In this document: positions 1 to 64,000 of the stretch, piece after piece
Numbering within the stretch: the stretch's first letter is position 1
How the letters are laid out: every line of letters begins with the position of its first letter
Source of the DNA: Gemmatimonadota bacterium
GTDB lineage: Bacteria > Gemmatimonadota > Gemmatimonadetes > Gemmatimonadales > Gemmatimonadaceae
DNA: 64,000 bases
NCBI GenBank assembly: GCA_027307165.1
Contig: DAHUXM010000021.1
Span: forward strand, 310,001 to 374,000
Direction of reading: 5' to 3'
Translations under genes and position numbers: made by a program
Notes under the pieces: generated by a model
The model's input: the letters and a program-made list of their open reading frames with translations, nothing else
Told to the model about the DNA's origin: nothing
Databases searched by the model: none

Positions 1-693
1 CAGGGACTGGATCTCAAGATCATGCACGAGGCGATGGCGCAGGCCCGGATCGGCCGTCTGCACATCCTCGGCGAGATGAACAAGGCGCTGCCGGAGGTTC
101 GTCCAGAGCTGTCGGAGTACGCGCCACGCATCGTCACGGTCAACATCAACCCCGAGAAGATCGGTGAGCTGATCGGGCCCAAGGGCAAGACGATCCGGGG
201 CATTCAGGAAGAGACTGGTGCCGAGATCAGTGTCGATGACAGCGGCATGGTGACCATCGCCGCCGTTGGTGGCGAGGCGATGGAGCGCGCCCGGCAGATG
301 GTTCAGGCGATCACCGCCGAGCCCGAGATCGGCGCCACGTACGAAGGCACGGTCAAGAGCACTACCGCGTTTGGTGCGTTCGTCGAGATCATGCCGGGCA
401 CGGAGGGACTCGTCCACATCTCCGAGCTCAAGCACGGCCGCACCGAGAAGACCGAAGACGTCGTCAACAAGGGCGATCGTGTTCGCGTGAAGGTGCTCGA
501 TCGCGATGAGCGTGGTCGTCTGCGTCTTTCGATGAAGGCGCTCGAAGCCGCGCCGGAAGGTGGTTCGTCAACCGAACGTGCTCCGCGCAGCGAATCTTCT
601 GCACCAGCCGAAGGTGAAGAGAATCAGGAGAGCGGTGAGCGCAGTGAGCGCCCGCGGCGGCCGCGCAGCAGTGGGCGTGGGCGCAGGGATTAG
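1..693 (+). CDS. pnp: Polyribonucleotide nucleotidyltransferase, C-terminal part
   Basis: The 3' end of the phosphorolytic 3'-5' exoribonuclease of mRNA decay; the gene begins before the window, and 230 residues are visible. A KH domain with the GPKG loop lies near visible residues 59-62 and is followed by an S1 domain (about 110-180) containing TTAFGAFVEI and GLVHISEL. The catalytic RNase PH domains are upstream. The tail after the S1 domain is rich in Glu, Ser and Arg, a common variable PNPase end that can bind RNA or RNase E-like partners. The next gene starts inside its last codons, so the two are probably co-transcribed. Identification is firm from the KH-S1 order. Confidence 0.95.
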   Translation, partial: QGLDLKIMHEAMAQARIGRLHILGEMNKALPEVRPELSEYAPRIVTVNINPEKIGELIGPKGKTIRGIQEETGAEISVDDSGMVTIAAVGGEAMERARQMVQAITAEPEIGATYEGTVKSTTAFGAFVEIMPGTEGLVHISELKHGRTEKTEDVVNKGDRVRVKVLDRDERGRLRLSMKALEAAPEGGSSTERAPRSESSAPAEGEENQESGERSERPRRPRSSGRGRRD

Positions 694-1948
694 CAGTACC
701 GGGGCGGACGTCCAGCGGACGGTTCTCCCGAACGGACTGACCGTGCTCTCGGACAATGTTCCGGGAGTGCGGTCGGTTGCCTTCGGGGCGTGGGTACGCG
801 CCGCAACGTTGCACGAGCGTGCGGAGAAGATGGGAATCTCGCACATGCTCGAGCATATGGTATTCAAGGGCACCAAGCGGCGTAGTGCGAAGGACATCAG
901 TCTTGCGCTGGAGACGCTGGGCGGCTCGCTGGACGCATATACGGCGCGCGAGCACACGTCGTATCAGGCTCGGGTGCTGGACGAGCATATACGTGACGCA
1001 GCGGACGTGATCGGTGATCTCGTCTTCAATCCCGTGTTTCGTGCTGCCGACCTCAAGCTCGAACGCAAGGTCGTGATCGAGGAGATCGCCATGGTGGACG
1101 ACACGCCAGACGATCTCGTGTTCGAGGTGCACAACGAAAAACTGTTCGGTGACAACGGCTACGGTTACCGCATTCTCGGAACGCGCGAGACCGTCGGCTC
1201 GTTCACGATCGGCGATCTGGACGAGCTGCACGCAGCTGCCTACAGGCCGGGGAACGTTGTGGTCGCGGCAGCGGGATCGATTGACCACGACCAGCTGCTG
1301 AACATTCTGGGTGAGACAGGCTGGCTGGACGTTCCCGCGGGGAGTATCGATTTCGCCGCGCCACCGCCGGTGTTTCAGTCACCCTCGTATACGCACGTCG
1401 AGCGGGCCGGTGCACAGACGCAACTGGTTTTTGGCAGCGAGGCGCCTGCGCACGGCGACGAGCGCAGATATGCGTTCTGTCTCATCAGCATGTTGCTGGG
1501 TGGCGGGATGAGCTCGCGACTGTTCCAGCATGTGCGCGAGGAGTTGGGACTGGCGTACGCCGTGCATACTTTCTCGTCGTTCTATTCGCGCGCGGGGATG
1601 CACGGGGTGTATGTTGGTACGTCACCAGAATCGGCTGACGAGGCCGCGGGCGCGGTAATCGCGGAGCTTGCGCGTATCGCGATCGATGGTGTTCCGGCGG
1701 ATGAGCTCGTCGCCGCCAAACAGCAGTTGAAGGGTCAGATTACACTCTCGCTCGAGACACCGAGTGCGCGCATGTACCGCGCGGCCGGCCTCGAGCTGTA
1801 TGAAGAACCGTTCCGCTCACTCGACGAGATGTTGTCGCTGGTAGATGCGATCGATGAGCAGACGGTATCGGAAGTTTGCTCTTCGTGTTTTCAGCCGTCC
1901 GGACAGACAGTAGTCAGCCTCGGACCTGCACCTCTAACAATTCTGTAA
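671..1948 (+). CDS. M16 family zinc metallopeptidase
   Basis: An insulinase/processing-protease-like peptidase (pitrilysin family M16) of about 425 residues, a single-chain size typical of bacterial PqqL/YmxG-type members. The inverted zinc motif HMLEH (about residues 58-62) and a downstream Glu in IEEIAM (about 137-138) give the zinc ligands. The C-terminal half holds the second, inactive M16 fold (GGGMSSRLFQHVRE). The open frame extends upstream into pnp, but similarity begins near RTVLPNGL, so a GTG start at 671 or 677, overlapping the pnp end by about 20 bases, is preferred. Placement behind pnp is a widely conserved neighbourhood. The substrate is unknown; it probably degrades peptides. 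Confidence 0.9.
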   Translation: MGVGAGISSTGADVQRTVLPNGLTVLSDNVPGVRSVAFGAWVRAATLHERAEKMGISHMLEHMVFKGTKRRSAKDISLALETLGGSLDAYTAREHTSYQARVLDEHIRDAADVIGDLVFNPVFRAADLKLERKVVIEEIAMVDDTPDDLVFEVHNEKLFGDNGYGYRILGTRETVGSFTIGDLDELHAAAYRPGNVVVAAAGSIDHDQLLNILGETGWLDVPAGSIDFAAPPPVFQSPSYTHVERAGAQTQLVFGSEAPAHGDERRYAFCLISMLLGGGMSSRLFQHVREELGLAYAVHTFSSFYSRAGMHGVYVGTSPESADEAAGAVIAELARIAIDGVPADELVAAKQQLKGQITLSLETPSARMYRAAGLELYEEPFRSLDEMLSLVDAIDEQTVSEVCSSCFQPSGQTVVSLGPAPLTIL

Positions 1949-1955
1949 TACGGCC

Positions 1956-3071
1956 ATGAAGATCGGAGTCCCGAAGGAAATAAAGACTAACGAGAACCGC
2001 GTTGCGCTCGTGCCTGCTGGCGCAGAGGCTCTCGTATCGGCAGGTCACTCGGTGATGATCGAGAAGGGCGGCGGCGAGGGAAGCGGATTCCCCGACGAGA
2101 TGTACACGTCGGTCGGCGCGACCATCGGTGCCGATGCTGATACCGTCTGGCGCCAGGCGGACATGATCATGAAGGTCAAGGAGCCCATCGCGGTGGAATG
2201 GCCGCGCATGAAGAAAGGCCAGGTGATCTTCACGTACTTCCATTTCGCGGCCGACGAGAAGCTTACGCGGGCGCACATGGACAGCGGGGCAATCTGCATC
2301 GCATACGAGACTGTGGAGCTCACGAACCGTGAACTGCCGCTTCTCACTCCGATGTCGGAAGTCGCAGGCCGCATGGCGGTTCAGGAAGGTGCCAAGTACC
2401 TCGAGAAGCTGTACGGCGGCCGCGGTGTGCTGTTGGGCGGCGTTCCGGGCGTGGCGCCGGCCAAGGTCGTGGTCATCGGTGGTGGCGTAGTCGGCGTCAA
2501 TGCCGCCAAGATGGCTGCCGGACTCGGCGCCAAGGTAGCGGTGCTCGACGTGTCGCTGGAGCGCCTGCGCTACCTCTCCGACGTCATGCCCGCCAACGTG
2601 ACGTTCATCTATTCCAACAGGCACAATCTCCTGGAACAGATCCGTACTGCCGACCTGGTCGTCGGAGGCGTTCTGATTCCCGGAGCCAAGGCGCCCAAGC
2701 TGGTCCGCCGCGAGGATCTCAAGACCATGCAGCAGGGCTCGGTGATCGCTGACGTTGCGATCGATCAGGGCGGCTGTTTCGAGACGAGCCATCCGACAAC
2801 GCACGAGAATCCAACCTACGTGGTGGACGGTGTGATCCACTACGCAGTGGCCAACATGCCTGGTGGCGTGCCTCGCACCTCCACGCTGGCGCTCACCAAT
2901 GCTACCTTCCCCTACGCTCTGCTTCTCGCGAATAAGGGTTGGAAGCAGGCGCTTCGCGATAATGCCGCGTTGCGAAAGGGCCTCAATATCGTCGAGGGCA
3001 AGGTCACCTATCCTGGTGTGGCCGAAGCTTTCGGAATGCCGTTATCCGATCCGGACACGTTCATCAAGTAG
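1956..3071 (+). CDS. ald: Alanine dehydrogenase
   Basis: NAD-dependent L-alanine dehydrogenase, interconverting alanine with pyruvate plus ammonium. The length of 371 residues is normal for the family. The N-terminus MKIGVPKEIKTNENRVAL is the family signature, and the Rossmann glycine motif is GGGVVGVNAAKMA (about residues 173-185). The C-terminal stretch NMPGGVPRTSTLAL is also characteristic. The start lies 7 bases after the M16 stop, suggesting the same transcript. No oddities were seen. Confidence 0.95.
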   Translation: MKIGVPKEIKTNENRVALVPAGAEALVSAGHSVMIEKGGGEGSGFPDEMYTSVGATIGADADTVWRQADMIMKVKEPIAVEWPRMKKGQVIFTYFHFAADEKLTRAHMDSGAICIAYETVELTNRELPLLTPMSEVAGRMAVQEGAKYLEKLYGGRGVLLGGVPGVAPAKVVVIGGGVVGVNAAKMAAGLGAKVAVLDVSLERLRYLSDVMPANVTFIYSNRHNLLEQIRTADLVVGGVLIPGAKAPKLVRREDLKTMQQGSVIADVAIDQGGCFETSHPTTHENPTYVVDGVIHYAVANMPGGVPRTSTLALTNATFPYALLLANKGWKQALRDNAALRKGLNIVEGKVTYPGVAEAFGMPLSDPDTFIK

Positions 3072-3107
3072 TCCGGTACCACCCTCGTAACTTGTAGGAA
3101 AGCACGC

Positions 3108-4145
3108 ATGCGCTGGCCGTTCTTCAAAGGTGGGTCCTTCTTCCCGGCGACCGGGATCGCCGTGGACCTCGGGACCGCGAACACTCTTGTTTATGTAAAG
3201 GGTGAAGGGATCGTTCTGAACGAGCCCTCCGTCGTGGCGCTCGATCGCGAAACCAAGAAGGTGAAGGGCGTTGGTCTGGAGGCCAAGCGCATGCTCGGAC
3301 GGACGCCGGAGAACGTGCTGGCAGTCCGTCCCATGAAGGACGGCGTCATCGCCGACTTCGACGTCACCGAGAAGATGCTGCGCTATTTCCTTGCGCTCAT
3401 CATCGAAAACCACGTTTTCCGCGTCAAGCCGCGCGTGATCGTCTGCGTCCCTTCGGGGATCACGGAGGTCGAGAAGCGCGCGGTTCGTGACTCCGCGCTC
3501 GGTGCAGGCGCCAAGGAAGTGATGATGGTCGCCGAGCCGATGGCGGCAGCGATCGGTGTGGGGCTGCCGGTCGACACGCCAACAGGCAACATGGTCATCG
3601 ATATCGGCGGCGGAACTACTGAAATTGCAGTAATTGCGCTTTCGGGCATCGTCAGCGACACGTCGATCCGCACCGGCGGCGACGAGCTGGATCAGGCGAT
3701 TCTCCAGTTCATGCGCAAGAATCACAGCCTGCTGATCGGCGAGGCGACTGCCGAGCAGGTGAAGATTCAGATCGGCTCCGCCCATCCGGTCGGCGACGAG
3801 CGCGAGATGGACGTGAAGGGACGCGATCTCGTGTCGGGAATCCCCAAGACCGTACGCGTCCACTCGTCCGAGATCCGCGAGGCGGTGCAGGAGCCAATTC
3901 AGCAGATCGTGGATGCTGTGCGTCGCGCTCTCGAGATCACGCCACCGGAACTCGCGGCCGACATCGTCGATCGTGGTATCGTGATGACAGGCGGCGGCGC
4001 ACTGATTCGTGGCCTCGATGTTCTACTTGCTCAGGAAACCGGCCTTTCAATTCATGTTGACGAAGATCCGCTGACGTGCGTCGTGCGCGGTACCGGCCGG
4101 ATCCTCGACGACGAAGAAAAGTACTGGTCGGTTCTCTCGCCCTGA
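3108..4145 (+). CDS. mreB: Rod-shape determining protein MreB
   Basis: Bacterial actin homologue that organises lateral wall synthesis on the inner face of the membrane. It is 345 residues long, as usual. Visible actin-fold motifs are phosphate loop 1 ([13 protein letters not shown], about 18-30), phosphate loop 2 ([13 protein letters not shown]) and the adenosine motif ([12 protein letters not shown]). AGGAAAG precedes the ATG at a good ribosome-binding distance. It heads a shape operon with mreC, mreD, mrdA and rodA, all on the same strand and tightly spaced. Confidence 0.97.
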
Positions 4146-4153
4146 GGTAGAGG

Positions 4154-5278
4154 GTGGCGCGCCTCGGACGCTCGAACAATCGGATCGATAGCACCGTACT
4201 CGTAATCTGCGCGGTTCTCTCGCTGATCGCGCTCGTCCTCCCGACACAGGTGCGCGAACCAATCGCGAGCGGCCTCCGGCGCAGCATACTGGCTCCGTTG
4301 CTCAGGTTGCAGCAGAGCGCGGAGGAGAGCCGCCGCGCCCTGACAATGCACGACTCCGTGGTATCGCGGCGCGATTCGATCGCGCTCCGCGAAATGGGTG
4401 TGGGGGCCCTGGAAACCGAGAATGCGCGGTTACGCGAGATTCTGGGACTCGGCAGCCGCCTAAAATGGGGGTTTGTCCCGGCCGAGGCACTGCACGGCCG
4501 CGGGGTACGCGATGAATTTGGCGTGACGCTGAGCGCGGGCTCACGCGCTGGTGTGCTGAAGCTGAGCCCCGTCGTCGCGCCCGAAGGTCTCGTCGGCGTC
4601 GTCGATAACGTGGATCCGATGATCAGCCACGCGATGGTGTGGACTCATCCGGACTTTCGCGTAAGCGCGATGTCCGAGGACGCCTCCGCGTTTGGAATCG
4701 TGCAGCCACATCTCGAGTCAGGTGCGGGGCGCTATCTCATGGAAATGCGCGGAGTTCCGTTCCGCACCTCAATCAAGCCGGGAACGATGGTGGTGAGCTC
4801 GGGACTCGGCGGCGTCTACCCGCGCGGCATTCCGATCGGACGCGTCATAGGCGAGACGAAGACTGCCGAAACGTGGGCTCGCACGTATCTCATCCGCCCA
4901 GCCGTCTTTCCGGCTGACGTTTATGCAGTGATGATACTTCGCCCCGACCGCGCCACGGCTGGCGTGGATAACGTCTGGGCTGTCGGCACGATCGCAGACT
5001 CGTCCGTCCGGAAGGTCGTGGCTGCAGGTGACTCGCTCGCACGCACTGCCGCGCTCGCCGAGGCAACGGCGCGTCAGGCGGTACAGGATTCCATCACTCG
5101 TGACAGCCTGCGACGCGCGGGAGTCCCGGAGCAGAGCATCGTTCCGCCGGATAGTCTTGCAAAGGCGCGGCGTCCAATTCTGCGCCGCGACAGCGTCCGG
5201 GTCGATACCACGCACCGGGATACGTCGCGTCGCGCACCTGCACGACGCGACTCCGTCCCAGCCCCGCACAATCCATGA
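4154..5278 (+). CDS. mreC: Rod-shape determining protein MreC
   Basis: Periplasmic scaffold of the elongasome. A GTG start lies 8 bases after mreB. One N-terminal membrane helix (VLVICAVLSLIALVLP, about 14-32) is followed by a short coiled coil with ALETENARLREILGL, then the beta-barrel core (GVTLSAGSRAGVL and PRGIPIGRVIGE). The last ~100 residues are a charged Arg/Asp/Ser/Thr tail (DSLRRAGVPEQS, RRDSVRVDTTHRD) beyond the conserved fold; at 374 residues it is longer than many MreC proteins because of this tail. Identification is firm from fold motifs and operon position. Confidence 0.92.
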   Translation: MARLGRSNNRIDSTVLVICAVLSLIALVLPTQVREPIASGLRRSILAPLLRLQQSAEESRRALTMHDSVVSRRDSIALREMGVGALETENARLREILGLGSRLKWGFVPAEALHGRGVRDEFGVTLSAGSRAGVLKLSPVVAPEGLVGVVDNVDPMISHAMVWTHPDFRVSAMSEDASAFGIVQPHLESGAGRYLMEMRGVPFRTSIKPGTMVVSSGLGGVYPRGIPIGRVIGETKTAETWARTYLIRPAVFPADVYAVMILRPDRATAGVDNVWAVGTIADSSVRKVVAAGDSLARTAALAEATARQAVQDSITRDSLRRAGVPEQSIVPPDSLAKARRPILRRDSVRVDTTHRDTSRRAPARRDSVPAPHNP

Positions 5279-5300
5279 CGGCTACCATGACGGCTACAGC

Positions 5301-5789
5301 ATGACGATAACTGGAGTCTTCCGGGCAGTCATCACGTTTGCTGTGCTGGTACTGTTGCACTTCACGCTCCGTCCGTTGCTTGGCTGGCGCGCGCCGATCG
5401 ACTTTCTGCTGCTCGCCGTTCTTACCGCGGCGGTGCGGGTTCGCCCCGCGGGCGCGGTGCTCATTGGGTTCACTGTCGGCATGGTCGCGGACTCGCTGTC
5501 GCCGGACACGCTCGGAGCAGGCGCGCTGGCCATGATCTTCGTCGCCTATCTTGCGTCGTGGCTCAAGGCTGTGTTTTTTGCGGACAGCCTGCCGCTCAAC
5601 GCCATGTTTTTCTTTGCAGGCAAGTGGCTCTTCGATATCGTTTATTTTATCGCGGAGCATCGGCTTTCCGGAATCGATCTCGTGCAGCAACTTGTTCTCT
5701 GGTCTCCGTTGTCGGCTGCTGCGACGGCGCTTGCGGGCGTCCTATTTCTGATCGTGACGCGTCCATTTCTGGAGCCAGTGCCAGGGTGA
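5301..5789 (+). CDS. mreD: Rod-shape determining protein MreD
   Basis: Small polytopic membrane protein of the elongasome, 162 residues with about five predicted helices (VFRAVITFAVLVLLHFTL; FLLLAVLTAAV; AVLIGFTVGMVADSL; a segment near residue 100; LAGVLFLIVTRPF). The ATG at 5301 is chosen because the upstream part of the open frame is antisense-like mreC sequence. The GFTVGMVADSLSPDTLG segment is typical of MreD. Its stop overlaps the GTG start of mrdA. Confidence 0.9.
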   Translation: MTITGVFRAVITFAVLVLLHFTLRPLLGWRAPIDFLLLAVLTAAVRVRPAGAVLIGFTVGMVADSLSPDTLGAGALAMIFVAYLASWLKAVFFADSLPLNAMFFFAGKWLFDIVYFIAEHRLSGIDLVQQLVLWSPLSAAATALAGVLFLIVTRPFLEPVPG

Positions 5790-7564
5790 GCGTTCATCCG
5801 AACGACATTGCCCGCCGCTCACGCGTAGCGAAGGCCGGGCTCGCTGTGGTCATCCTTTCGTTGATGGGCGCGTTCTTCAACGCACAGGTGCTCCAGCACG
5901 ACCGCTACAAGCTGCAGTCGCAGGAGAATCGTCTCCGCGCGCTGCCACTGGCTGCGCCGCGAGGCATCATCTACGACAGGTTCGGCAACATCATCGCCGA
6001 GAACCTGCCGGGTTACGCCGTGTCGATCGCGCCGGTTAACAGCGACTCGCTCAAGTCATCGCTGGAACATCTTTCCAGCGTCATATCGCTCTCGCCGGAT
6101 CAAATCGACGCCGCATTGCGGCGCTACCGACGTGATCCCAATCGCCCGACGCTGATAATGTCGGACGCATCGATGAGCGTGGTATCGGTGCTCGAAGAGC
6201 ATCGCATCAACTTCCCGCGCCTCATCATCCAGTCGGTACCCAAGCGGTTCTATCCCGATGGACCCGCCGTTGCGTCGTTCGTCGGCTACACCGGCGAAGT
6301 CACGGATGCGGATCTCAATTCGCCGGCGTACGAGGGGTACAAGCCGGGCCAGCTCGTCGGCAAGGGCGGCATCGAGAAGGAATACGAAAAGGTTCTGCGT
6401 GGGCGCGAGGGTGTCCGCTATGACGAAGTCGATGCGCGCGGACGCCAGGTGCGTCAGGCAACGCCGCGGCTCGATCTCAATCCGGAGCCCGGCCCGGCGC
6501 TGCATACCAACATCGACCTCGATCTGCAGCGGTACGTCGCTGGCGTGTTCGGCGATTCGCTGGTGGGCGGCGCGATCGCGCTGGATCCGCGCGATGGCGG
6601 CGTGCTCGCGTTGTATAGTGCGCCAAGCTATGACGTCAACAAGTTCACCGGCGGCATACCGGCCGACTACTGGAAGGGATTGCTGGCGGATGATCGGCGC
6701 CCGCTCGTGAACAAGGTGACTCAGGGCCGTTATCCTCCAGGCTCGACATTCAAGCTCGCCACCGCCGTCACCGGTCTGGAGGACGGGCTCGTTACGCTGG
6801 ACGAGCATATGCCGGTACCGTGCACCGGTGGTTTTCAGTACGGCAACAGGTACTTCAAGTGCTGGGACAAGAAAGGTCACGGCAGCATATCGCTGGCTCG
6901 CGCGATCGAGGTGTCGTGCGACGTTTACTTCTACCAGCTCGGGTTGAAGATCGGTCTGTCGCGCATGATCGCGGGCGGCATCTCGCTCGGCCTGCGCGAC
7001 AAGAGCGGTATCGATCTTCCGGATGAGAAGCGCGCGCTGTGGCCATACGCGGTGGACTACTACAACAAGACGTACGGCGCGCGTGGCTGGAGCAATGCCG
7101 TGACGCTCAACCTTTCGATTGGCCAGGGCGAGAATTCGCAGACTGTTGTGAACATGGCGAAGTTCTACGCCGCGCTCGCGACCGACGGCAAGGCACCGAC
7201 GCCTGAGATCGTGAAGCGCGCTCCGGTCAGAACTCAGATATTCAAGCTCGATCAACAGCAGATGGACGGGCTTCGCACGGCGCTCGCCGGCGTCATTGGC
7301 CAGGGAACCGCGCAGTCGGCGCGCATTCAGGGAATAATGCTCGCGGGCAAGACGGGAACCGCTCAGACTGGCAAGCGAGTCAACGGGGTCGAGCTCAACC
7401 ACGCTTGGTTCGTAGGTTTCGCACCAGCCGACAAGCCCACGATCGTCGTGGCGGTGATGCTCGAATACGGTGGACACGGTGGCCGCGCAGCTCACGTCGC
7501 GTCCTCCATCATAGCCCACTATCTCAAGGTCGCACCTGTGACAGCCGTTCAGTCGGAGGGTTGA
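5786..7564 (+). CDS. mrdA: Penicillin-binding protein 2 (elongation transpeptidase)
   Basis: Class B PBP that cross-links lateral-wall peptidoglycan with RodA. The GTG start at 5786 overlaps the mreD stop and gives 592 residues. There is one N-terminal membrane anchor (AGLAVVILSLMGAFFNAQVL), then the PBP dimerisation domain starting at APRGIIYDRFGN. The transpeptidase domain shows the active-site SxxK in PPGSTFKLATA, SxN-like SCDVYFY, and the KTG triad in AGKTGTAQTGK. The reading frame is open upstream of the GTG, but that part only overlaps mreD out of frame and is not real. Confidence 0.95.
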   Translation: MSVHPNDIARRSRVAKAGLAVVILSLMGAFFNAQVLQHDRYKLQSQENRLRALPLAAPRGIIYDRFGNIIAENLPGYAVSIAPVNSDSLKSSLEHLSSVISLSPDQIDAALRRYRRDPNRPTLIMSDASMSVVSVLEEHRINFPRLIIQSVPKRFYPDGPAVASFVGYTGEVTDADLNSPAYEGYKPGQLVGKGGIEKEYEKVLRGREGVRYDEVDARGRQVRQATPRLDLNPEPGPALHTNIDLDLQRYVAGVFGDSLVGGAIALDPRDGGVLALYSAPSYDVNKFTGGIPADYWKGLLADDRRPLVNKVTQGRYPPGSTFKLATAVTGLEDGLVTLDEHMPVPCTGGFQYGNRYFKCWDKKGHGSISLARAIEVSCDVYFYQLGLKIGLSRMIAGGISLGLRDKSGIDLPDEKRALWPYAVDYYNKTYGARGWSNAVTLNLSIGQGENSQTVVNMAKFYAALATDGKAPTPEIVKRAPVRTQIFKLDQQQMDGLRTALAGVIGQGTAQSARIQGIMLAGKTGTAQTGKRVNGVELNHAWFVGFAPADKPTIVVAVMLEYGGHGGRAAHVASSIIAHYLKVAPVTAVQSEG

Positions 7565-8811
7565 TGTTCAGAAATACACTCACCGACTACCCACTGGCGG
7601 CGACGGCAATTGCGCTTTCGCTCTTCGGCGTTGCGATCGTGTATTCCGCTGGACAGACTGACATACCGACTTACGTCGCTCCGCTCTGGAAATCGCAGTT
7701 GATGTGGCTCTGCCTGGGCGTGTTGTGCGCATGGGGCATCGGCAACTCGTCGGTGAGATTGATCGAGTGGGTCACTTGGCCGGCATATCTGCTCACCCTG
7801 CTCACGCTGGCATCGCTGCTCGTGCTCGGCACGGGGACGGGCGCCAACGGTCACATGCGTAGCTGGCTGGCGATCGGTGGTCATCGGCTGGGTCAACCAG
7901 CCGAGCTTGCAAAGATCATCGTCGTGCTGATGCTAGCGAAGGTGCTCGCAGAGCGAAGAGAGGCGCCCAAGTCACTGCTGGAGTTATGGAAGCCGGGACT
8001 GGTTGTCGGTGTGCCGTTCGCCATGATCATGCTGCAACCCGACCTCGGTTCGGCGATCGTATTCGTCGGAATCTTTTTCGGAATGTTGTTCTGGTCCGGC
8101 GTACCGTGGCCCTTGCTGGTGCTGCTGGCGAGTCCGGTAGTGAGCCTCGTGCTGTCCTTCAGTACGGGATTGTGGGGCGCATGGTTCCTCGTTCTGATCG
8201 CGCTTGTGCTGTGGTACAAACCGTATCTGCTCGAAGGGATTGTGCTCGTCGTTGCGAACGTCGTGACCGGCGTCATTGCGCCCATACTCTGGGAAAAACT
8301 CGCACCGTATCAGCAGAACCGGCTCAAGGTGTTTCTTGATCCGTCGGCTGATCCGCGCGCCTCTGGCTATCACGTACTGCAATCGAAGATCGCGATCGGA
8401 TCGGGGGGCCTGCTCGGTAACGGATTTACGCTCGGCACCCAGAAACGAAGCGGCTTCCTGCCCGAGCAGCACACCGACTTTATTTTCGCGGTGGTAGGCG
8501 AGGAGCTCGGGTTCATCGGAGTCGCGCTGGCGCTGGCGCTGTTCCTGGCCCTCCTGCTTCGCGCGACGCGGATCGCATCGCGGGCCAACGATTCATTCGG
8601 CAGCCTCGCCGCGTTCGGGCTCATGTCGTGCTGGCTGGTGCACGTCGTCGTCAACATCGGGATGACGCTCAACCTCATGCCGATTACCGGAATCCCGTTG
8701 CCATTCTTCAGCTACGGCGGCTCGTTCATGCTGGCGAGCTGGCTGGGCGTCGGGGTGTTGCTGCGTATTTCCGGCGAGGGCAGGGGGCACGCCGGGGCGC
8801 TGCTGTCGTAA
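7564..8811 (+). CDS. rodA: Rod-shape determining SEDS glycosyltransferase RodA
   Basis: SEDS-family peptidoglycan polymerase partnered with PBP2, 415 residues and about ten membrane helices. Its ATG shares a base with the mrdA stop (TGATG), so translation is coupled. Family motifs are GHRLGQPAELAKI, QPDLGSAIVF, the conserved EEQHTDFIFAVVGEELGF-like loop (here LPEQHTDFIFAVVGEELGF) and GIPLPFFSYGGS near the C-terminus. It closes the shape operon; the repeat array of the RAYT unit begins about 30 bases after its stop. Confidence 0.96.
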   Translation: MFRNTLTDYPLAATAIALSLFGVAIVYSAGQTDIPTYVAPLWKSQLMWLCLGVLCAWGIGNSSVRLIEWVTWPAYLLTLLTLASLLVLGTGTGANGHMRSWLAIGGHRLGQPAELAKIIVVLMLAKVLAERREAPKSLLELWKPGLVVGVPFAMIMLQPDLGSAIVFVGIFFGMLFWSGVPWPLLVLLASPVVSLVLSFSTGLWGAWFLVLIALVLWYKPYLLEGIVLVVANVVTGVIAPILWEKLAPYQQNRLKVFLDPSADPRASGYHVLQSKIAIGSGGLLGNGFTLGTQKRSGFLPEQHTDFIFAVVGEELGFIGVALALALFLALLLRATRIASRANDSFGSLAAFGLMSCWLVHVVVNIGMTLNLMPITGIPLPFFSYGGSFMLASWLGVGVLLRISGEGRGHAGALLS

Positions 8812-8841
8812 TCGGAAGCTGGCTCGTGTCGCGTCCGGTCA

Positions 8842-9013
8842 TGCGCGACGGGTTGTGGTTGTGTTCCGCCGAATCCGATTGCGGGTAAAGGGGTCGGGGG
8901 TGCGCGACGGGTTGTGGTTGTGTTCCGCCGAACCCGATTGCGGGTAAAGGGGTCGGGGGTGCGCGACGGGGTTGTCGTTGTGTATCACCGAATCCGATTG
9001 CGGGTAAAGGGGC
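8842..9013. repeat. Left array of three ~60-bp direct repeats
   Basis: Three tandem copies (starting near 8842, 8901 and 8961) of a ~60-bp unit containing GCGCGACGGGTTGTGG, CCGAATCCGATTGCGGG and TAAAGGGG. The same unit recurs in inverted orientation to the right of the transposase gene. This fits REP/BIME-like targets of the neighbouring RAYT. The copies differ at a few positions (GTTCCGCC against GTATCACC), so the array is not newly made. Confidence 0.85.
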
Positions 9014-9702
9014 CAGGCGCGGAAGAATCCGCGCCCTACGCGTGCGTATCAATTCGGCGCAATATTCTGGACATGGCGGTCGGTGATCGCTTTGACCAAC
9101 GTTCGTCGTCTAGTCCATGGTTGGTGCATGCGGAAATTCTATTCGCGCGTGCATCCGCGCTGGCGAGCGTACGACTATGCGCAGCCAGGTGTGTATTTCG
9201 TGACGGCCGTATCGCACGGGCGAGATCCGATATTTGGCGTGCCAACGTCACGTGGAATCGTGCTCACGCGTGCCGGACACGTTGTTGATCGCTGCTGGCT
9301 GCGGGTGCCAGAACAGTTTGAAGGCGTGACAGTCGACCGGTTCGTAGTGATGCCTGACCACGTTCACGCGATCGTCGTTCTGTTATGTACACCCGCCCGC
9401 ACGGCGAGTCTAAGTGAAGTGGTCGCTTGGACCAAGCGACGGGCGTCGCTCGATATTCATGCAGGGATACGGGCCCAGACGGCACCAATCTGGCAGCGGA
9501 GTTTTCACGACCGCATTATTCGCAATACCGCCGCCCTGGACCAAGTCCGCAAATACATCGCGGCGAATCCGTCGCGCGCCTGGAACGCCATCGCTGCCCA
9601 GTCGTCGCGCCGAATTGATACGCACGCGTAGGGCGCGGATTCTTCCGCGCCTGGCCCCTTTACCCGCAATCGGATTCGGTGATACACAACCACAACCCCG
9701 TC
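8965..9702. mobile_element. RAYT unit with ~96-bp inverted ends
   Basis: A transposase gene lies between two inverted ends: 8965-9060 is the reverse complement of 9607-9702 with about one mismatch. The inner ends contain the hairpin GGCGCGGAAGAATCCGCGCC. Outside are further repeat copies, three on the left and five on the right. This is the layout of REP-associated tyrosine transposases, which are usually immobile residents that act on REP sequences. Mobility of this copy is unproven. Confidence 0.8.
9128..9631 (+). CDS. REP-associated tyrosine transposase (Y1, HUH)
   Basis: A single-strand DNA transposase-like nuclease of the IS200-related RAYT family, 167 residues, usual size. The N-terminal pattern AYDYAQPGVYFVTAVSHGR and the HUH motif in VVMPDHVHAIVVL are visible, followed by IWQRSFHDRIIRN and a YIAANP helix. 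ATG 9128 is chosen because similarity starts there; the frame is open upstream. The last eight codons and the stop lie inside the right inverted repeat, so the C-terminal RRIDTHA is encoded by repeat DNA. It probably binds and nicks the flanking REP hairpins. Confidence 0.88.
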   Translation: MRKFYSRVHPRWRAYDYAQPGVYFVTAVSHGRDPIFGVPTSRGIVLTRAGHVVDRCWLRVPEQFEGVTVDRFVVMPDHVHAIVVLLCTPARTASLSEVVAWTKRRASLDIHAGIRAQTAPIWQRSFHDRIIRNTAALDQVRKYIAANPSRAWNAIAAQSSRRIDTHA

Positions 9703-9930
9703 ACCCTACCCGTGGCCCCTTTACCCGCAATCGGATTCGGTGATACACAACGCCAACCCCGTCGCGCACCCACGACCCCTTTACCCGCAATCGGATTCGG
9801 TGATACACAACGCCAACCCCGTCGCGCACCCACGACCCCTTTACCCGCAATCGGGTTCGGCGGAACACAACCACAACCCGTCGCGCACCCCTGGCCCCTT
9901 TACCCGCAATCGGATTCGGTGAAACACTAC
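9652..9930. repeat. Right array of ~60-bp repeats, inverted relative to left array
   Basis: Four full copies and one partial copy of the unit CCCCTTTACCCGCAATCGG plus ATTCGGTGATACACAA, spaced 59-60 bp. The copies beginning near 9712 and 9772 are almost identical, which points to recent tandem duplication. The orientation is opposite to the array at 8842-9013. The array ends about 70 bases before the 3' end of the E1 gene. Confidence 0.85.
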
Positions 9931-10000
9931 GGCAACCTGCACGGACCCGCATCCCGGAACGACGCCTTTCCACGGAACCCGGTTGCTGCCGGCGCCAGCG

Positions 10001-12442
10001 TCACACTCCCAGCGCTGGAAACCTCGCGACGTTCGTCTCGCGCACGATCTCGTACACGGCGTCGAATACCGTCTCGACGTTGGGCTTGGACCAGTAGTCG
10101 CCGTCCCGTCCGTACGCAGCGCGATGTGCGGCCGCCGAGAGCGTACGTGGCGCCGCATCGAGCCAGTAGAATCCGCCCTGCCGTTCCAGCACTTCCTGCA
10201 TCATGTATGCAGTCGCGCCACCGGGGACATCCTCGTCCAGGAACAGCACCTTGTTCGTCTTCTTGAGTGATTCGACGATCACACCGTTGATGTCGAAGGG
10301 AAGCAGCGACTGTACGTCGATCACTTCCACGCTCACGCCGGCGTTGTCCTCGAGCAGACGCGCAGCGTCAAGCGCGATCTTGCAGCACGCGCCGTAGGTA
10401 ACTACCGTGACGTCGGAGCCCTCGCGCAGTATCTCGGGCACTCCGAGCGGCAGCGTGAACGTTCCGATGTTGGATGGAAGCTTTTCCTTCACGCGGTATG
10501 CGTTGAGCACCTCGACCACGATCGCCGGATCATCTCCCTGGAGCAGGGTGTTGTAGAACCCGGCAGCACGTGTCATGTCGCGCGGGACGAGAATGTACAT
10601 TCCGCGAAGCGTGCCCAGCATCATGGCCATAGGCGAGCCGGAATGCCACACACCTACGAGACGGTGGCCACGCGTGCGCACTATCACGGGGGCCTTCTGC
10701 CCACCACGCGTGCGGTAGCGTAGCGTCGCAAGGTCGTCCGACATTACCTGAAGTGCGTACAGCAGATAGTCGAGGTACTGGATCTCCGCGATCGGCCGCA
10801 GGCCGCGCATGGCCATGCCTATCGCCTGACCGATGATCGTGCATTCGCGAATCCCCGTATCTCCCACGCGCAACTCGCCGTAGCGAGCCTGCAGATCGAC
10901 GAATCCCTGATTCACGTCACCGAGCTTGCCGACATCCTCACCGAACGCTATGACGCGAGGGTCGCGTTTGAGCGCCGCGTCGAAACAGGCATTGAGCACC
11001 ATGTAGCCGTCGATGTCGGGTGCATCGTCTGGATAGTTCGGTGCTTCTATCTTCACTGCCATCGCCGATTCGGTGGATTCCGAATACAGCTCCGCGTGAT
11101 AGCGGTCGTTCATCAGAGTTTCCTGAGCACGCTTCCACTCGATCAGTGGCTCCGCAAGCGATGGCGTGTCGCGCAAGGCGACGATCGCTTCGTGTGCTGC
11201 GGCCGCGATCTCGCGTCGCAATGGTGTGGAGCGAGCCGCAAGATCCTTCGCAATCGTGGCGAGTGTCGTCGCGGACGCATCCGGTGCGTTCGCGGCGGCT
11301 GCCGTCACCAGAGCGTGCAGCTCGTCCTTCTCGGCGTTGATCGGCGACTGGTACGCCCGCCACGCCTCATCACGTCCCGCGCGCGCCTGATCCGTCGCAC
11401 GCTCCTGCAGCGCGTCCATCTCAACTGCGGTTGCGATCTTCTCCTTGATGATCCACTCCCGAAAGCGCGCGATGCCGTCGTGATCCTTCTCCCACTTGAG
11501 CCGCTCCGGTGACTTGTAGCGCTCATGGCTGCCCGAGGTAGAGTGGCCGTGCGGTTGCGTCATCTCGATGACGTGAACGACAGCGGGGACGTGGCCGCGG
11601 CGAACGATGTTGGCCGTGCGTTGGAAGGTCTCGACGAGCGCCGGATAATCCCAGCCGCGAACGACCTCGAGCTCGAAGCCCTTCTTCTCGGATGTTCGCT
11701 TGAACCCCTGCAGCAACTCGGAAATGCTCCCCTTGGTCACCTGCATGTCGTTGGGAACCGATATGCCGTACCAGTCGTCCCATACGGACAGAAGCATGGG
11801 GACCTGCAACACGCCCGCGGCGTTCACGGCTTCCCAGAAGACTCCCTCCGCGCACGACGCATTGCCGATGGTGCCGAATGCGATCTCGTTGCCGTTGTGC
11901 GAGAACTGGGTGAACTGGTGCAGCTCCTTCAGATTGCGATACAGCTTGGATGCGTACGCGAGTCCGAGGAGGCGCGGCATCTGCGAGCCGGTGGGCGAGC
12001 TGTCAGCGGATGACTGGTACTGCTCAGTGAGGTTCTTCCACCGCCCCTGGCCGTCGAGCATGCGTGTGCCGAAGTGCGCATTCATCCCGCGGCCACCCGA
12101 TGCCGGATCGGCGGAGATGTCGGCGTGTGCGTAGAGCTGCGCGAAGAACTGTTGAACTGTGAGCAGGCCGAGTGCGAACATCAGCGTCTGATCGCGATAG
12201 TAGCCCGACCTGATGTCGCCCGGCTCGAAGGATCTGGCCAGCGCGACCTGCGCGACTTCCTTTCCATCGCCGAAAATTCCGAACATCGCCCTGCCGAGCA
12301 TCACTTCGCCGCGAGCCAGCGTGCTCACCTGGCGGCTCGTGTACGCGATTTCGTAATCCTTCAATACGCCGGTGCGATCCGCCTTGTCGGCTTTCACAGC
12401 CCTGGTCGCGATCGCCGCGCCGCCATCTTTGACTTTGCTCAA
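10001..12442 (-). CDS. 2-oxo acid dehydrogenase E1, fused alpha and beta subunits
   Basis: Thiamine-diphosphate E1 component of a branched-chain 2-oxo acid or pyruvate dehydrogenase complex, with alpha and beta parts in one 813-residue chain. The alpha half (about 30-430) has YYRDQTLMFALG, HFGTRMLDGQGR and a TPP region around GTIGNASCAEGVFWEAVNAA. The beta half (about 470-813) has VIAFGEDVGKLGDVNQGF and a transketolase C-terminal domain (VTVVTYGACCKIAL). TTG is the start, with GGAG five bases upstream. Fused E1 chains occur in Bacteroidota and Gemmatimonadota relatives. No E2 or E3 gene is adjacent; the MerA-like protein at 52.1 kb is not an obvious partner. Confidence 0.88.
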   Translation of the reverse strand: MSKVKDGGAAIATRAVKADKADRTGVLKDYEIAYTSRQVSTLARGEVMLGRAMFGIFGDGKEVAQVALARSFEPGDIRSGYYRDQTLMFALGLLTVQQFFAQLYAHADISADPASGGRGMNAHFGTRMLDGQGRWKNLTEQYQSSADSSPTGSQMPRLLGLAYASKLYRNLKELHQFTQFSHNGNEIAFGTIGNASCAEGVFWEAVNAAGVLQVPMLLSVWDDWYGISVPNDMQVTKGSISELLQGFKRTSEKKGFELEVVRGWDYPALVETFQRTANIVRRGHVPAVVHVIEMTQPHGHSTSGSHERYKSPERLKWEKDHDGIARFREWIIKEKIATAVEMDALQERATDQARAGRDEAWRAYQSPINAEKDELHALVTAAAANAPDASATTLATIAKDLAARSTPLRREIAAAAHEAIVALRDTPSLAEPLIEWKRAQETLMNDRYHAELYSESTESAMAVKIEAPNYPDDAPDIDGYMVLNACFDAALKRDPRVIAFGEDVGKLGDVNQGFVDLQARYGELRVGDTGIRECTIIGQAIGMAMRGLRPIAEIQYLDYLLYALQVMSDDLATLRYRTRGGQKAPVIVRTRGHRLVGVWHSGSPMAMMLGTLRGMYILVPRDMTRAAGFYNTLLQGDDPAIVVEVLNAYRVKEKLPSNIGTFTLPLGVPEILREGSDVTVVTYGACCKIALDAARLLEDNAGVSVEVIDVQSLLPFDINGVIVESLKKTNKVLFLDEDVPGGATAYMMQEVLERQGGFYWLDAAPRTLSAAAHRAAYGRDGDYWSKPNVETVFDAVYEIVRETNVARFPALGV

Positions 12443-12676
12443 CAGTGCTCCGATTTTGTCTGCTTACGCCTGTCACAGGAGTTCCGGGAGCCCTAAAGCG
12501 CCCCTGCCTGGGAATATCGCCAGATTGAACGACACACCCGGCAGCGAGCAATTTAGCCAGCCGCGTTCCATTTTTTGCATCCGGGGCTCGCGCCCGTCAC
12601 GAATCTCACATCTGGAGGGCCGTAACTCGTTGTAATGCTTGGATTTCGGGCCTCCAGCCTCTAAATTTATCAGGTT

Positions 12677-13963
12677 ATGGTACGAGTCGCCCGGGTCCAG
12701 CCAGATAGCGTCGCCGCGGAGCTTGGAATTGTTCCGGGGACGGAGATTCTGAGCGTCGATGGGCGTGCCATTGCCGACTTCCTCGATTGGGAATTTCTAT
12801 CCGCCGAGGATGAAGTCACGATCGAGGTGAGGCAGCCCGACGGAGAGACGGTCATCTTCGAAGTGGAGCGGCCGGAGCTCGAGCCGTGGGGCATCATGCT
12901 CGAGCCACCGCGCGTCCGTCAGTGCGCCAACCGCTGCGAGTTCTGTTTCATCGAAGGACTCCCGACGGGCCTCCGCAAGCCGCTGTATCTGCGCGATGAC
13001 GACTATCGACTGTCGTTCGCGTACGGCAACTTCGCGACGCTCTCGAACGTCAAGGAGCGCGACATCAAGCGCATTCTCGAATACCGTCTGTCGCCACTCT
13101 ACGTATCGGTCCACGCGACCAACTGGGAAACGCGCAAGGTAGTTCTCAACAACCCCAAGGTACCGAACATCATCGAGCAGCTCACGCGCCTCGGGGAAGG
13201 TGGAATACAGTTCCACTGTCAGATGGTCGTGGTTCCGGGACTGAACGACGGCGCGGTGCTCGAAGAGTCGCTCCAGGATCTCTGGAACATGGGCGACTCC
13301 GTCATCTCTGCCGCCGTGATCCCCGTGGGACTCACGCAGTTCTCGCATCTGTACACCGGAAAGTCGATGGACCGTGACACTGCTCGCGGTCTGCTCGAGC
13401 ACGTCGAGCGCTGGAGCGAGCGCGGAATGCGCGAGCGCGGGATGTCTTGGGTTGTGGGCTCGGACGAGCTGTACCTGCTGGCCGAGCGCGAGCTTCCCGG
13501 CGAGGAGCACTATGGAGATTTTGCGCAGATAGAAAACGGAATCGGATCTGTCGCGCTGCTCCGCGTTCGCGTTCGCGACGGGCTGTCACAGCTACCGTCC
13601 ATGCCGGGCCGGCGTATCGGCGTCGTGACGGGCGTATCGATGGGAGCTCTGATGCCGCCGCTGCTCGACCAGCTCACACGAGCCACGGGCGCGCACTTCG
13701 AGCTGATCGTCGCGGAGAATTCACTGTTCGGACCAACCACCACGGCGTCGGGCTTGCTCGTCGGCGCTGACATTCGGCGCTCCCTCGCTGACCGGCACGA
13801 CCTCGACCTGGCGCTAATCCCCGCCGAAACAATCAACGAAGACGGAATTTTTCTGGACGACGCCTCATTCATCGCTGTTCGCGAATCGCTACCCATGCCT
13901 GTATTTCCCTCGTACGACTTCATCGACGTTCTCGCGTCCGAGCCGAGCGGGGTTGCAGCGTGA
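12677..13963 (+). CDS. DUF512 radical-SAM-like protein with N-terminal PDZ
   Basis: A 428-residue protein of the DUF512 family (TIGR03279-like). A small PDZ-like domain (residues 1-65, VQPDSVAAELGIVPGTEIL) is followed by a CxxxCxxC cluster in CANRCEFCF (Cys 83, 87, 90), which suggests a radical-SAM iron-sulfur cluster. Then come the DUF512 core and its GVVTGVSMGAL-type C-terminal segment. The function is not established; conserved linkage to der suggests a role around ribosome or GTPase biology, which is inference. The stop overlaps the start of der (GTGA). Confidence 0.88.
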   Translation: MVRVARVQPDSVAAELGIVPGTEILSVDGRAIADFLDWEFLSAEDEVTIEVRQPDGETVIFEVERPELEPWGIMLEPPRVRQCANRCEFCFIEGLPTGLRKPLYLRDDDYRLSFAYGNFATLSNVKERDIKRILEYRLSPLYVSVHATNWETRKVVLNNPKVPNIIEQLTRLGEGGIQFHCQMVVVPGLNDGAVLEESLQDLWNMGDSVISAAVIPVGLTQFSHLYTGKSMDRDTARGLLEHVERWSERGMRERGMSWVVGSDELYLLAERELPGEEHYGDFAQIENGIGSVALLRVRVRDGLSQLPSMPGRRIGVVTGVSMGALMPPLLDQLTRATGAHFELIVAENSLFGPTTTASGLLVGADIRRSLADRHDLDLALIPAETINEDGIFLDDASFIAVRESLPMPVFPSYDFIDVLASEPSGVAA

Positions 13964-15270
13964 GCGGTACTCCCGTCGTCGCGATCATCGGACGCCCCAA
14001 CGTCGGCAAATCTGCTCTCTTCAACCGAATCGTCGGTGGAAACACCGCGATCGTAAGTGACGAGGCCGGCACGACGCGCGATCGTCACTTCGGACGCGCC
14101 GAATGGAATGGCCGATCGTTCTGGCTCGTCGACACAGGCGGCCTGCCGGAGAATACGCGCGAGGCGATCGACGGTGAGATTCGCAAGCAGGTTCTCGAGG
14201 CAATCGCCGAAGCTGACCTGTTGGCATTCGTGGTCGATGCACAGGTTGGGGTGCATCCCAACGACGCGAAAGTCCTCGACCTGCTGCGTGAATCCGGGAA
14301 GCCCTGGGTGGTCATCGCGAACAAGGTCGACGATCCCGCCAGCGCCGACTTCTACGAGTTCTACAGACTCGGGGCAGGCGAGCCGATCCCGGTTTCAGCG
14401 ACGAACGGCAAGGGATCGGGAGATCTCCTCGACGCAATCACCGAACTACTTCCGGAGACTACCGAAGAGGAGACCGACGCAATCCGCGTTGCAGTTGTGG
14501 GTCGTCCGAACGTCGGGAAGTCTTCGCTCGTGAACCGCATGCTCGGCGAACAGCGTCTCGTCGTTTCGGAAGTCGCTGGCACTACCAGGGACGCCATCGA
14601 CACGCCGTTCAGGTATCACGGCCGCGATTTCGTCTTCATCGACACCGCTGGTCTGCGGCGTCAGGCAAAGATCGACGACGGTATCGAGTTCTATTCGTCG
14701 CTCCGGACGCGCCGCGCGATCGAGCGCGCCGATGTGTGCATCCTCGTGATCGATGCGGTCGAAGGTCTGCACAACCAGGATCTCAAGATCGCGACGATGG
14801 CGTGGGATTCCGGCCGCGGATTGATCGTGGTCGTGAACAAGTGGGATCTGAAGGAGAAGGAGAACAACACTGCCGCGAAGTTCGAGAAGGACATCGTCGA
14901 GAAAGTGCCGTATCTCGGCTTCGTTCCCTTCGTATTCACTTCCGCGCTCACCGGACAGCGGGTAACGAAGCTGTTCGACCTCGTTCTTCAGGTCGAGGCC
15001 GAGCGCGAAAAGAGAATCTCGACCTCCGACATAAACGAAACGTTGCAGAGCCTCCTCGCGCGCCGACAGCCGCCACAGGCAGCGGGTCGCGAGATCAAAT
15101 TGAACTACGCTACGCAGGTGGAAACGTCACCGCCGACGATCGCGGTGTTCGGTAATCATCCCGAGCTGGTACAGGAGCATTACATACGCTTTCTGCACAA
15201 TGGATTCAGAGCGGCCTACGGATTCACCGGCAATCCGCTCAACATCGTCCTGCGGCGTAAATCGGCGTAG
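13960..15270 (+). CDS. der: Ribosome biogenesis GTPase Der
   Basis: Tandem-domain GTPase needed for 50S maturation. There are two P-loops GRPNVGKS (near residues 9-16 and 180-187), two G3 motifs (DTGGLPE and DTAGLRR) and two NKxD motifs (ANKVDD and VNKWDL). A C-terminal KH-like domain follows. It has 436 residues, as usual. The GTG start overlaps the previous stop by four bases, and the stop abuts plsY directly. Confidence 0.96.
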   Translation: MSGTPVVAIIGRPNVGKSALFNRIVGGNTAIVSDEAGTTRDRHFGRAEWNGRSFWLVDTGGLPENTREAIDGEIRKQVLEAIAEADLLAFVVDAQVGVHPNDAKVLDLLRESGKPWVVIANKVDDPASADFYEFYRLGAGEPIPVSATNGKGSGDLLDAITELLPETTEEETDAIRVAVVGRPNVGKSSLVNRMLGEQRLVVSEVAGTTRDAIDTPFRYHGRDFVFIDTAGLRRQAKIDDGIEFYSSLRTRRAIERADVCILVIDAVEGLHNQDLKIATMAWDSGRGLIVVVNKWDLKEKENNTAAKFEKDIVEKVPYLGFVPFVFTSALTGQRVTKLFDLVLQVEAEREKRISTSDINETLQSLLARRQPPQAAGREIKLNYATQVETSPPTIAVFGNHPELVQEHYIRFLHNGFRAAYGFTGNPLNIVLRRKSA

Positions 15271-15927
15271 ATGGGTTCCATCCATCTTCCGGTAGTCGTC
15301 GCGATAGTGATCGCATACGTCGCCGGCTCGATTCCGTCCGCGTACCTGGCGGGGAAGTGGCGCGGTATCGATCTGCGGCAACATGGTTCCGGGAATCTTG
15401 GTGCGACCAACGTCGTGCGCGTGCTCGGCATTCGCATCGGCGCGGTGGTGTTCATCGTCGATTCGTTGAAGGGGTTTCTTCCGGTGTTCTTTCTGCCGGC
15501 GCTCACGGGCGCCGCTCAGCCGGAGCTGATCAGCCTTGCAGTGGGTGGCGCAGCGATCATCGGTCACGTGCGTCCGGTCTTTCTGCTTGGCCAGAAGGGC
15601 GGGAAAGGAGTTGCGACCGCTGGCGGTGTGTTTCTGGGCGTTGCGTGGCTGCCGGCAATCGTGGCGTTCGCCGTGTGGATTGTCGTGTTCGCGACGTCTC
15701 GCTACGTGAGTGTCGCATCACTCAGCGCCGCTCTCGCACTGCCGTTCGCTTTCTTCTTCAGCGGTGTCGCGATCTCGGATCCGTTCTTCATCGCCTCGAT
15801 CATCGTCGCACTGTTCGTGTTCTTCACGCATCGCGCCAACATCGGGCGACTGCGACGTGGCGAGGAGCATCGTTTCAAGAGCGCGAGCGGCGACGGTGTC
15901 GCCCAGCAACCGCCCCGCGTAACGTGA
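15271..15927 (+). CDS. plsY: Acyl-phosphate glycerol-3-phosphate acyltransferase
   Basis: Integral membrane acyltransferase making lysophosphatidic acid from acyl-phosphate and glycerol-3-phosphate, 218 residues. Signature loops are GSIPSAYLAGKW, HGSGNLGATNVVRVLG and LGQKGGKGVATAGG. It begins immediately after the der stop. Pairing with gpsA, which makes its glycerol-3-phosphate substrate, 27 bases downstream, is a common and functionally sensible arrangement. Confidence 0.95.
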   Translation: MGSIHLPVVVAIVIAYVAGSIPSAYLAGKWRGIDLRQHGSGNLGATNVVRVLGIRIGAVVFIVDSLKGFLPVFFLPALTGAAQPELISLAVGGAAIIGHVRPVFLLGQKGGKGVATAGGVFLGVAWLPAIVAFAVWIVVFATSRYVSVASLSAALALPFAFFFSGVAISDPFFIASIIVALFVFFTHRANIGRLRRGEEHRFKSASGDGVAQQPPRVT

Positions 15928-15954
15928 CGAGCACAACGTGACAGGGGCGTCGCG

Positions 15955-16947
15955 ATGAAATGCGCGGTGCTCGGTGCCGGAGCATGGGGTGCGGCGCTTG
16001 CCGACCGCCTGGCGCGGAATGCCCACGACGTGCGTCTGTGGGCATATGAGCCTGACGTTGCGCAGTCAGTGAACGACACGCATCGCAATCGCTTTCTCGC
16101 GGGCGTGGAGATGTCTCCCTCGATCGTCGCATCGACCGAGATGAAGGATGTCGTGGGCGGCGCGCAGTTCGTCGTGCTCGTCGCCCCTTCGCACGTAACG
16201 CGAGCGGTCGCCGAAGCAGCGCAGCCGTACCTGTCGCGTGATGCGATTGTCGTCGTGGCGTCCAAGGGAATCGAGCAACATTCGCTCGCGCGCATGACGG
16301 AAATCGCGGCAGACGTATTCGGTCGATCCGGCGCCGTGGCGCTCTCGGGTCCTACCTTTGCCGCCGAGGTGGCCCGGAACCAACCGACTGCTATTGTGGC
16401 GGCTTGTACCGAGCGGGCGCCTGCGGAGCAGGTTCAGCAACTCTTCCACGGACCGGCATTCCGGGTGTATACGCAGCACGACGTCGTGGGCGTCGAGCTG
16501 GGCGGTGCGGTAAAAAACGTGATGGCCGTCGCGACCGGGATCGCCGAGGGACTGGGCCTGGGATTCAACGCGCGCGCTGCTCTGATCACGAGAGGACTCG
16601 CCGAGATGACGCGGCTTGGTGTCGCGCTTGGCGCCGATCCTGCTACATTTGCCGGACTCGCCGGCATGGGTGATCTGGTGCTCACATGCACCGGGCAGCT
16701 GAGTCGCAACCGCTCGCTGGGCGTCGAAATCGGTAGCGGCAAGACTCTGGATGAGGCACTTGTCGGCCGCGACACAGTGGCGGAGGGCGTTATCACGACG
16801 CGGTCGGCCAGGGAGCTTGCCGAACGCGCTGGAGTGGACATGCCGATCGTGGAAGCGGTCTTCTCCGTCCTGTTCGACGGTCAGGCACCGCGTGACGCGA
16901 TCGTCGATCTGATGAACCGGGATCCGCGCGCCGAGCGCGACGAGTGA
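15955..16947 (+). CDS. gpsA: Glycerol-3-phosphate dehydrogenase (NAD(P)+)
   Basis: Reduces dihydroxyacetone phosphate to sn-glycerol-3-phosphate for phospholipid synthesis, 330 residues. The N-terminal Rossmann motif is VLGAGAWGAALADRLA; SKGIEQHSLARM and the catalytic-domain GGAVKNVMAVATGIAEGLG with NARAALITRGLAEM follow. No anomalies. It supplies PlsY, encoded just upstream. Confidence 0.96.
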   Translation: MKCAVLGAGAWGAALADRLARNAHDVRLWAYEPDVAQSVNDTHRNRFLAGVEMSPSIVASTEMKDVVGGAQFVVLVAPSHVTRAVAEAAQPYLSRDAIVVVASKGIEQHSLARMTEIAADVFGRSGAVALSGPTFAAEVARNQPTAIVAACTERAPAEQVQQLFHGPAFRVYTQHDVVGVELGGAVKNVMAVATGIAEGLGLGFNARAALITRGLAEMTRLGVALGADPATFAGLAGMGDLVLTCTGQLSRNRSLGVEIGSGKTLDEALVGRDTVAEGVITTRSARELAERAGVDMPIVEAVFSVLFDGQAPRDAIVDLMNRDPRAERDE

Positions 16948-16958
16948 AGGGAGAAACC

Positions 16959-17354
16959 GTGGCTACGATACCAGTCCGTGAGTTCTTCTCGATCGGTGAC
17001 GTGTGCGATCTTACCGATCTCAAACCGCACGTTCTTCGCTACTGGGAAAGTCAGTTCCGCTTTCTCCATCCCGCAAAGAACCGCTCCGGCAACCGCGTGT
17101 ACCAGCGCCGCGAGGTCGAGCTGATCATGCTGGTAAAGGAACTGCTCTACGTCGACAAGTACACCATCGAAGGCGCGCGTGCGCGCGTCGATGAATACAG
17201 GAAGAACGGCGCTCTCAAGGCTGCAACGCGCGATGCACTCGCATCCGGCAGCGTCGATGCGCTGGAGCGCGATCTCATGTGGATAGTCAGCGCGCTCGAC
17301 GGCGTCGACGTCGAAGAGTCCGCGGGCGAGCAGGATGAAGAGGTCGCAGAGTGA
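16959..17354 (+). CDS. MerR-family transcriptional regulator
   Basis: A 131-residue protein with an N-terminal MerR winged helix: FFSIGDVCDLTDLKPHVLR followed by YWESQFRFLHPAKN and RVYQRREVELI. The second GTG (16959) is preferred because AAGGGAGA sits five bases upstream. This small type, without a metal-binding C-terminus, often lies in lipid or housekeeping operons. The effector is unknown; the acidic C-terminal tail (DVEESAGEQDEEVAE) is not informative. Confidence 0.85.
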   Translation: MATIPVREFFSIGDVCDLTDLKPHVLRYWESQFRFLHPAKNRSGNRVYQRREVELIMLVKELLYVDKYTIEGARARVDEYRKNGALKAATRDALASGSVDALERDLMWIVSALDGVDVEESAGEQDEEVAE

Positions 17355-18058
17355 TCGACCGAACCGATACGCCGGAAGTGACTGGGGTGGCAGTGTGCAT
17401 CCTGCCGGCGTTCGATGCGGATGCAACGGTTGCGTCCGTCGTCGCGTCGGTGCGCCGGCACATGGGCGCCGTGTTCGTGCTCGGCGTGGATGACGGCTCG
17501 CTCGACGCGACGCGCTCGGTGCTCAAGCGTGCGTGCGATCATGTCATCTGCTTCGACTCCAATCGTGGCAAGGGCGCTGCGTTGCGCGCCGCGTTCGCAC
17601 ATGCCGCCGAGCACTTTCCGCGGAGTCAGGTCGTCACGCTCGACGCGGATGGCCAACACGACCCGGCGTTCGCTCCGCGCCTGCTCGCGGCGCTCGACCT
17701 CGCCGACATCGTGATCGGGACGCGCGAGATCGGTCTGCCGTCCGTTCCTCCGCACCGCCGCATCGCCAACTTCGTATCGACTGCGGCGACGCGCGCAGTT
17801 ACGCGGTTGCGTCTCACCGACAGCCAGTCGGGCTTCCGCGCATTCCGTCCCGAGGTGGTTGCCGCGATCGAAGCGCAGGGCGATCGGTACGAGTACGAAA
17901 CCGATTTCATCGTACGCGCGTCGCACCGCGGTTATCGCATCGCCGAGGTATCCGTTCCGACGATATACGGGCCGCCGAGTCATTTCCGCGAGCTGGTCGA
18001 CAGCTGGCGCGTTGCGCGCGTCCTGTGGAGCCATCGTGCTTCTGCTTTCCGTTCCTGA
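17351..18058 (+). CDS. Glycosyltransferase family 2 (dolichyl/polyprenyl-phosphate type)
   Basis: A cytoplasmic GT-A glycosyltransferase of 235 residues. It has the N-terminal ILPAFDADATVASVV, the nucleotide-binding VLGVDDGSLDATRSVL, NRGKGAALRAAF and the metal motif TLDADGQHDP. The arrangement resembles polyprenol monophosphomannose synthase relatives, without membrane helices. The GTG start overlaps the MerR stop. The sugar donor and acceptor cannot be read from sequence. Confidence 0.85.
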   Translation: MIDRTDTPEVTGVAVCILPAFDADATVASVVASVRRHMGAVFVLGVDDGSLDATRSVLKRACDHVICFDSNRGKGAALRAAFAHAAEHFPRSQVVTLDADGQHDPAFAPRLLAALDLADIVIGTREIGLPSVPPHRRIANFVSTAATRAVTRLRLTDSQSGFRAFRPEVVAAIEAQGDRYEYETDFIVRASHRGYRIAEVSVPTIYGPPSHFRELVDSWRVARVLWSHRASAFRS

Positions 18059-18082
18059 TGTCATCAATCACGTGAAGACTCT

Positions 18083-18838
18083 GTGAAGATCCTTTGCAGC
18101 AACGACGACGGCGTATTCGCCGCCGGGCTCGATGTACTCGTTCGCGCAGCGTCGCAGCTTGGGGACGTAACCGTGGTCGCACCCGATCGCGAGCAGAGTG
18201 CAACAAGCCACTCGCTCACACTGCATCGTCCGTTGCGTCCCGTTCATCTCCCTGACGGACGCTATCAGGTCGACGGTACGCCCACCGATTGCGTGATGCT
18301 CGCCATCGAAGGATTGATGCCCGACCGGCCCGACTGGGTGTTGAGCGGAATCAATCACGGCATGAACATGGGCGAGGACGTGCTGTATTCCGGAACCGTT
18401 GCCGCAGCGATGGAAGGTCTCGTGCTCGGCGTTCCGTCGATCGCATTGTCGTTTGCGGGTGGCGAGATGCGATCCGAGGCGGAGAAGCTCGAGATGCACA
18501 TGCCGGCGGTCGTCGATCTGCTGCGCGAGCTCATCTCTCTCGACGTGCCGAGCACTACGCTGTTCAACGTCAATCTTCCGCCCGTGTTCGGGTCGGATGT
18601 GAAGGGAGTCAAGCTTACGCGGCTCGGGCGGCGTCAGTACACCAATTCGATTCGCCCGATGAGCGATCCGTGGGGGCGGCCGCTGTACTGGATCGGAGCC
18701 GGCGCCATGTCGTGGACCGGCGGCGAGGATTCGGACTACCGCGCCGTCGAGGAAGGCTACATATCAGTGACACCACTTCACCTCGACCTGACCAATAACC
18801 CGATGATAGAATCCGCGGAGAGTTGGTGGCGCCGGTAG
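18083..18838 (+). CDS. surE: 5'/3'-nucleotidase SurE
   Basis: Metal-dependent nucleoside monophosphatase / exopolyphosphatase, 251 residues. Active-site motifs are CSNDDGVFAAGL at the N-terminus, PDREQSATSHSLTLHRPL, and SGINHGMNMGEDVLYSGTVAAAMEG. A GTG start is used. It overlaps pcm, a widespread surE-pcm pairing linked to stationary-phase survival. Confidence 0.95.
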   Translation: MKILCSNDDGVFAAGLDVLVRAASQLGDVTVVAPDREQSATSHSLTLHRPLRPVHLPDGRYQVDGTPTDCVMLAIEGLMPDRPDWVLSGINHGMNMGEDVLYSGTVAAAMEGLVLGVPSIALSFAGGEMRSEAEKLEMHMPAVVDLLRELISLDVPSTTLFNVNLPPVFGSDVKGVKLTRLGRRQYTNSIRPMSDPWGRPLYWIGAGAMSWTGGEDSDYRAVEEGYISVTPLHLDLTNNPMIESAESWWRR

Positions 18839-19482
18839 CCGAAACCGAATACCTCGGCGCTCGACGACATCTTGTGCAGCTGCTGCAGGAGCAGGGCATT
18901 CGCGACCTGGCGGTTCTGCACGCGATCGACGAGGTCCCTCGCCACAGATTCGTCCCGACCGGCGTTCGGCACCGCGCCTACGAGGACTCGTCGCTCCCCA
19001 TCGGGAGTGGCCAGACGATCTCGCAGCCTAGTATTCACGCGCGCTATCTGGAGCTGTTGCACCTGACCGGCGAGGAGCGGGTACTGGAGATAGGCACGGG
19101 CTCCGGCTACCAGACCGCGCTTCTCGCACGAATGGTTGCACAGGTGTTTTCCGTGGAGCGGATTGGTGCGCTCCTGGACCGGGCTCGTGACGTTCTGTGC
19201 GAGATCGGCGTCCGCAACGTATCCTTCCTGTTGGGAGATGGAACGCTGGGTTGGCGGCAATACGGTCCTTACGACGCGATTCTGGTAAGCGCCGCCGCTC
19301 CGACGGTTCCACCCGCATACGTGGAGCAGCTTGCCGAGGGCGGTCGTCTTCTGATCCCGCTCGGCGAGCGTGAGGAGCAGGTCCTCAACGTAATAACTCG
19401 GCGCGGCGACGCGCTGGAGCAGGTGGAGGCGGGCCCTGTGCGGTTCGTGCCCCTGCTGGGCAAAGAGAGTTGGGAGAGTTAA
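18826..19482 (+). CDS. pcm: Protein-L-isoaspartate O-methyltransferase
   Basis: SAM-dependent repair enzyme for isoaspartyl residues, about 218 residues. Family motifs are IGSGQTISQPSIHARYLELL and SAM motif I VLEIGTGSGYQTALLARM. The GTG at 18826 has GGAG five bases upstream and is preferred over the TTG three bases earlier. It overlaps the end of surE by 13 bases, so the two are translationally linked. Confidence 0.95.
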   Translation: MAPVAETEYLGARRHLVQLLQEQGIRDLAVLHAIDEVPRHRFVPTGVRHRAYEDSSLPIGSGQTISQPSIHARYLELLHLTGEERVLEIGTGSGYQTALLARMVAQVFSVERIGALLDRARDVLCEIGVRNVSFLLGDGTLGWRQYGPYDAILVSAAAPTVPPAYVEQLAEGGRLLIPLGEREEQVLNVITRRGDALEQVEAGPVRFVPLLGKESWES

Positions 19483-19483
19483 C

Positions 19484-20275
19484 TTGGCCGGAATGCTTCC
19501 ACCATTCGTGCCGCCTGCGGCGCGTGTCTCGAGCGAGACGCTTCCTCTGATCACGGAATTCGTGGTCGACCGTATCGAACACTCGTTCGAAAGTTCGTTC
19601 AACCTGTCGACCGGGTCGGGCGCCGTGGCGACGGCGACGCTCCCGTCGATCGACGAATTCGTCCTGCACGAGCCAGAATCGGCGCAGCATGCCGATGATG
19701 AATTCATGCAGCGTACTTCGCGCAGTCCATGGGGGACCTACGAGGCCGAGCATGAGGCCGATCACGGGGCCCCGTTACCGGCCACGCCGGCAGCGGCGCT
19801 GGAGCCGGACCTCCTCCCGATCGACGACCATCACGCGCCCGCGTCCGGATCGCAGGAAGCGATTGTAAACGAGATGGCAGAGCCGGCCGATGCGTGGGCC
19901 GCAACTGCCGGCAGCGGCTCCGAGCCGACGGCCAGCACGACGCCAGGCGCGGGATCGGGCGGGCAGGCGGCACACCCATCTCCGGTGGCGCCGGAGGTCT
20001 GGGTATCCGAGGAACGGGACGCCTTCGACTGGCATGCAGTCGCCAATCTCACGGTACCGCCGGCAGAGGAGCAACGCGCCGCGGAGGAGTGGTCGTCCAC
20101 CGAGTGGGACAGGTCGAGCGGATCGATGCAGGACCACATTGCGGCGCAACTGGCGCAGGTCTCGCGTCGCGTGCGCTCCGGCGAGCTCGAGGTGCGTGGC
20201 AGCAAGCAGATGGGGCCGGAGGCCGCCCTCGTGGCCGCGCTTGCTGCACTGCTCTCGGAGCAGGGCAGGAAGTAG
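19484..20275 (+). CDS. Hypothetical acidic protein
   Basis: An unrecognised 263-residue protein starting (TTG, or ATG at 19493) one or a few bases after pcm. It is rich in Ala, Glu, Pro and Ser, with a low-complexity middle (about 85-170), and no signal peptide or membrane helix. The C-terminal 60 residues are the most ordered: DHIAAQLAQVSRRVRSGELE is an amphipathic helix followed by GPEAALVAALAALLSEQ. Codon use matches the neighbours, so it is probably a real, lineage-specific gene. Confidence 0.6.
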   Translation: MAGMLPPFVPPAARVSSETLPLITEFVVDRIEHSFESSFNLSTGSGAVATATLPSIDEFVLHEPESAQHADDEFMQRTSRSPWGTYEAEHEADHGAPLPATPAAALEPDLLPIDDHHAPASGSQEAIVNEMAEPADAWAATAGSGSEPTASTTPGAGSGGQAAHPSPVAPEVWVSEERDAFDWHAVANLTVPPAEEQRAAEEWSSTEWDRSSGSMQDHIAAQLAQVSRRVRSGELEVRGSKQMGPEAALVAALAALLSEQGRK

Positions 20276-20314
20276 CTCAGGCCGCGTCTCGCGGCGCCCC
20301 CGCCGCGCGATTTT

Positions 20315-20342
20315 GATGTAGCGCGGTGCACCGCGCCACATC
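20315..20342. terminator. Hairpin terminator candidate
   Basis: GATGT and ACATC flank the perfect 16-bp palindrome GCGCGGTGCACCGCGC with one mismatched pair, and the hairpin is followed by GCTTTTC. It lies after the long der-to-pcm gene run and before the Uma2 gene, so it may end that transcript. The T-tract is short. Confidence 0.5.
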
Positions 20343-20410
20343 GCTTTTCATCGGCTCAGCGCACCTTGCCGGATGCGCACTTGCCCACTCGGCGCCGAGG
20401 AGCCTATTGT

Positions 20411-20986
20411 ATGTCTATGGCAGTCGTTCTCGACACAGGCCACAAGCACTGGACCGCGGCTGATCGGCAGGAGATTCCGGACGACCGGAACCGGTACGAG
20501 ATCATCGACGGTGAGCTGTTCGTGACGCCTTCACCGTCGTGGGGGCATCAGAGTCTCACGCGAGAACTCCTGCGGCTGATCGGCGATTATCTACGAACGC
20601 ATCGCCTCGGGGAGGTTCTCTCAGCACCGGCAGACGTCCCGCTGGCAGATGATACGGTAGTCGAACCGGACCTCTTCGTAGTGCCGCTCGTCGAGGGCAG
20701 ACCGGCGCGATCATGGGTGGACGTAGGTCGACTCCTGCTTGTAATCGAGATACTGTCGCCAGGCACTGCACATGCCGATCGTACCGTGAAGCGTCGCAGG
20801 TATCAGCGTGGAGGAGTTCCGGAATACTGGATAGTTGACGGCGATGCGCGGCTCGTGGAGAGATGGCGTCCGGAAGACGAGCGGCCGGAGATGATCAGTG
20901 ACAGGCTCGAGTGGACGCCGGACGCTCCCGTGGCGCCGCTGCTCGTCGACCTGCCGAAGCTGTTCGAGGTAGCGCTCTGGGATTAG
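20411..20986 (+). CDS. Uma2 family (DUF820) PD-(D/E)XK-like protein
   Basis: A protein of about 191 residues with the Uma2 core: RYEIIDGELFVTPSPSWGHQ, VVEPDLFVV, LLLVIEILSPGT and GVPEYWIVD. Known folds put this family among PD-(D/E)XK nucleases; Asp in EPDLFV and Glu in VIEILSP are the candidate catalytic residues. The ATG at 20411 (or 20417) is preferred; upstream codons lie in the terminator region. The biological role of Uma2 proteins is unclear. It is the last chromosomal gene before the integrated element. Confidence 0.8.
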   Translation: MSMAVVLDTGHKHWTAADRQEIPDDRNRYEIIDGELFVTPSPSWGHQSLTRELLRLIGDYLRTHRLGEVLSAPADVPLADDTVVEPDLFVVPLVEGRPARSWVDVGRLLLVIEILSPGTAHADRTVKRRRYQRGGVPEYWIVDGDARLVERWRPEDERPEMISDRLEWTPDAPVAPLLVDLPKLFEVALWD

Positions 20987-21176
20987 CGGTGATGGGCTAC
21001 GTATCGTGACCCATCGTGTGACCCCGTCCCGTTCAAGGAAGGCTCCCATCGGGATGATTGGCTCCTGCTGTCGATGTGTGGTTATATTGACCCCGCATAT
21101 CAGCGGCTGCAGCGCCGCGAGAAGATGGATCAACGTTGCGCTGCAACAATTTGCGATAACACGACTTACAAGTTTC

Positions 21177-21216
21177 GCCCCCGTAGCTCAGGTGGATAGA
21201 GCAGCAGTTTCCTAAA
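21177..21216. repeat. attL: 5' tRNA-Arg(CCT) fragment
   Basis: This stretch is identical to 50485-50524: GCCCCCGTAGCTCAGG, through the D arm, to the anticodon loop TTCCTAAA. The sequences diverge right after the loop (GCGTTGAAGC here, CTGTTGGCCG at the right end). The chromosomal sequence upstream of 21177 is presumably the original tRNA promoter, now cut off from the working tRNA. Confidence 0.9.
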
Positions 21217-21268
21217 GCGTTGAAGCCGCGTTATCCCGCAACGACTTAGCCGATAGTGGGGAGTCAAA

Positions 21269-21286
21269 TGGGGCAGATTCGGGGCA
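21269..21286 (+). promoter_or_regulatory. Possible integrase arm-type site, left
   Basis: TGGGGCAGATTCGGGGCA here matches TGGGGCAAAAACGGGGCA at 50332-50349 in 15 of 18 positions, same orientation. Both lie inside the element close to the two ends, as arm-binding sites of tyrosine integrases do. No binding data; inference from position and repetition. Confidence 0.4.
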
Positions 21287-21310
21287 AATGTTGCAGCCGC
21301 ACGTGTAAGC

Positions 21311-21386
21311 GCGCCCGCTGCGCAGTTGGATAGAGCGCGGGATTCCTAATCCTCGAGTCGCCGGTCTAAGTCTGGCCGTGGGCGCG
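21311..21386 (+). tRNA. Degenerate tRNA-Arg(CCT)-like sequence
   Basis: A cloverleaf-like sequence: acceptor GCGCCCG with TGGGCGC, D arm GCGC-AGTTGGATA-GAGC and anticodon loop TTCCTAA (CCT). The anticodon stem has a mismatch. The T loop is TCTAAGT instead of the usual TTC-type loop, and two extra bases separate the T stem from the 3' acceptor strand. The acceptor pairing extends outward to a perfect 11-bp stem (21306-21316 with 21380-21390). It could be a decaying element-borne tRNA or a tRNA-like RNA; a normal tRNA is unlikely. Confidence 0.5.
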
Positions 21387-21390
21387 CTTA

Positions 21391-22170
21391 CTTCGCTACA
21401 ACGGCGTTTAGTGACGGCACCGAGATTTGACGATTTGCGGTGAAATCACACGGAGTGTAACCACTCCCCCTTTTTGAGTTGCTGCTGTCGACGGGTAGCC
21501 AGACTCTTGTTGAGGTGAGGCGTTGAGTCGTCGCATCGTGGACGGACGCCGCCATCTCCGGAGGCGCCTTGCGGGTCAATCCGACGATCGGATATTCGCC
21601 TGAATGATTCGTGAGCCCGGCGCAGCCCGGCAATGACATGGGCGGCGTGGCACGCACCTGCAAGTCGTCGATGCGGTCGTCATCAACCTGCTTGCGATCG
21701 ACGGTCACCTCGTCGTAGCGGTCTACCGTACCACGGACGAGTACGTACGCGGTCGCGATGTCCTAATACCGGTATCCGCGGTGTGCTAGCTAAAGATTAC
21801 TACTACGGGTGCTCGCACTTGGATGATGCTCGGTAATGCGGCCGCCCTGAAGGTGTGGTACCGGCCGGGGCGTGCGGACTCCAAACAAAGAGAATGGTGC
21901 GAGGCTGAAATCGGTGTGTAGCCTGACTGTCGTAGCGTATAGGTGAGCGAAAGGCGAACTCCTGTGAAGGGATTGGTGCGGAGATGCCAGTAGGAGCCGT
22001 CTGCAACGGGAGGGGCGATCCCGCGCTGCAGGTGCCGGCTTTTGGTGTGTGTTCGGTAGCGCCGTAGCCGTGAATCCCGACATTGGTGCATGCTCTCGGT
22101 CTGAAAATGTCGACACCCGGCATAGCGCTTCGCCTGCCGCGCAGCGAACACCACCCTCAGCTCTTCGCGA
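21391..22170. other. Gene-free stretch after attL
   Basis: About 780 bases without a convincing gene. Several short frames exist on both strands, none with recognisable protein character. On the plus strand 21654-21790 a start-less frame reads DAVVINLLAIDG...VLIPVSAV, which looks protein-like and may be the end of a decayed gene. The upstream region of the OLD gene must contain its promoter; none stands out. Confidence 0.5.
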
Positions 22171-24165
22171 ATGAAGCTAGGCTCACTCCGACTCCAGAAC
22201 TTCCGTTCGTGTCGCGATGTCAGTGTCACGTTCGACAATTACACGTGCTTCGTGGGACAGAATGGCGCCGGGAAGTCCACGATTCTAACGGCACTCAACG
22301 TCCTATTCCGAAACACGACCGGGGTCTCGACCGGCATCATCGCACTGACGCCGGAAGACTTCTGCAATCGGGATACGTCCGTCCCGATAACGATTACTGC
22401 CACCTTCACCGATCTATCGTCCGAGGAAGCAGACGACTTCAAGAGCTACGTGCGGCACGACCAGCTTGTGGTGACGGCACGTGCAACGTGGGACTCCGCG
22501 CGCCGCATGGCCGATGTGAAGCAGTATGGAGCACGGCTCGTGATGAACGCGTTCGCGCCGTTTTTTGAGCAGGCGAAGAAGGCCGGCGGAAAGGCGCTCG
22601 AGATGAAAACGATCTACAACGAACTCCGCGCGAATTACCCCGCACTTCCCGCCATGGTGTCCAAGCAAGACATGGAGGACGCTCTACGCGTGTATGAAGA
22701 AGCGCATCCGGAATTGTGCGAGCTGGTCGAAAGCGAGGATCAGTTCTATGGCTACACGAAGGGCGCCAATCGGCTCCGGAAGTACCTGCAGTGGGTGTAC
22801 ATCCCAGCAGTGAAGGATGCTGCGTCCGAGCAGGATGAGGCAAAAAACTCCGCGCTCGGTGAGTTGCTGCAACGCACCATGCGACCTCATCTCGACTTGG
22901 CTGAGCCCCTTGAAACGCTGCGCTTGGAAGCGAATCAGAAATATGCGGAAATTGTGGGTAGTCACACAGAGGCGCTCAAGGGAGCTTCTGCCTCTCTGCA
23001 GGCGCGCCTCCGCTCTTGGTCGCATCCCGATGCGAAAGTAGAACTGCACTGGAATACAGGAGCAGATCAGGCAATTTCTATCCAGCAGCCCGTTGCGCGA
23101 GCGAAGATTGGCGACGACCAGTTCGTGGGCGATGTTTCTCGGATGGGGCACGGGCTCCAGCGCGCGTTCATTGTCGCGGTGCTCCAGGATCTCGCCGAGG
23201 ACGGCCAGGCAAACGCCGGTCCCAAACTCCTGCTCGGCTTCGAGGAGCCGGAGCTTTATCAGCACCCGCCACAAGCGAGGCATCTCGCACGAGTCCTCGA
23301 GGATCTGAGCGGACAGGACGCACAAGTAGTGGTCACAACGCATAGTCCCTACTTTGTGTCCGGCCGGGGCTTCGAGAGCATCCGTGTTATGCGACGTAAG
23401 TCCGATTCCGAGGGAAGCGTGGCGACTGCCATGACCCACGCAGGACTGTCAACTCGATTGGCACAAGCTGAGGGCAAGGTGCCTGTGCCGCCCACAAGTA
23501 TGATGGCAGCGGTCGAGCAGATTCTTCAGCCATCACTGAACGAGCTCTTCTTTTGCGGTGTTCCTGTGATCGTCGAGGGTACCGAGGACGTCGCGTATAT
23601 CGCGACGTACATGCAGCTGTCTGGTCGCTGGTCTGATTTCCGACGGTACGGGTGTCACTTCGTCGTGACCGGAGGAAAGGATTGCCTTCGTCGACCGCTC
23701 GCGATGGCGCACGGGTTTGGTATTCCTGTGTTCATGTTGTTTGATGCGGATGCGAACGCAAAGGCAGATGCATTGCCGGCGGCTCGCAAGCTCAACGACG
23801 TACTTCTACGGCTTTGCGGGATCGAAGGAATGGATCCGTGTCAGCCGGGAGGCTACTTCGGTACGAGCGTTATCGCTTGGCAGAACAACATCGGCGTGGA
23901 TGTCCGAGCCGATGTCGGTGTTGACATCTGGGATGCTGCCGAGAGCCAGGCTAGGACGGTACATGGCTTCACGACTGGCGTACATGCGAAGAATGCGATG
24001 CTGATCGCGGCGACGCTTGAGGTGCTTCACGACAGCGGGAAGGTCGTGCCGGAACTCGACCGGGCGTGTGACTTCATTATGGCGTATGCCCGTGAACACC
24101 ATAGGCGTGCCGAAGCCGAAGCAGACACGCTTGAGCAGTCCGACGTGGCGATAGCGGCCGCCTGA
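22171..24165 (+). CDS. OLD-family ATP-dependent endonuclease (AAA + TOPRIM)
   Basis: A 664-residue overcoming-lysogenisation-defect type nuclease. The N-terminal ABC/SMC-like ATPase has Walker A GQNGAGKST (residues 29-37) and a signature/Walker B region KLLLGFEEPELYQHPPQ (about 351-367), with TTHSPYFVSGRGF as switch His. The C-terminal TOPRIM domain shows VIVEGTEDV (about 466) and LFDADANAK (about 523). Such proteins act in phage defence (P2 Old, GajA of Gabija). No UvrD/GajB-like helicase follows, so this is an orphan class-1-like copy. Start ATG 22171 directly precedes the conserved MKLGSLRLQNFRS. Confidence 0.88.
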   Translation: MKLGSLRLQNFRSCRDVSVTFDNYTCFVGQNGAGKSTILTALNVLFRNTTGVSTGIIALTPEDFCNRDTSVPITITATFTDLSSEEADDFKSYVRHDQLVVTARATWDSARRMADVKQYGARLVMNAFAPFFEQAKKAGGKALEMKTIYNELRANYPALPAMVSKQDMEDALRVYEEAHPELCELVESEDQFYGYTKGANRLRKYLQWVYIPAVKDAASEQDEAKNSALGELLQRTMRPHLDLAEPLETLRLEANQKYAEIVGSHTEALKGASASLQARLRSWSHPDAKVELHWNTGADQAISIQQPVARAKIGDDQFVGDVSRMGHGLQRAFIVAVLQDLAEDGQANAGPKLLLGFEEPELYQHPPQARHLARVLEDLSGQDAQVVVTTHSPYFVSGRGFESIRVMRRKSDSEGSVATAMTHAGLSTRLAQAEGKVPVPPTSMMAAVEQILQPSLNELFFCGVPVIVEGTEDVAYIATYMQLSGRWSDFRRYGCHFVVTGGKDCLRRPLAMAHGFGIPVFMLFDADANAKADALPAARKLNDVLLRLCGIEGMDPCQPGGYFGTSVIAWQNNIGVDVRADVGVDIWDAAESQARTVHGFTTGVHAKNAMLIAATLEVLHDSGKVVPELDRACDFIMAYAREHHRRAEAEADTLEQSDVAIAAA

Positions 24166-24339
24166 ACCATATCGGCGACATTGTGCTGTTCACGGCGATG
24201 CCCGGACGTGCGGCTAGGAATCGCGGGCTCTGTTGCGGTTCGCATCGAACTCGTATGCCTGGTCTACGGCCCGGCGGAGTTCCGTGCGTAGCGACCTCGT
24301 GCCTGATGCCGCGACGTCGTGAGCTACGTCGCCGTTGCC

Positions 24340-24582
24340 TTAGCGCTTCAAGCGCTTCTCAAACGCGCCCCCCGTGGTGCCCAGCAATTCCGTGAGCTTC
24401 GCGCGCCGCATCGGCGACTTCCGGAACGCGGTGCGGAACTGTCCGTGATCTATCGTGATCAGCTCGCCCGCCAGTCTGCGCGCATCCTTCTTCGCAGTCG
24501 TGCCACGCGCGACGAACGCCGGCTCCGGTGGATTCCGCGAGAACGTCGCGTTCCAACGCACGCAGGTTGCCGCGGCTGACAC
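24340..24582 (-). pseudogene. 3' fragment of epoxyqueuosine reductase (queG-like)
   Basis: An 80-residue minus-strand frame resembles the end of QueG: WNATFSRNPPEPAFVAR matches the segment after the last ferredoxin cysteine motif (CPWN...), and FRTAFRKSPMRRAKL matches the F..F..SP.KR.. region. The catalytic and cobalamin-binding parts and most cluster cysteines are missing, and the upstream sequence does not continue the family. I read it as a gene remnant inside the element. Recognised from memory of family patterns; an alignment is needed. Confidence 0.5.
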
Positions 24583-24653
24583 CCGCAGTCTTTCGCTTGT
24601 CAGTGGCTTCAGCCATGCCGCGAGCCAGTGCCGGCGCGCATATATTGTGAGTC

Positions 24654-25478
24654 ATGGCGCGTGGCAAGGAGGTGACGGGTCAGTGCCGGCTGTGCGGTTT
24701 CGTTAGGCCGCTGACCAAAGAACACATTCCCCCGCAGTCCGCGTTGGTCTCGCGGAACCTTCGTCTCTGGGTGTATCGCGGTGACGCGGCTCTCGATGGC
24801 GGGCCGGCCAAACAGTACCAAGGTGGATTCTCTGAGCGAGTGCTGTGCGAGGAGTGCAATAACTTCTGCGGGCGGGAGTACGTGAACGACTTCGCAGATT
24901 GGTCTCGGTGGGGGATCAGGATGCTGCGCCGGACGTCTCGGCCGCCGGACACGCTCCACGCGGAGAACATTCGTCCACTGCGTGTGATAAAGCAGATCGT
25001 CGCAATGATGCTGGCAAGCTCACCCGCCTACTTTGGTGAGGCGCATCCCGAGTTGCGGCGCTTCGTGCTCGCGATTGACGCGCGCGGCTTGTCGCCGCGC
25101 TACCGCGTGTACACGTACTTCAGCCCAGGTCTGACGGGCCGCTCGACCGGCCCGACCAAGGTCTGGGAGCACGACAGTCTGCTCGCACAGAGCGTCGAGA
25201 TTGCGCAGCCACCATTCGGATACGTACTGCTCTTCGACGGCCTAATACGCGACCGCCGCCCGACAGAGATCACTTGGTTCGCGCGGTGTGCCGCGGACGA
25301 AACGCGAGACATCACCATGCCGCTTGCGGCGCTTCCTGTCCTAGAGGCGTTCCCCCTCGACTGGCGGAATCAGCGCGAAATGCGAACTACGGTTCTGGAG
25401 AACCTTTACACTGAGGCTGGTCACCCTCAGCCGCGTGAGGCGGCCGAGGCTTACGTCGCTACAGAGGAGCGGGGCTGA
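24654..25478 (+). CDS. HNH-like zinc-finger protein
   Basis: A 274-residue protein with CRLCG (about residues 11-15), KEHIPPQSAL, then LCEECNNFCGREYV (about 63-76). Paired cysteines around a Glu-His step resemble HNH endonucleases used by mobile elements and defence systems. The remaining ~180 residues (PSPAYFGEAHPELRRFVLAI-like core, beta-rich) are not recognised. ATG 24654 overlaps nothing; the gene stands alone between the queG remnant and a gene-poor stretch. Nuclease activity is inference. Confidence 0.5.
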   Translation: MARGKEVTGQCRLCGFVRPLTKEHIPPQSALVSRNLRLWVYRGDAALDGGPAKQYQGGFSERVLCEECNNFCGREYVNDFADWSRWGIRMLRRTSRPPDTLHAENIRPLRVIKQIVAMMLASSPAYFGEAHPELRRFVLAIDARGLSPRYRVYTYFSPGLTGRSTGPTKVWEHDSLLAQSVEIAQPPFGYVLLFDGLIRDRRPTEITWFARCAADETRDITMPLAALPVLEAFPLDWRNQREMRTTVLENLYTEAGHPQPREAAEAYVATEERG

Positions 25479-25825
25479 CGCCGTTAGAGCGGGTGCATCA
25501 ATTTCATGTACTGCAACTGTAAGGACAGACACCGTTACCACATCGGTGCACCGCTCCGACCCGCTAGTTCGTCGTCCGGAAAAGAAGATGCCAAGCTCTC
25601 GTCTTGGGGCGGCACCCTGGTGAGGCGAACGCCGTGGCGAACGTTATGTACAATCGCGCCTTCGCTGTTCGGCGGTGTCGTCGGCCGTGCCGCCGCGTAT
25701 GCGTCGCTGCTGCAGTGGTAATTCGTGCGTGAAGGCGATACCTGCGCTGGCTTGCGTGTGTGAAGTTGGCCGTCCACGATTGCCTCGCGCGCCTTTGGTC
25801 CTTAGGACGCGATTCTGCTGCCCTC
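25479..25825. other. Gene-poor gap between HNH-like gene and integrase
   Basis: About 350 bases separating two convergent genes. Short frames on both strands are rich in Arg and Ala and show no family features. No clear terminator hairpin was recognised. Nothing further can be supported. Confidence 0.4.
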
Positions 25826-27199
25826 CTACAGGTGCGCGCCGATCCTGATCGCGATGTCGTCCCGCTCCTCGTCCCCAAATGCCCACTCCATATAGATCTC
25901 GGTTGTAGAGGAACTGGCGTGGCCCATGAGCTTAGCAATGCGTTTAGTGCCCAAGCCGGTTTGCGCGCAGATCACGCCGAACGAGTGCCGGAGCGAATGG
26001 AGGTTATACGTGGGCGCGAGATAGCGCAGTGGCCCCTTGGTCCTGTCATGCACCCGTCGCTCAAGGTCCACCTCGCTAATGTCGGGGCACTCGCGCCGGA
26101 TACGCGTCCGCTCACGGTCTCGCTGCCCTGCGCCACCATCGTGGAATCCCGCGCGGATACACGCACGTCGCCACACGCCCATAACGTGGTCATAGTTCCG
26201 TACTAGTGGGTGGAGATAGCGCTGCTCCGGATAACGATCGTCGCCAGCGATGGTCTGCCAGTCAGCCAGGATTTGCGGCAGGATCGGGACTTCCCGGTCG
26301 GCATACTCCGATTTGATGCGCCGCGCTGGATAGGCACGAATGTGGATCAGCCGGCGCGGAAGATCGACGTCGCACCGGCGTAGCCACAGAATCTCATCAA
26401 TCCGCGTTCCAGACGCGCGGATACACCGGTAGAAGGAGCGGTAGAGGTCGGACTGGCCACCCTGATTTAGGACTTCGAGGATCGTCTCGAAATGCTGCGG
26501 TGGGACGTATCGCTCGGCGCGTGTCGACGGCCGGGTGAATAAAATGAAACCCGGTGACGCCCACCCGAGAGTGCGGTGATGCTCGGGCTCCCACTGCTCG
26601 CGCACCCACCGCGCAAACGATGCGTACGCTGTCACATTGCGATCGACTGTCGCGTTCGTTGCGCCGCCGTCCACGCGCGCCGCGCGGTACTCCGCGAGAA
26701 GCGTGGCGTCGAATCGGCGCAGCGGCCAGTGGCGGCTGCCCAGCCAGTCAAATAAGAAGCGCCATGCGTCGCCGTAGCCGGCGATCGTTTCCGCCGAGAA
26801 AGGGATACGCCGACCTCGGGGTCTGGTGGATGGGAGCGCCATCCAGCGGAGCCACTCGTCGACGAGTTCGCCTGCGGTAGGCTCGCTCGGGTCCAGCATG
26901 TGATCGCCCTCTGCGCCCAACAGCCCTGCCGTCTCGTGCCGTTCGTGGCGCAGCAAATCGTCAACGCTGACCGTGAATAGCGGGAGTGATGTTATTGTTG
27001 CACGGCGCACAGCGACTGGATCGAGCGTCCCATTGGCGATTGCGGCCAAGATATCACGCCGACGTTGTCCAACGAGGTCTTCGAGTAATCGCTCCAGTTC
27101 CTTTGCGGTGCGCTCGTCGTGACATGGGATCGACACCTCCGGCCAGCCTTTGCGCCGGAGTCGGACGCGGTACACGTTGCCGCGTCTGTCAATCGGCAC
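25826..27199 (-). CDS. int: Tyrosine-recombinase integrase
   Basis: Site-specific recombinase, about 457 residues, presumably acting on the 40-bp tRNA core. An N-terminal beta-rich arm-binding region (VYRVRLRRKGWPEVSIP) is followed by a SAM-like core-binding domain (AGELVDEWLRWMAL to FARWVREQWEPE). The catalytic domain has Arg in SGTRIDEILWL, HSLRHSFG, MGHASSSTTEIYMEW with the nucleophile Tyr about 22 residues from the end. The GTG start at 27199 overlaps the upstream gene by 11 bases; the frame stays open further upstream. It lies 4.6 kb from attL rather than next to it. Confidence 0.9.
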   Translation of the reverse strand: MPIDRRGNVYRVRLRRKGWPEVSIPCHDERTAKELERLLEDLVGQRRRDILAAIANGTLDPVAVRRATITSLPLFTVSVDDLLRHERHETAGLLGAEGDHMLDPSEPTAGELVDEWLRWMALPSTRPRGRRIPFSAETIAGYGDAWRFLFDWLGSRHWPLRRFDATLLAEYRAARVDGGATNATVDRNVTAYASFARWVREQWEPEHHRTLGWASPGFILFTRPSTRAERYVPPQHFETILEVLNQGGQSDLYRSFYRCIRASGTRIDEILWLRRCDVDLPRRLIHIRAYPARRIKSEYADREVPILPQILADWQTIAGDDRYPEQRYLHPLVRNYDHVMGVWRRACIRAGFHDGGAGQRDRERTRIRRECPDISEVDLERRVHDRTKGPLRYLAPTYNLHSLRHSFGVICAQTGLGTKRIAKLMGHASSSTTEIYMEWAFGDEERDDIAIRIGAHL

Positions 27200-27836
27200 G
27201 GTACACCGCCCGCGCAATTGCTCCGAGCGCGACACGTAGCGCGGTCGAAGCATCCGCCGCCACATCGCGCGCTGATTCCGCCTCCCGCGCCGCGATGAAT
27301 TCGCTCACATCGCGAGCATCCCACGTCATGCGCCCACCGCGCTCTCGTATGTATGCTTCGGACGCCGGGATGCCCAGCTGTCTCACGTTGGCTGCGCGCA
27401 CCCGAAGTACGCGCGCGACATCGGTGACGGACAAGTCCGGTCCACCGGCTGCGTTGGCCGGCATCCATGCTGCGCGTTGTGGCGCAGTGCCCGGCTGCTC
27501 GGTACGCGAGGATAGCCAGTCGGCGACCGTGTACGGGTTGTACGCGACGCCGCGCGCGCCCTTGAGTCCGATCCGGATTTTGGGGATCGGCAGCTCGTAC
27601 ACGCGTTTGACTGGGATGCCGAGGATACTTGCGACGTCGCGAGGCGTGAGCAGCGTGCCACGGTCTTGGACCAGTCGGCGGGACGCTGTATCCGGCGTTG
27701 CGGATTCCGGCGCCGTGACGACGGTGGCTGTTGGCAGGGTGGTTGCCACGGCGTCCACGGCTGGCCATGTCGGCGCATGGGGTGCAAGCGCCTGCGGCGT
27801 CGGTCGTGGCGTAATCCTGACTCTTGAGGAGGGCAT
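27189..27836 (-). CDS. Excisionase-like protein with two helix-turn-helix modules
   Basis: A 215-residue protein immediately upstream of and overlapping the integrase. Two MerR/AlpA-like DNA-binding helices are visible: LLTPRDVASILGIPVKRVYE (about 82-101) and LSVTDVARVLRVRAANVRQL (about 135-154), each followed by a short wing (the second ends DARDVSEFIA). The first 60 residues are Pro/Ala/Thr-rich and disordered. Position and fold suggest an excisionase or recombination directionality factor, though two modules in one chain is larger than most Xis proteins. Function is inferred. Confidence 0.6.
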   Translation of the reverse strand: MPSSRVRITPRPTPQALAPHAPTWPAVDAVATTLPTATVVTAPESATPDTASRRLVQDRGTLLTPRDVASILGIPVKRVYELPIPKIRIGLKGARGVAYNPYTVADWLSSRTEQPGTAPQRAAWMPANAAGGPDLSVTDVARVLRVRAANVRQLGIPASEAYIRERGGRMTWDARDVSEFIAAREAESARDVAADASTALRVALGAIARAVYRAD

Positions 27837-27991
27837 CTGAAGTCTGTCGCGTTAGAGGGGCGCGCCATTCAGGTACGCCAACCGATTAGTCCGGCCAGAA
27901 TACAGTATCGCCCGAAATTCGCAAAATGCGCAGCGACGCAACTGACTGGAACCGTGTTTCGCGATACGCCGGCAGTCGCGTACCATGACGC

Positions 27992-28558
27992 ATGACGCGC
28001 AGCGGTCCGACTGGCCGGATCCAAGGGTGGGGTCCCGAGGACGACGACGAGCTTTACCCACTCGCGTCGCGTGACGACGTAGGCGAAGGCCCCTCCAAGC
28101 TCCAACTTGCTCGGCGTCGTTGGTATCCAGACGGGACGCGGATGGAGGAGCTGGCGATCCAGCAGTGGATCCAGCGCGCCCCGCCACCGGCTGCGGCGCC
28201 GATTGCGTGCCCGCGAGAGATCCCACCGGCGTACACGACCGATCAGCTGACCGCAGCGGAGACTGTTGCGGTATCGGTGATGATTGCCGCCGCATGCGTC
28301 GGCGGTTGGGTCGGCTACCAGCTGGCAGAGTGGCTCGGAGTAGCAATCGGTGCGGTCGCCGGGCTGCTAGTGTTGTCGACGCTCCTGTCGGGGGCCGGGG
28401 GGTTCCGTCAGCGCATCCGGAGCCTGTGGATTCTAATCGCGCTGCTACTCGCAATCACACTCGGCGCGGTCCTTGGCGCCGCGGTGAGTGGCTACACCGG
28501 CTCGATCGTCGGTGCCCTGATCGTCGGACTGGTTGTCACGGCGCGACTGCCGCTGTGA
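27992..28558 (+). CDS. Small membrane protein, unknown function
   Basis: A 188-residue protein with a hydrophilic N-terminal half (WGPEDDDELYPLASRDD) and about four membrane helices from residue 88: VAVSVMIAAACVGGWVGYQL, VAIGAVAGLLVLSTLLS, LWILIALLLAITLGAVL and IVGALIVGLVVTARL. No family was recognised. It is transcribed divergently from the excisionase-integrase pair. Small multi-helix proteins near element regulators can act in exclusion or toxicity; that is speculation. Confidence 0.55.
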   Translation: MTRSGPTGRIQGWGPEDDDELYPLASRDDVGEGPSKLQLARRRWYPDGTRMEELAIQQWIQRAPPPAAAPIACPREIPPAYTTDQLTAAETVAVSVMIAAACVGGWVGYQLAEWLGVAIGAVAGLLVLSTLLSGAGGFRQRIRSLWILIALLLAITLGAVLGAAVSGYTGSIVGALIVGLVVTARLPL

Positions 28559-28684
28559 TCGATCCGGTTTTTTGGACGAGCCACATTTTTCTGACACGCC
28601 GCAGGTGTCTACGGACGACGCGATCGGCGACGCGCAGAACCGCCTAGGGGAGGCGATCGAGCACGTCCGTCGCGATGGGGTCAA

Positions 28685-28846
28685 ATGCGCCTAAAGAAAC
28701 GGCTGAGTCCCCCCGGTCCCCGGCCGGAACACGCCCACATTGAAGACGACTGGGAGGGGGCGGTTAGGAAGGCCCTAAAACAGCTTGCACCACCGAAACC
28801 AGCTACAAAAAAGCCGCCGAGAGATCGCGGCGGCGAAAAGCCTTAG
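28685..28846 (+). CDS. Small basic protein, 53 residues
   Basis: A short frame MRLKKRLSPPGPRPEH..., continuing with DDWEGAVRKALKQLAPPKPA and a Lys/Arg/Gly tail. The acidic DDWEGAVRKAL helix followed by a Pro/Lys tail looks like coding sequence. GGGGTCA precedes the ATG. A possible 28-codon GTG frame just upstream overlaps its start (ATGCGCCTAA). No family known; modest confidence. Confidence 0.4.
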   Translation: MRLKKRLSPPGPRPEHAHIEDDWEGAVRKALKQLAPPKPATKKPPRDRGGEKP

Positions 28847-28917
28847 CTTCTGGCATTCGGTGTATTTTCGGAATGTGCGATATTTTAGGCGGAGGCCTAC
28901 TTTCACCCGGAGTTGAA

Positions 28918-29061
28918 ATGGCAATAGACAAGCGCCCCTCTAAGAAGGTGGCATCGGACGCAGGGAAGACCTTGCAGAATCCGAACAGCACGAAGCGCGA
29001 CAAAGAACTTGCCGCGTCGATCTTGGCTAACCGCGAACCGAAGCGGAAGCCTGCCAAGTAG
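28918..29061 (+). CDS. Small conserved-type protein, 47 residues
   Basis: Reads MAIDKRPSKKVASDAGKTL then NPNSTKRDKELAASILANRE. Short proteins with the SKKVASDAGK...S..AK..AAS pattern are widespread in bacterial mobile and chromosomal DNA; the function is unknown. The ATG at 28918 is preferred over an in-frame upstream ATG at 28873 because CGGAG sits seven bases before it and the family pattern starts there. Confidence 0.65.
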   Translation: MAIDKRPSKKVASDAGKTLQNPNSTKRDKELAASILANREPKRKPAK

Positions 29062-29384
29062 CATCGGCTACGGCGTACAGCTTCACAATCGCCGCGCAGG
29101 GGATCGGTATATCACCGCGACCCTGCGCGCCGATTCCTGTTTCCTCCCCCGGCTGGACCATGCGGGGAACGATCACCTTGTATTGCTCGGTATCGTGTAG
29201 CAATCAACCCGCCGAGCGACAAACGAGAGCATCGGGCGTCCAATCCTCCAATGCCTTGCAGCCCGTCGGTCCGCCCTAGGCGTCGAGCCATTCAATCAAC
29301 ACGAAGCGCATTAATTAACGGATGGGTGTAACGTGAAGTGGCGACTCTGTTCAACTGACGCATGACGCGCTATCGCTGCGCCAC

Positions 29385-29621
29385 ATGTCTAATTCCCGCG
29401 TACTAATTCCGCTGGCTGTTCAGCTCGCGCCGCCCGACAAGCTGACCGCAAGGCAATTCCGCCCGAGCGACCCAAGAAATCGGGGCGATATTCAATTCGC
29501 CTGTCCAAAATGCGGGACAGTATTAGTCGTGGAAATGGCAGAGGCTTACGTCCCGTGCGCACCGGCTGTGTTCTGCGGAACGTGCAGGGTATGGCTATCG
29601 CCATCGGGGACGGCCTCTTAG
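29385..29621 (+). CDS. Small zinc-ribbon protein, 78 residues
   Basis: Two CxxC knuckles, CPKCG (about residues 40-44) and CGTC (about 64-67), form a zinc ribbon in the C-terminal half; the N-terminal 35 residues are unstructured. Small zinc-ribbon proteins of this sort are common in phage and element genomes. No specific function can be assigned. The tail WLSPSGTAS is weak in sequence character, so the exact end of the domain is unclear. Confidence 0.5.
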   Translation: MSNSRVLIPLAVQLAPPDKLTARQFRPSDPRNRGDIQFACPKCGTVLVVEMAEAYVPCAPAVFCGTCRVWLSPSGTAS

Positions 29622-29968
29622 TCGAACCGCCCGGGAAGCTGATCGACAAGAAATTCGTTCACCCCGGCGGGAACTACCGAGGGCGTGAGCCTGCCCTTAA
29701 TCTCCGGCGTCGGCACGCCTAGAATCGGCGGCTTATTCATCGGACAATCCTGTTATCCGATCTGTGCGCCTAGTACATACGTCACCCACCGGGATGGATG
29801 CCGTTCTCTCATTGTGCCGAGTTGCGGGTGTAACGGCAGCCACACCGGAGCGCAGGCGTCTATGGGACAACTGCGTTCTAAACGGAAGCGCTCGAGCCGA
29901 AACAGCGGTCTAGCTATTGGAGGTGGGCGTCGAGAGCAGCGCTCGCGGGCTAGCGGCGGCGGCGCGGT

Positions 29969-29994
29969 CGGCCGCGATCTGCAGATCGCGGCCG
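29969..29994. repeat. 26-bp perfect palindrome
   Basis: CGGCCGCGATCTG followed immediately by its reverse complement CAGATCGCGGCCG. A spacer-free palindrome of this length suits a dimeric regulator or a replication/resolution site. It lies in the gene-free region upstream of the initiator gene. Confidence 0.8.
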
Positions 29995-30207
29995 TCCACC
30001 AATAACGTAAGCCGCATTTCGGCTCAGCCCGGCTGCTCCCCGAGTCGGCCTGCCGCTTGATGCCGGACGGGCGGGAAGCGGCAAAATGAGTCGCGGGCAT
30101 TGATCCACTATTGGCGGCGTAGCGGATACCATTGACCGTCGACTACTGCGTCCGCGCCCCAGCCCGATCGTCCGGATCTAATGTTCGACCGCCTCCGCCG
30201 ACGGACG

Positions 30208-30249
30208 AATAATGTTCACACGCTACCCCCCTCGCGTGTGAACGTTATT
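30208..30249. repeat. Inverted repeat, 16-bp arms, 10-base loop
   Basis: AATAATGTTCACACGC pairs with GCGTGTGAACGTTATT with one G:A-type mismatch; the loop is TACCCCCCTC. The AT-rich outer parts and C-rich loop are unlike a simple terminator. It could be an operator or a structured RNA. Confidence 0.75.
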
Positions 30250-30779
30250 CTGGGCGCGAGAGCGAGCTAAACTTATGCGCAGCAACGCTCAGCGCTTCTT
30301 ACGAAAACCGCCACAGACCCCTGCCGATATTTGCACCGGCGGTTACCCGTCGACCTAGATTTGCTGCTCACGGATGTAGGCCAGAGTGGCTGTTCCCGAA
30401 GCACCGCTAATCGGCTGTACGTGCGAAATCGGAGAGACGCCGGTGGCGTGAACAGAGTTCGTCCGTTCGGCCCGAGACGGAGAACTCGTGTCGGGGCACA
30501 TTCTGTAGTAGGCAATTTTCCGATAGGTGCGGTACAGCGGTGGTCGGCGTAGGCGGACACGCACCCCAACGCGTGGTCGTCATTTGTCCGCTCTCGGTGG
30601 TTGCGGGCGATGTGGCCAGCGTTGGGCTAAGCGTCTTGAGCGGCGGCGCAGTCGTCAGGCGAGACAGCGTGGCGCGCGCGGATCGCTTGACGTGAGCGAG
30701 GCCCGTAGGGCAGTCTGGACTTGCCGAGCTGCGGCTCGGCGCTGGCAGGGCCGGATAGACCGCGCGTCGGACGGCCCGT

Positions 30780-30809
30780 ACAACGGACGGGGCGAGCCCC
30801 GTCCGTTGT
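30780..30809. repeat. Hairpin, 14-bp perfect arms
   Basis: ACAACGGACGGGGC, two-base spacer GA, then GCCCCGTCCGTTGT. It can form a very stable cruciform or RNA hairpin. No T-run follows, so an intrinsic terminator is less likely. It lies 160 bases upstream of the initiator gene. Confidence 0.8.
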
Positions 30810-30969
30810 GTCGTTTCGCTCCCAGCCAGTGGGACCTATAGTGCGCGACGATCAAATCAGCTGAGAGGGGGGCTTGCAGATCGGGTCCGGGGCCCAATAA
30901 CGCTGTAAGTGTAGCTCTGTACCGACGTCACCAAGATGTCTGTACGGCGCTGCGTTCCTCGCGCCATGC

Positions 30970-32100
30970 TTGCCAGAGCAGTCGGTCGTCGGGAACTCAC
31001 CCTCCAGCCGCCCGACGCGCATGCAACTCCTTACGAAAACGGTCGCCGACGCGACCGCAGTCACGTCTACCGACTATGGCGCGTACCGCCGGATCGGCAC
31101 TGGCCTCGTCCTCGATTTTGATTTCCAGGACCTCTCAGCGCACGCGCAGCTCGCACTATTTCAAATCAAACTGGCTCTCGGCGGCGAGGGAATTGGCGAG
31201 TACGACGCCACTATGTTGCGCCGTCGCTGCCCGGCCCTGACGCTGGACGAGGCCGAAGATGCGATGGGCCAGCTCGAACGCACCGGCTGGATACACCAGG
31301 AGCGCGGGTACTGTTGGATTGTCAATGGATTGCGCTACGACGGTCTCAATCCGCGGAATCCCAAACACAGGACCGCTGTGGAACGACATCTTGCCACCCT
31401 TCCCAAGCTCCAAATGATCACCGAGTTCCGGCGCCACTACGCATGGTGGCTGGCCGGCGAGGACGGGCCAGCGGATGAAGTATCCGATTGCCAATCGGAT
31501 ACCAATCGATTGGTATCCGATTCACCAGTACCAGTAGATAACCAGAACAAGAGCAATACCTGTATCAAGACGAAGACCACCACCGGTGCGGCTGACGCCG
31601 CCGTGAGCGAGAAGGTGCACGAGTCCGCGGGTTGCACACAGGGCTTAGATCTCGAGACGGCCGTCGTGCGCAGCACACCCCCCGTCGAAGCTCCAGCACC
31701 GAGGCACGGGGCAGCAAAGGATGGGAGCACAGCGGGATCCGTCCGGGCGCGCCGTCCCTGTAGCAGGCCCGCCGCCGTCGATCAGGGCTGGGCTGAGTTC
31801 CAATTGTCGTACCCGCCCACCACGCACGGGCAGGACTGGGGACGAGCGCTGAAACATTTTCGCCGCCTCGTCAACACGGGTGAGGCAGCCCCCGGCGAGC
31901 TCGTCAGCGCCGCCCGCAACTACGCCCGTCTTCGCGCCGCTGCGAGGAGTGACGCCCCGCAGTATACCAAGAAGGCGGCCAATTTCTTGGGCGAATCCGC
32001 TGCGTGGCGCGAGCATCTTGATGGCGCCCGCGCCGTCGCCGCGCTATCCCATACGTGTGCCGAGTCGGCCGCCACTTGGGACAATGTGATCGACGTCTGA
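30970..32100 (+). CDS. Replication initiator-like protein
   Basis: A 376-residue protein; ATG 31021 (MQLLTKTVADATAVT) is an alternative start. The N-terminal ~130 residues look like a winged-helix replisome-organiser domain (LSAHAQLALFQIKLALGG, LTLDEAEDAMGQLERTGWI, ERGYCWIVNGLRYD). A disordered linker (SDTNRLVSDSPVPVDNQNKS) spans about 175-270. The C-terminal domain (WAEFQLSYPPTTHGQDWGRA) resembles the DnaD-like/loader end of phage initiators (KHFRRLVNTGEAAPGELV). The next gene is a DnaB-like helicase, which supports the role. Iteron-like repeats lie inside the linker-coding DNA. Confidence 0.65.
   Translation: MPEQSVVGNSPSSRPTRMQLLTKTVADATAVTSTDYGAYRRIGTGLVLDFDFQDLSAHAQLALFQIKLALGGEGIGEYDATMLRRRCPALTLDEAEDAMGQLERTGWIHQERGYCWIVNGLRYDGLNPRNPKHRTAVERHLATLPKLQMITEFRRHYAWWLAGEDGPADEVSDCQSDTNRLVSDSPVPVDNQNKSNTCIKTKTTTGAADAAVSEKVHESAGCTQGLDLETAVVRSTPPVEAPAPRHGAAKDGSTAGSVRARRPCSRPAAVDQGWAEFQLSYPPTTHGQDWGRALKHFRRLVNTGEAAPGELVSAARNYARLRAAARSDAPQYTKKAANFLGESAAWREHLDGARAVAALSHTCAESAATWDNVIDV
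31480..31522. promoter_or_regulatory. Iteron-like repeats inside the initiator gene (putative origin)
   Basis: GTATCCGATT occurs at 31480-31489, inverted at 31493-31502 (AATCGGATAC) and again direct at 31513-31522. The last two, with the central CAATCGATTG, make a perfect 30-bp palindrome (31493-31522). The DNA that follows is relatively AT-rich. This matches the lambda layout, where ori iterons lie in the linker part of gene O. The repeat pattern is seen; origin function is inferred. Confidence 0.55.
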
Positions 32101-32208
32101 TCTAGTCCACAATCGGGCCGGATCCCCGCGGACCCGGGCCCACAGGGCGAATGCAACACTGCAGTACGACACCCTCCTTCTCCTTATCCTCTTCTTCCGC
32201 AGAATCTC

Positions 32209-33333
32209 ATGCCCAGAAAAATCGACGCGTTCCGGGACGCAGTAGCTGATGCACTCGAAGCACCCGCCCGTTCGGCCCGCAAACGCCGTGATCTCGCCGT
32301 GGTCCGCCAAGAGCGAGTTGACGGAGCTCTGGCAATACTGGCAAACGCCACGCCCGGGGTCCGCTGGCCGTGGCCGTCCCTAAATATGCAGACCGACACC
32401 CTCGTCCCCGGCACCGTGATCCTGATGGCCGCGTACACCGGATCCGGCAAAACGACCGTCGCTCTCAACGCGGTGCAGTACTGGTCCAAATCGGGCCACG
32501 AAGTGCTGTATTTCGGGACCGAACAGAGCGCATCCTCTCTGACGCTCAAAACGGCGTGCATGGACCTCGGCGTACCGTACGCCGATGCAATCCGTGGACG
32601 CCTGTCGGCGCACTGGGTCGGCAGAGTCGAGGCGGCCGTGAGCGAGCAAGCTGCAAGCAGCGTCACATACTACCCCCACAACTCACCGACGGTGTCTGAC
32701 GTTGAGGCTGCGATTCGGGCTTCCGCACGAGAGGCACGGCGGGCGGGTAAGCAGCTCGTGGTGGTGTTGGATTATCTCGGGCACTTCGATCTGGGCGAGC
32801 TACGCGGCGACTTCCCGCAGCGCAACCGCGACTTCGCCAAACTACTGAAAAAATTGGCTGTGGAACTCTCGATAATCGTCGTCGAGTGTGCACAGGTGGG
32901 GGCCGGAGATCTCGCTGGATCGATGATCCGGCACACCAAGCCGGAGATCGCCCAAATTCAGGGCGGCACGGGCATCCAGCAGGAGGCCGACGTAATCCTC
33001 GGTGTGTATGCTCCGCTCAAGCGGGATGTGACCGAGGAGCAGAGGGCCGGTGTCCGCGCGGGGCACGAAGATCTATCAACGATCGTTGAGCCGTACACCG
33101 CCGCGATCGCGTTGCTCAAGCATCGCGAAGGGGCAATGCTGGGGTCCACGTCGCTCTTCTGGGTACGCCACAACCGCCTGTACCAGCGAAAGCGGACGGA
33201 CAGGATACTGCCCCCGGAGCTAGAGTTGTCGGAGTACGAACGCGATCGGATGCGCCGATCGAGCCTGATCGACGATATCCGTGAGTTGGAGCTAGAACTG
33301 CGGGAGGAAACGACGTTCGGCCAGCCGGAGTAA
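32209..33333 (+). CDS. DnaB-like replicative helicase (RecA-fold domain)
   Basis: A 374-residue ATPase resembling the C-terminal domain of DnaB / phage gp4-type helicases. Walker A is YTGSGKTT (about residues 74-81), Walker B LVVVLDYLGHF (about 183-193), and the sensor region GGTGIQQEADVILGVY precedes a C-terminal FWVRHNRLYQRKR strand. The usual DnaB N-terminal domain is replaced by a short helical leader. It lies 108 bases after the initiator gene. It should unwind DNA at the element's origin, loaded by the upstream protein. Confidence 0.8.
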   Translation: MPRKIDAFRDAVADALEAPARSARKRRDLAVVRQERVDGALAILANATPGVRWPWPSLNMQTDTLVPGTVILMAAYTGSGKTTVALNAVQYWSKSGHEVLYFGTEQSASSLTLKTACMDLGVPYADAIRGRLSAHWVGRVEAAVSEQAASSVTYYPHNSPTVSDVEAAIRASAREARRAGKQLVVVLDYLGHFDLGELRGDFPQRNRDFAKLLKKLAVELSIIVVECAQVGAGDLAGSMIRHTKPEIAQIQGGTGIQQEADVILGVYAPLKRDVTEEQRAGVRAGHEDLSTIVEPYTAAIALLKHREGAMLGSTSLFWVRHNRLYQRKRTDRILPPELELSEYERDRMRRSSLIDDIRELELELREETTFGQPE

Positions 33334-33499
33334 TCGCGGCTGGCACCGCCGCAACTCCCTGGGATCCGTCCTGGCGACGTTGTCGTATCGGACACGTTGT
33401 GCCAGCGGATCAACTCCGTCACAACGGTCCCGCACGATCCGGTGGGGTAGTGGAGACTGGCAGTAAGCCCGGAAGGACCGCGACGGTGCGGACGTGCGT

Positions 33500-33907
33500 A
33501 TGATCCGCCTCACGCTTCCGCTGCCTCCGTCAACTAACCGCGCTGTACGCACAGGGAAGGGTAGGCACTACACACCGGCCCGCGTGCACGAGTTTCGGGC
33601 CGCAGTGGCTGCCGCAATCCGGGCACAACTGCCAGCACACAAGAGCCTCACGGGGCCGGTGCACGTGGCCGCGACCGTCGTGATGCACACTCGCGGTCTC
33701 GATCTTGACAACCGCGACAGCAAAATACTCTGGGACGCGTTGACGCGAGCTCGATTCTGGGTCGACGATTCGCAGGTGTGTTCGCGATCGTCCGTCCGCG
33801 TGCTGGACGCGGCCAACCCACGGGTCGAGCTTGAGGTCGTGCCGGTGACGGCTCCGGCGCTTATCGACGCCTGGCGAGCACGACCGCAAGTACGCAGGGC
33901 CAGGTAG
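33500..33907 (+). CDS. RusA-family Holliday junction resolvase
   Basis: A 135-residue endonuclease. The N-terminal LTLPLPPSTNRAVR matches RusA (P.P..N), and the catalytic segment LDLDNRDSKILWDALTRARF then WVDDSQV carries the three conserved Asp. RusA proteins are typical of lambdoid phages and act on recombination or replication intermediates. ATG 33500 is chosen over the GTG two codons upstream because the motif begins there. It belongs to the element's replication module. Confidence 0.88.
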   Translation: MIRLTLPLPPSTNRAVRTGKGRHYTPARVHEFRAAVAAAIRAQLPAHKSLTGPVHVAATVVMHTRGLDLDNRDSKILWDALTRARFWVDDSQVCSRSSVRVLDAANPRVELEVVPVTAPALIDAWRARPQVRRAR

Positions 33908-34389
33908 GGCTCTGTAGCGGTGGGCCGCCCGTGCCTCAACAGCCGTCTTGCAAAACACTGCGTACTCCAACAGTTCGTGGTCAATTCCTGCGAACGGCCG
34001 CGAGACGGAGAGGTGGTAGGCGCTGACTTGTACGCTGGAATCCTCAATCGCTCAGACTCGCCTCCGAGGTGGCATATCCGTCTCGTAGCTCACAGTCGCC
34101 CCACGGTGATCGCCAAGTCTAAGAGTGACACGCGCATCGACCCATTCACTGGCGGCGGACCGTATCTGGGACGATGGCGGATGGCGACGACGCGTACGCT
34201 GCGCGCTTCGAGCGCTACATACTCCCAACCGCAGCGTAGCAACCGGCGACGTTGCCTACGTCCTCGCTCACAGCGTCAACCGCCCCGTCCTAGACAATTG
34301 TACCCGTCGCGGGATCGGGCGCCGTCGGGTCAGGCGTCAGGCCGACACAGCAGCGGCGCCGTATCGGCCTGGCCGGGTAGGCTGCCTCC
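33908..34389. other. Gap after rusA
   Basis: About 480 bases. One plus-strand frame (33920-34393, 157 codons) is open but Arg/Ser/Pro-rich without domain character, so I do not call it. No hairpin or repeat of note was found. Confidence 0.4.
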
Positions 34390-34836
34390 ATGATACAACA
34401 GAGACAGCACGCACCCGCTCCAGACGCGCCGCTCAGTCGCGACGAAGCAATCGCCTCGGTTGGCCCTGGCTGGGCACGTCTCGTCGCTAACGCGTGGGAC
34501 GTCGCACACTCCGCGGGGTGGCCGGTCCTCACATGTAAGGAAAAGTTTGGCAGGCTCGTCATCTACTTGCGAAGCGGCGATATCACCGACACTCACCGCG
34601 TCCAAACAGTCGGACGCGCAATGTTTGACGCTGAGGAGCACTCCGCCGAGACATGCGAGGCGTGCGGAGCTCCCGGCGTGCTGTGGAACGACGTGACACA
34701 CGACGCACCGGAGCCCTTGGTGGGCGTGTCGCACGCCCGCTGGGTGAAAACCCTGTGCGTACCCTGCGCATGGCGCTATTACGGCGAGGGAGACCGTGGC
34801 TGGGATGACATCGCTGGGCGGTGGTGTGTGGGCTAA
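34390..34836 (+). CDS. Phage-type zinc-binding protein, unknown function
   Basis: A 148-residue protein. The pattern VGPGWARLVANAWDVAH, GWPVLTCKEKFGRLVIYL and two cysteine pairs (CEACGAPG and CVPC) with a C-terminal WRYYGEGDRGWDD is one I know from small phage hypotheticals sharing a KEKFG...L segment. A zinc-binding fold is likely; the function is unknown. ATG 34390 starts a clean frame; it stands alone between two gene-poor gaps. Confidence 0.6.
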   Translation: MIQQRQHAPAPDAPLSRDEAIASVGPGWARLVANAWDVAHSAGWPVLTCKEKFGRLVIYLRSGDITDTHRVQTVGRAMFDAEEHSAETCEACGAPGVLWNDVTHDAPEPLVGVSHARWVKTLCVPCAWRYYGEGDRGWDDIAGRWCVG

Positions 34837-35393
34837 ACTGCAGCGCGGAGATGGGCCAAGCGCACGGTCGCATACATGCCGCGCAGGGCCCCGTGGATCG
34901 CAGTCACTCGTCAACTCTTGGCATGACGGCAGGCTTGCCAACTGGGCCGGCATCGGACGTGGGCACCAGTGCTGGATGGACACACCTGCGTAGGAATCCG
35001 CCCCAATCTCACGCGTCTCGGGTGGAACGGCGCGCACGCTCGGCACGGCAGATATCAATTGGAGACGGCGGGCGGCGTGGTGAGACGGGCGGGCAGCATT
35101 CCCCAACGCTAACGGCCGCAAGCGGTCCTCGACCGATCTCCGCTCGTCCCGTTGTGGCGGTTTGATGCAATGCGTCGCGCGCTCTTGAGATCGCCGTGAA
35201 ATGCACAGCTCCGGGCTCTGCGGCACGCCGTCGCAACGCCTCCGGGTTGGGATCTGTCTCTCCCACGGATGTGGCTACAACTCGCGGTGCAGTAAGCCAG
35301 GTCGCAGACGGGGGTGCGGCTAGCGCAAGTGAGTTGAGCCGTGCGTCGCTTTGTGCCCTTACGTCTGACCAGCTGTGCCCGTAGTTTCACGGC
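34837..35393. other. Gap before the restriction endonuclease gene
   Basis: About 560 bases with only short low-quality frames on both strands. No C-protein gene or C-box-like palindrome was recognised, although such control elements are common ahead of type II restriction genes. Nothing further supported. Confidence 0.4.
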
Positions 35394-36020
35394 GTGAAAC
35401 TGGTGCATGTTGAGACACTCTTCGCCCGCGGTGCGTTTGCCGGCTCTGCAGAGCGAGAACAAGTTGACACCGAGATTCGTGACGCGATATCGCGAGTGGT
35501 GTGGCCACCGGGGAGTGACGGCTTCACGATCCATCCGCAGAGCGGCAAGAAGCGCGGCGAGGGGAACGGGGTCACACCAATCAAGGCCGCCTGCATGGCC
35601 GCACTGCAGGACGTGCATGGCTGGACGCTCGAAGCGCGCTACAAGATCGGCACTGGCAAGGGCACCGGCCCGATCGACGCGCTACGCGACGTGATGCTAC
35701 GCACGGCGGGTGAGAGCAAATTCGCGTTGGAGTGGGAGACCGGGAACATCTCGAGCTCGCACCGGTCTCTCAACAAGATGTGCTTGGGAATGATCGAAGG
35801 ACGGATAGCGGGTGGCGCGATCGTGCTCCCTTCCGGCTCCATGTATCCGTATCTAACCGATCGCGTCGGCAACTACCCCGAGATCCGCCCGTACCTCAAC
35901 TACTGGCGGGACGCGGTGACCGCGGATGGCGTGCTCGCGATCTATGTCGTGGAGCAGGACGCCGAAAGTTATGCGGTGCCTCGCATCCCAAAAGGCACGG
36001 ACGGCCGCGCCCTGCGGTAG
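35394..36020 (+). CDS. BamHI-family type II restriction endonuclease
   Basis: A 208-residue protein colinear with BamHI over nearly its whole length. Matching segments are VVWPPGSDGFTI, NGVTPIKAACMAALQDVHGW, GPIDAL, ALEWETGNISSSHRSLNKM, YLTDRVGNYPEIRPY and VPRIPKGTDG. The catalytic residues of BamHI (Glu77, Asp94, Glu111, Glu113) correspond to Glu80, Asp95, Glu113 and Glu115, all present. A GTG start is used. It should cut a GGATCC-like palindrome, but specificity cannot be read from this. The convergent methyltransferase gene ends 17 bases away. Identified from remembered BamHI sequence. Confidence 0.88.
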   Translation: MKLVHVETLFARGAFAGSAEREQVDTEIRDAISRVVWPPGSDGFTIHPQSGKKRGEGNGVTPIKAACMAALQDVHGWTLEARYKIGTGKGTGPIDALRDVMLRTAGESKFALEWETGNISSSHRSLNKMCLGMIEGRIAGGAIVLPSGSMYPYLTDRVGNYPEIRPYLNYWRDAVTADGVLAIYVVEQDAESYAVPRIPKGTDGRALR

Positions 36021-36037
36021 CGAGTCTCTTTAACGTG

Positions 36038-37087
36038 CTACCGTTTCTTCGACTTACCGTGTTGCGCGGCGGGAGATTCGACCGCGAATAGGTCAGGCTC
36101 GGGCCGGACGGATCCCCGTCGGTGCCGATCCATCGCCGCGGGGCTGACGCGTTTGATCCCACGTGCGGTCTCCCAGCGTGGGTGAAGACCGGCTGCGTGA
36201 TCCTCGAGTCGCTGCACCGCCGGCGCAGTGTCGCCGAGCTCGATCGTTGCCCAGCGTCGTCCAAGGTGCTCCGCAGCAACTGCAGTCGTGCCGGTGCCGC
36301 AGAACGGATCGATTACTAGGTCGCCGGGGTTTGTTGACATCCCAATACAACGCTCCAGCAGGATCGGCGCGAGCGCGTTTGCGTCGCGGTGTTTGTAGCG
36401 CGCGTGACGCACGGGAGGGACGTCCTCCCAAACCTCGTCAATGCGTGACCATCCCTGGCCTTTGGGGAGAGCAAACGGAGCCTCCTCCCAGACCTCTTCA
36501 GGAGCGTCGAAAACGTCCTGCAGACGCAGGCCAGCGGGGTTCAGTTTGTCACGATGACCGCCGTAATCTTTAACTTCGCCTCCGCAATGGCGGCACGTCT
36601 GCACCGGCTGGCGGATCACATTAAACGTCCGAGGCTTGCCCTTAGTGTAGTACAAGAGTGCGTAGTGTGACGGCGAGAGACGGCCAGGAATTGGCATCGA
36701 TTTGGGCATCCGACACGCGATCCAATGCCGAAATACCATCCCAGCGCGGTTCAGATGCGCCCCGTATTCGATGCACCAGCGGGGCAAGTTGAAAACCAAC
36801 AGCGCTCCACCGGGCGTGAGCACGCGCACACACTCGTCGAGCCACTCGCACGACCACGCCAGATACTCGGCCTCTGCCATGTCATCACGAACGCCGGCCC
36901 CGTAAATCTTCTTGAGGTTGAACGGAGGGTCCGCAAAGACACAGTCCACGCTCTCACTAGGTAGGGAGCGCAGCCAGGCGAGGCAGTCTCCCTGCCACAG
37001 CGTGCCCAGATCGGTCTCGTATACTACGCGAGGTGACTTCGTAGGCGTGGGTGCCTCTCTAGCGCGGCGGGGCTTGGGAGCAGTCAT
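36038..37087 (-). CDS. DNA methyltransferase (amino-group, DPPF type) partner of the BamHI-like enzyme
   Basis: A 349-residue SAM-dependent amino-methyltransferase. Catalytic motif IV is ADPPFNLKK (Asp53-Phe56), and SAM motif [18 protein letters not shown] follows at about 262, so motif IV precedes motif I as in beta-type enzymes. A central CRHCGGE segment and a Lys-rich tail are extra. Tail-to-tail pairing with the BamHI-like gene marks a type II R-M system. M.BamHI itself, as I recall, is an N4-cytosine enzyme with an SPPY-type motif; DPPF is more usual for N6-adenine enzymes, so the modified base is uncertain. GGAG precedes ATG by five bases. Confidence 0.85.
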
Positions 37088-37120
37088 CGGGTCTCCGTAA
37101 TCTACCGGGTGAGTTGATCC

Positions 37121-37150
37121 AGTATACCCCGCGCGGCGCCCGCGCCCTAA
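37121..37150 (-). promoter_or_regulatory. Promoter candidate for the methyltransferase
   Basis: On the minus strand TATACT (37126-37121) is a good -10 box 33 bases before the ATG, with a weak TTAGGG -35 about 18 bases further upstream. Position suits early methyltransferase expression. No operator overlaps it. Confidence 0.4.
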
Positions 37151-37407
37151 TCTCCGCCACGGAGAACTGCCCGCTCAGATCAGCGCCAGGGGATCCGACC
37201 CGTCGGGCGAATCCCCGGTGCGGTGATACAACGCGTGCTGCCTGCGCCGCCAATGGTTGCCGCGGGACGACCCCAACCATCGTTTCGAGCTGGCGAGTGT
37301 ACTCCGCCCCCCACGTGTAGCTCGTGTCACTTCCGGGCGAAGTGGGCACGCCCGCAGTCGGGTAGAGGACATTCTGCCGGAGTGTGTGCGCGGCGACCGT
37401 CGCGGCT

Positions 37408-37435
37408 CATACACAAACCGGGCGGTTTGTGTATG
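37408..37435. repeat. 28-bp inverted repeat in the methyltransferase-recombinase interval
   Basis: CATACACAAACCG, spacer GG, CGGTTTGTGTATG: 13-bp perfect arms. It lies 120 bases upstream of the serine recombinase start, in the ~470-base divergent region 37088-37557, which otherwise holds no gene. Candidate operator or recombination site for the recombinase. Confidence 0.75.
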
Positions 37436-37557
37436 CGAAGGCCATGTACGAGTCTAGGATTACGCATCCGGAGCACCCAGCGACGAAGCTGTCCGGTCGC
37501 TTGATACGGGGATCCGGTCCAACCGGGTAGGCTGTGCGGACATCCACGGAGACAGCC

Positions 37558-38370
37558 ATGCCGCGATCCCGCACGCGATCAATGAGACCACGTCAATCGG
37601 TGGGAACGGCGGTCGGTCTATGCCGAGCAGTTGCGTACACTCGCGTTTCGACGGAGGAACAGGCAACTGAAGGCGTCTCACTCGAGGCACAGGAGACACG
37701 TATCCGCGCGCACTGCCTCGCGCATGGCCTCGAGTTGACGGCCGTGTATCGCGATGCCGGTGTCAGCGGTGCAACGCCGCTTGAGCGCCGCCCTGCGGGT
37801 CGTGACCTCGCGAACGCAATCGAGACCGGCGAGCCGATGGTAGTCATCGCCGTCAAACTCGATAGGTGCTTTCGGAGCGCCTCCGACTGTCTTCAGACGG
37901 TTGAGCGATGGGTGGGGCTTGGTGTCGCATTGCACCTACTCGACATGGCGGTCGACACGCGTTCCGCTGCCGGGAAAATGTTTCTTACTCTCGCCGCCGC
38001 GTTCGCCGAATTGGAGCTTAACTCGATTCGCGAGCGCACGCGCGCCGCGCTGCGTCACAAGATGGCTCGCGGCGACCTCGTGCACGCGCCTGCGCTTGGG
38101 TTTTGCGCCGTCCAGGGGCGCGCTGAAATCGACACTCGCGAGCTTGAAGTCGCCCGACATGTGCTCGAACTCTGCGAGCAAGACGTGCCTTTCGCTGTGA
38201 TCGCCGCGCGCTTGAACGCAGAATCTGTGCGAACGAAACGCGGAGGCCGGTGGCACGCGAGCACAGTGCACAAGATTTGGAGCCGGCGGAGTGTCTACGC
38301 TTCTGCGGGTACGTGTCGTGAACGCTTCGAGTCGGGCGGCACCGCGTATGCCCGGTATCCTGCGGTATGA
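37558..38370 (+). CDS. Serine recombinase (resolvase/invertase catalytic domain)
   Basis: A 270-residue serine recombinase. Catalytic Ser is in AYTRVSTEEQ (near residue 31); DAGVSGATPLERRPAGRDL, VIAVKLDRCFRSASD and MFLTLAAAFAELELNSIRERT complete the resolvase domain. The C-terminal part (LELCEQDVPFAVIAARLNAE, RGGRWHASTVHKIWSRR) is the start of the 'Recombinase' DNA-binding domain. This size lies between classic resolvases (~190) and large serine integrases. GGAG precedes ATG 37558. Its stop overlaps the ATPase start (ATGA), so the two are translationally coupled. Target site unknown. Confidence 0.85.
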   Translation: MPRSRTRSMRPRQSVGTAVGLCRAVAYTRVSTEEQATEGVSLEAQETRIRAHCLAHGLELTAVYRDAGVSGATPLERRPAGRDLANAIETGEPMVVIAVKLDRCFRSASDCLQTVERWVGLGVALHLLDMAVDTRSAAGKMFLTLAAAFAELELNSIRERTRAALRHKMARGDLVHAPALGFCAVQGRAEIDTRELEVARHVLELCEQDVPFAVIAARLNAESVRTKRGGRWHASTVHKIWSRRSVYASAGTCRERFESGGTAYARYPAV

Positions 38371-39536
38371 CCACACAGCCGCCGTCATCCGGCGCGCACG
38401 AAGAAGGCAATCCAACTGCGTCCCAAGCGCCGTCGCTTACGCGGCCAGAGATTGGATCACCGAACAGTGCGTCCGGCTCGAGCGCAGACTGCTCAACACC
38501 ATTGGCGCGCCAGTGTGCCACGCTGCCCGCCCAAGAGTTGCGCTTTCTCATCCGGCAGGTGCGCGAGTCGATGTTGAAGCGGATTGTTGGACAAGACAAG
38601 GCGGTTTCGCAGCTCGCTTTGATTGGTGCGCTCCATGTCGGCGCTGGCTTGCCGTGCGGCGCACGTGCACTCGTCGTTGGACCGACCGGAAGCGGGAAGA
38701 CAAGCATAATCGACGCTCTGCACGACGCGCTGGCGGAATACGATCTCCGATGGGCGCGCGTCGATGCTGGTGACACAACGTCGCCAGGGTGGAGTGGCGC
38801 GCCGGCTATCGGAGATGTGATCTACTCTAGTCTCGCGGGTGCGCATCCTAATAGTTCCGTGGCGCGCCGCACTGTCGTTGTTGTTGACGAGGTCCACCAC
38901 ATTCGCGTAGTGCCTGGACTCACTGGTAACATGGGCCAAGCCAAAGCGGATGTGCTCGCATCGTGGTTGGGGCTGTTTGGCGGCGGTGTGCTACAAATTG
39001 GAGGCCAAGCGGGATGTCCCGCCGCGTGGTCAAGCCGCGAGGCACTCGTGATTGCGGTGGGAGCTTTTACGTCGCTGCTCGATACACGACGTTATCCGAC
39101 GCCGGAAGAATTGGTTCGACTCGGATTTCCGCTTGAACTCGCCACGCGTCTTGGCGAGATCGTGCTGGTCCGGTCGCTCGGTGAGGAGGCTCTTGTGCAG
39201 CTGCTTCGCCGGTGGCCAGAACTCACTGCGCTACAAGTTGTTTGTGCTCGATTGGGGTATCCGACCGAGATCACCGACGAGGCTTTTCGCCTCGCCGCGC
39301 GCGTTGTTACGCTCAGTAGAGGCACTGCTTCCGCTCGCAGCGCTGGCGCGTGGCTCACTGCCGCGTTGCGCGAAGGGCTCATCCAAGCGCTTGGCAACCC
39401 CGAACTCCGGCCAATTGTGGTGACACCCGACGCGCTGCCGATCCCGTTTCACGCAACGCGAAGGCGGGACGATGAGCCCCCCGATGACAACGGGGGGTGG
39501 GACGCAACTCTGGTGCTCACACCGCGTCGACAGTAG
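38367..39536 (+). CDS. ClpX-like AAA+ ATPase coupled to the serine recombinase
   Basis: A 389-residue AAA+ protein. Walker A GPTGSGKT (about 105-112) and Walker B VVVVDEVHH (about 169-177) are clear. Colinearity with ClpX is visible at RIVGQDKAVSQLAL, GWSGAPAIGDVIYSSL, EELVRLGFPLELATRLGE and LVRSLGEEALVQLL, the segment that carries the ClpX arginine finger region. The first 65 residues are disordered and replace the ClpX zinc domain; no IGF-type ClpP loop was recognised. Start overlaps the recombinase stop. Probable unfoldase or remodeller; partner inferred to be the recombinase or the downstream giant protein. Confidence 0.78.
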   Translation: MTTQPPSSGAHEEGNPTASQAPSLTRPEIGSPNSASGSSADCSTPLARQCATLPAQELRFLIRQVRESMLKRIVGQDKAVSQLALIGALHVGAGLPCGARALVVGPTGSGKTSIIDALHDALAEYDLRWARVDAGDTTSPGWSGAPAIGDVIYSSLAGAHPNSSVARRTVVVVDEVHHIRVVPGLTGNMGQAKADVLASWLGLFGGGVLQIGGQAGCPAAWSSREALVIAVGAFTSLLDTRRYPTPEELVRLGFPLELATRLGEIVLVRSLGEEALVQLLRRWPELTALQVVCARLGYPTEITDEAFRLAARVVTLSRGTASARSAGAWLTAALREGLIQALGNPELRPIVVTPDALPIPFHATRRRDDEPPDDNGGWDATLVLTPRRQ

Positions 39537-39856
39537 GTTGACTATGCTCGCGAAGCTCCTGTATCGTATCCGCGACATACCACGATAAGTCGATCGCTGC
39601 GTGGTGTGCTTCTTTAAGCGATGCAGCGAGCATTTGCGAGCGGCTGGGAGCACTGCGCCAGCTATCATGGTGTGCGTGCGTATCGGCGAGCCGAGACACC
39701 CAAGCGGCAAGTTGCGCTCCTTGTAATCATCTTTAGGTTCACTCGCGAGCACAGCAGGCGAGGCAGCATGATGGACCGGCTTAACTGAACGTGAGCAGGC
39801 TGCCTCTGCTTGCGCTACGACCTAGTTGAATACAATGCCCACAACGGCTGCTGAAC
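39537..39856. other. Gap between ATPase and giant GHKL gene
   Basis: About 320 bases. A minus-strand 60-codon frame (39517-39699, with SLKEAHHAAIDLSWYVADTI) overlaps the ATPase end and reads like a helical peptide, but no ribosome site or family supports it. The giant gene's promoter must lie here or upstream; none is obvious. Confidence 0.35.
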
Positions 39857-42800
39857 GTGATTGACCTCTCGACGATCTGGTCGAATCGGCTGAACCTCAT
39901 CGCCGAGAACCTCCGGTTAGGTGAGCGCGAGTACCGTGAGATCGCGGCGATAGCCCAACACGTTGGCTGGGACTACCACGGTCGATGTCTGATCGAGCTT
40001 ATCCAAAACGCCGCGGATCAAGCGACAATTGCAGGAATCGCTGAGTCAGCAGTCACTGTCATCAGAACCTCGGATTTGCTGGCGGTGATAAACGAAGGCC
40101 GCCCGCTTGATGATGATGGTGTACGGGCAATGACCGCCCTCGCGTTCGGGACTAAAGACCCGTCCGTGACAATCGGGAACAAGGGGCTCGGGTTTAAGGC
40201 CGTCTTTCAAGTCAGCGAATCCCCCGAAGTTTTCAGCGCGCCGGTTCGCGGCGGCGGCCTGCTTGCCGATGGCGGCTATCGCTTCGCGTTTTCGCCGTAT
40301 CCTCTGGAGAACGCGGAACTACAGGCAGTCCTGCGCCAGGTGGCCAAAGAATTCGAGGCGCGGGATCCCGTCGCCACACGCCGACTGAGTGATGAACACG
40401 GCATGGCAACGTTCTCGGAACTTCTGTTGAGCGAGGTGCGCCGCGGCGCACCGTTTCGATTCCCGCTCCCACTGCAGGAGGAGCATCTCCGGGTGAGAAT
40501 CGGAGAACTTGGGCTTACGGGTGACCAAGCCGACCGGGCGTCGGCGCTAGTTGTACTCCCGTTGCGTGCGAGCTCTGATGTCCAGCAAACGGTCAACACC
40601 GCGTGGTCTGAGCTCGTTGAAGATGTTGACAGTGCAACTCTTCTATTTCTCACAGGTATCGCCACGCTGCGCTTCGGCGACCAGACCACGGGCGTGACAC
40701 ACGTCTTGGAACGCGGAACTGACACCGAGCCCCGATTCTTCTGCCGGTCGGCCGGGGTAGGGTATGTCACACGTCGTACAACGCGGCGGACCGTCATAGC
40801 GCCGGGCGCACCTTTCACAGTGAATACACGTCACTGGTGGGTCTGCAGTCGGACTCTGGGGCGAGCAGAGGATTCCGACGAGGTAACCGCCGCGGAGGAG
40901 CGGCGTTCGCTGCGTAAAGCCGTTGCCGAATTGCCCGGCGACCAATGGGGCCAAGTGGATCGCGCGGCAGTGAGCGTCGCGTTGCCCATACCGATAACGA
41001 GTGCGGTGCCGCCCGCCCCGCTTGGAACCTCCGGAGTTTTCTGCATCGGATTACCGACGCAGATGCGAACCGGGATGCCTATTTGGGTGAACGCGCGTTT
41101 TCACGCTAATATCGCGCGTACTCAGATCGATCTCATGCAAAGCGACTATAATCGGATTCTCTTCGACGAAGCGACCGACCTTGTTGCCGCGCTGGTTCGC
41201 GCATTGAAAACTGGACCAGACGTCGAAACCCGTCGCCTTGCAACTCTAGCGCTTGAGTCATCACCCGAAAGTGTCCTCGGTGTGGGACTCCGCGGCCGAA
41301 GCCAACTTCTGGAAGACGAGACCGTGCTGGCGGCGGACGGCAGGAACTTCATCCGTGGTACCGAAGTGTCGATACCGCGCGAACGAGACGCTGAGATCTT
41401 CCAGTTGCTGACGTGGGGCGATGAAGGGGCAGCAGGGTTCGCACTTGCTGACAATGCATTGATGCGAAACGCGCGGCACGTGCTTCGCCAGCTCGGTGCG
41501 TCTGAGGGACCTCCCGCAGGACCGGATTGGCGCTACCTCGCGCGCGGTTCTGACGGAACGTCGGTCGTAGAGCGGGCGGCCACGCGAAACCGGCGAGGCG
41601 AGCCGGCGTTTTGGGACCAACTGCTATCTTGGCTCGTCGACCAATACTCCGGCGCTGCACTCGCGAGCCAGCGCGTATTGCCAACCGGTGAAAGTGACTT
41701 GACCGCATCGCAAGATAAAGTCTATGCGGCGCCGCTCCTCCCACATGTAAATGTTAGTGGGCACACGGCGAGTGATGAACGCAAGCTCGATCTGTTGATC
41801 GCCGAACGCCTGCACCTAATCGACGAAGCGTGTGTCCGCGTTCGCGAAATCGACAAGATTCGCTATACGCGTCTAGGGACTCGTTTGCGCCAGAGCGAGC
41901 CACCGCTAGTTCGCGACCCGGTTCTCGCCGATCTTGTCCGTGACGTGTTTGGACCTCTTGTCCAAGAACTGGCTAAAGACGCTGCGCGCTGGTCCGAGGC
42001 GATTTGGCTCGTGCGGTTAGTTGCGGAATGGGCCCGTGCCCGAGACATCAAGGATGTGTCTGCTGGTTCCCTCCGAGTGCCCGTTACAGTGGAGGGCGAC
42101 GGCGGGTGGCAGTGGGGCGCTCCGAACCGAGTGTACCTCGGAGCGGGTTGGAGCGACGCCGACACGAGCGCGCGCCTCGCACGGGCGTACGGTGCGAGGC
42201 CTAGCGGCCTCCTCATCAACTGGCCCGAGTTCGCGCGCATCGTCGGCGCCGAAGACAGAGACCGTGACAGCTGGGTCGAGGCTTTTGGTGGGCTCGGAGT
42301 TAGAGGACGTCCGCGCGTTCTCATACACGCTCACACAGCTACGCCCTTTCAGGCGTACTCCTATGGTGGGCCGCTCGTGCGCACCTCGCTGCGTTGCCCT
42401 CCCGCTCTTGCCCCGGTGACGGCCTCGTGGGTGGCATACCTAGACGCAATTCGGCACCGTAAGACGGCGGTTTGTTCGGGTCAGCCCTACGAGGTCGAGC
42501 GTCTGCTATGGCTGGATGGACTGGAGGTCGAAGACTCGCGGGCAGACGTGGTGGCGCTCGTGCTCCAAAATCCCGATGAGTACAGCGGTCTCGTAACCAC
42601 TCGACTGTGGCGAGCGGACGCGCATACGGATTCCACGGAGATACCAGCGCTATGGGTCCACGCAATCCGAAACGCCGATTGGCGTACGATCCCCACGACT
42701 CATGGGTTGTCGCGGCCCAGTGCAGCGTGGTTGCTAACTGCAGATCAGCGCCGGAATACGAATACCCACTATCGCTTCCTGCCCTGTATCACTGAACAAT

Positions 42801-45349
42801 CAGAAGCCGCTCAGCGGCTTCTGGTTGCATTCGGAGTCGCAACCCTCAACGACGCACCGCCCGAACGCTACGTACGAGCGCTACAACTGGTGGCCGAACG
42901 CCTCCACACCCTGACGATAGAGGAAATGAACGATGCGATCGTACTTACGGAAGAACTCTATCGGCACCTTCAGACTCGACTTTCGGCGGAGCTAATCCCG
43001 CTTCCCGTGTTGTTAGAGCGCGCGATACCTATGTTTGACGGTATTGACGGAAGGCGGCTCACGCCAGTCCAGCTTCGCGATTGTGGCGCGTTGCTCGTAA
43101 ACGACAATCCTGTCCGTGCACGGCTCGTAGTCGGAGCACGCTCTACGGCGGTGCTTCCCGTTTCGCCGCGCCGTGGTCAGGCAGCACTCGTCGCAGCAAT
43201 TGTGGCACAGATCGGGCAAGGTGTCGTTCGTTATACTGGTTCCGAACCAGTTGACTTAGCGTTCGTCGCCAACGCGACGCCCGACACCACGGTAGCCGCT
43301 TATTTGGAGCGCGCGTATGCAGGGCGCCCGCTCCGCAGAGACATCGGCTTACTCCTTTCGACCGTGCCCGCTGGCGCCTCAGAGCCGCTCGGCGAGCGGG
43401 CCAGGCACACGCTCGCACGGTTTGATGCCGTCCGGCTGCGATTCGGCCGGTTTGCGAGTCCGAGTGACCTAACGAGCTTTTTTGACGAGTTCGGTGAGAG
43501 CGGTGCGACTTTGCTCGTTGAGGAATCGATGGAAGCGGCTCCGCATCAGGTCTTCGCCGCGGCATGGGAACTCGCGGGCGCTCACCGCGACACTTGGGCA
43601 AGTTACGCGGCCGCGCTCCGCGACAACACGACCGAGCGGTTCCTTTCTGAGCGCGGAGTGACGGCGGCGGACCGACATGAAGTCGAGATTCTTTTGACCC
43701 CTGATCGAGATCACCGCTACGAATCACTCAAAGCTGATGCCTTGGCGGTCGCGCTACGGTACGGTGTCGTCGCTAATGTCGACGAGTTTGAAACGCAGTG
43801 GCCGCAACGCGCGGCGTCTGCGGATGCCATCGCGAACTTTGTGGGCTGTCCCGAGCTTGCTGATCTCCTCGCGCTTGCCGTGTCCGTCGACGACCGCGAG
43901 CCTGTTGTTCTCCGAGTGCTCGAACGAGCAGGTGTATCAGTTGACGACTGGCAAGCAGCGCGCGCGCTGCTCCGCCTTCCGCTGCATGAATTCGCTGCGT
44001 CACGGAGAGCATATGAGACTGCTCGTGCCGTTCTGATCGCGACACTCATGGGAACCGCCGCGCACGCATTGAGTGTCGATCTGGACCTCGCACGAGAGTG
44101 GATTGAGGATGTCGAGCACGAGCAGCCGGCGCCCGCGTTGCTGTACAGCCAAGCGACCGACGCCGAAATGCTAAGAGCGGTCACCACTTGGGCGGAAGGC
44201 ACGCCGACGCTACGAAGTAGACCGGGCCTAGCAGTTCTTCGCTCAAGAGTCGAGAGCGCGCTTCGTGTCGACGACACGAACCTTCTTGCGGCACTGCAGG
44301 CGACAACTAGCCAGCGTGAAACGGACGAATATCGGCTGCCGGCACAAGATCGCACTGCACGCGCTGAGCGAGATGTTGGCATCATCCTTGGTGTGGCTCG
44401 CCTAATCGCGGCGCAACTCGGCGAGAACGCCGATGCGATTACCGAACACGCAAATGACCGTCTCTCGGCGCTGACTCGCGGATGGTGGGCGAATAGATTC
44501 GCCGTGCTCGATGTACTGCGGCTCGCATTGCAAGATGTTGCGCCAACCACCACGCGCCGGCTTGTTGAGGCGCGCGCGTTCCGTGATGTTGGCCCACCCG
44601 GCAGCTTAGCCGCGAGAATACCCGAGGTCTCGAGCCCAGAACCGTCGAGGACCGGTCGCGGTGCGTCCGCAGCGGAGACTGTCTCGGCGGTGGGGGTTAA
44701 CCTTGAGCGCGCAGCGATGGATGCGGATCTTGCGCGCGGTAGCGAAGGGTTGCTCGGGGAGGCACTTCGCCGCGGGATTGGCGAGCCCGTTAAGTTTGCG
44801 ACCCTTCGACAGATCACTCGTCCCGCGGCGCCTCGGCAGCTGAGCCGAGCGCGGCCCGGACGCGGAAGAAGTTCGCACTTTTCGATGGCAGAGTTGCGCG
44901 AAGAGCGGGAACTCAACGGTCTCCTGGGCGAGGCTTTCGTCTACGAACTGTTTCGTGGGCAGCTGCCGAGCTTTGACTATGACTGCTGGCGCTCAACGGC
45001 AGCAGTTCGCTACGGCGTTGCGTCCGCTGGAGATGACGGACTGGGGGCTGATTTCGTCTACCGGGATTCAAGTGGCCTACTGACCGGTCGCGCCGACAGT
45101 CCGGAAGTATATCTCGAGGTGAAGGCCACTTCAGCCGGCGGCGCTGCGCCGTTTGAAATGTCCGCAGGCGAATGGGAAACTGCGCTGCGCTTCGACGTCG
45201 AGTCGTCCGCACGGGTTTATGCGATCGTGCGCGTTGAATTCGTCCGAACGACCCCGGCACTCCATCGGATATATGTGAATCCCGCGCGTCTAAGTCGGGA
45301 GGGTTTTTTGATCGTAGACGCTGCAGACTTACGCATCACGGGTGCCTGA
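39857..45349 (+). CDS. Giant GHKL-ATPase (sacsin/NO VEIN-like) protein with C-terminal DUF3883 nuclease-like domain
   Basis: An 1830-residue protein. The N-terminal ATP-binding domain is of sacsin/HSP90 type: N-box ELIQNAADQA (Glu47, Asn51, Asp54), INEGRPLDDDG and the lid-loop IGNKGLGFKAVF. About 1400 central residues are helical-repeat-like with no family I can name. The C-terminal DUF3883 (NO VEIN C-terminal) domain at about 1680-1790 has GEAFVYELF, GADFVY and YLEVKAT, which fit the PD-(D/E)XK nuclease pattern with Glu, Asp and Glu-x-Lys present. GTG start. The same domain order occurs in plant NO VEIN. In bacteria such proteins tend to sit in defence regions; function unproven. Confidence 0.82.
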   Translation: MIDLSTIWSNRLNLIAENLRLGEREYREIAAIAQHVGWDYHGRCLIELIQNAADQATIAGIAESAVTVIRTSDLLAVINEGRPLDDDGVRAMTALAFGTKDPSVTIGNKGLGFKAVFQVSESPEVFSAPVRGGGLLADGGYRFAFSPYPLENAELQAVLRQVAKEFEARDPVATRRLSDEHGMATFSELLLSEVRRGAPFRFPLPLQEEHLRVRIGELGLTGDQADRASALVVLPLRASSDVQQTVNTAWSELVEDVDSATLLFLTGIATLRFGDQTTGVTHVLERGTDTEPRFFCRSAGVGYVTRRTTRRTVIAPGAPFTVNTRHWWVCSRTLGRAEDSDEVTAAEERRSLRKAVAELPGDQWGQVDRAAVSVALPIPITSAVPPAPLGTSGVFCIGLPTQMRTGMPIWVNARFHANIARTQIDLMQSDYNRILFDEATDLVAALVRALKTGPDVETRRLATLALESSPESVLGVGLRGRSQLLEDETVLAADGRNFIRGTEVSIPRERDAEIFQLLTWGDEGAAGFALADNALMRNARHVLRQLGASEGPPAGPDWRYLARGSDGTSVVERAATRNRRGEPAFWDQLLSWLVDQYSGAALASQRVLPTGESDLTASQDKVYAAPLLPHVNVSGHTASDERKLDLLIAERLHLIDEACVRVREIDKIRYTRLGTRLRQSEPPLVRDPVLADLVRDVFGPLVQELAKDAARWSEAIWLVRLVAEWARARDIKDVSAGSLRVPVTVEGDGGWQWGAPNRVYLGAGWSDADTSARLARAYGARPSGLLINWPEFARIVGAEDRDRDSWVEAFGGLGVRGRPRVLIHAHTATPFQAYSYGGPLVRTSLRCPPALAPVTASWVAYLDAIRHRKTAVCSGQPYEVERLLWLDGLEVEDSRADVVALVLQNPDEYSGLVTTRLWRADAHTDSTEIPALWVHAIRNADWRTIPTTHGLSRPSAAWLLTADQRRNTNTHYRFLPCITEQSEAAQRLLVAFGVATLNDAPPERYVRALQLVAERLHTLTIEEMNDAIVLTEELYRHLQTRLSAELIPLPVLLERAIPMFDGIDGRRLTPVQLRDCGALLVNDNPVRARLVVGARSTAVLPVSPRRGQAALVAAIVAQIGQGVVRYTGSEPVDLAFVANATPDTTVAAYLERAYAGRPLRRDIGLLLSTVPAGASEPLGERARHTLARFDAVRLRFGRFASPSDLTSFFDEFGESGATLLVEESMEAAPHQVFAAAWELAGAHRDTWASYAAALRDNTTERFLSERGVTAADRHEVEILLTPDRDHRYESLKADALAVALRYGVVANVDEFETQWPQRAASADAIANFVGCPELADLLALAVSVDDREPVVLRVLERAGVSVDDWQAARALLRLPLHEFAASRRAYETARAVLIATLMGTAAHALSVDLDLAREWIEDVEHEQPAPALLYSQATDAEMLRAVTTWAEGTPTLRSRPGLAVLRSRVESALRVDDTNLLAALQATTSQRETDEYRLPAQDRTARAERDVGIILGVARLIAAQLGENADAITEHANDRLSALTRGWWANRFAVLDVLRLALQDVAPTTTRRLVEARAFRDVGPPGSLAARIPEVSSPEPSRTGRGASAAETVSAVGVNLERAAMDADLARGSEGLLGEALRRGIGEPVKFATLRQITRPAAPRQLSRARPGRGRSSHFSMAELREERELNGLLGEAFVYELFRGQLPSFDYDCWRSTAAVRYGVASAGDDGLGADFVYRDSSGLLTGRADSPEVYLEVKATSAGGAAPFEMSAGEWETALRFDVESSARVYAIVRVEFVRTTPALHRIYVNPARLSREGFLIVDAADLRITGA

Positions 45350-45435
45350 TCAAACACAAGCATCGCGCCCGCCGCATCCGCGTGTTACTGATCAGTGTGT
45401 AACGGGAGGGCCCGATCGTAGTCACAGTGTCGGCG

Positions 45436-47763
45436 TTACGGAGGAGTCGCGATTGATATCGGGGACACCACTTCTTTTTGCAGCGGCTTGTACCACTGGT
45501 CGTAGAGTATGTTTACCAGCAGGCCTAGCAATACAGTTCCGAGCACCAACCGGACAGCCACCCGGGCGCGTACCAATAGACTGAACGGCGTCCAAGTCGC
45601 GACGTAAGGCGCCCGCTTGCCATACTTGTGCGCTACCTCGATGCATACGAGTAGGTACAGCAGAATCAGCGGTGACCACCACCGCCACACACGAAGGACA
45701 GTTGCGATGTCAACGACATAGACCGCAGCTATGGCGCCGAGAATGGGCATGATCCATGGGAGCGCGACGTACCTCAACAAAAATCTCCAACGTGCATTGG
45801 TCTGCTTCTCCGTGTCGTCGCGCTGCCGCCGCTCGGTGACAAGCTGCTGTGCAAGCTGCTGTACCTCCGCCAGTTGTTGTTCTAACCGATCCTCGCGCCC
45901 CAAGCGTTCGGCGATCTCCGTTTCGTATCCGCTGAGCTGTGTAGCCTGCGCTTTGATCCGCTGGCCCGCGGATCGAAGATCAGATTCTGCTGATGCGGCG
46001 CGCGATCGCGCCTCTTCCTCCGCTGCGATCGCGGAGCGCCGGGCGTCAGCCAACTCAGCGTTGTGTTTCGCGAGTACCGCCGCCTCCTGCATAGCACGAT
46101 CACGTGCCTCTCCCACGTTCCTGACTTCAATGATTAGCTCGTTCTTGATTAGCTCGAGCTGCTCAGCCTCGTCCGGCTCCTGCTCGAGTTTCTGGCGCAG
46201 GGCACCGTTCACGAGGATGTGGGTGATCGTGGGTATCGATAGATCACCCACGTTCTCGTAGCGCGACAGAAGACCGAGGATCGCGAGCGTTGTATGCTCC
46301 GAGCGCGCGTCGAAGTCCGATGGGAAGAGTGATAACTGTAATCCTCCGAGAAGGGCCTGCTCCATGCCCTCGGTTCGCCCTGTCCAGAACTGAAGAATCT
46401 GGACGAGCGCCAACGGCTGCACACAAACGGGGATCCCGGTGCCGTTCCGCTTGTGTGCATCGAATGCGGTGAGCCGCAGATCTTCGGTAACTACCCAGTA
46501 TCCCGCGTCCGTCGGGGATTCGACGCGTGGCGGGCGTTTGTCATGGCAGAGATACCACAGCACGGTATCGTGTCGGATGCGGCCCCAAGACTTTGCTCGC
46601 GGTCCGAACTTCTCTTTCTCGAACCGCTCCTGAGCGGAGACGTCCGCAAGCACGTCATCACGGTTCTTGTAGCCCTCCGTCGCCGCGTTGTAAAGCTCGA
46701 TGCCCTCGTGGCGAAGGACAGACACCAAGTTCTCGGCGTAGGGCCCAAGAAAGTCGTCAGGTGTGAGCGTTCTTTCCGCCTTTGTCGCCGCTTCAGCGTA
46801 GGCCGCTGCCACATCCCCGAGATCACCAGTCGCGAGCGCCGCGTGCGCAAGCGTCTTCGATAACCGAAGTTGCTTTAGTGCGGCAAGCTCCGTTGAGATT
46901 GCCGCTCGGGTTTCGTCAACCGTGTCTGGAATCGCGTAGAGGCGAACGTCAACGCGGCCTGCGAGGCGTTTTGTTAGGTCGAGAAGCAATTGCGCGGCTC
47001 CTCGGCGCCCCTCACCGTGCAAACCAAGGATCGAAAGGAGCACGTTCGTATCAAGGAAGAGCACGAACGTCGGCTGCATGCAGGCGACGCGGTCGAGCTC
47101 GGCCAAGGTGCCACTACTGAGTTGGCTTGCTTCTGCTACGAAATACACGTCCATCAGGTGCAGCAGGTACCGACGAACATCCGCATCACTCGGGTCCAAA
47201 AAGCGGGAAATCGCCTCCCGCATTGCCGCATGGCCGTCGTGCGGAATGCCGCTAAGGAACCTCGCGAGATCGCTTCCAGCTAACCAGTCGTGGTAGTTTC
47301 CGCTGATAAGCTCGTACGTACGAGCGCCGAGCGAACACACAGTCGGCGTGAGCCACTGCTCAACGAACCGGTCCCATGTGGCATCGGGATCAAGCGTGAG
47401 TCCGGCATCGACAAGCTCCCTGATAAACTTTGCTTTCGTCGCAGCCTGCAAAGCTCGCCCCGCTTCGCGTTCGGCAGCCAGCAACCCCAGCATCTCCTCG
47501 GAGACCTTTAGCGTGCCTGAGGGGAGCGTGACGACGGACCCTGCGCTTCTGAGTCGGACCAATTGACGTTGGACTTGATTAGCGGCCAATCCAACGCCGT
47601 GACGTTGGCGTATCTCGCCTGCAACGTCATCCGGATGGAGGGGACGGTCCGAAAGCCATATTGCGACCAACACGAGGCGCTCCATAGCCCGCTCCCACCA
47701 GCCGTCCTCGTTGAGCTGGACGTGGTGCACGAGCGAAACGACTTCCTGCGGGAGCGACGACAC
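45436..47763 (-). CDS. PIN-domain nuclease with coiled coil and three C-terminal membrane helices
   Basis: A 775-residue protein from GTG 47763, which has GGAG seven bases upstream; the open frame continues 80 codons further but looks noncoding. A winged-helix-like N-terminus (about 20-90: LHPDDVAGEIRQRHGVGL) is followed by a PIN core: VLFLDTNVLLSIL (Asp238), DTVDETRA (Glu284), RHDTVLWYLC (Asp399) and YWVVTEDLRL (Asp428), the acidic quartet of PIN RNases. A coiled coil (about 540-655) leads to helices YVALPWIMPILGAIAAVYVV, PLILLYLLVCIEVAHK and LVLGTVLLGLLVNILYD. It is convergent with the giant GHKL gene. A membrane-tethered nuclease effector is plausible, but inferred. Confidence 0.72.
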   Translation of the reverse strand: MSSLPQEVVSLVHHVQLNEDGWWERAMERLVLVAIWLSDRPLHPDDVAGEIRQRHGVGLAANQVQRQLVRLRSAGSVVTLPSGTLKVSEEMLGLLAAEREAGRALQAATKAKFIRELVDAGLTLDPDATWDRFVEQWLTPTVCSLGARTYELISGNYHDWLAGSDLARFLSGIPHDGHAAMREAISRFLDPSDADVRRYLLHLMDVYFVAEASQLSSGTLAELDRVACMQPTFVLFLDTNVLLSILGLHGEGRRGAAQLLLDLTKRLAGRVDVRLYAIPDTVDETRAAISTELAALKQLRLSKTLAHAALATGDLGDVAAAYAEAATKAERTLTPDDFLGPYAENLVSVLRHEGIELYNAATEGYKNRDDVLADVSAQERFEKEKFGPRAKSWGRIRHDTVLWYLCHDKRPPRVESPTDAGYWVVTEDLRLTAFDAHKRNGTGIPVCVQPLALVQILQFWTGRTEGMEQALLGGLQLSLFPSDFDARSEHTTLAILGLLSRYENVGDLSIPTITHILVNGALRQKLEQEPDEAEQLELIKNELIIEVRNVGEARDRAMQEAAVLAKHNAELADARRSAIAAEEEARSRAASAESDLRSAGQRIKAQATQLSGYETEIAERLGREDRLEQQLAEVQQLAQQLVTERRQRDDTEKQTNARWRFLLRYVALPWIMPILGAIAAVYVVDIATVLRVWRWWSPLILLYLLVCIEVAHKYGKRAPYVATWTPFSLLVRARVAVRLVLGTVLLGLLVNILYDQWYKPLQKEVVSPISIATPP

Positions 47764-48376
47764 CAATGATCTCCAAAGCTGCGAGAAAGTTCTGCTACGG
47801 CTGAGAAACGCACAAAGATACCCCGTCCAACGCGGCGCGGCGACGAGTGCATACACCCGCGGTTCATCCGGACGCTGGGCCTTGGGGTCGGGAGCGTGGG
47901 CGGGAGTGTCAGATCGAAATTTGCGCTGATGGATCCGTAGAAGGGGGGAACGCGGGTTGCGACACGCTCGCCGGGTCCGTCGGCCCACCTGCGTCCCAGC
48001 CACGTGCGCGAGGAAGGGAGGCAGTTCGCCGTCGGCATCATTGTTCCCCGGCCAACTCCCGGGGGTTCGATGTACTACAGCGAACAGTTGAACTCCGCAA
48101 AGTTTTCGACGAGCTGCGGAGGATTACCGAGCTGGGTGCATCCGGGCGCGTCACTGTGAATGCTCGCCGCAGGCTCGAGTCTCTGGCCGAGCGAGCCGTC
48201 GCCGAGCAGATTTCTGACTGCTTTCTCCGCGTCACTTGCGCGGGCGGCGGCGGCGGGCAGTTTGGCCACGAGCATCTGGAGACGATTGAGCGATGTGCAG
48301 AGGTAAGCGAAGCTGTATTGCCCTTGGCTCGCCTGAGGGTTGGAGTCGGGAAGCACCTCTCAGGCCGCCGGAATGG
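47764..48376. other. Divergent interval between PIN-TM and HNH genes
   Basis: About 610 bases. Overlapping frames on both strands have some protein character: plus 47847-48545 (ELRRITELGASGRVTVNARR) and minus 48075-48356 (NRLQMLVAKLPAAAARASDA). Neither has a good start or family match, and they exclude each other. Promoters for both flanking genes should lie here. Confidence 0.4.
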
Positions 48377-48991
48377 ATGTGGAGTGAGGTGGGCGCGTTC
48401 TCCCGCGCCGCGCGTATGGCAGCGGACGGAAACGTCGCTGCAGCGCGCGACGGATTCCGCGCTTTGCGCGAAAACGAGGCGCGCGAGTGGTTCGTCGAGC
48501 ACGCCCAAGTCGCGGGGATTCATCGTGCACGGGTGCTTGGGCTAGTGCGGCCAGTGTCCAGCAGCAATGCGTCGCGCACGCAGCCGAGACAGCGCACGCC
48601 GGCCGCAGTACGCCGCCGCGTTTGGGAGCGCGACCGATACCATTGCCGCTACTGTGCGCTGCCGACGATCAACGAGCAGGTGCGCGCTGCTCTTCAAGGA
48701 ATCGTCGGCGCCGACGTCATCACGTGGGGCGGCACGAATGCGGTGCGCCACGGCATCGCATTCGTTGCGCGCCCCGAGTACGACCACGTGGAGCCCGTGT
48801 CGCTCGGCGGAGCTAACGACGAGACGAACCTTGTAACAGCGTGCCCGGGCTGCAACTACGGGAAAGACCGGTTCACGCTCCAGGAGATCGGACTCGACGA
48901 TCCGCGCTCTCGCCCGCCCCTGTCGTCGGATTGGGACGGCCTGACATCGCTGCTAACGGCGTTGCGGTCGATCGCGACCAGCGTCCGTTGA
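48377..48991 (+). CDS. HNH endonuclease
   Basis: About 204 residues from ATG 48377 (an in-frame start at 48293 would add 28 poorly coding residues). The HNH core is RRRVWERDRYHCRYC, then EYDHVEPVSLGGANDETNLV and ACPGCNYGKDRFTLQE, with Cys pairs, the DH step and the N residue of the fold intact. The N-terminal helix-rich region (AARDGFRALRENEAREWFVE) is unrecognised. The next gene is a DUF6998 protein 13 bases downstream. It may be a restriction-like or homing-type nuclease of the element. Confidence 0.78.
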   Translation: MWSEVGAFSRAARMAADGNVAAARDGFRALRENEAREWFVEHAQVAGIHRARVLGLVRPVSSSNASRTQPRQRTPAAVRRRVWERDRYHCRYCALPTINEQVRAALQGIVGADVITWGGTNAVRHGIAFVARPEYDHVEPVSLGGANDETNLVTACPGCNYGKDRFTLQEIGLDDPRSRPPLSSDWDGLTSLLTALRSIATSVR

Positions 48992-49004
48992 ACGCGGTGC
49001 GGAC

Positions 49005-49502
49005 TTGAGCCGCGAAGCGCCGACGAGCGCCGCCCCGGACGTCTGCCAGGCTGTCGATGTTGAGCAGGTACCCGCGCTGGTGCGTGAACTCTACGTCACG
49101 GCGGCCAAGCTGGAGGCGTTGTTTCCGACGCGCCGCTTCACGCTCGACGGGCACCTTGTCGGCAGTATCGGCGAAGTGATCGCGAGCGCATGGTACGGTC
49201 TTGAGTTGCTGCCCGCATCGACAGAAGCGCATGATGCTCGCTCACGGGATGGACGACTGGTTCAGGTTAAGGCGACGCAGCGGATGATGATCGGGCTGAC
49301 TGCCTGCCCCGAGCACTTAATTGTGCTGCGCTTGCTCTCTGATGGTACCGCGGAGGAGGTATACAATGGCCCCGGTGACCGTGCGTGGGTGCGCGTCGGG
49401 CCGAGGCAGAAGACGTCACTATGTCACATCTCAGTAACTACCCTGAGAACGCTGATGGCGGGTGTTCCGGATGAGGCCAAGTTGGCGCGGCTTCGCAGGT
49501 AG
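49005..49502 (+). CDS. DUF6998-type PD-(D/E)XK-like protein
   Basis: A 165-residue protein (TTG start) with the family pattern VGSIGEVIASAWYGLELLP, STEAHDA..DGRLVQVKAT and HLIVLRLLSDGTAEEVYNGPG. Glu in GEVIA, Asp in HDAR and the QVKAT lysine form a PD-(D/E)XK-like constellation. The family is found beside restriction systems and in mobile elements; function not established. It follows the HNH gene after 13 bases and probably shares its transcript. Confidence 0.7.
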   Translation: MSREAPTSAAPDVCQAVDVEQVPALVRELYVTAAKLEALFPTRRFTLDGHLVGSIGEVIASAWYGLELLPASTEAHDARSRDGRLVQVKATQRMMIGLTACPEHLIVLRLLSDGTAEEVYNGPGDRAWVRVGPRQKTSLCHISVTTLRTLMAGVPDEAKLARLRR

Positions 49503-49807
49503 CCGCGCTCGGTGTCTCCGCGTCACCGGAACTGGAGCCGGTGCGGGCGAATCATTGTAACCGTTATGCGATCGCTCGGCGGCGGCGGAACACTTCAAGA
49601 GCACCGCCATTTGGCAACACCAGCAGGTGCCTTCGGCACGAGTCCGTATTCGCGGACCCAGGAAATCGTCCAATACGACCGCGTGACGCGTTCACCGGCG
49701 TGCGCTTGAGCGCACCCGTAAATCCGGGGTCGAAGTCCCCTGGCAAAACAGTACCAACGCCCCAAATCCGTTTCCTAGTTCAGTGCTCCCACTGCGTCGC
49801 CCGTTGG
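49503..49807. other. Gap before the XRE regulator
   Basis: About 300 bases between convergent genes; only short Arg/Pro-rich frames on both strands. No recognised hairpin. Nothing to report. Confidence 0.35.
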
Positions 49808-50029
49808 TTAAGGCGGGGGAAAGACGTCGCCCACCGGTCGTTCGATGAGCCGCGCGATCTTTGATTTGAGCGCAACCGACCCGTTGCGCTTTCCGTGCAA
49901 GACGAGCCACCAGTGGTTGTATGATACGGCGCACTCTTGCGCGACTTTCGTCATCGTGGTCTGGCGGAGCACTACAGCGGCTTTTACCGCGGCGAGCCGC
50001 TCTAGAGGGGTCATTGACCGGGATCGCAT
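49808..50029 (-). CDS. Small XRE/Cro-like DNA-binding protein
   Basis: A 73-residue protein: MTPLERLAAVKAAVVLRQTT, then the helix-turn-helix MTKVAQECAVSYNHWWLVLHGKRN and a C-terminal helix SKIARLIERPVGDVF. The shape matches short Cro/CI-type regulators from phages, where QECAVSYNHWWLV is the recognition region and the ending VGDVFPP is typical. The only recognised repressor-like gene of the element, located 450 bases from attR. Probably controls element gene expression or copy number. Confidence 0.65.
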   Translation of the reverse strand: MRSRSMTPLERLAAVKAAVVLRQTTMTKVAQECAVSYNHWWLVLHGKRNGSVALKSKIARLIERPVGDVFPPP

Positions 50030-50484
50030 CGGTAGTAAACATCCAGCGGCTAGCGGTTGCTAGGCGAACAACGCGGAAGATAATCGGCAGTAGCTGACGC
50101 TGTGTTCTTACGCGCTTAATCGAGTGTCGCGCGCCTGCTATCCTGCCAACAGACAGGATCACCGTCTAGCCGGCTCTCCGCGTCACACCATTGATTTGTT
50201 CCCGCGATTCACTGGATGCCTTAAGAGGTACGTGAGGGTACGGTGCATCCGCCTCGCGGGAGCGCTGGTTGCACGTTATAATGTTTGGCTACGCTACGAG
50301 GCCGGATCATCCCGGGAACTGCCAGGACGAGTGGGGCAAAAACGGGGCAGAGGCTGGTCCGGATCAGCCGAGATATGACCGGACGTGCCGAGACATGCCG
50401 AGGCACGTTCTCGACGAGCCGAGCAGTGTATGTTGGTTTGTAGCAATGAGATATACAGTGCAAAGTGAAGCGTAGCAACGGTTT
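50030..50484. other. Element right end, with possible arm sites
   Basis: No gene. GCCGAG occurs four times between about 50365 and 50425 and CATGCCGAG/TGCCGAGA variants repeat there; together with the 18-bp motif at 50332-50349 this looks like a cluster of protein-binding sites beside attR. GAGATATACAG at about 50448-50458 could be a -10 region supplying the tRNA with an element-borne promoter; the -35 is poor. Confidence 0.4.
50332..50349 (+). promoter_or_regulatory. Possible integrase arm-type site, right
   Basis: TGGGGCAAAAACGGGGCA, matching the left-end motif at 21269-21286 in 15 of 18 positions and in the same orientation, 135 bases inside attR. Role inferred. Confidence 0.4.
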
Positions 50485-50524
50485 GCCCCCGTAGCTCAGG
50501 TGGATAGAGCAGCAGTTTCCTAAA
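50485..50524. repeat. attR: direct repeat copy within the intact tRNA
   Basis: Identical to 21177-21216. The crossover must have occurred within these 40 bases, so the first 40 bases of the functional tRNA most likely came with the element. Confidence 0.9.
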
Positions 50525-50558
50525 CTGTTGGCCGCGTGTTCGAGTCACGCCGGGGGCA
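50485..50558 (+). tRNA. tRNA-Arg (anticodon CCT)
   Basis: A 74-base cloverleaf: acceptor GCCCCCG/CGGGGGC, D arm GCTC-AGGTGGATA-GAGC, anticodon stem GCAGT/ACTGT with loop TTCCTAA (anticodon CCT), variable TGGCC, T arm GCGTG-TTCGAGT-CACGC, discriminator A. CCA is not encoded. All stems pair fully. It reads rare AGG codons. It is the integration site of the element, reconstituted at the right junction. Confidence 0.95.
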
Positions 50559-50685
50559 TTGCCTTACCACGTGCGTCAACTGTCGCTGTGCGAAGCTGTC
50601 AGCGGCGACCCACGGTGGGTGAGCGCCCTGTGCTGATCAAGGGCCTCGTTCCCGGGCTCGTCTCGACGCTGTTAGCGGCGCGCAC

Positions 50686-50898
50686 TCAAGCGCGGCTGAG
50701 TGCCTTGCCTGAGTGGTGTACGATGGCTGGTTCGCCAGGATGGTGGTCAGTCTGGCGCACGCTGTACATCGTGTTATCTGCGTTGGTTCCCAATTTGTGC
50801 ACACCGGTTACTGTGCCATGGCCGATGGCGCTGCGGTAATGCCATGATACTTTGGTGCCAACGGGGATTGTCTCGAACGCCTTTGTTTCCTTAGTCAT
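50686..50898 (-). CDS. DUF2945 (hypervirulence-associated, TUDOR-like) protein
   Basis: A 70-residue protein: VGTKVSWHYRSAIGHGTVTG, SVRQTDHHPGEPAIVHHSGKAL. This is the DUF2945 fold, a small SH3/Tudor-like barrel widespread in bacteria, of unknown role. A second copy lies at 63732-63953 on the same strand. First chromosomal gene after the element. Confidence 0.75.
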   Translation of the reverse strand: MTKETKAFETIPVGTKVSWHYRSAIGHGTVTGVHKLGTNADNTMYSVRQTDHHPGEPAIVHHSGKALSRA

Positions 50899-51044
50899 AT
50901 CATCACTCCCTCACGGCTGACGTACTCGCATTTTCCCAGCCACCTGGCATCGCATGCACGGACTCGATCGCCAAGCGCGTGGCGCATCGCTTGCCCCGGC
51001 ATTGCGCGCGTCGCGGACAGGGCACGCGGGCACTCGATATTGCG

Positions 51045-51596
51045 CTAGAACGCCAGGCCAAGCACCACGCGCGCCGTCGGCAGCCCATCGGCAGAACCGG
51101 AAGTCTTGCTGCCGAAAAGGCGTTTTGCACCGACTCCCGCTCCAACTACGAACCGGCGTGATGGCCCGAGCAGCCAGTTGTAGTCCAGCTCGAAACCGGC
51201 GGTGGGACGGTCGGTCGCGCTGTTGTCGCACACGTCGAAACACAGAATGTCACCGCTCACGTGCGTCACGCCGGCGGACAGTGCGACGGAAAAACCGTCT
51301 GGTGCGTGCTCCGACGGATAATACCGGAGCTTGACTTCACCGGTGACGTACTTGAAGTCGGTCGGAGCGTAATACGTTCCCGCAAACCCAACGCTCGCGC
51401 TCCGCGACAGCGCGTGCTCGTATTCACCGCTGAAGAAGCTGAACACGACCCCGAAGGGATTGATCACGGCCACGTCTCCTCGTGCCGTATCGGGAGCGAC
51501 GGTGGTGCCGGCCGTTGCCTGCGCACCAAGAGCCGACGAGGAAACGACTACGAGTGCGGTGGCAAGCGCGAGACGCGTGCAGAGGTTCGTACGCAT
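51045..51596 (-). CDS. Outer-membrane beta-barrel protein
   Basis: About 183 residues from ATG 51596, chosen because a signal peptide follows (LALATALVVVSSSALGAQA) and GGAG lies six bases upstream; the frame is open for 87 more codons but these lack coding character. Alternating beta strands (VGFAGTYYAP, VTGEVKLRYYP, FSVALSAGVTHVSG, VVGAGVGAKRLFG) end in the C-terminal VVLGLAF typical of barrel insertion signals. OmpA-like or OMP_b-brl family; ligand unknown. Confidence 0.75.
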   Translation of the reverse strand: MRTNLCTRLALATALVVVSSSALGAQATAGTTVAPDTARGDVAVINPFGVVFSFFSGEYEHALSRSASVGFAGTYYAPTDFKYVTGEVKLRYYPSEHAPDGFSVALSAGVTHVSGDILCFDVCDNSATDRPTAGFELDYNWLLGPSRRFVVGAGVGAKRLFGSKTSGSADGLPTARVVLGLAF

Positions 51597-51792
51597 GAAT
51601 CTCCGTGATGAGAATGCAGCATGAGCGAACGCAGTCCAGCCGACGTCGCACGCTCGCACGTCGGTCGCCAGAATATAGCGGGCCATTGCCGGAACGATAG
51701 CAGGAAAATGAAACACCGACTTTTGCCCGTCGACGACCTCGTCGATCGACGCCGTCCGAGGTGAGGCACCCCGCTCAGCAGCGGTGGGTTGA

Positions 51793-52026
51793 TCAGAGTC
51801 CGTTCGTCTCCATCTCGGCGCGACGGCATCCCAGCACGGTCGCGCGCGTCGCATCACTCATCGCGCGGTCGATCACTCGAGTGATCACGCTCATTTGACC
51901 CAACAGCAGCGGGTAAAACGCAGCGTACGGGGCGACTTCGGCGGTTCGCGCCGCGTGAATTCTACGTGCAGCCTCAACGACACTTTCGGAGGCGGCCGGT
52001 CGGTTTGGCTCCATGTCAGGTTCCAA
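51793..52026 (-). CDS. Possible small protein, 77 residues
   Basis: Reads VVEAARRIHAARTAEVAP and YAAFYPLLLGQMSVITRVID; helix-forming, no family. It lies in a ~540-base interval between the outer-membrane protein and the MerA-like gene, both on the same strand. Coding status is uncertain; no clear ribosome site. The rest of this interval (51597-51792, 52027-52140) shows nothing. Confidence 0.3.
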   Translation of the reverse strand: MEPDMEPNRPAASESVVEAARRIHAARTAEVAPYAAFYPLLLGQMSVITRVIDRAMSDATRATVLGCRRAEMETNGL

Positions 52027-52140
52027 TGTGGTTCGGGTCGGGGTTGTGGCTCCGGATCGGACGGGATCGACGGCGCCGGACTCGTGTTACGTGAGAGCAG
52101 CGCACGCGACGGGCATAGTGCTCGGTCGTGTTTTGGAGCC

Positions 52141-53658
52141 TCATCTCTGGAGCCACCGTCGAAGCAGCGACGGGATCGCTCTCCTCACACGCGTTCGGCT
52201 GAAAGCGTCCGCTGCCAGTTTGATTCCCTCCGCCTGGGTGCCGTACGAGTGCATGGTGTGAGCGATGGTTTCCAGCCCGATCCCGGTGACCATCGCGAGA
52301 GTAATCTCGTTGATCATCTCGCCCGCGTGCCGGGCGACGATGGTCGCGCCGAGTATGCGGTCCGTTCGCTCCTTCACGTGAATCTTCACGACGCCCATCT
52401 CGTCATCGTCCGTGATCGCGCGATCCACATCGTGCATCGGGATGGTGAATGTCTTGACGGGGATCTTTCGCTCCAGTGCCTGACGCACGTAAAGGCCGAC
52501 ATGCGCGATTTCCGGGTCGGTGTACGTGCACCATGGAATCACGAGCGCGCTGACCCGTCGGCGGCCATACGACAGTGCGTTCCGAATGGCGAGGCGCGCC
52601 GACGCATCGGCCGTGTGATTGAACTTGTCCGCGAGGCAGGCATCGCCAGCCGCATAGATGCGCCGGTTGTCGGTCCGCAGGAAATCGTCCACGTGTACGC
52701 CGATCGTATTGTCGTAGCTCACGCCGGCGGCCTCCAGGTTCAGCTCATCGACATTGGGTACACGCCCCGTGCCTGTCAGGATCGCATCGACCGTTACTGT
52801 GCTCGTCTCGCCGTCGGTTACCAGATCGACGACCTTCTGCCCATTTTCCACTCTGACACAGACGGCCCTGGCGTTGAGCCTCACTTCCATTCCGTCGCGC
52901 GCGAATGATTCCGCCAGGATTTGCGCCGCATCACGTTCCTCCCGAGGAAGAAACAACGGGCGCTCCTGCGCGATGATGGTCTCCACGCCGAGGCGGCAGA
53001 ACGCCTGCGCCATTTCGCAGCCGAGCGGACCGCCGCCGATGACAAGTAATCGCCGTGGCGCCTGGGTGAGATCGAAGACAGTCTCGTTGGTGAAGTATCC
53101 GGCGTCGGCGAGACCCGGAATCGACGGTGTGTCGGGCCGCGCTCCGGTCGCGACGAGGGCCTTTTTGAAGCGAAATCGAGTTCCATCCACTGCCAGCGTA
53201 TCGGTACCAGTAAAGCGCGCATCACCGAAGAAGACATCCACGTTCGCAGCAACCAGTCGGCGCACCGATTCTTCGCGACTGATGCGTGCTCGTATTCCGC
53301 GCATTCGTCGCATCACCGCAGCGAAATCGACGCGAATGTCGAGCGGCACCTGCGCGCCGTACTGCTCTCCATTGCGCATCTCGGCGTACAGCCGCGACGT
53401 GCGAATGATGGACTTGGATGGCACGCAGCCGACGTTGAGGCAGGTGCCGCCAACCAATCCGTGCTCGATCAGTGCGACGCGCGCGCCCAGCGCCGCCGCT
53501 TCGTATGCCGCGACCCGACCTGCAGTACCGCCGCCGATGACCACGAGGCCGTAACGGTCCGCCGGCGGTGGATTGTGCCACTCCGGCGGACGCACGTTGT
53601 CCAATCGCTCGCGCTCGAACGCGTCCTGCGGAGCGGTAGTCGTATTCAACTCAGCCAC
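52141..53658 (-). CDS. MerA-like pyridine nucleotide-disulfide oxidoreductase
   Basis: About 505 residues. FAD-binding VVIGGGTAGRVAAYEAAALG, the redox-active disulfide GGTCLNVGCVPSK, the NAD domain LLVIGGGPLGCEMAQAF, IYAAGDAC and the dimerisation domain HVGLYVRQAL are all present. A GTG start at 53658 (VAELNTT) overlaps the stop of the upstream gene by 13 bases. It belongs to the mercuric reductase / lipoamide dehydrogenase group but has no N-terminal HMA domain and no visible C-terminal vicinal Cys pair, so mercury reduction is unlikely. The C-terminus ends HTMHSYGTQAEGIKLAA. Confidence 0.88.
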   Translation of the reverse strand: MAELNTTTAPQDAFERERLDNVRPPEWHNPPPADRYGLVVIGGGTAGRVAAYEAAALGARVALIEHGLVGGTCLNVGCVPSKSIIRTSRLYAEMRNGEQYGAQVPLDIRVDFAAVMRRMRGIRARISREESVRRLVAANVDVFFGDARFTGTDTLAVDGTRFRFKKALVATGARPDTPSIPGLADAGYFTNETVFDLTQAPRRLLVIGGGPLGCEMAQAFCRLGVETIIAQERPLFLPREERDAAQILAESFARDGMEVRLNARAVCVRVENGQKVVDLVTDGETSTVTVDAILTGTGRVPNVDELNLEAAGVSYDNTIGVHVDDFLRTDNRRIYAAGDACLADKFNHTADASARLAIRNALSYGRRRVSALVIPWCTYTDPEIAHVGLYVRQALERKIPVKTFTIPMHDVDRAITDDDEMGVVKIHVKERTDRILGATIVARHAGEMINEITLAMVTGIGLETIAHTMHSYGTQAEGIKLAADAFSRTRVRRAIPSLLRRWLQR

Positions 53659-55016
53659 CCGCCACGGAAGCCCGCACGACGCAAACCAGCGACGATGTAC
53701 GGGCAACCGCGCATCAATTGCCAGATCAACCCGGTGCGATGGTTCTCGATCATCATGACCAGAATCCCCTGATCCAGTCCGAAATGCCCCGTGGAATACC
53801 ACGCGCCGCTGCCGCGCCGACCGGTGTCGTAATTCGCGCGCGGGGCATCCGGCGCAAGCGTCGGATTGAAACTGGTGGTGTAACGTCCGCCGGAGAGCAT
53901 GCCGGGATAGCGGTCCAGCATCGTGCCTGCGCTGCGCAAGACGATCTCCGGCGCGAACGGAAGCGATGCCAGTACCGCCCAGCCGCTCAGCGTTCCGTCA
54001 TCGGGCCCGAACGGAACACCGCGCGCGGCATATCCAAACAGGTGGTGTCGCGGATCGAGTATCTGCGCCAGCTCCGGCATTCCGCGATCGGGGCCATCGC
54101 AGGCGGTCAGCCCCCAGCAGCAGTCGTCGTAGCCGGCGAACTCGTTGGGATTGCGCTCCGCATACCCACGCTGAACCATGATCGCACGCCGGCTGTTCTC
54201 GAAGTAGTCGCTGTGTTTTTCGCGCATGAAGCGATCCTGTATGCCGCGCAAGTCAACCCACGCGTGTGAGAACTGATGTATGAACAACGGGCCAGCGTAC
54301 AGCACATCGTAACCGTACATGTTCTCCCACTGGTACGTCACGGTCCACGCCTCGTAGCCATTGCCATCGAGCGGATGCGTTGGCGATCCGAGTGCGAGCA
54401 CGTACAACACGATGGCCTCGTTGTAGCCCTGCCACACGTAATGCAGAAAGCCACATTCCGGCTTCCAGCCCTGGCGGATCACACCGCGCTCATCCTGCGC
54501 CCAGCGCCAGTCGATGCGCCGGTACAGTAGTTCCACGAGTTCGCGCAACTCGATTTCAGCGGCCGTACTCGCGGTGAAGTAACGGGCAGCCGTCAGTGCT
54601 CCGGCAATCAACAGGGCCGTGTCGACCATCGAGAGCTCGGATCGCCAGACACGAGCGCCCGTGTCCATGCTCAGGAAGTGGTAGTAGAAGCCATTATATC
54701 CCGTCGCATCCGGGGCGCCGCTCTGATCGCTATCGCGAAAAAAGCGCAGCACCTTGAGACAACGCTCCACAGCGTCGGCCCGTGACATCCAACTGCGCGC
54801 CACCGCGACCGGATATACCGACAGAGCGAATCCCACCACAGCGATACTGCAGGGAGAATTCTCGCGCGTGGTATCAGCGACGAGCCCGGTGACTGGATTC
54901 ACAGCCTGCAGGAAATAGCTGAATGCGTCGTGCTGCAGCCGGTCGAGCCTCTGCTCATCCAACACCCGTGCGGGCTCAGTGTTCTCCATGCGCGCCGTGC
55001 TCCCGTCGATTTGCAT
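53646..55016 (-). CDS. Glucoamylase-domain family protein
   Basis: A 456-residue all-alpha glycoside hydrolase of the 'glucoamylase family' seen beside cyclic beta-glucan and GH144-type enzymes. Motifs: LQHDAFSYFLQAVNPVTGLV, TRENSPCSIAVVGFALS, GFYYHFLSMDTG, ELSMVDTALLIAGAL, YNEAIVLYVLALGS and FIHQFSHAWVDLRGI. No signal peptide was seen. It probably acts on beta-glucans; the exact linkage is unknown. Its end overlaps the MerA-like gene, an odd pairing functionally. Confidence 0.8.
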   Translation of the reverse strand: MQIDGSTARMENTEPARVLDEQRLDRLQHDAFSYFLQAVNPVTGLVADTTRENSPCSIAVVGFALSVYPVAVARSWMSRADAVERCLKVLRFFRDSDQSGAPDATGYNGFYYHFLSMDTGARVWRSELSMVDTALLIAGALTAARYFTASTAAEIELRELVELLYRRIDWRWAQDERGVIRQGWKPECGFLHYVWQGYNEAIVLYVLALGSPTHPLDGNGYEAWTVTYQWENMYGYDVLYAGPLFIHQFSHAWVDLRGIQDRFMREKHSDYFENSRRAIMVQRGYAERNPNEFAGYDDCCWGLTACDGPDRGMPELAQILDPRHHLFGYAARGVPFGPDDGTLSGWAVLASLPFAPEIVLRSAGTMLDRYPGMLSGGRYTTSFNPTLAPDAPRANYDTGRRGSGAWYSTGHFGLDQGILVMMIENHRTGLIWQLMRGCPYIVAGLRRAGFRGGWLS

Positions 55017-55106
55017 CCGAGTCGCTGCTTGTCCACAAGCGTCTCCGCGTGACGGCCGGATGCGGATCCGCCGACGCTCGCTTTACACGTGCCTTACACG
55101 CGGTCG

Positions 55107-56588
55107 TCAGATACCCGCTTCCTGACTGTAGTACTGATGGTCCTCGCGCCAGCCGCCCTGACCGGCACCGATATGCTTGTAATCATGCACGAATTCTATG
55201 CGCCGGACATACTTCACCATTGCGAAGCCCAGTTGCGTCTCCACGCGCACACGCAGCGGCGCACCGTGTGGTACCGGTAACGGCTCGCCATTCATCTCGT
55301 ACGCGAGGATCGTTTGTGGATCCGAGGCCAGCTCGATTCCAATCGTTCCGTAGAATTGACCAGGGCCAGCAGCGTCTGGCTCGGAAGTCGCTTTGTCATC
55401 CAGCGCATGGAACACCAGATAGCGCGCCGATTCGAGCGGCCGGCAGCGTTCCATTATGCGCGCCAGCGACACGCCACCCCAGCTCGCGACCGCAGACCAG
55501 CCCTGGATGCAATCGTGCTTGGTGATCTGCGTCTGTTTGGGCCAGCGCCGGAGCTCCTCGAGTGACAATCGCAGCGGATGCTCCACCAGCCCGTCCACCT
55601 CGAGCACGAAGTTGACGAAGCCTTCCCGCGCCATCGCTGCATATGCTGCTTCCGCGGGCGGCCGTCCGTTCACTCGAAAATAGGGTGATATCTCCGATGC
55701 CGAATATTGCTGCGCCGAGCGACCGTGGCCGAACAGCGCATGACGCAAGCGGTCCGTGACGGCCTGTGTGCGGCGCTGGACCATTCGCGGGTAGCGCAGC
55801 GAATACCATGTCGCGACGATGTGAATCAGAATGACTCCGCCAAGGCCGGCGAGCCCAACAATCAGGCCGAGTGCACCGTGCACGTGACGGACGTCGCCGA
55901 GCACTATCAACGCCATCTGGCTGACCTCGCCATGCAGGACCACCATCGCGAGGTGTGCAGCAGAGAACACCAGAAACGCGCACAGGCACAGGAAGTGAAT
56001 GCTGCGCGCCGCCTGTCGGCCCCGAAAGATGCGGATGTACCACGGAAAGCGCGCTGCGATCGAAGGCGACATGGCCAATCCCGTGGCGATTGCGAGCGGC
56101 GACAGCAGGAAGACCACCGAGAAATACGCAAGCTGTTCCAGGGAATTGTAGCGACCCGGCGTGACCACCAGATGCAAAGTCACGTACGACTGAAGCGCGT
56201 GAAAGGCGCCCGGAATTATGGACCAGGATGTGGGAACCAGTCGCCGCCATTCCGGTGTGACAAAGAGCATTACAACGTACAGCAGACCGGTGAGCAGCCA
56301 ACCGGCGTCTGCGAGGAAGTGCCAGTGCCGCCCAAGTCCGAGATTCCTGCGGCCCGGCAGCGCAATCCACGGCGAGAATGACTCCTCCTCGTCGCGCGAC
56401 GTCCAGAGCTCGTTTACCGGCATTTGTTTGCGCGTGAGCCTACGCCACTCGCTTCCCGGTGTGCAGTCGTCATTCCAGTAGAGCTTGGGATGCGCGCTCA
56501 GTATTTCCAGCCCGCTGCGCACCAGGAGCGATACAAACAACAGGTTGAGGAAGTGCGTCGCGCGCAGCCACAGCGGAAAGTCGAGCAT
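55107..56588 (-). CDS. Cytochrome b561-like / molybdopterin oxidoreductase fusion
   Basis: About 493 residues from ATG 56588 (MLDFPLWLRATHF); the 51 upstream codons look noncoding. The N-terminal ~280 residues hold five or six membrane helices with His residues typical of a di-haem cytochrome b (LRATHFLNLLFVSLLVRSGL; AAHLAMVVLHG). The C-terminal domain (about 310-493) is a sulfite-oxidase/YedY fold: FRVNGRPPAEAAY, KHDCIQGWSAVASWGGV with the Cys molybdenum ligand, and LRVRVETQLGFAMVKYVRRIE. It fuses in one chain what YedYZ (MsrPQ) has in two. Substrate unknown. Confidence 0.8.
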   Translation of the reverse strand: MLDFPLWLRATHFLNLLFVSLLVRSGLEILSAHPKLYWNDDCTPGSEWRRLTRKQMPVNELWTSRDEEESFSPWIALPGRRNLGLGRHWHFLADAGWLLTGLLYVVMLFVTPEWRRLVPTSWSIIPGAFHALQSYVTLHLVVTPGRYNSLEQLAYFSVVFLLSPLAIATGLAMSPSIAARFPWYIRIFRGRQAARSIHFLCLCAFLVFSAAHLAMVVLHGEVSQMALIVLGDVRHVHGALGLIVGLAGLGGVILIHIVATWYSLRYPRMVQRRTQAVTDRLRHALFGHGRSAQQYSASEISPYFRVNGRPPAEAAYAAMAREGFVNFVLEVDGLVEHPLRLSLEELRRWPKQTQITKHDCIQGWSAVASWGGVSLARIMERCRPLESARYLVFHALDDKATSEPDAAGPGQFYGTIGIELASDPQTILAYEMNGEPLPVPHGAPLRVRVETQLGFAMVKYVRRIEFVHDYKHIGAGQGGWREDHQYYSQEAGI

Positions 56589-56814
56589 CGTCACTTCAGG
56601 ATGCGGGATCTGAGCAGGGACGAGCGAGCGACGGCATCGGGCCGACGTTTGTTGATTGCATTGCTGTGAGTTGACTCCTTCCTGTTGTCGCTCCCTGTGA
56701 GTGCATGGATCGCGCCGATGCTGGCATGGAACGTGAACCACTTGATATGTTCGCCTGGCGCCGGCCTTCCGCTGTCGTCACTGCGAGTGATCCTTCTCTG
56801 GATGGATTGTCGTA

Positions 56815-58692
56815 ATGGATGATTTGCTCTCACGCGCATCAGAGATGGGAGCCCAGCTCCGAGTCGATAGCATCAGATGCACGACGGCCGCCGGCTCGGG
56901 CCATCCAACGTCCTCGATGTCGGCCGCTGATCTCATGGCCGTACTTCTGATCAAGTACTTGAAGTACGACTGGGTTCATCCGCACGCCCCTGGCAACGAC
57001 CGCCTCATCTTCTCCAAGGGTCACGCCAGTCCGTTGCTCTACTCCATGTACAAGGCGGCCGGCGCCATCACGGATGAAGAACTGTTGTCCTTGCGCAAAC
57101 TCGGCAGCCGTCTCGAAGGACATCCAAAACCATTGCAGAGCGCTGAATCCCACGGCGCACTGCAAGGCCTGCCATGGGTCGATACGGCTACCGGCTCGCT
57201 CGGACAGGGGCTGCCAGTGGGCATCGGCATGGCGCTGAACGGCAAATGCGTCGACAAACTACCGTTCACTGTGTGGGTGTTGCTCGGCGACAGCGAAATG
57301 GCCGAAGGCTCGATATGGGAAGCGTTCGACAAGGCTGGCCACTACCAGCTGGATAACGTGATCGCGATCCTGGACATGAATCGGTTGGGTCAGCGCGGAC
57401 CGACCGACCTCGGCTGGGACGCACCAGCTTATGCCGAACGCGCGCGGGCGTTCGGATGGCACGCAATCGAGATCGACGGCCACGACATCGACGCGATCGA
57501 TCATGCGTACACGGAAGCGCTCGCACAGACCGGGCAGCCGACGTGCATCGTCGCGAAGACGGTAAAGGGGTCAGGTGTCTCGCTGGTTGCGAACAAGAAC
57601 GGATGGCATGGCAAGCCGCTCAGTCCAGAGCAGGCGAAACCAGCCATCGAGGAACTTGGCGGCGAGCGCCACATCAGCGTGAGTGTTGCGAAGCCAGCGT
57701 CAGTGGCGCCAGCGGCGCGACCACCGGCCAGGCCGTTGAAACTGCCTGTTTATGAAGTCGGTACGGAAGAAGCTGCGCGAAAGGCGTTCGGAGATACGCT
57801 CGTCGCCATTGGCGCCAACCGCCCGGACGTCGTCGTGCTGGACGGGGAGGTGTCGAATTCAACATTCACGGAGGAGTTCAACGCGGCGTACCCGGATCGA
57901 TTCTTCGAGATGTACATCGCAGAGCAACAACTCGTCGCTGCGGCCGTCGGCTTTGCCGCCCTGGGGAAGACCGCATTCGCTGCAACCTTCGCCGCCTTCT
58001 TCACCCGCGCGTTCGACCAGGTTCGCATGGCCGCCGTGTCCGGCGTGAGCATTCGCCTCTGCGGGACGCACCCCGGTGTGAGCATCGGAGAGGACGGCCC
58101 CTCGCAGATGGCTCTCGAAGACATCGCCATGATGCGAGCAGTCCACGGCAGCACTGTGTTGTATCCGTGCGATGCCAACCAGACTGCGCAGCTCGTGGCG
58201 GCCATGGCGGATCTGCCCGGCATTTCGTACCTGCGCGCAACCCGCGGCAAGTTGCCGGTGATCTATCCATCGAGCGAAAGGTTCCCGGTCGGCGGGAGCA
58301 AGGTACTCCGGCGCTCGGACGCAGATCAGGCGACGATCGTTGCGGCGGGCGTCACGCTGCACGAAAGTCTGCGTGCGTACGACCAGCTCGCGTCCGAAGG
58401 CATCCGGGTGCGCGTGATCGATGCGTATTCCGTCAAACCGATCGACGTAGCGACACTGCACGAAGCCGCGCGCGCGACGGGAGGCTGCATCATCGTGGTG
58501 GAAGATCACTGGAGCGAGGGCGGACTCGGCGACGCTGTACTGGATGCGCTGGCGGACGCACCCGAAATTCCGCACAGGGTGATCAAGCTGGCTGTGCGCG
58601 CGATGCCGACGTCGGGGAAACCGGCGGAGCTTCTGAGCGCCGCGGGAATCGACGCGGAGCACATCGCGCAGGCTGTCAGGGAGGCACTGTGA
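56815..58692 (+). CDS. tkt: Transketolase
   Basis: Thiamine-diphosphate enzyme of the pentose phosphate pathway, 625 residues. Motifs: TAAGSGHPTSSMSAADLM, DRLIFSKGHASPLLY, the TPP motif region LLGDSEMAEGSIWEA through LDMNRLGQ, and GTHPGVSIGEDGPSQMALED in the PYR domain. The pattern, GDS rather than GDG with 'EGSIWEA', is closer to the animal-type TKT than to E. coli TktA. A spacer near 290-310 (SVAKPASVAPAARPPARP) joins the domains. It is paired with the next gene, 6 bases downstream. Confidence 0.93.
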   Translation: MDDLLSRASEMGAQLRVDSIRCTTAAGSGHPTSSMSAADLMAVLLIKYLKYDWVHPHAPGNDRLIFSKGHASPLLYSMYKAAGAITDEELLSLRKLGSRLEGHPKPLQSAESHGALQGLPWVDTATGSLGQGLPVGIGMALNGKCVDKLPFTVWVLLGDSEMAEGSIWEAFDKAGHYQLDNVIAILDMNRLGQRGPTDLGWDAPAYAERARAFGWHAIEIDGHDIDAIDHAYTEALAQTGQPTCIVAKTVKGSGVSLVANKNGWHGKPLSPEQAKPAIEELGGERHISVSVAKPASVAPAARPPARPLKLPVYEVGTEEAARKAFGDTLVAIGANRPDVVVLDGEVSNSTFTEEFNAAYPDRFFEMYIAEQQLVAAAVGFAALGKTAFAATFAAFFTRAFDQVRMAAVSGVSIRLCGTHPGVSIGEDGPSQMALEDIAMMRAVHGSTVLYPCDANQTAQLVAAMADLPGISYLRATRGKLPVIYPSSERFPVGGSKVLRRSDADQATIVAAGVTLHESLRAYDQLASEGIRVRVIDAYSVKPIDVATLHEAARATGGCIIVVEDHWSEGGLGDAVLDALADAPEIPHRVIKLAVRAMPTSGKPAELLSAAGIDAEHIAQAVREAL

Positions 58693-58698
58693 GACACA

Positions 58699-59892
58699 AT
58701 GCCGAGTTATAAATACCTGATCGTGGGCGGCGGAATGACGGCCGCTGCTGCCATCGATGGAATCCGCGAGCTGGATCTCGCCGGCTCCATTGGAGTCATC
58801 GCCTCCGAGGCGCATCCGCCGTACAACCGGCCACCGCTGTCCAAGGCACTCTGGAAGGGTGCGTCTCTGGACAGCATCTGGCGCGCTGCAGCTGACGACA
58901 ATCTGACGTTCCACCAGGGCCGCACCGCACGCAATCTGGAGGCGCAGAACAAGCGAATCACGGACGATCTTGGCACTGTGTACGAATTCGAGAAGCTGCT
59001 CCTCGCGACCGGATGCGGAACGCGAACTTTTCTGTTTGGGCAGGATGAGATCATCTACTTCCGAACCGTCGATGATTACGAGCGGCTACGCAGCGCAGCC
59101 GAACATCGCGATCGGTTCGCCGTAATCGGCGGCGGGTTCATCGGCTCGGAGATCGCGGCCGCGCTGACGATGAACGGAAAGAAGGTTATCTGGATATTTC
59201 CGGACGAGTTCGTGGGGAGTCGCATGTATCCGCCGGAGCTCGCGAAGTCGCTGAGCGAACTGTACCGCGAGCGTGGCGTTGAAGTCATACCGCGGGCGAA
59301 AGCGACCGGCTGCGAAACGCGCGCGGGGGAGTCGACGCTGACGGTCCACGACAACCAGAACGATGTCGATCGGAAGATCGTCGTGGATTGCGTTGTCGCA
59401 GGCATCGGCGTTCAACCGAATGTGGAACTGGCCCAGGCTGCAGGCCTCAGCGTCGACAACGGCATCCGTGTCGATGCATCTCTGCGCACCGACAATCCCG
59501 ACATCTATGCCGCGGGAGATGTCGCGAGCATCTTCGACCCCTTGCTCAAGGAATGGCGCCGCGTCGAGCACGAGGACTGCGCAAATACCATGGGCGCGCA
59601 CGCGGGGGTCGCCATGGCTGGACGCACGGTGTCGTACGAGCACCGGCCGTTCTTCTACTCCGACATCTTCGAGATGGGCTACGAGGCCGTCGGTGAGGTG
59701 GACAGCCGGCTGGACATGATCACTGACTGGAAAATTTCGTGCAAGGAAGGCGTGATCTACTACTTACGCGAAGGGCGCGTGCGCGGGGTGTTGATCTGGA
59801 ACATTTTCGGATTGGTGGACGGCGCCAAACGGCTCATCGGCTCTGCAACATCGACCCATCCTTCTGACCGTGAACGACGGCTTCCGACGTAG
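58699..59892 (+). CDS. FAD-dependent NAD(P)H oxidoreductase, AIF-like
   Basis: A 397-residue class-I pyridine nucleotide oxidoreductase. FAD motif YLIVGGGMTAAAAIDG, SEAHPPYNRPPLSKALWKG, NAD motif FAVIGGGFIGSEIAAAL and FAD motif DIYAAGDVASI. The C-terminal reductase domain (FFYSDIFEMGYEAVGEV) resembles apoptosis-inducing factor / rubredoxin-type reductases. No disulfide is seen. It is encoded directly behind transketolase, so it is probably co-expressed; the electron acceptor is unknown. Confidence 0.85.
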   Translation: MPSYKYLIVGGGMTAAAAIDGIRELDLAGSIGVIASEAHPPYNRPPLSKALWKGASLDSIWRAAADDNLTFHQGRTARNLEAQNKRITDDLGTVYEFEKLLLATGCGTRTFLFGQDEIIYFRTVDDYERLRSAAEHRDRFAVIGGGFIGSEIAAALTMNGKKVIWIFPDEFVGSRMYPPELAKSLSELYRERGVEVIPRAKATGCETRAGESTLTVHDNQNDVDRKIVVDCVVAGIGVQPNVELAQAAGLSVDNGIRVDASLRTDNPDIYAAGDVASIFDPLLKEWRRVEHEDCANTMGAHAGVAMAGRTVSYEHRPFFYSDIFEMGYEAVGEVDSRLDMITDWKISCKEGVIYYLREGRVRGVLIWNIFGLVDGAKRLIGSATSTHPSDRERRLPT

Positions 59893-60083
59893 CGGCCGTG
59901 GGACCGTTCCCCTCGTCCAGGCAACATCGAACCGCTGGTCGTTAGCTGCGGCGAGCCCCATCGCCTCATGACGTGGATTCGACGCTTTCACCCGCATGCC
60001 ACGGGTGCACCCGGCGTGCTTTTTGCTCGCCGATATGAGTCTGTGGGACTGCCTTCTGTGTCCCATCACTTTACGGAGGGTGT

Positions 60084-60731
60084 ATGCACGTTGATCCATC
60101 GCGATACGTCGGTCTTGCGACGCTCGCTGCGTGCGCGGTGCTCGGCGGATGCAAGGCGAAGGAGAACCCCGCCGCAGACACGACGTCGGCAATGAGTGCG
60201 ACCGCGACGACAGGCGACACGTCTGCCATGGGTGGAGCGGCGAAGGCTGCAGACACGACGGCGGGGGCCGCTGGTGCTGCGTTGTCGGACGCCAACATTG
60301 CCGCACTGGTCGATGAAGTAAACATGGGAGACAGCTCGCTCGCAGCTTCGGCGCTCCCCAAGCTGACCAGCGCGGGCGCTAAAGACTTCGCCAGGTTGAT
60401 GATGGGCGAGCACCATGCGGAACACGTTCAGGGCATGCAGGTCGAGAAGGGGCAGAACATCATGCCAGCGCTACCAACGGTGGACCCGTTCAAGCCGGCA
60501 GTCGAGGCGGAGCAGACGGCGCTCGGCTCGCTGTCCAAGGGCGCGGCCTACGACTCGACCTATATCGCGCAGGAAATCGGAATCCACCAGGCCGTACTCG
60601 ACTGGGCGGGGAAGAACACTCCCCAGAACGCCGCCTATCAGAAGTACCTGAAGTCAGCCGGCTCGGTGTATCAGAAGCACCTGGATCAGGCGCTCGCGCT
60701 CCAGAAGAAGATGAGCCGCGCCAAAGCGTAA
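60084..60731 (+). CDS. DUF4142 lipoprotein
   Basis: A 215-residue exported protein. The N-terminal LATLAACAVLGGCKAKE carries a lipobox (LGGC), then a low-complexity Ala/Thr/Asp linker to about residue 70. The DUF4142 ferritin-like helical bundle follows (DANIAALVDEVNMGDSSLA, KDFARLMMGEHHAEH, QEIGIHQAVLDW). A strong ribosome site GGAGG lies before the ATG. The family is common in stress-related settings; function unknown. Confidence 0.8.
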   Translation: MHVDPSRYVGLATLAACAVLGGCKAKENPAADTTSAMSATATTGDTSAMGGAAKAADTTAGAAGAALSDANIAALVDEVNMGDSSLAASALPKLTSAGAKDFARLMMGEHHAEHVQGMQVEKGQNIMPALPTVDPFKPAVEAEQTALGSLSKGAAYDSTYIAQEIGIHQAVLDWAGKNTPQNAAYQKYLKSAGSVYQKHLDQALALQKKMSRAKA

Positions 60732-60745
60732 TCCGCAACGTTCCA

Positions 60746-60772
60746 GTGTGCCGGCGCTCGCCGCCGGCACAC
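60746..60772. terminator. Hairpin between convergent genes
   Basis: GTGTGCCGGCG, loop CTCGC, CGCCGGCACAC: 11 perfect pairs, placed between the ends of the DUF4142 gene (plus) and the OYE gene (minus). A bidirectional terminator is likely; no T-run is present on the plus side. Confidence 0.55.
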
Positions 60773-60780
60773 TCCCCCCG

Positions 60781-61851
60781 TCATCCTGCCATCGTCGGGT
60801 AGTCGATGTATCCGTGCGGCCCGCTCGTGTAGAACGTTGCGCGATCCGGCTCGTTCAGCGGCGCGCCTCGCCTCACGCGCTCGACGAGATCCGGATTCGC
60901 AATGAACAGCCGCCCGAACGCAACCAGATCGGCGCAGTGGTTCTCCAGCGCACGCTCCGCGGTCTCCGGCGTGTAGCCGCTCGCAGTTATCAGTGTTCCG
61001 CCGTACGATTCGCGCACGAGGGCCGTCGAACAGACCTGTCTCTCGTCCGGACCAGTCGTACCGACCGGCGCTTCGACGACGTGCACGTACGCAAGTCCGC
61101 GATCGTTCAGCACGGTTGCAATGTGCGAAAACGTCTCCACCGGATCGGCGTCATGAATTCCGTTCGATCCGCCCGCCGGTGAAAGGCGCACTCCCACACG
61201 TTCGCTCGGCCAGACCGATGTCACCGCGTCGAGTATCTCGAGTAGAAAGCGCGTACGATTGGCCGGACTACCACCGTACTTATCTGTACGTTGATTGGTT
61301 CCGGTCTGAAAGAACTGATCAATCAGATATCCGTTGGCGCCGTGCAGCTCGACGCCGTCGAAGCCGGCCTCGTGCGCAACCTCGGCGCCGCGCCGAAATT
61401 CGGCCACAAGGCCGGGCACGTCTTCCGATGCCAGCGCGCGCGGCGTTTCGAAGTCCTTCATTCCGTCGGGTGTGTACGCCTTGCCGGCGGGTGGAATCGC
61501 GGAGGGCGCGACTGGTTGCTGTCCGTGGTAATACGAATGCGACACGCGTCCGACGTGCCAGAGCTGCGCGAAGATCCTGCCGCCAGCGTGATGCACTGCG
61601 TCCGTCACGATTCGCCACCCGTCCCGCTGCGCGTCGGTGTAGATGCCCGGCGTGTCCTGATAACCCTGTCCGAGCGCACTGACCTGCGTCCCTTCTGTGA
61701 TGATCAAGCCCGCAGTCGCGCGTTGCGTATAGTACTGCGCCATCAGCGCGTTGGGGATTCCACCTGGGGCGCGATTACGCGTCAGTGGGCACATCACCAT
61801 GCGGTTCGGCATCGTGATGGGCCCGAGATGATATGGTTCGAGAAGAAGCAT
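60781..61851 (-). CDS. Old Yellow Enzyme family alkene reductase
   Basis: A 356-residue FMN-dependent ene-reductase. Motifs: MCPLTRNRAPGGIPN, LIITEGTQVSALGQGY, FAQLWHVGRVSH, GFDGVELHGANGYLIDQFFQ and RVGVRLSPAGG. The 60-residue C-terminus has ALENHCADLVAFGRLFIANPDLVERV. Close in pattern to NemA/NEM-reductase-type enzymes that reduce activated alkenes and nitro compounds. It ends convergently toward the DUF4142 gene across a hairpin. Confidence 0.93.
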   Translation of the reverse strand: MLLLEPYHLGPITMPNRMVMCPLTRNRAPGGIPNALMAQYYTQRATAGLIITEGTQVSALGQGYQDTPGIYTDAQRDGWRIVTDAVHHAGGRIFAQLWHVGRVSHSYYHGQQPVAPSAIPPAGKAYTPDGMKDFETPRALASEDVPGLVAEFRRGAEVAHEAGFDGVELHGANGYLIDQFFQTGTNQRTDKYGGSPANRTRFLLEILDAVTSVWPSERVGVRLSPAGGSNGIHDADPVETFSHIATVLNDRGLAYVHVVEAPVGTTGPDERQVCSTALVRESYGGTLITASGYTPETAERALENHCADLVAFGRLFIANPDLVERVRRGAPLNEPDRATFYTSGPHGYIDYPTMAG

Positions 61852-61870
61852 CGGTGATTTCCGTTGGTTG

Positions 61871-62740
61871 TTACTGTGCGTCGGACGTGACCTGACCGTG
61901 ATTCAACATCGCAACGAGCACGACGCCGCCAATGACGTTCCCGATTATTGCCGGAACGAGAAAGCCGCCGAGCATCGCGCTCCAGCTGGCCGCACCGATC
62001 AGTGCAAGGTAGAACGCCTCGACCGCACCTGCAATCGAGTGACGAAACCCAAACGCCGCAATCGGAGCGGTCGTTAACCAGATGTAAAGCACCTGCGTTC
62101 CGGTGGCACGTGTTGACGATACCAGCCACGCCATTAGTGCGATGAGCCAGCCGCCGAATATCGCGCGGTATATGACCAGAGCGAAGCCGCCGTTGGTACC
62201 AAACTTCGCCACGTCGAGCAGCGCCCGCTGCATCGGGTCATCCAACACTGGTGTTCGGGCAGCCAGCGCGGCGAATATCGCTGCGCCAATGAGATTTCCA
62301 ACCAGGACGATCACCCACAACCGCAGCAAGCGCACAAGCGTGCTCCTGTCGCGTCGCTGCAGAAAGGGTATGACCGGCTCGAGTGTGTTCTCGGTGAATA
62401 GCTGATTGCGTGCCTGCACGACGAAGATGAACCCGAGCGGATATCCCACTGCGATTGCAGCGGGTGCATACGCCGCCGGAACCCAGAGCGTGAGGTACGC
62501 TGCCGCGAGAAAGCTGAAGCCGATTGTGAGACCGGCCGCCAGCGCCGACCATCCCAGGTCGCGCGCAGGTCGCCGCATTTCCTCCTCGGCGACAACGCGA
62601 ACGTTCTCATGGATTTCCGCCGCGGAGAGACGAGTGCCGGTCGCCGGAGTCGTGGTGTCGGCGGACTGTTGCGGCGCGTGGGTCTGCGCCGCTTCGTCAT
62701 CCGCCGACGGCTCGGGTTTTGGCTCCGGCGTGGCGCTCAC
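61871..62740 (-). CDS. Formate/nitrite transporter family protein
   Basis: A 289-residue membrane protein with a 60-residue hydrophilic N-terminus and six predicted helices: LGWSALAAGLTIGFSFLAAA, AIAVGYPLGFIFVV, LLRLWVIVLVGNLIGAAIF, FALVIYRAIFGGWLIALMAW, SIAGAVEAFYLALIGAASW and VPAIIGNVIGGVVLVAML. The family motif GNxxG (GNVIGGVVLVA) is present. GTG start overlaps the ferritin-like stop (TAGTG), so they are coupled. Substrate ion not assignable. Confidence 0.88.
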   Translation of the reverse strand: MSATPEPKPEPSADDEAAQTHAPQQSADTTTPATGTRLSAAEIHENVRVVAEEEMRRPARDLGWSALAAGLTIGFSFLAAAYLTLWVPAAYAPAAIAVGYPLGFIFVVQARNQLFTENTLEPVIPFLQRRDRSTLVRLLRLWVIVLVGNLIGAAIFAALAARTPVLDDPMQRALLDVAKFGTNGGFALVIYRAIFGGWLIALMAWLVSSTRATGTQVLYIWLTTAPIAAFGFRHSIAGAVEAFYLALIGAASWSAMLGGFLVPAIIGNVIGGVVLVAMLNHGQVTSDAQ

Positions 62741-63261
62741 TACTTGCCGCCAGGTTTCGCTTTAGAGGTACCCTTTCTCTCCTGCTCGTTCGGCACGACG
62801 CCGAGTGCGGTGGCGAGATCGATCTGGTGATCCTGCTCCTGCTTCACGATTTCACGCAGTATCTCTCCCAGTGCGTATTCGCCGAGGGCGTCCGCCTGCC
62901 TGATTCGTTCGCGGTAATTGCGAATTGTGTCATCTTCAGCCTGAAGATCCAGGCGCAGCATTCCCTCGTTGTCTTCTGACACTTCGATCGGTTTGGGCTC
63001 GTGCACCGGGTACGCGCCGAAATAGTCCAGCTGTCGCGCGATCGCCAGCGCGTGATCGAGCTCCTGATGTGCGTGCTCGGTGAGCTGATCGGCGATGTTC
63101 ATGAACCGCGCTGAGTCGAGTTTCTGGCTGAAGATCACGTACTGGATGATCGCCTTGTACTCGCGGGCGATGTCGTCCTGCAGCCCCTTGATCAGCTGCT
63201 CTCTGGTTACCTGCGTCGGCTGCGTGCTGGACGCAGTTGCGCTTGCTCTTTTTGTCGCCAT
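62740..63261 (-). CDS. Ferritin-like domain protein (bacterioferritin-type)
   Basis: A 173-residue four-helix protein from ATG 63261; upstream codons lack coding character. The helices carry EYKAIIQYVIFSQ, LTEHAHQELDHALAIARQLDY, LRLDLQAEDDTIRNYRERI and ILREIVKQEQDHQIDLATAL, with Glu and ExxH residues suited to a di-iron site. The C-terminus is Lys-rich. Related to the bacterioferritin/DUF of ferritin-like proteins used in iron storage or oxidative defence. Translationally coupled to the transporter. Confidence 0.85.
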   Translation of the reverse strand: MATKRASATASSTQPTQVTREQLIKGLQDDIAREYKAIIQYVIFSQKLDSARFMNIADQLTEHAHQELDHALAIARQLDYFGAYPVHEPKPIEVSEDNEGMLRLDLQAEDDTIRNYRERIRQADALGEYALGEILREIVKQEQDHQIDLATALGVVPNEQERKGTSKAKPGGK

Positions 63262-63391
63262 TTTGGAATTACGTTGGATTGAGTTGGATGGGCTGGATTG
63301 CTGATCAGTGGATGAAGCAGGAATCCTGCCGGCGGCGGGTCCGGAGCGGGCAGGGAAGGCGGGCCGCGCCATACTTGTGCACTGGAGCAGT

Positions 63392-63751
63392 ATGATGGTA
63401 GCCACCAAGCGGGCGTACGAACCCGCGGTCGAGGCGGACGGTTATCGCGTCCTGGTCGACCGCCTCTGGCCGCGTGGAGTTTCAAAGAACGCGGCGCGGA
63501 TCGACGCGTGGGAAAAGGAGATCGCTCCATCGAAGGAGCTGCGGGAGTGGTACGGACACGAGCCGGCGAAATGGCCGGAATTTCAAAAGCGCTATCGGAA
63601 GGAGCTGAAGACGGCGGCTGCTTCGGAAGTTCTGGATGATCTGGTGCATCGTGCTCAGCGCGGGGCTGTCACTCTGGTTTACGCGTCGCACGCGGGCGAA
63701 ATCAGCAACGCCGCGGTGCTCGCGAAAATCATCAGTCGGAGAGCTTCCTGA
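63392..63751 (+). CDS. DUF488 family protein
   Basis: A protein of about 119 residues: the core YRVLVDRLWPRGVSKNAARI, DAWEKEIAPSKELREWYGHE, WPEFQKRYRKEL and VTLVYASHAGEISNAAVL is typical of DUF488 (YeaO-like). Start at the ATG pair 63392/63395, with GGAG upstream. Its end overlaps the end of the next gene on the opposite strand by 20 bases. Function unknown. Confidence 0.9.
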   Translation: MMVATKRAYEPAVEADGYRVLVDRLWPRGVSKNAARIDAWEKEIAPSKELREWYGHEPAKWPEFQKRYRKELKTAAASEVLDDLVHRAQRGAVTLVYASHAGEISNAAVLAKIISRRAS

Positions 63752-63953
63752 GGGCGGATCCCTTGTGCATTGCGATGTGATCGGTCGTGTCACTCTTGAT
63801 CTCGTACTGCGGATCGTCCTTCGTTGCGTGGACGGTGTAGCCCTTGAACTGGATGTTGGAGGTCACCACGCGCGTGATGTGGCCGCGAACTCTGCCAGCC
63901 TCCGAGTTCCAGCTGACGTGGTCGCCGATCTTGAATTGCCTGTGGGAAGTCAT
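63732..63953 (-). CDS. DUF2945 (hypervirulence-associated, TUDOR-like) protein
   Basis: A 73-residue protein: FKIGDHVSWNSEAGRVRGHI, YTVHATKDDPQYEIKSDTTD, HIAMHKGSALRKL. A second DUF2945 member besides that at 50686-50898 but clearly diverged. A small Tudor/SH3-like barrel, role unknown. Convergent with the DUF488 gene. Sequence after 63953 to the window end holds no further gene. Confidence 0.85.
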   Translation of the reverse strand: MTSHRQFKIGDHVSWNSEAGRVRGHITRVVTSNIQFKGYTVHATKDDPQYEIKSDTTDHIAMHKGSALRKLSD

Positions 63954-64000
63954 CGATGTCGTTGGTCAGTTGCCCGATGCATCACGAGTCGCAATCCCGG

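Follow-up and report, generated by a model that had tools for sequence, protein, structure and literature searches.

A distant but apparently full-length TmtA, carried on an integrative island of a Gemmatimonadota bacterium and probably a branch of the Tiamat defence family

An 1830-residue protein of a Gemmatimonadota bacterium is read here, with a probability of about 60%, as the product of a diverged tmtA gene of the anti-phage system Tiamat, which was gained on an integrative island and most likely encodes an ATP-gated nuclease. The DNA analyzed is a stretch of 64,000 nucleotides, hereafter the window, and its relevant features are collected in Table 1. This reading is supported by a TmtA profile match, a complete sacsin-type ATP site, the HSP90/GHKL and PD-(D/E)XK folds of the two ends, an empty integration site in a genome of the same genus, and the defence genes, with no fixed partner, found beside relatives. 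Against it stand the failure of the isolated middle region to match TmtA, the identity of 8–20% between this region and typical TmtA, a long branch in the tree, the Asn79 that takes the place of an HSP90 aspartate, and nuclease fold scores of Z < 8.

Table 1. Features of the window discussed in the text (window positions)
Feature	Position	Strand	Basis or remark
Left attachment site, repeating the tRNA-Arg(CCT) 5' half over 40 bp	21177..21216	+	direct repeat, empty-site comparison with G030
Integrative island with tmtA, about 29.3 kb	21217..50484	.	absent from same-genus genome G030
OLD/AriA/GajA-like ATPase-TOPRIM protein, on island	22171..24165	+	
Tyrosine integrase, likely island integrase	25826..27265	-	Pfam Phage_integrase, E 9.4e-13
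DNA methylase, on island	36038..37087		
Short serine recombinase, 278 aa	37534..38370	+	upstream of tmtA
AAA ATPase, weak ClpX-like matches	38367..39536	+	upstream of tmtA
tmtA-like gene, 1830 aa, GTG start	39857..45349	+	open frame; PADLOC TmtA match, E 4.6e-83
Residues 20–453, predicted GHKL (HSP90 N-like) + transducer/middle module, sacsin kind	39914..41215	+	NCBIfam P_loop_sacsin, AlphaFold, conservation
Residues 454–1676, middle region, folded in model; presumed sensor/linker	41216..44884	+	AlphaFold models
Residues 1677–1830, predicted PD-(D/E)XK nuclease fold, NOV_C/DUF3883	44885..45346	+	Pfam NOV_C, fold matches, invariant residues
Intact tRNA-Arg(CCT), right attachment site	50485..50558	+	ARAGORN, Rfam RF00005, repeat

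The open reading frame itself had been proposed in an earlier note made from the letters alone, and it holds: its 1830 codons contain a sole stop at the terminus, and the copy in the whole-genome assembly is identical and likewise open. A PDB sequence search with the window protein returned no match. Both end domains are recognized by profiles, namely NCBIfam P_loop_sacsin at residues 43–125 (E 5e-18, passing its cut-off) and Pfam NOV_C (PF13020, equivalent to DUF3883) at residues 1723–1804 (E 9.9e-6; score 26 bits, cut-off 22.1). These matches bear out the proposed architecture of an ATPase followed by a nuclease, as well as the proposed domain order of plant NO VEIN, in which a sacsin-type ATPase comes first and NOV_C last.

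TmtA is the single protein of Tiamat, an anti-phage system reportedly introduced by Millman et al. in 2022. In PADLOC-DB, TmtA is the best family for the window protein (E 4.6e-83, judged by E value; models PDLC03964–PDLC03972), and seven TmtA profiles match it. The matched stretches cover residues 9–1197 and the C-terminus, where residues 1634–1815 fall on profile positions 1592–1763 of 1782. Taken alone, the N-terminal 500 residues still give an E value of 6e-61 against TmtA, and the final 230 residues recover these profile positions at 5.1e-18; the match is therefore regarded as collinear from end to end, as the two pieces lie at corresponding ends of the profile. The earlier note knew of no named system with this exact protein; the PADLOC search that it recommended returned TmtA, and Tiamat is a described system of the same architecture, the very outcome that it had named in advance as speaking against novelty. 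Its suggestion of a defence role, by contrast, gains from homology to a defence family. Judged by sequence, the window protein is a distant but full-length TmtA that adds a branch to Tiamat, and it is not a new system because Tiamat has already been named: it shares the whole-protein profile, the GHKL nucleotide site, the NOV_C PD-(D/E)XK residues and the lack of a conserved partner. Tiamat is enriched in Actinobacteria and its mechanism is listed as unknown (PMC10482375); it is common in island hotspots of Pseudomonas (PMC12629846), and DUF3883 was called a restriction-endonuclease domain in 2013 (PMC3710099).

Relatives are numerous. Single-protein-query scans of genome contigs and viral contigs gave no confirmed relatives, but an alignment-based scan of species genomes found at least 444, from which 80 loci were retained. 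Plasmids of Burkholderia and Roseovarius encode proteins annotated as "DUF3883 domain-containing", which exceed 1800 bits against the TmtA profile, are matched by it along their whole length, and can be aligned with the window protein from one end to the other; relatives reach 1841 bits on this profile, and every full-length relative examined was TmtA in PADLOC-DB. Among the matches listed, four full-length relatives are 30–32% identical over the whole length, and these come from a Planctomycetales bin (L078), two proteobacterial bins (L079, L081) and Lautropia (L080). A maximum-likelihood analysis of the N-terminal parts of 41 proteins groups the window protein with these four in one clade (SH-aLRT 100), and the branch that divides this clade from the other 36 TmtA proteins has a length of 1.63 changes per site. 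On sequence grounds, this separate clade, far from the other TmtA proteins compared, is a new finding. Two interrupted reading frames were also observed among the loci: a relative of the same clade from a Chthoniobacteraceae bin (L082, 8716–14372) reads as two ORFs that part near residue 200, through either a sequencing error or a real break, and on a Desulfosarcina plasmid (L035, NZ_CP087953.1, 8881–16163) the TmtA gene stops early at an annotated group II intron, resumes past it with 73.6% identity to the Flammeovirgaceae locus L109, and halts before the nuclease domain.

The depth of this clade invites the alternative of a separate system that has its ends in common with Tiamat but a different middle sensor and a different trigger or target. 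The isolated middle also speaks for it: residues 451–1250 alone match no TmtA profile, and identity to typical TmtA is 8–20% in the middle versus 23–31% in the ATPase. The clade nevertheless agrees with TmtA in length and in domain order and aligns with it over the full length, the whole-protein profile match continues as far as position 1162 and then takes up the C-terminal piece, and both relatives of the clade that were scanned (L078 and L080) also scored as TmtA, so that a separate system appears unlikely.

The fold and residues of the N-terminal part point to a sacsin-type ATPase. AlphaFold modelling, with inputs that left out the plasmid rows, produced a model of residues 1–660 with a pLDDT of 82 and a pTM of 0.81, which matched HSP90/TRAP1 at a Foldseek E of about 1e-8 and aligned in VIA-align with Hsc82 (Z 16.0), topoisomerase VI-B and GyrB (15), MORC3 (14.2), sacsin SR1 (13.8; 3.2 Å over 183 residues) and MutL (13.7). 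Because of these fold matches and the residue signature, residues 20–453 of the model are assigned as a GHKL and transducer module of the sacsin kind. Of 41 aligned proteins, 40 retain E47, N51 and D54, and all retain N79, K100, G107, K109, G110 and G112; R421, also present in every one, sits between a strand (410–413) and a long helix (430–451) of the model and, from that position, is probably the catalytic arginine. The adenine-contacting Asp of the HSP90 DxGxG motif is replaced by Asn79 in all 41 proteins, and P83 and F84 also occur in the TmtA set, position 84 being Leu in the window protein, whose nucleotide signature (Asn79, Lys100 and GxxGxG) is that of sacsin. In sacsin, all three repeats have Asn in place of the HSP90 Asp; a Phe follows a few positions on, the lid carries a Lys, and an arginine further downstream corresponds to HSP90 Arg380; ATP binding by sacsin is supported by modelling despite this change (PMC9880540). 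The possibility that Asn79 marks a dead ATPase was set aside on that account. The earlier note's description of the ATPase box as intact thus applies in the sacsin sense, because sacsin carries the same Asp-to-Asn change and E47, N51, D54 and the glycines are kept, but not in the HSP90 sense. Residues 20–453 would accordingly be expected to bind and hydrolyze ATP.

Between the two ends lies a long middle region, as the earlier note had stated, although its figure of about 1400 residues without assignment comes down to about 1220 once residues 20–453 are taken as an HSP90 N-terminal and middle module. The region is mostly confidently folded in the AlphaFold models; a search against PDB and viral folds gave nothing at E ≤ 0.001, and the VIA rows for the model of residues 641–1830 cover the C-terminus only, so that the middle is not thereby shown to be a new fold. 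Profile self-comparison revealed only off-diagonal matches of E ≥ 0.07, and no internal repeats are claimed.

The C-terminal domain is modelled as a nuclease. In the model of residues 641–1830 (pLDDT 81, pTM 0.53), the last 150 residues or so adopt a PD-(D/E)XK fold, with the SPARDA nuclease (Z 7.8) and the Hjc resolvase (7.0; 2.9 Å over 106 residues) as the closest matches, followed by DpnI (6.6), SwaI, HincII and RecU; each Z-score is below 8, yet almost all of the matches listed share the PD-(D/E)XK fold. E1692 (in GxxGE), D1732, E1754, V1755 and K1756 are invariant in all 40 rows that contain the domain, which, together with the NOV_C match above cut-off, agrees with the PD-(D/E)XK residues that had been claimed for DUF3883. 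Nuclease activity would follow from this fold, while the choice between phage and host nucleic acid cannot be told from the fold alone.

For a diverged TmtA acting as an ATP-gated nuclease, the following sequence of events may be proposed. ATP would bind the sacsin/HSP90-type module, where E47 would act as catalytic base, N51 would serve magnesium, and N79 and the lid residue K100 would serve the nucleotide, to which R421 would reach in from the middle domain. Binding would close the molecule, which may dimerize in the manner of HSP90, MutL and GyrB; what the long middle region senses may be a product of the phage, or else a state of DNA or nucleoprotein; and closure would set the PD-(D/E)XK domain on nucleic acid for cutting, the substrate being either phage DNA or, in abortive infection, host nucleic acid. 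The window copy would presumably act against phage in this manner. Alternatively, abortive infection could proceed through a substrate other than DNA, such as RNA, with a chaperone-like middle that detects a misfolded or abundant phage protein; the N-terminal half is indeed nearest in fold to the HSP90 chaperone and sacsin, and the substrate does not follow from the fold of the nuclease, but the top nuclease matches are all DNA enzymes, and this version is considered quite improbable.

The island is delimited by a tRNA gene. In the same-genus genome G030, sequence like window positions 21001–21216 runs unbroken into sequence like that from 50485 onwards and holds one intact tRNA-Arg(CCT); together with the 40-bp repeat on the left and the whole tRNA on the right, this empty site leads to the conclusion that 29.3 kb was inserted. 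The mobile element envisaged in the earlier note is thus real, given the tRNA repeat and the empty site, but its extent of 12 kb (37558–49502) was wrong. Relative to the tRNA gene, the island is on the 5' side, and the displaced copy comprises the 5' half as far as the anticodon loop; attachment usually involves the 3' end, so that the arrangement here is the opposite. Besides the genes in Table 1, the island encodes HNH and DUF6998 proteins. The serine recombinase and AAA ATPase genes (37534–39536, +) overlap by 4 bases and are possibly a nested mobile unit; as a system with TmtA they were rejected, since neither was seen adjoining the relatives. Convergent with tmtA lies a gene (45436–48003, -) for an 855-residue protein of no known family; in the 246 genomes of the class searched, it has only two clear relatives (32–33% identity).

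Beside the relatives, an OLD homologue 47.5% identical to that of the island lies directly downstream of TmtA in the Flammeovirgaceae bin (L109), whereas none of the other island genes (methylase, recombinase, AAA, HNH, DUF6998) was seen there. Within flanks of about 9 kb, no neighbour family recurs beyond small groups of close kin; in many cases the neighbours are further defence genes, including BrxL, a PLD-helicase with a DUF1156 methylase, RtcR-CARF, C5 methylases and Z1. Such neighbourhoods fit a single-gene system residing in defence islands. A housekeeping chaperone or repair ATPase without a defence role, which the HSP90, sacsin and MutL folds of the N-terminus might suggest, is highly improbable in view of the invariant nuclease residues, a patchy gene (of the family's 148 genomes, 4 give any match, and only the window genome a full-length one), an island absent from the same-genus genome, the defence genes adjoining relatives, and a matching profile that belongs to a defence family.

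The new elements of this analysis are the separate clade, the HSP90-like N-terminal and middle module, the PD-(D/E)XK fold, both as modelled, and the 29.3-kb island with its empty site. Tiamat is widespread, and predictions at the level of residues bear on its mechanism; the named residues (E47, N79, K100 and R421; E1692, D1732, E1754 and K1756) make the hypothesis of an ATP-gated nuclease testable. Moreover, the findings point to a sacsin-type nucleotide site that this family of bacterial defence proteins has in common with large proteins of eukaryotes.

Among known systems, Tiamat is the closest: it is likewise a single protein of about 1800 residues with an N-terminal GHKL ATPase and a C-terminal DUF3883/NOV_C nuclease, a collinear profile match, no fixed partner and a defence-island setting, whereas the window protein stands in a separate deep clade with a middle that, alone, falls below profile detection. 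NO VEIN, which has a developmental role in plants, is alike in domain order, with a sacsin-type ATPase, a long middle and then NOV_C; this likeness derives from the Pfam NOV_C match and a hint in the literature. All "Tiamat" matches in plant metagenomes sat on plant genome sequences (PMC12409356), which fits a plant NO VEIN that shares the TmtA architecture. It is conceivable, though doubtful, that the clade represents a second Tiamat type whose middle has adapted to another phage trigger, and that the whole family is an ATP-gated nuclease sensor kept by plants as NO VEIN. Sacsin resembles the window protein, by alignment, in the Asn for Asp, the Phe or Leu after it, the lid Lys and the position of the putative catalytic arginine, and, in the model, in the SR1 fold (Z 13.8); it differs in having three ATPase modules instead of one, and its DnaJ and HEPN domains were not found by Pfam and NCBIfam in the window protein, which ends in a nuclease. 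Finally, MutL, MORC, GyrB and topoisomerase VI-B share the GHKL and transducer fold (Z 13–15), and MutL of many bacteria also joins a GHKL clamp to an endonuclease; the nuclease fold of the window protein is a different one, and its middle is far larger.
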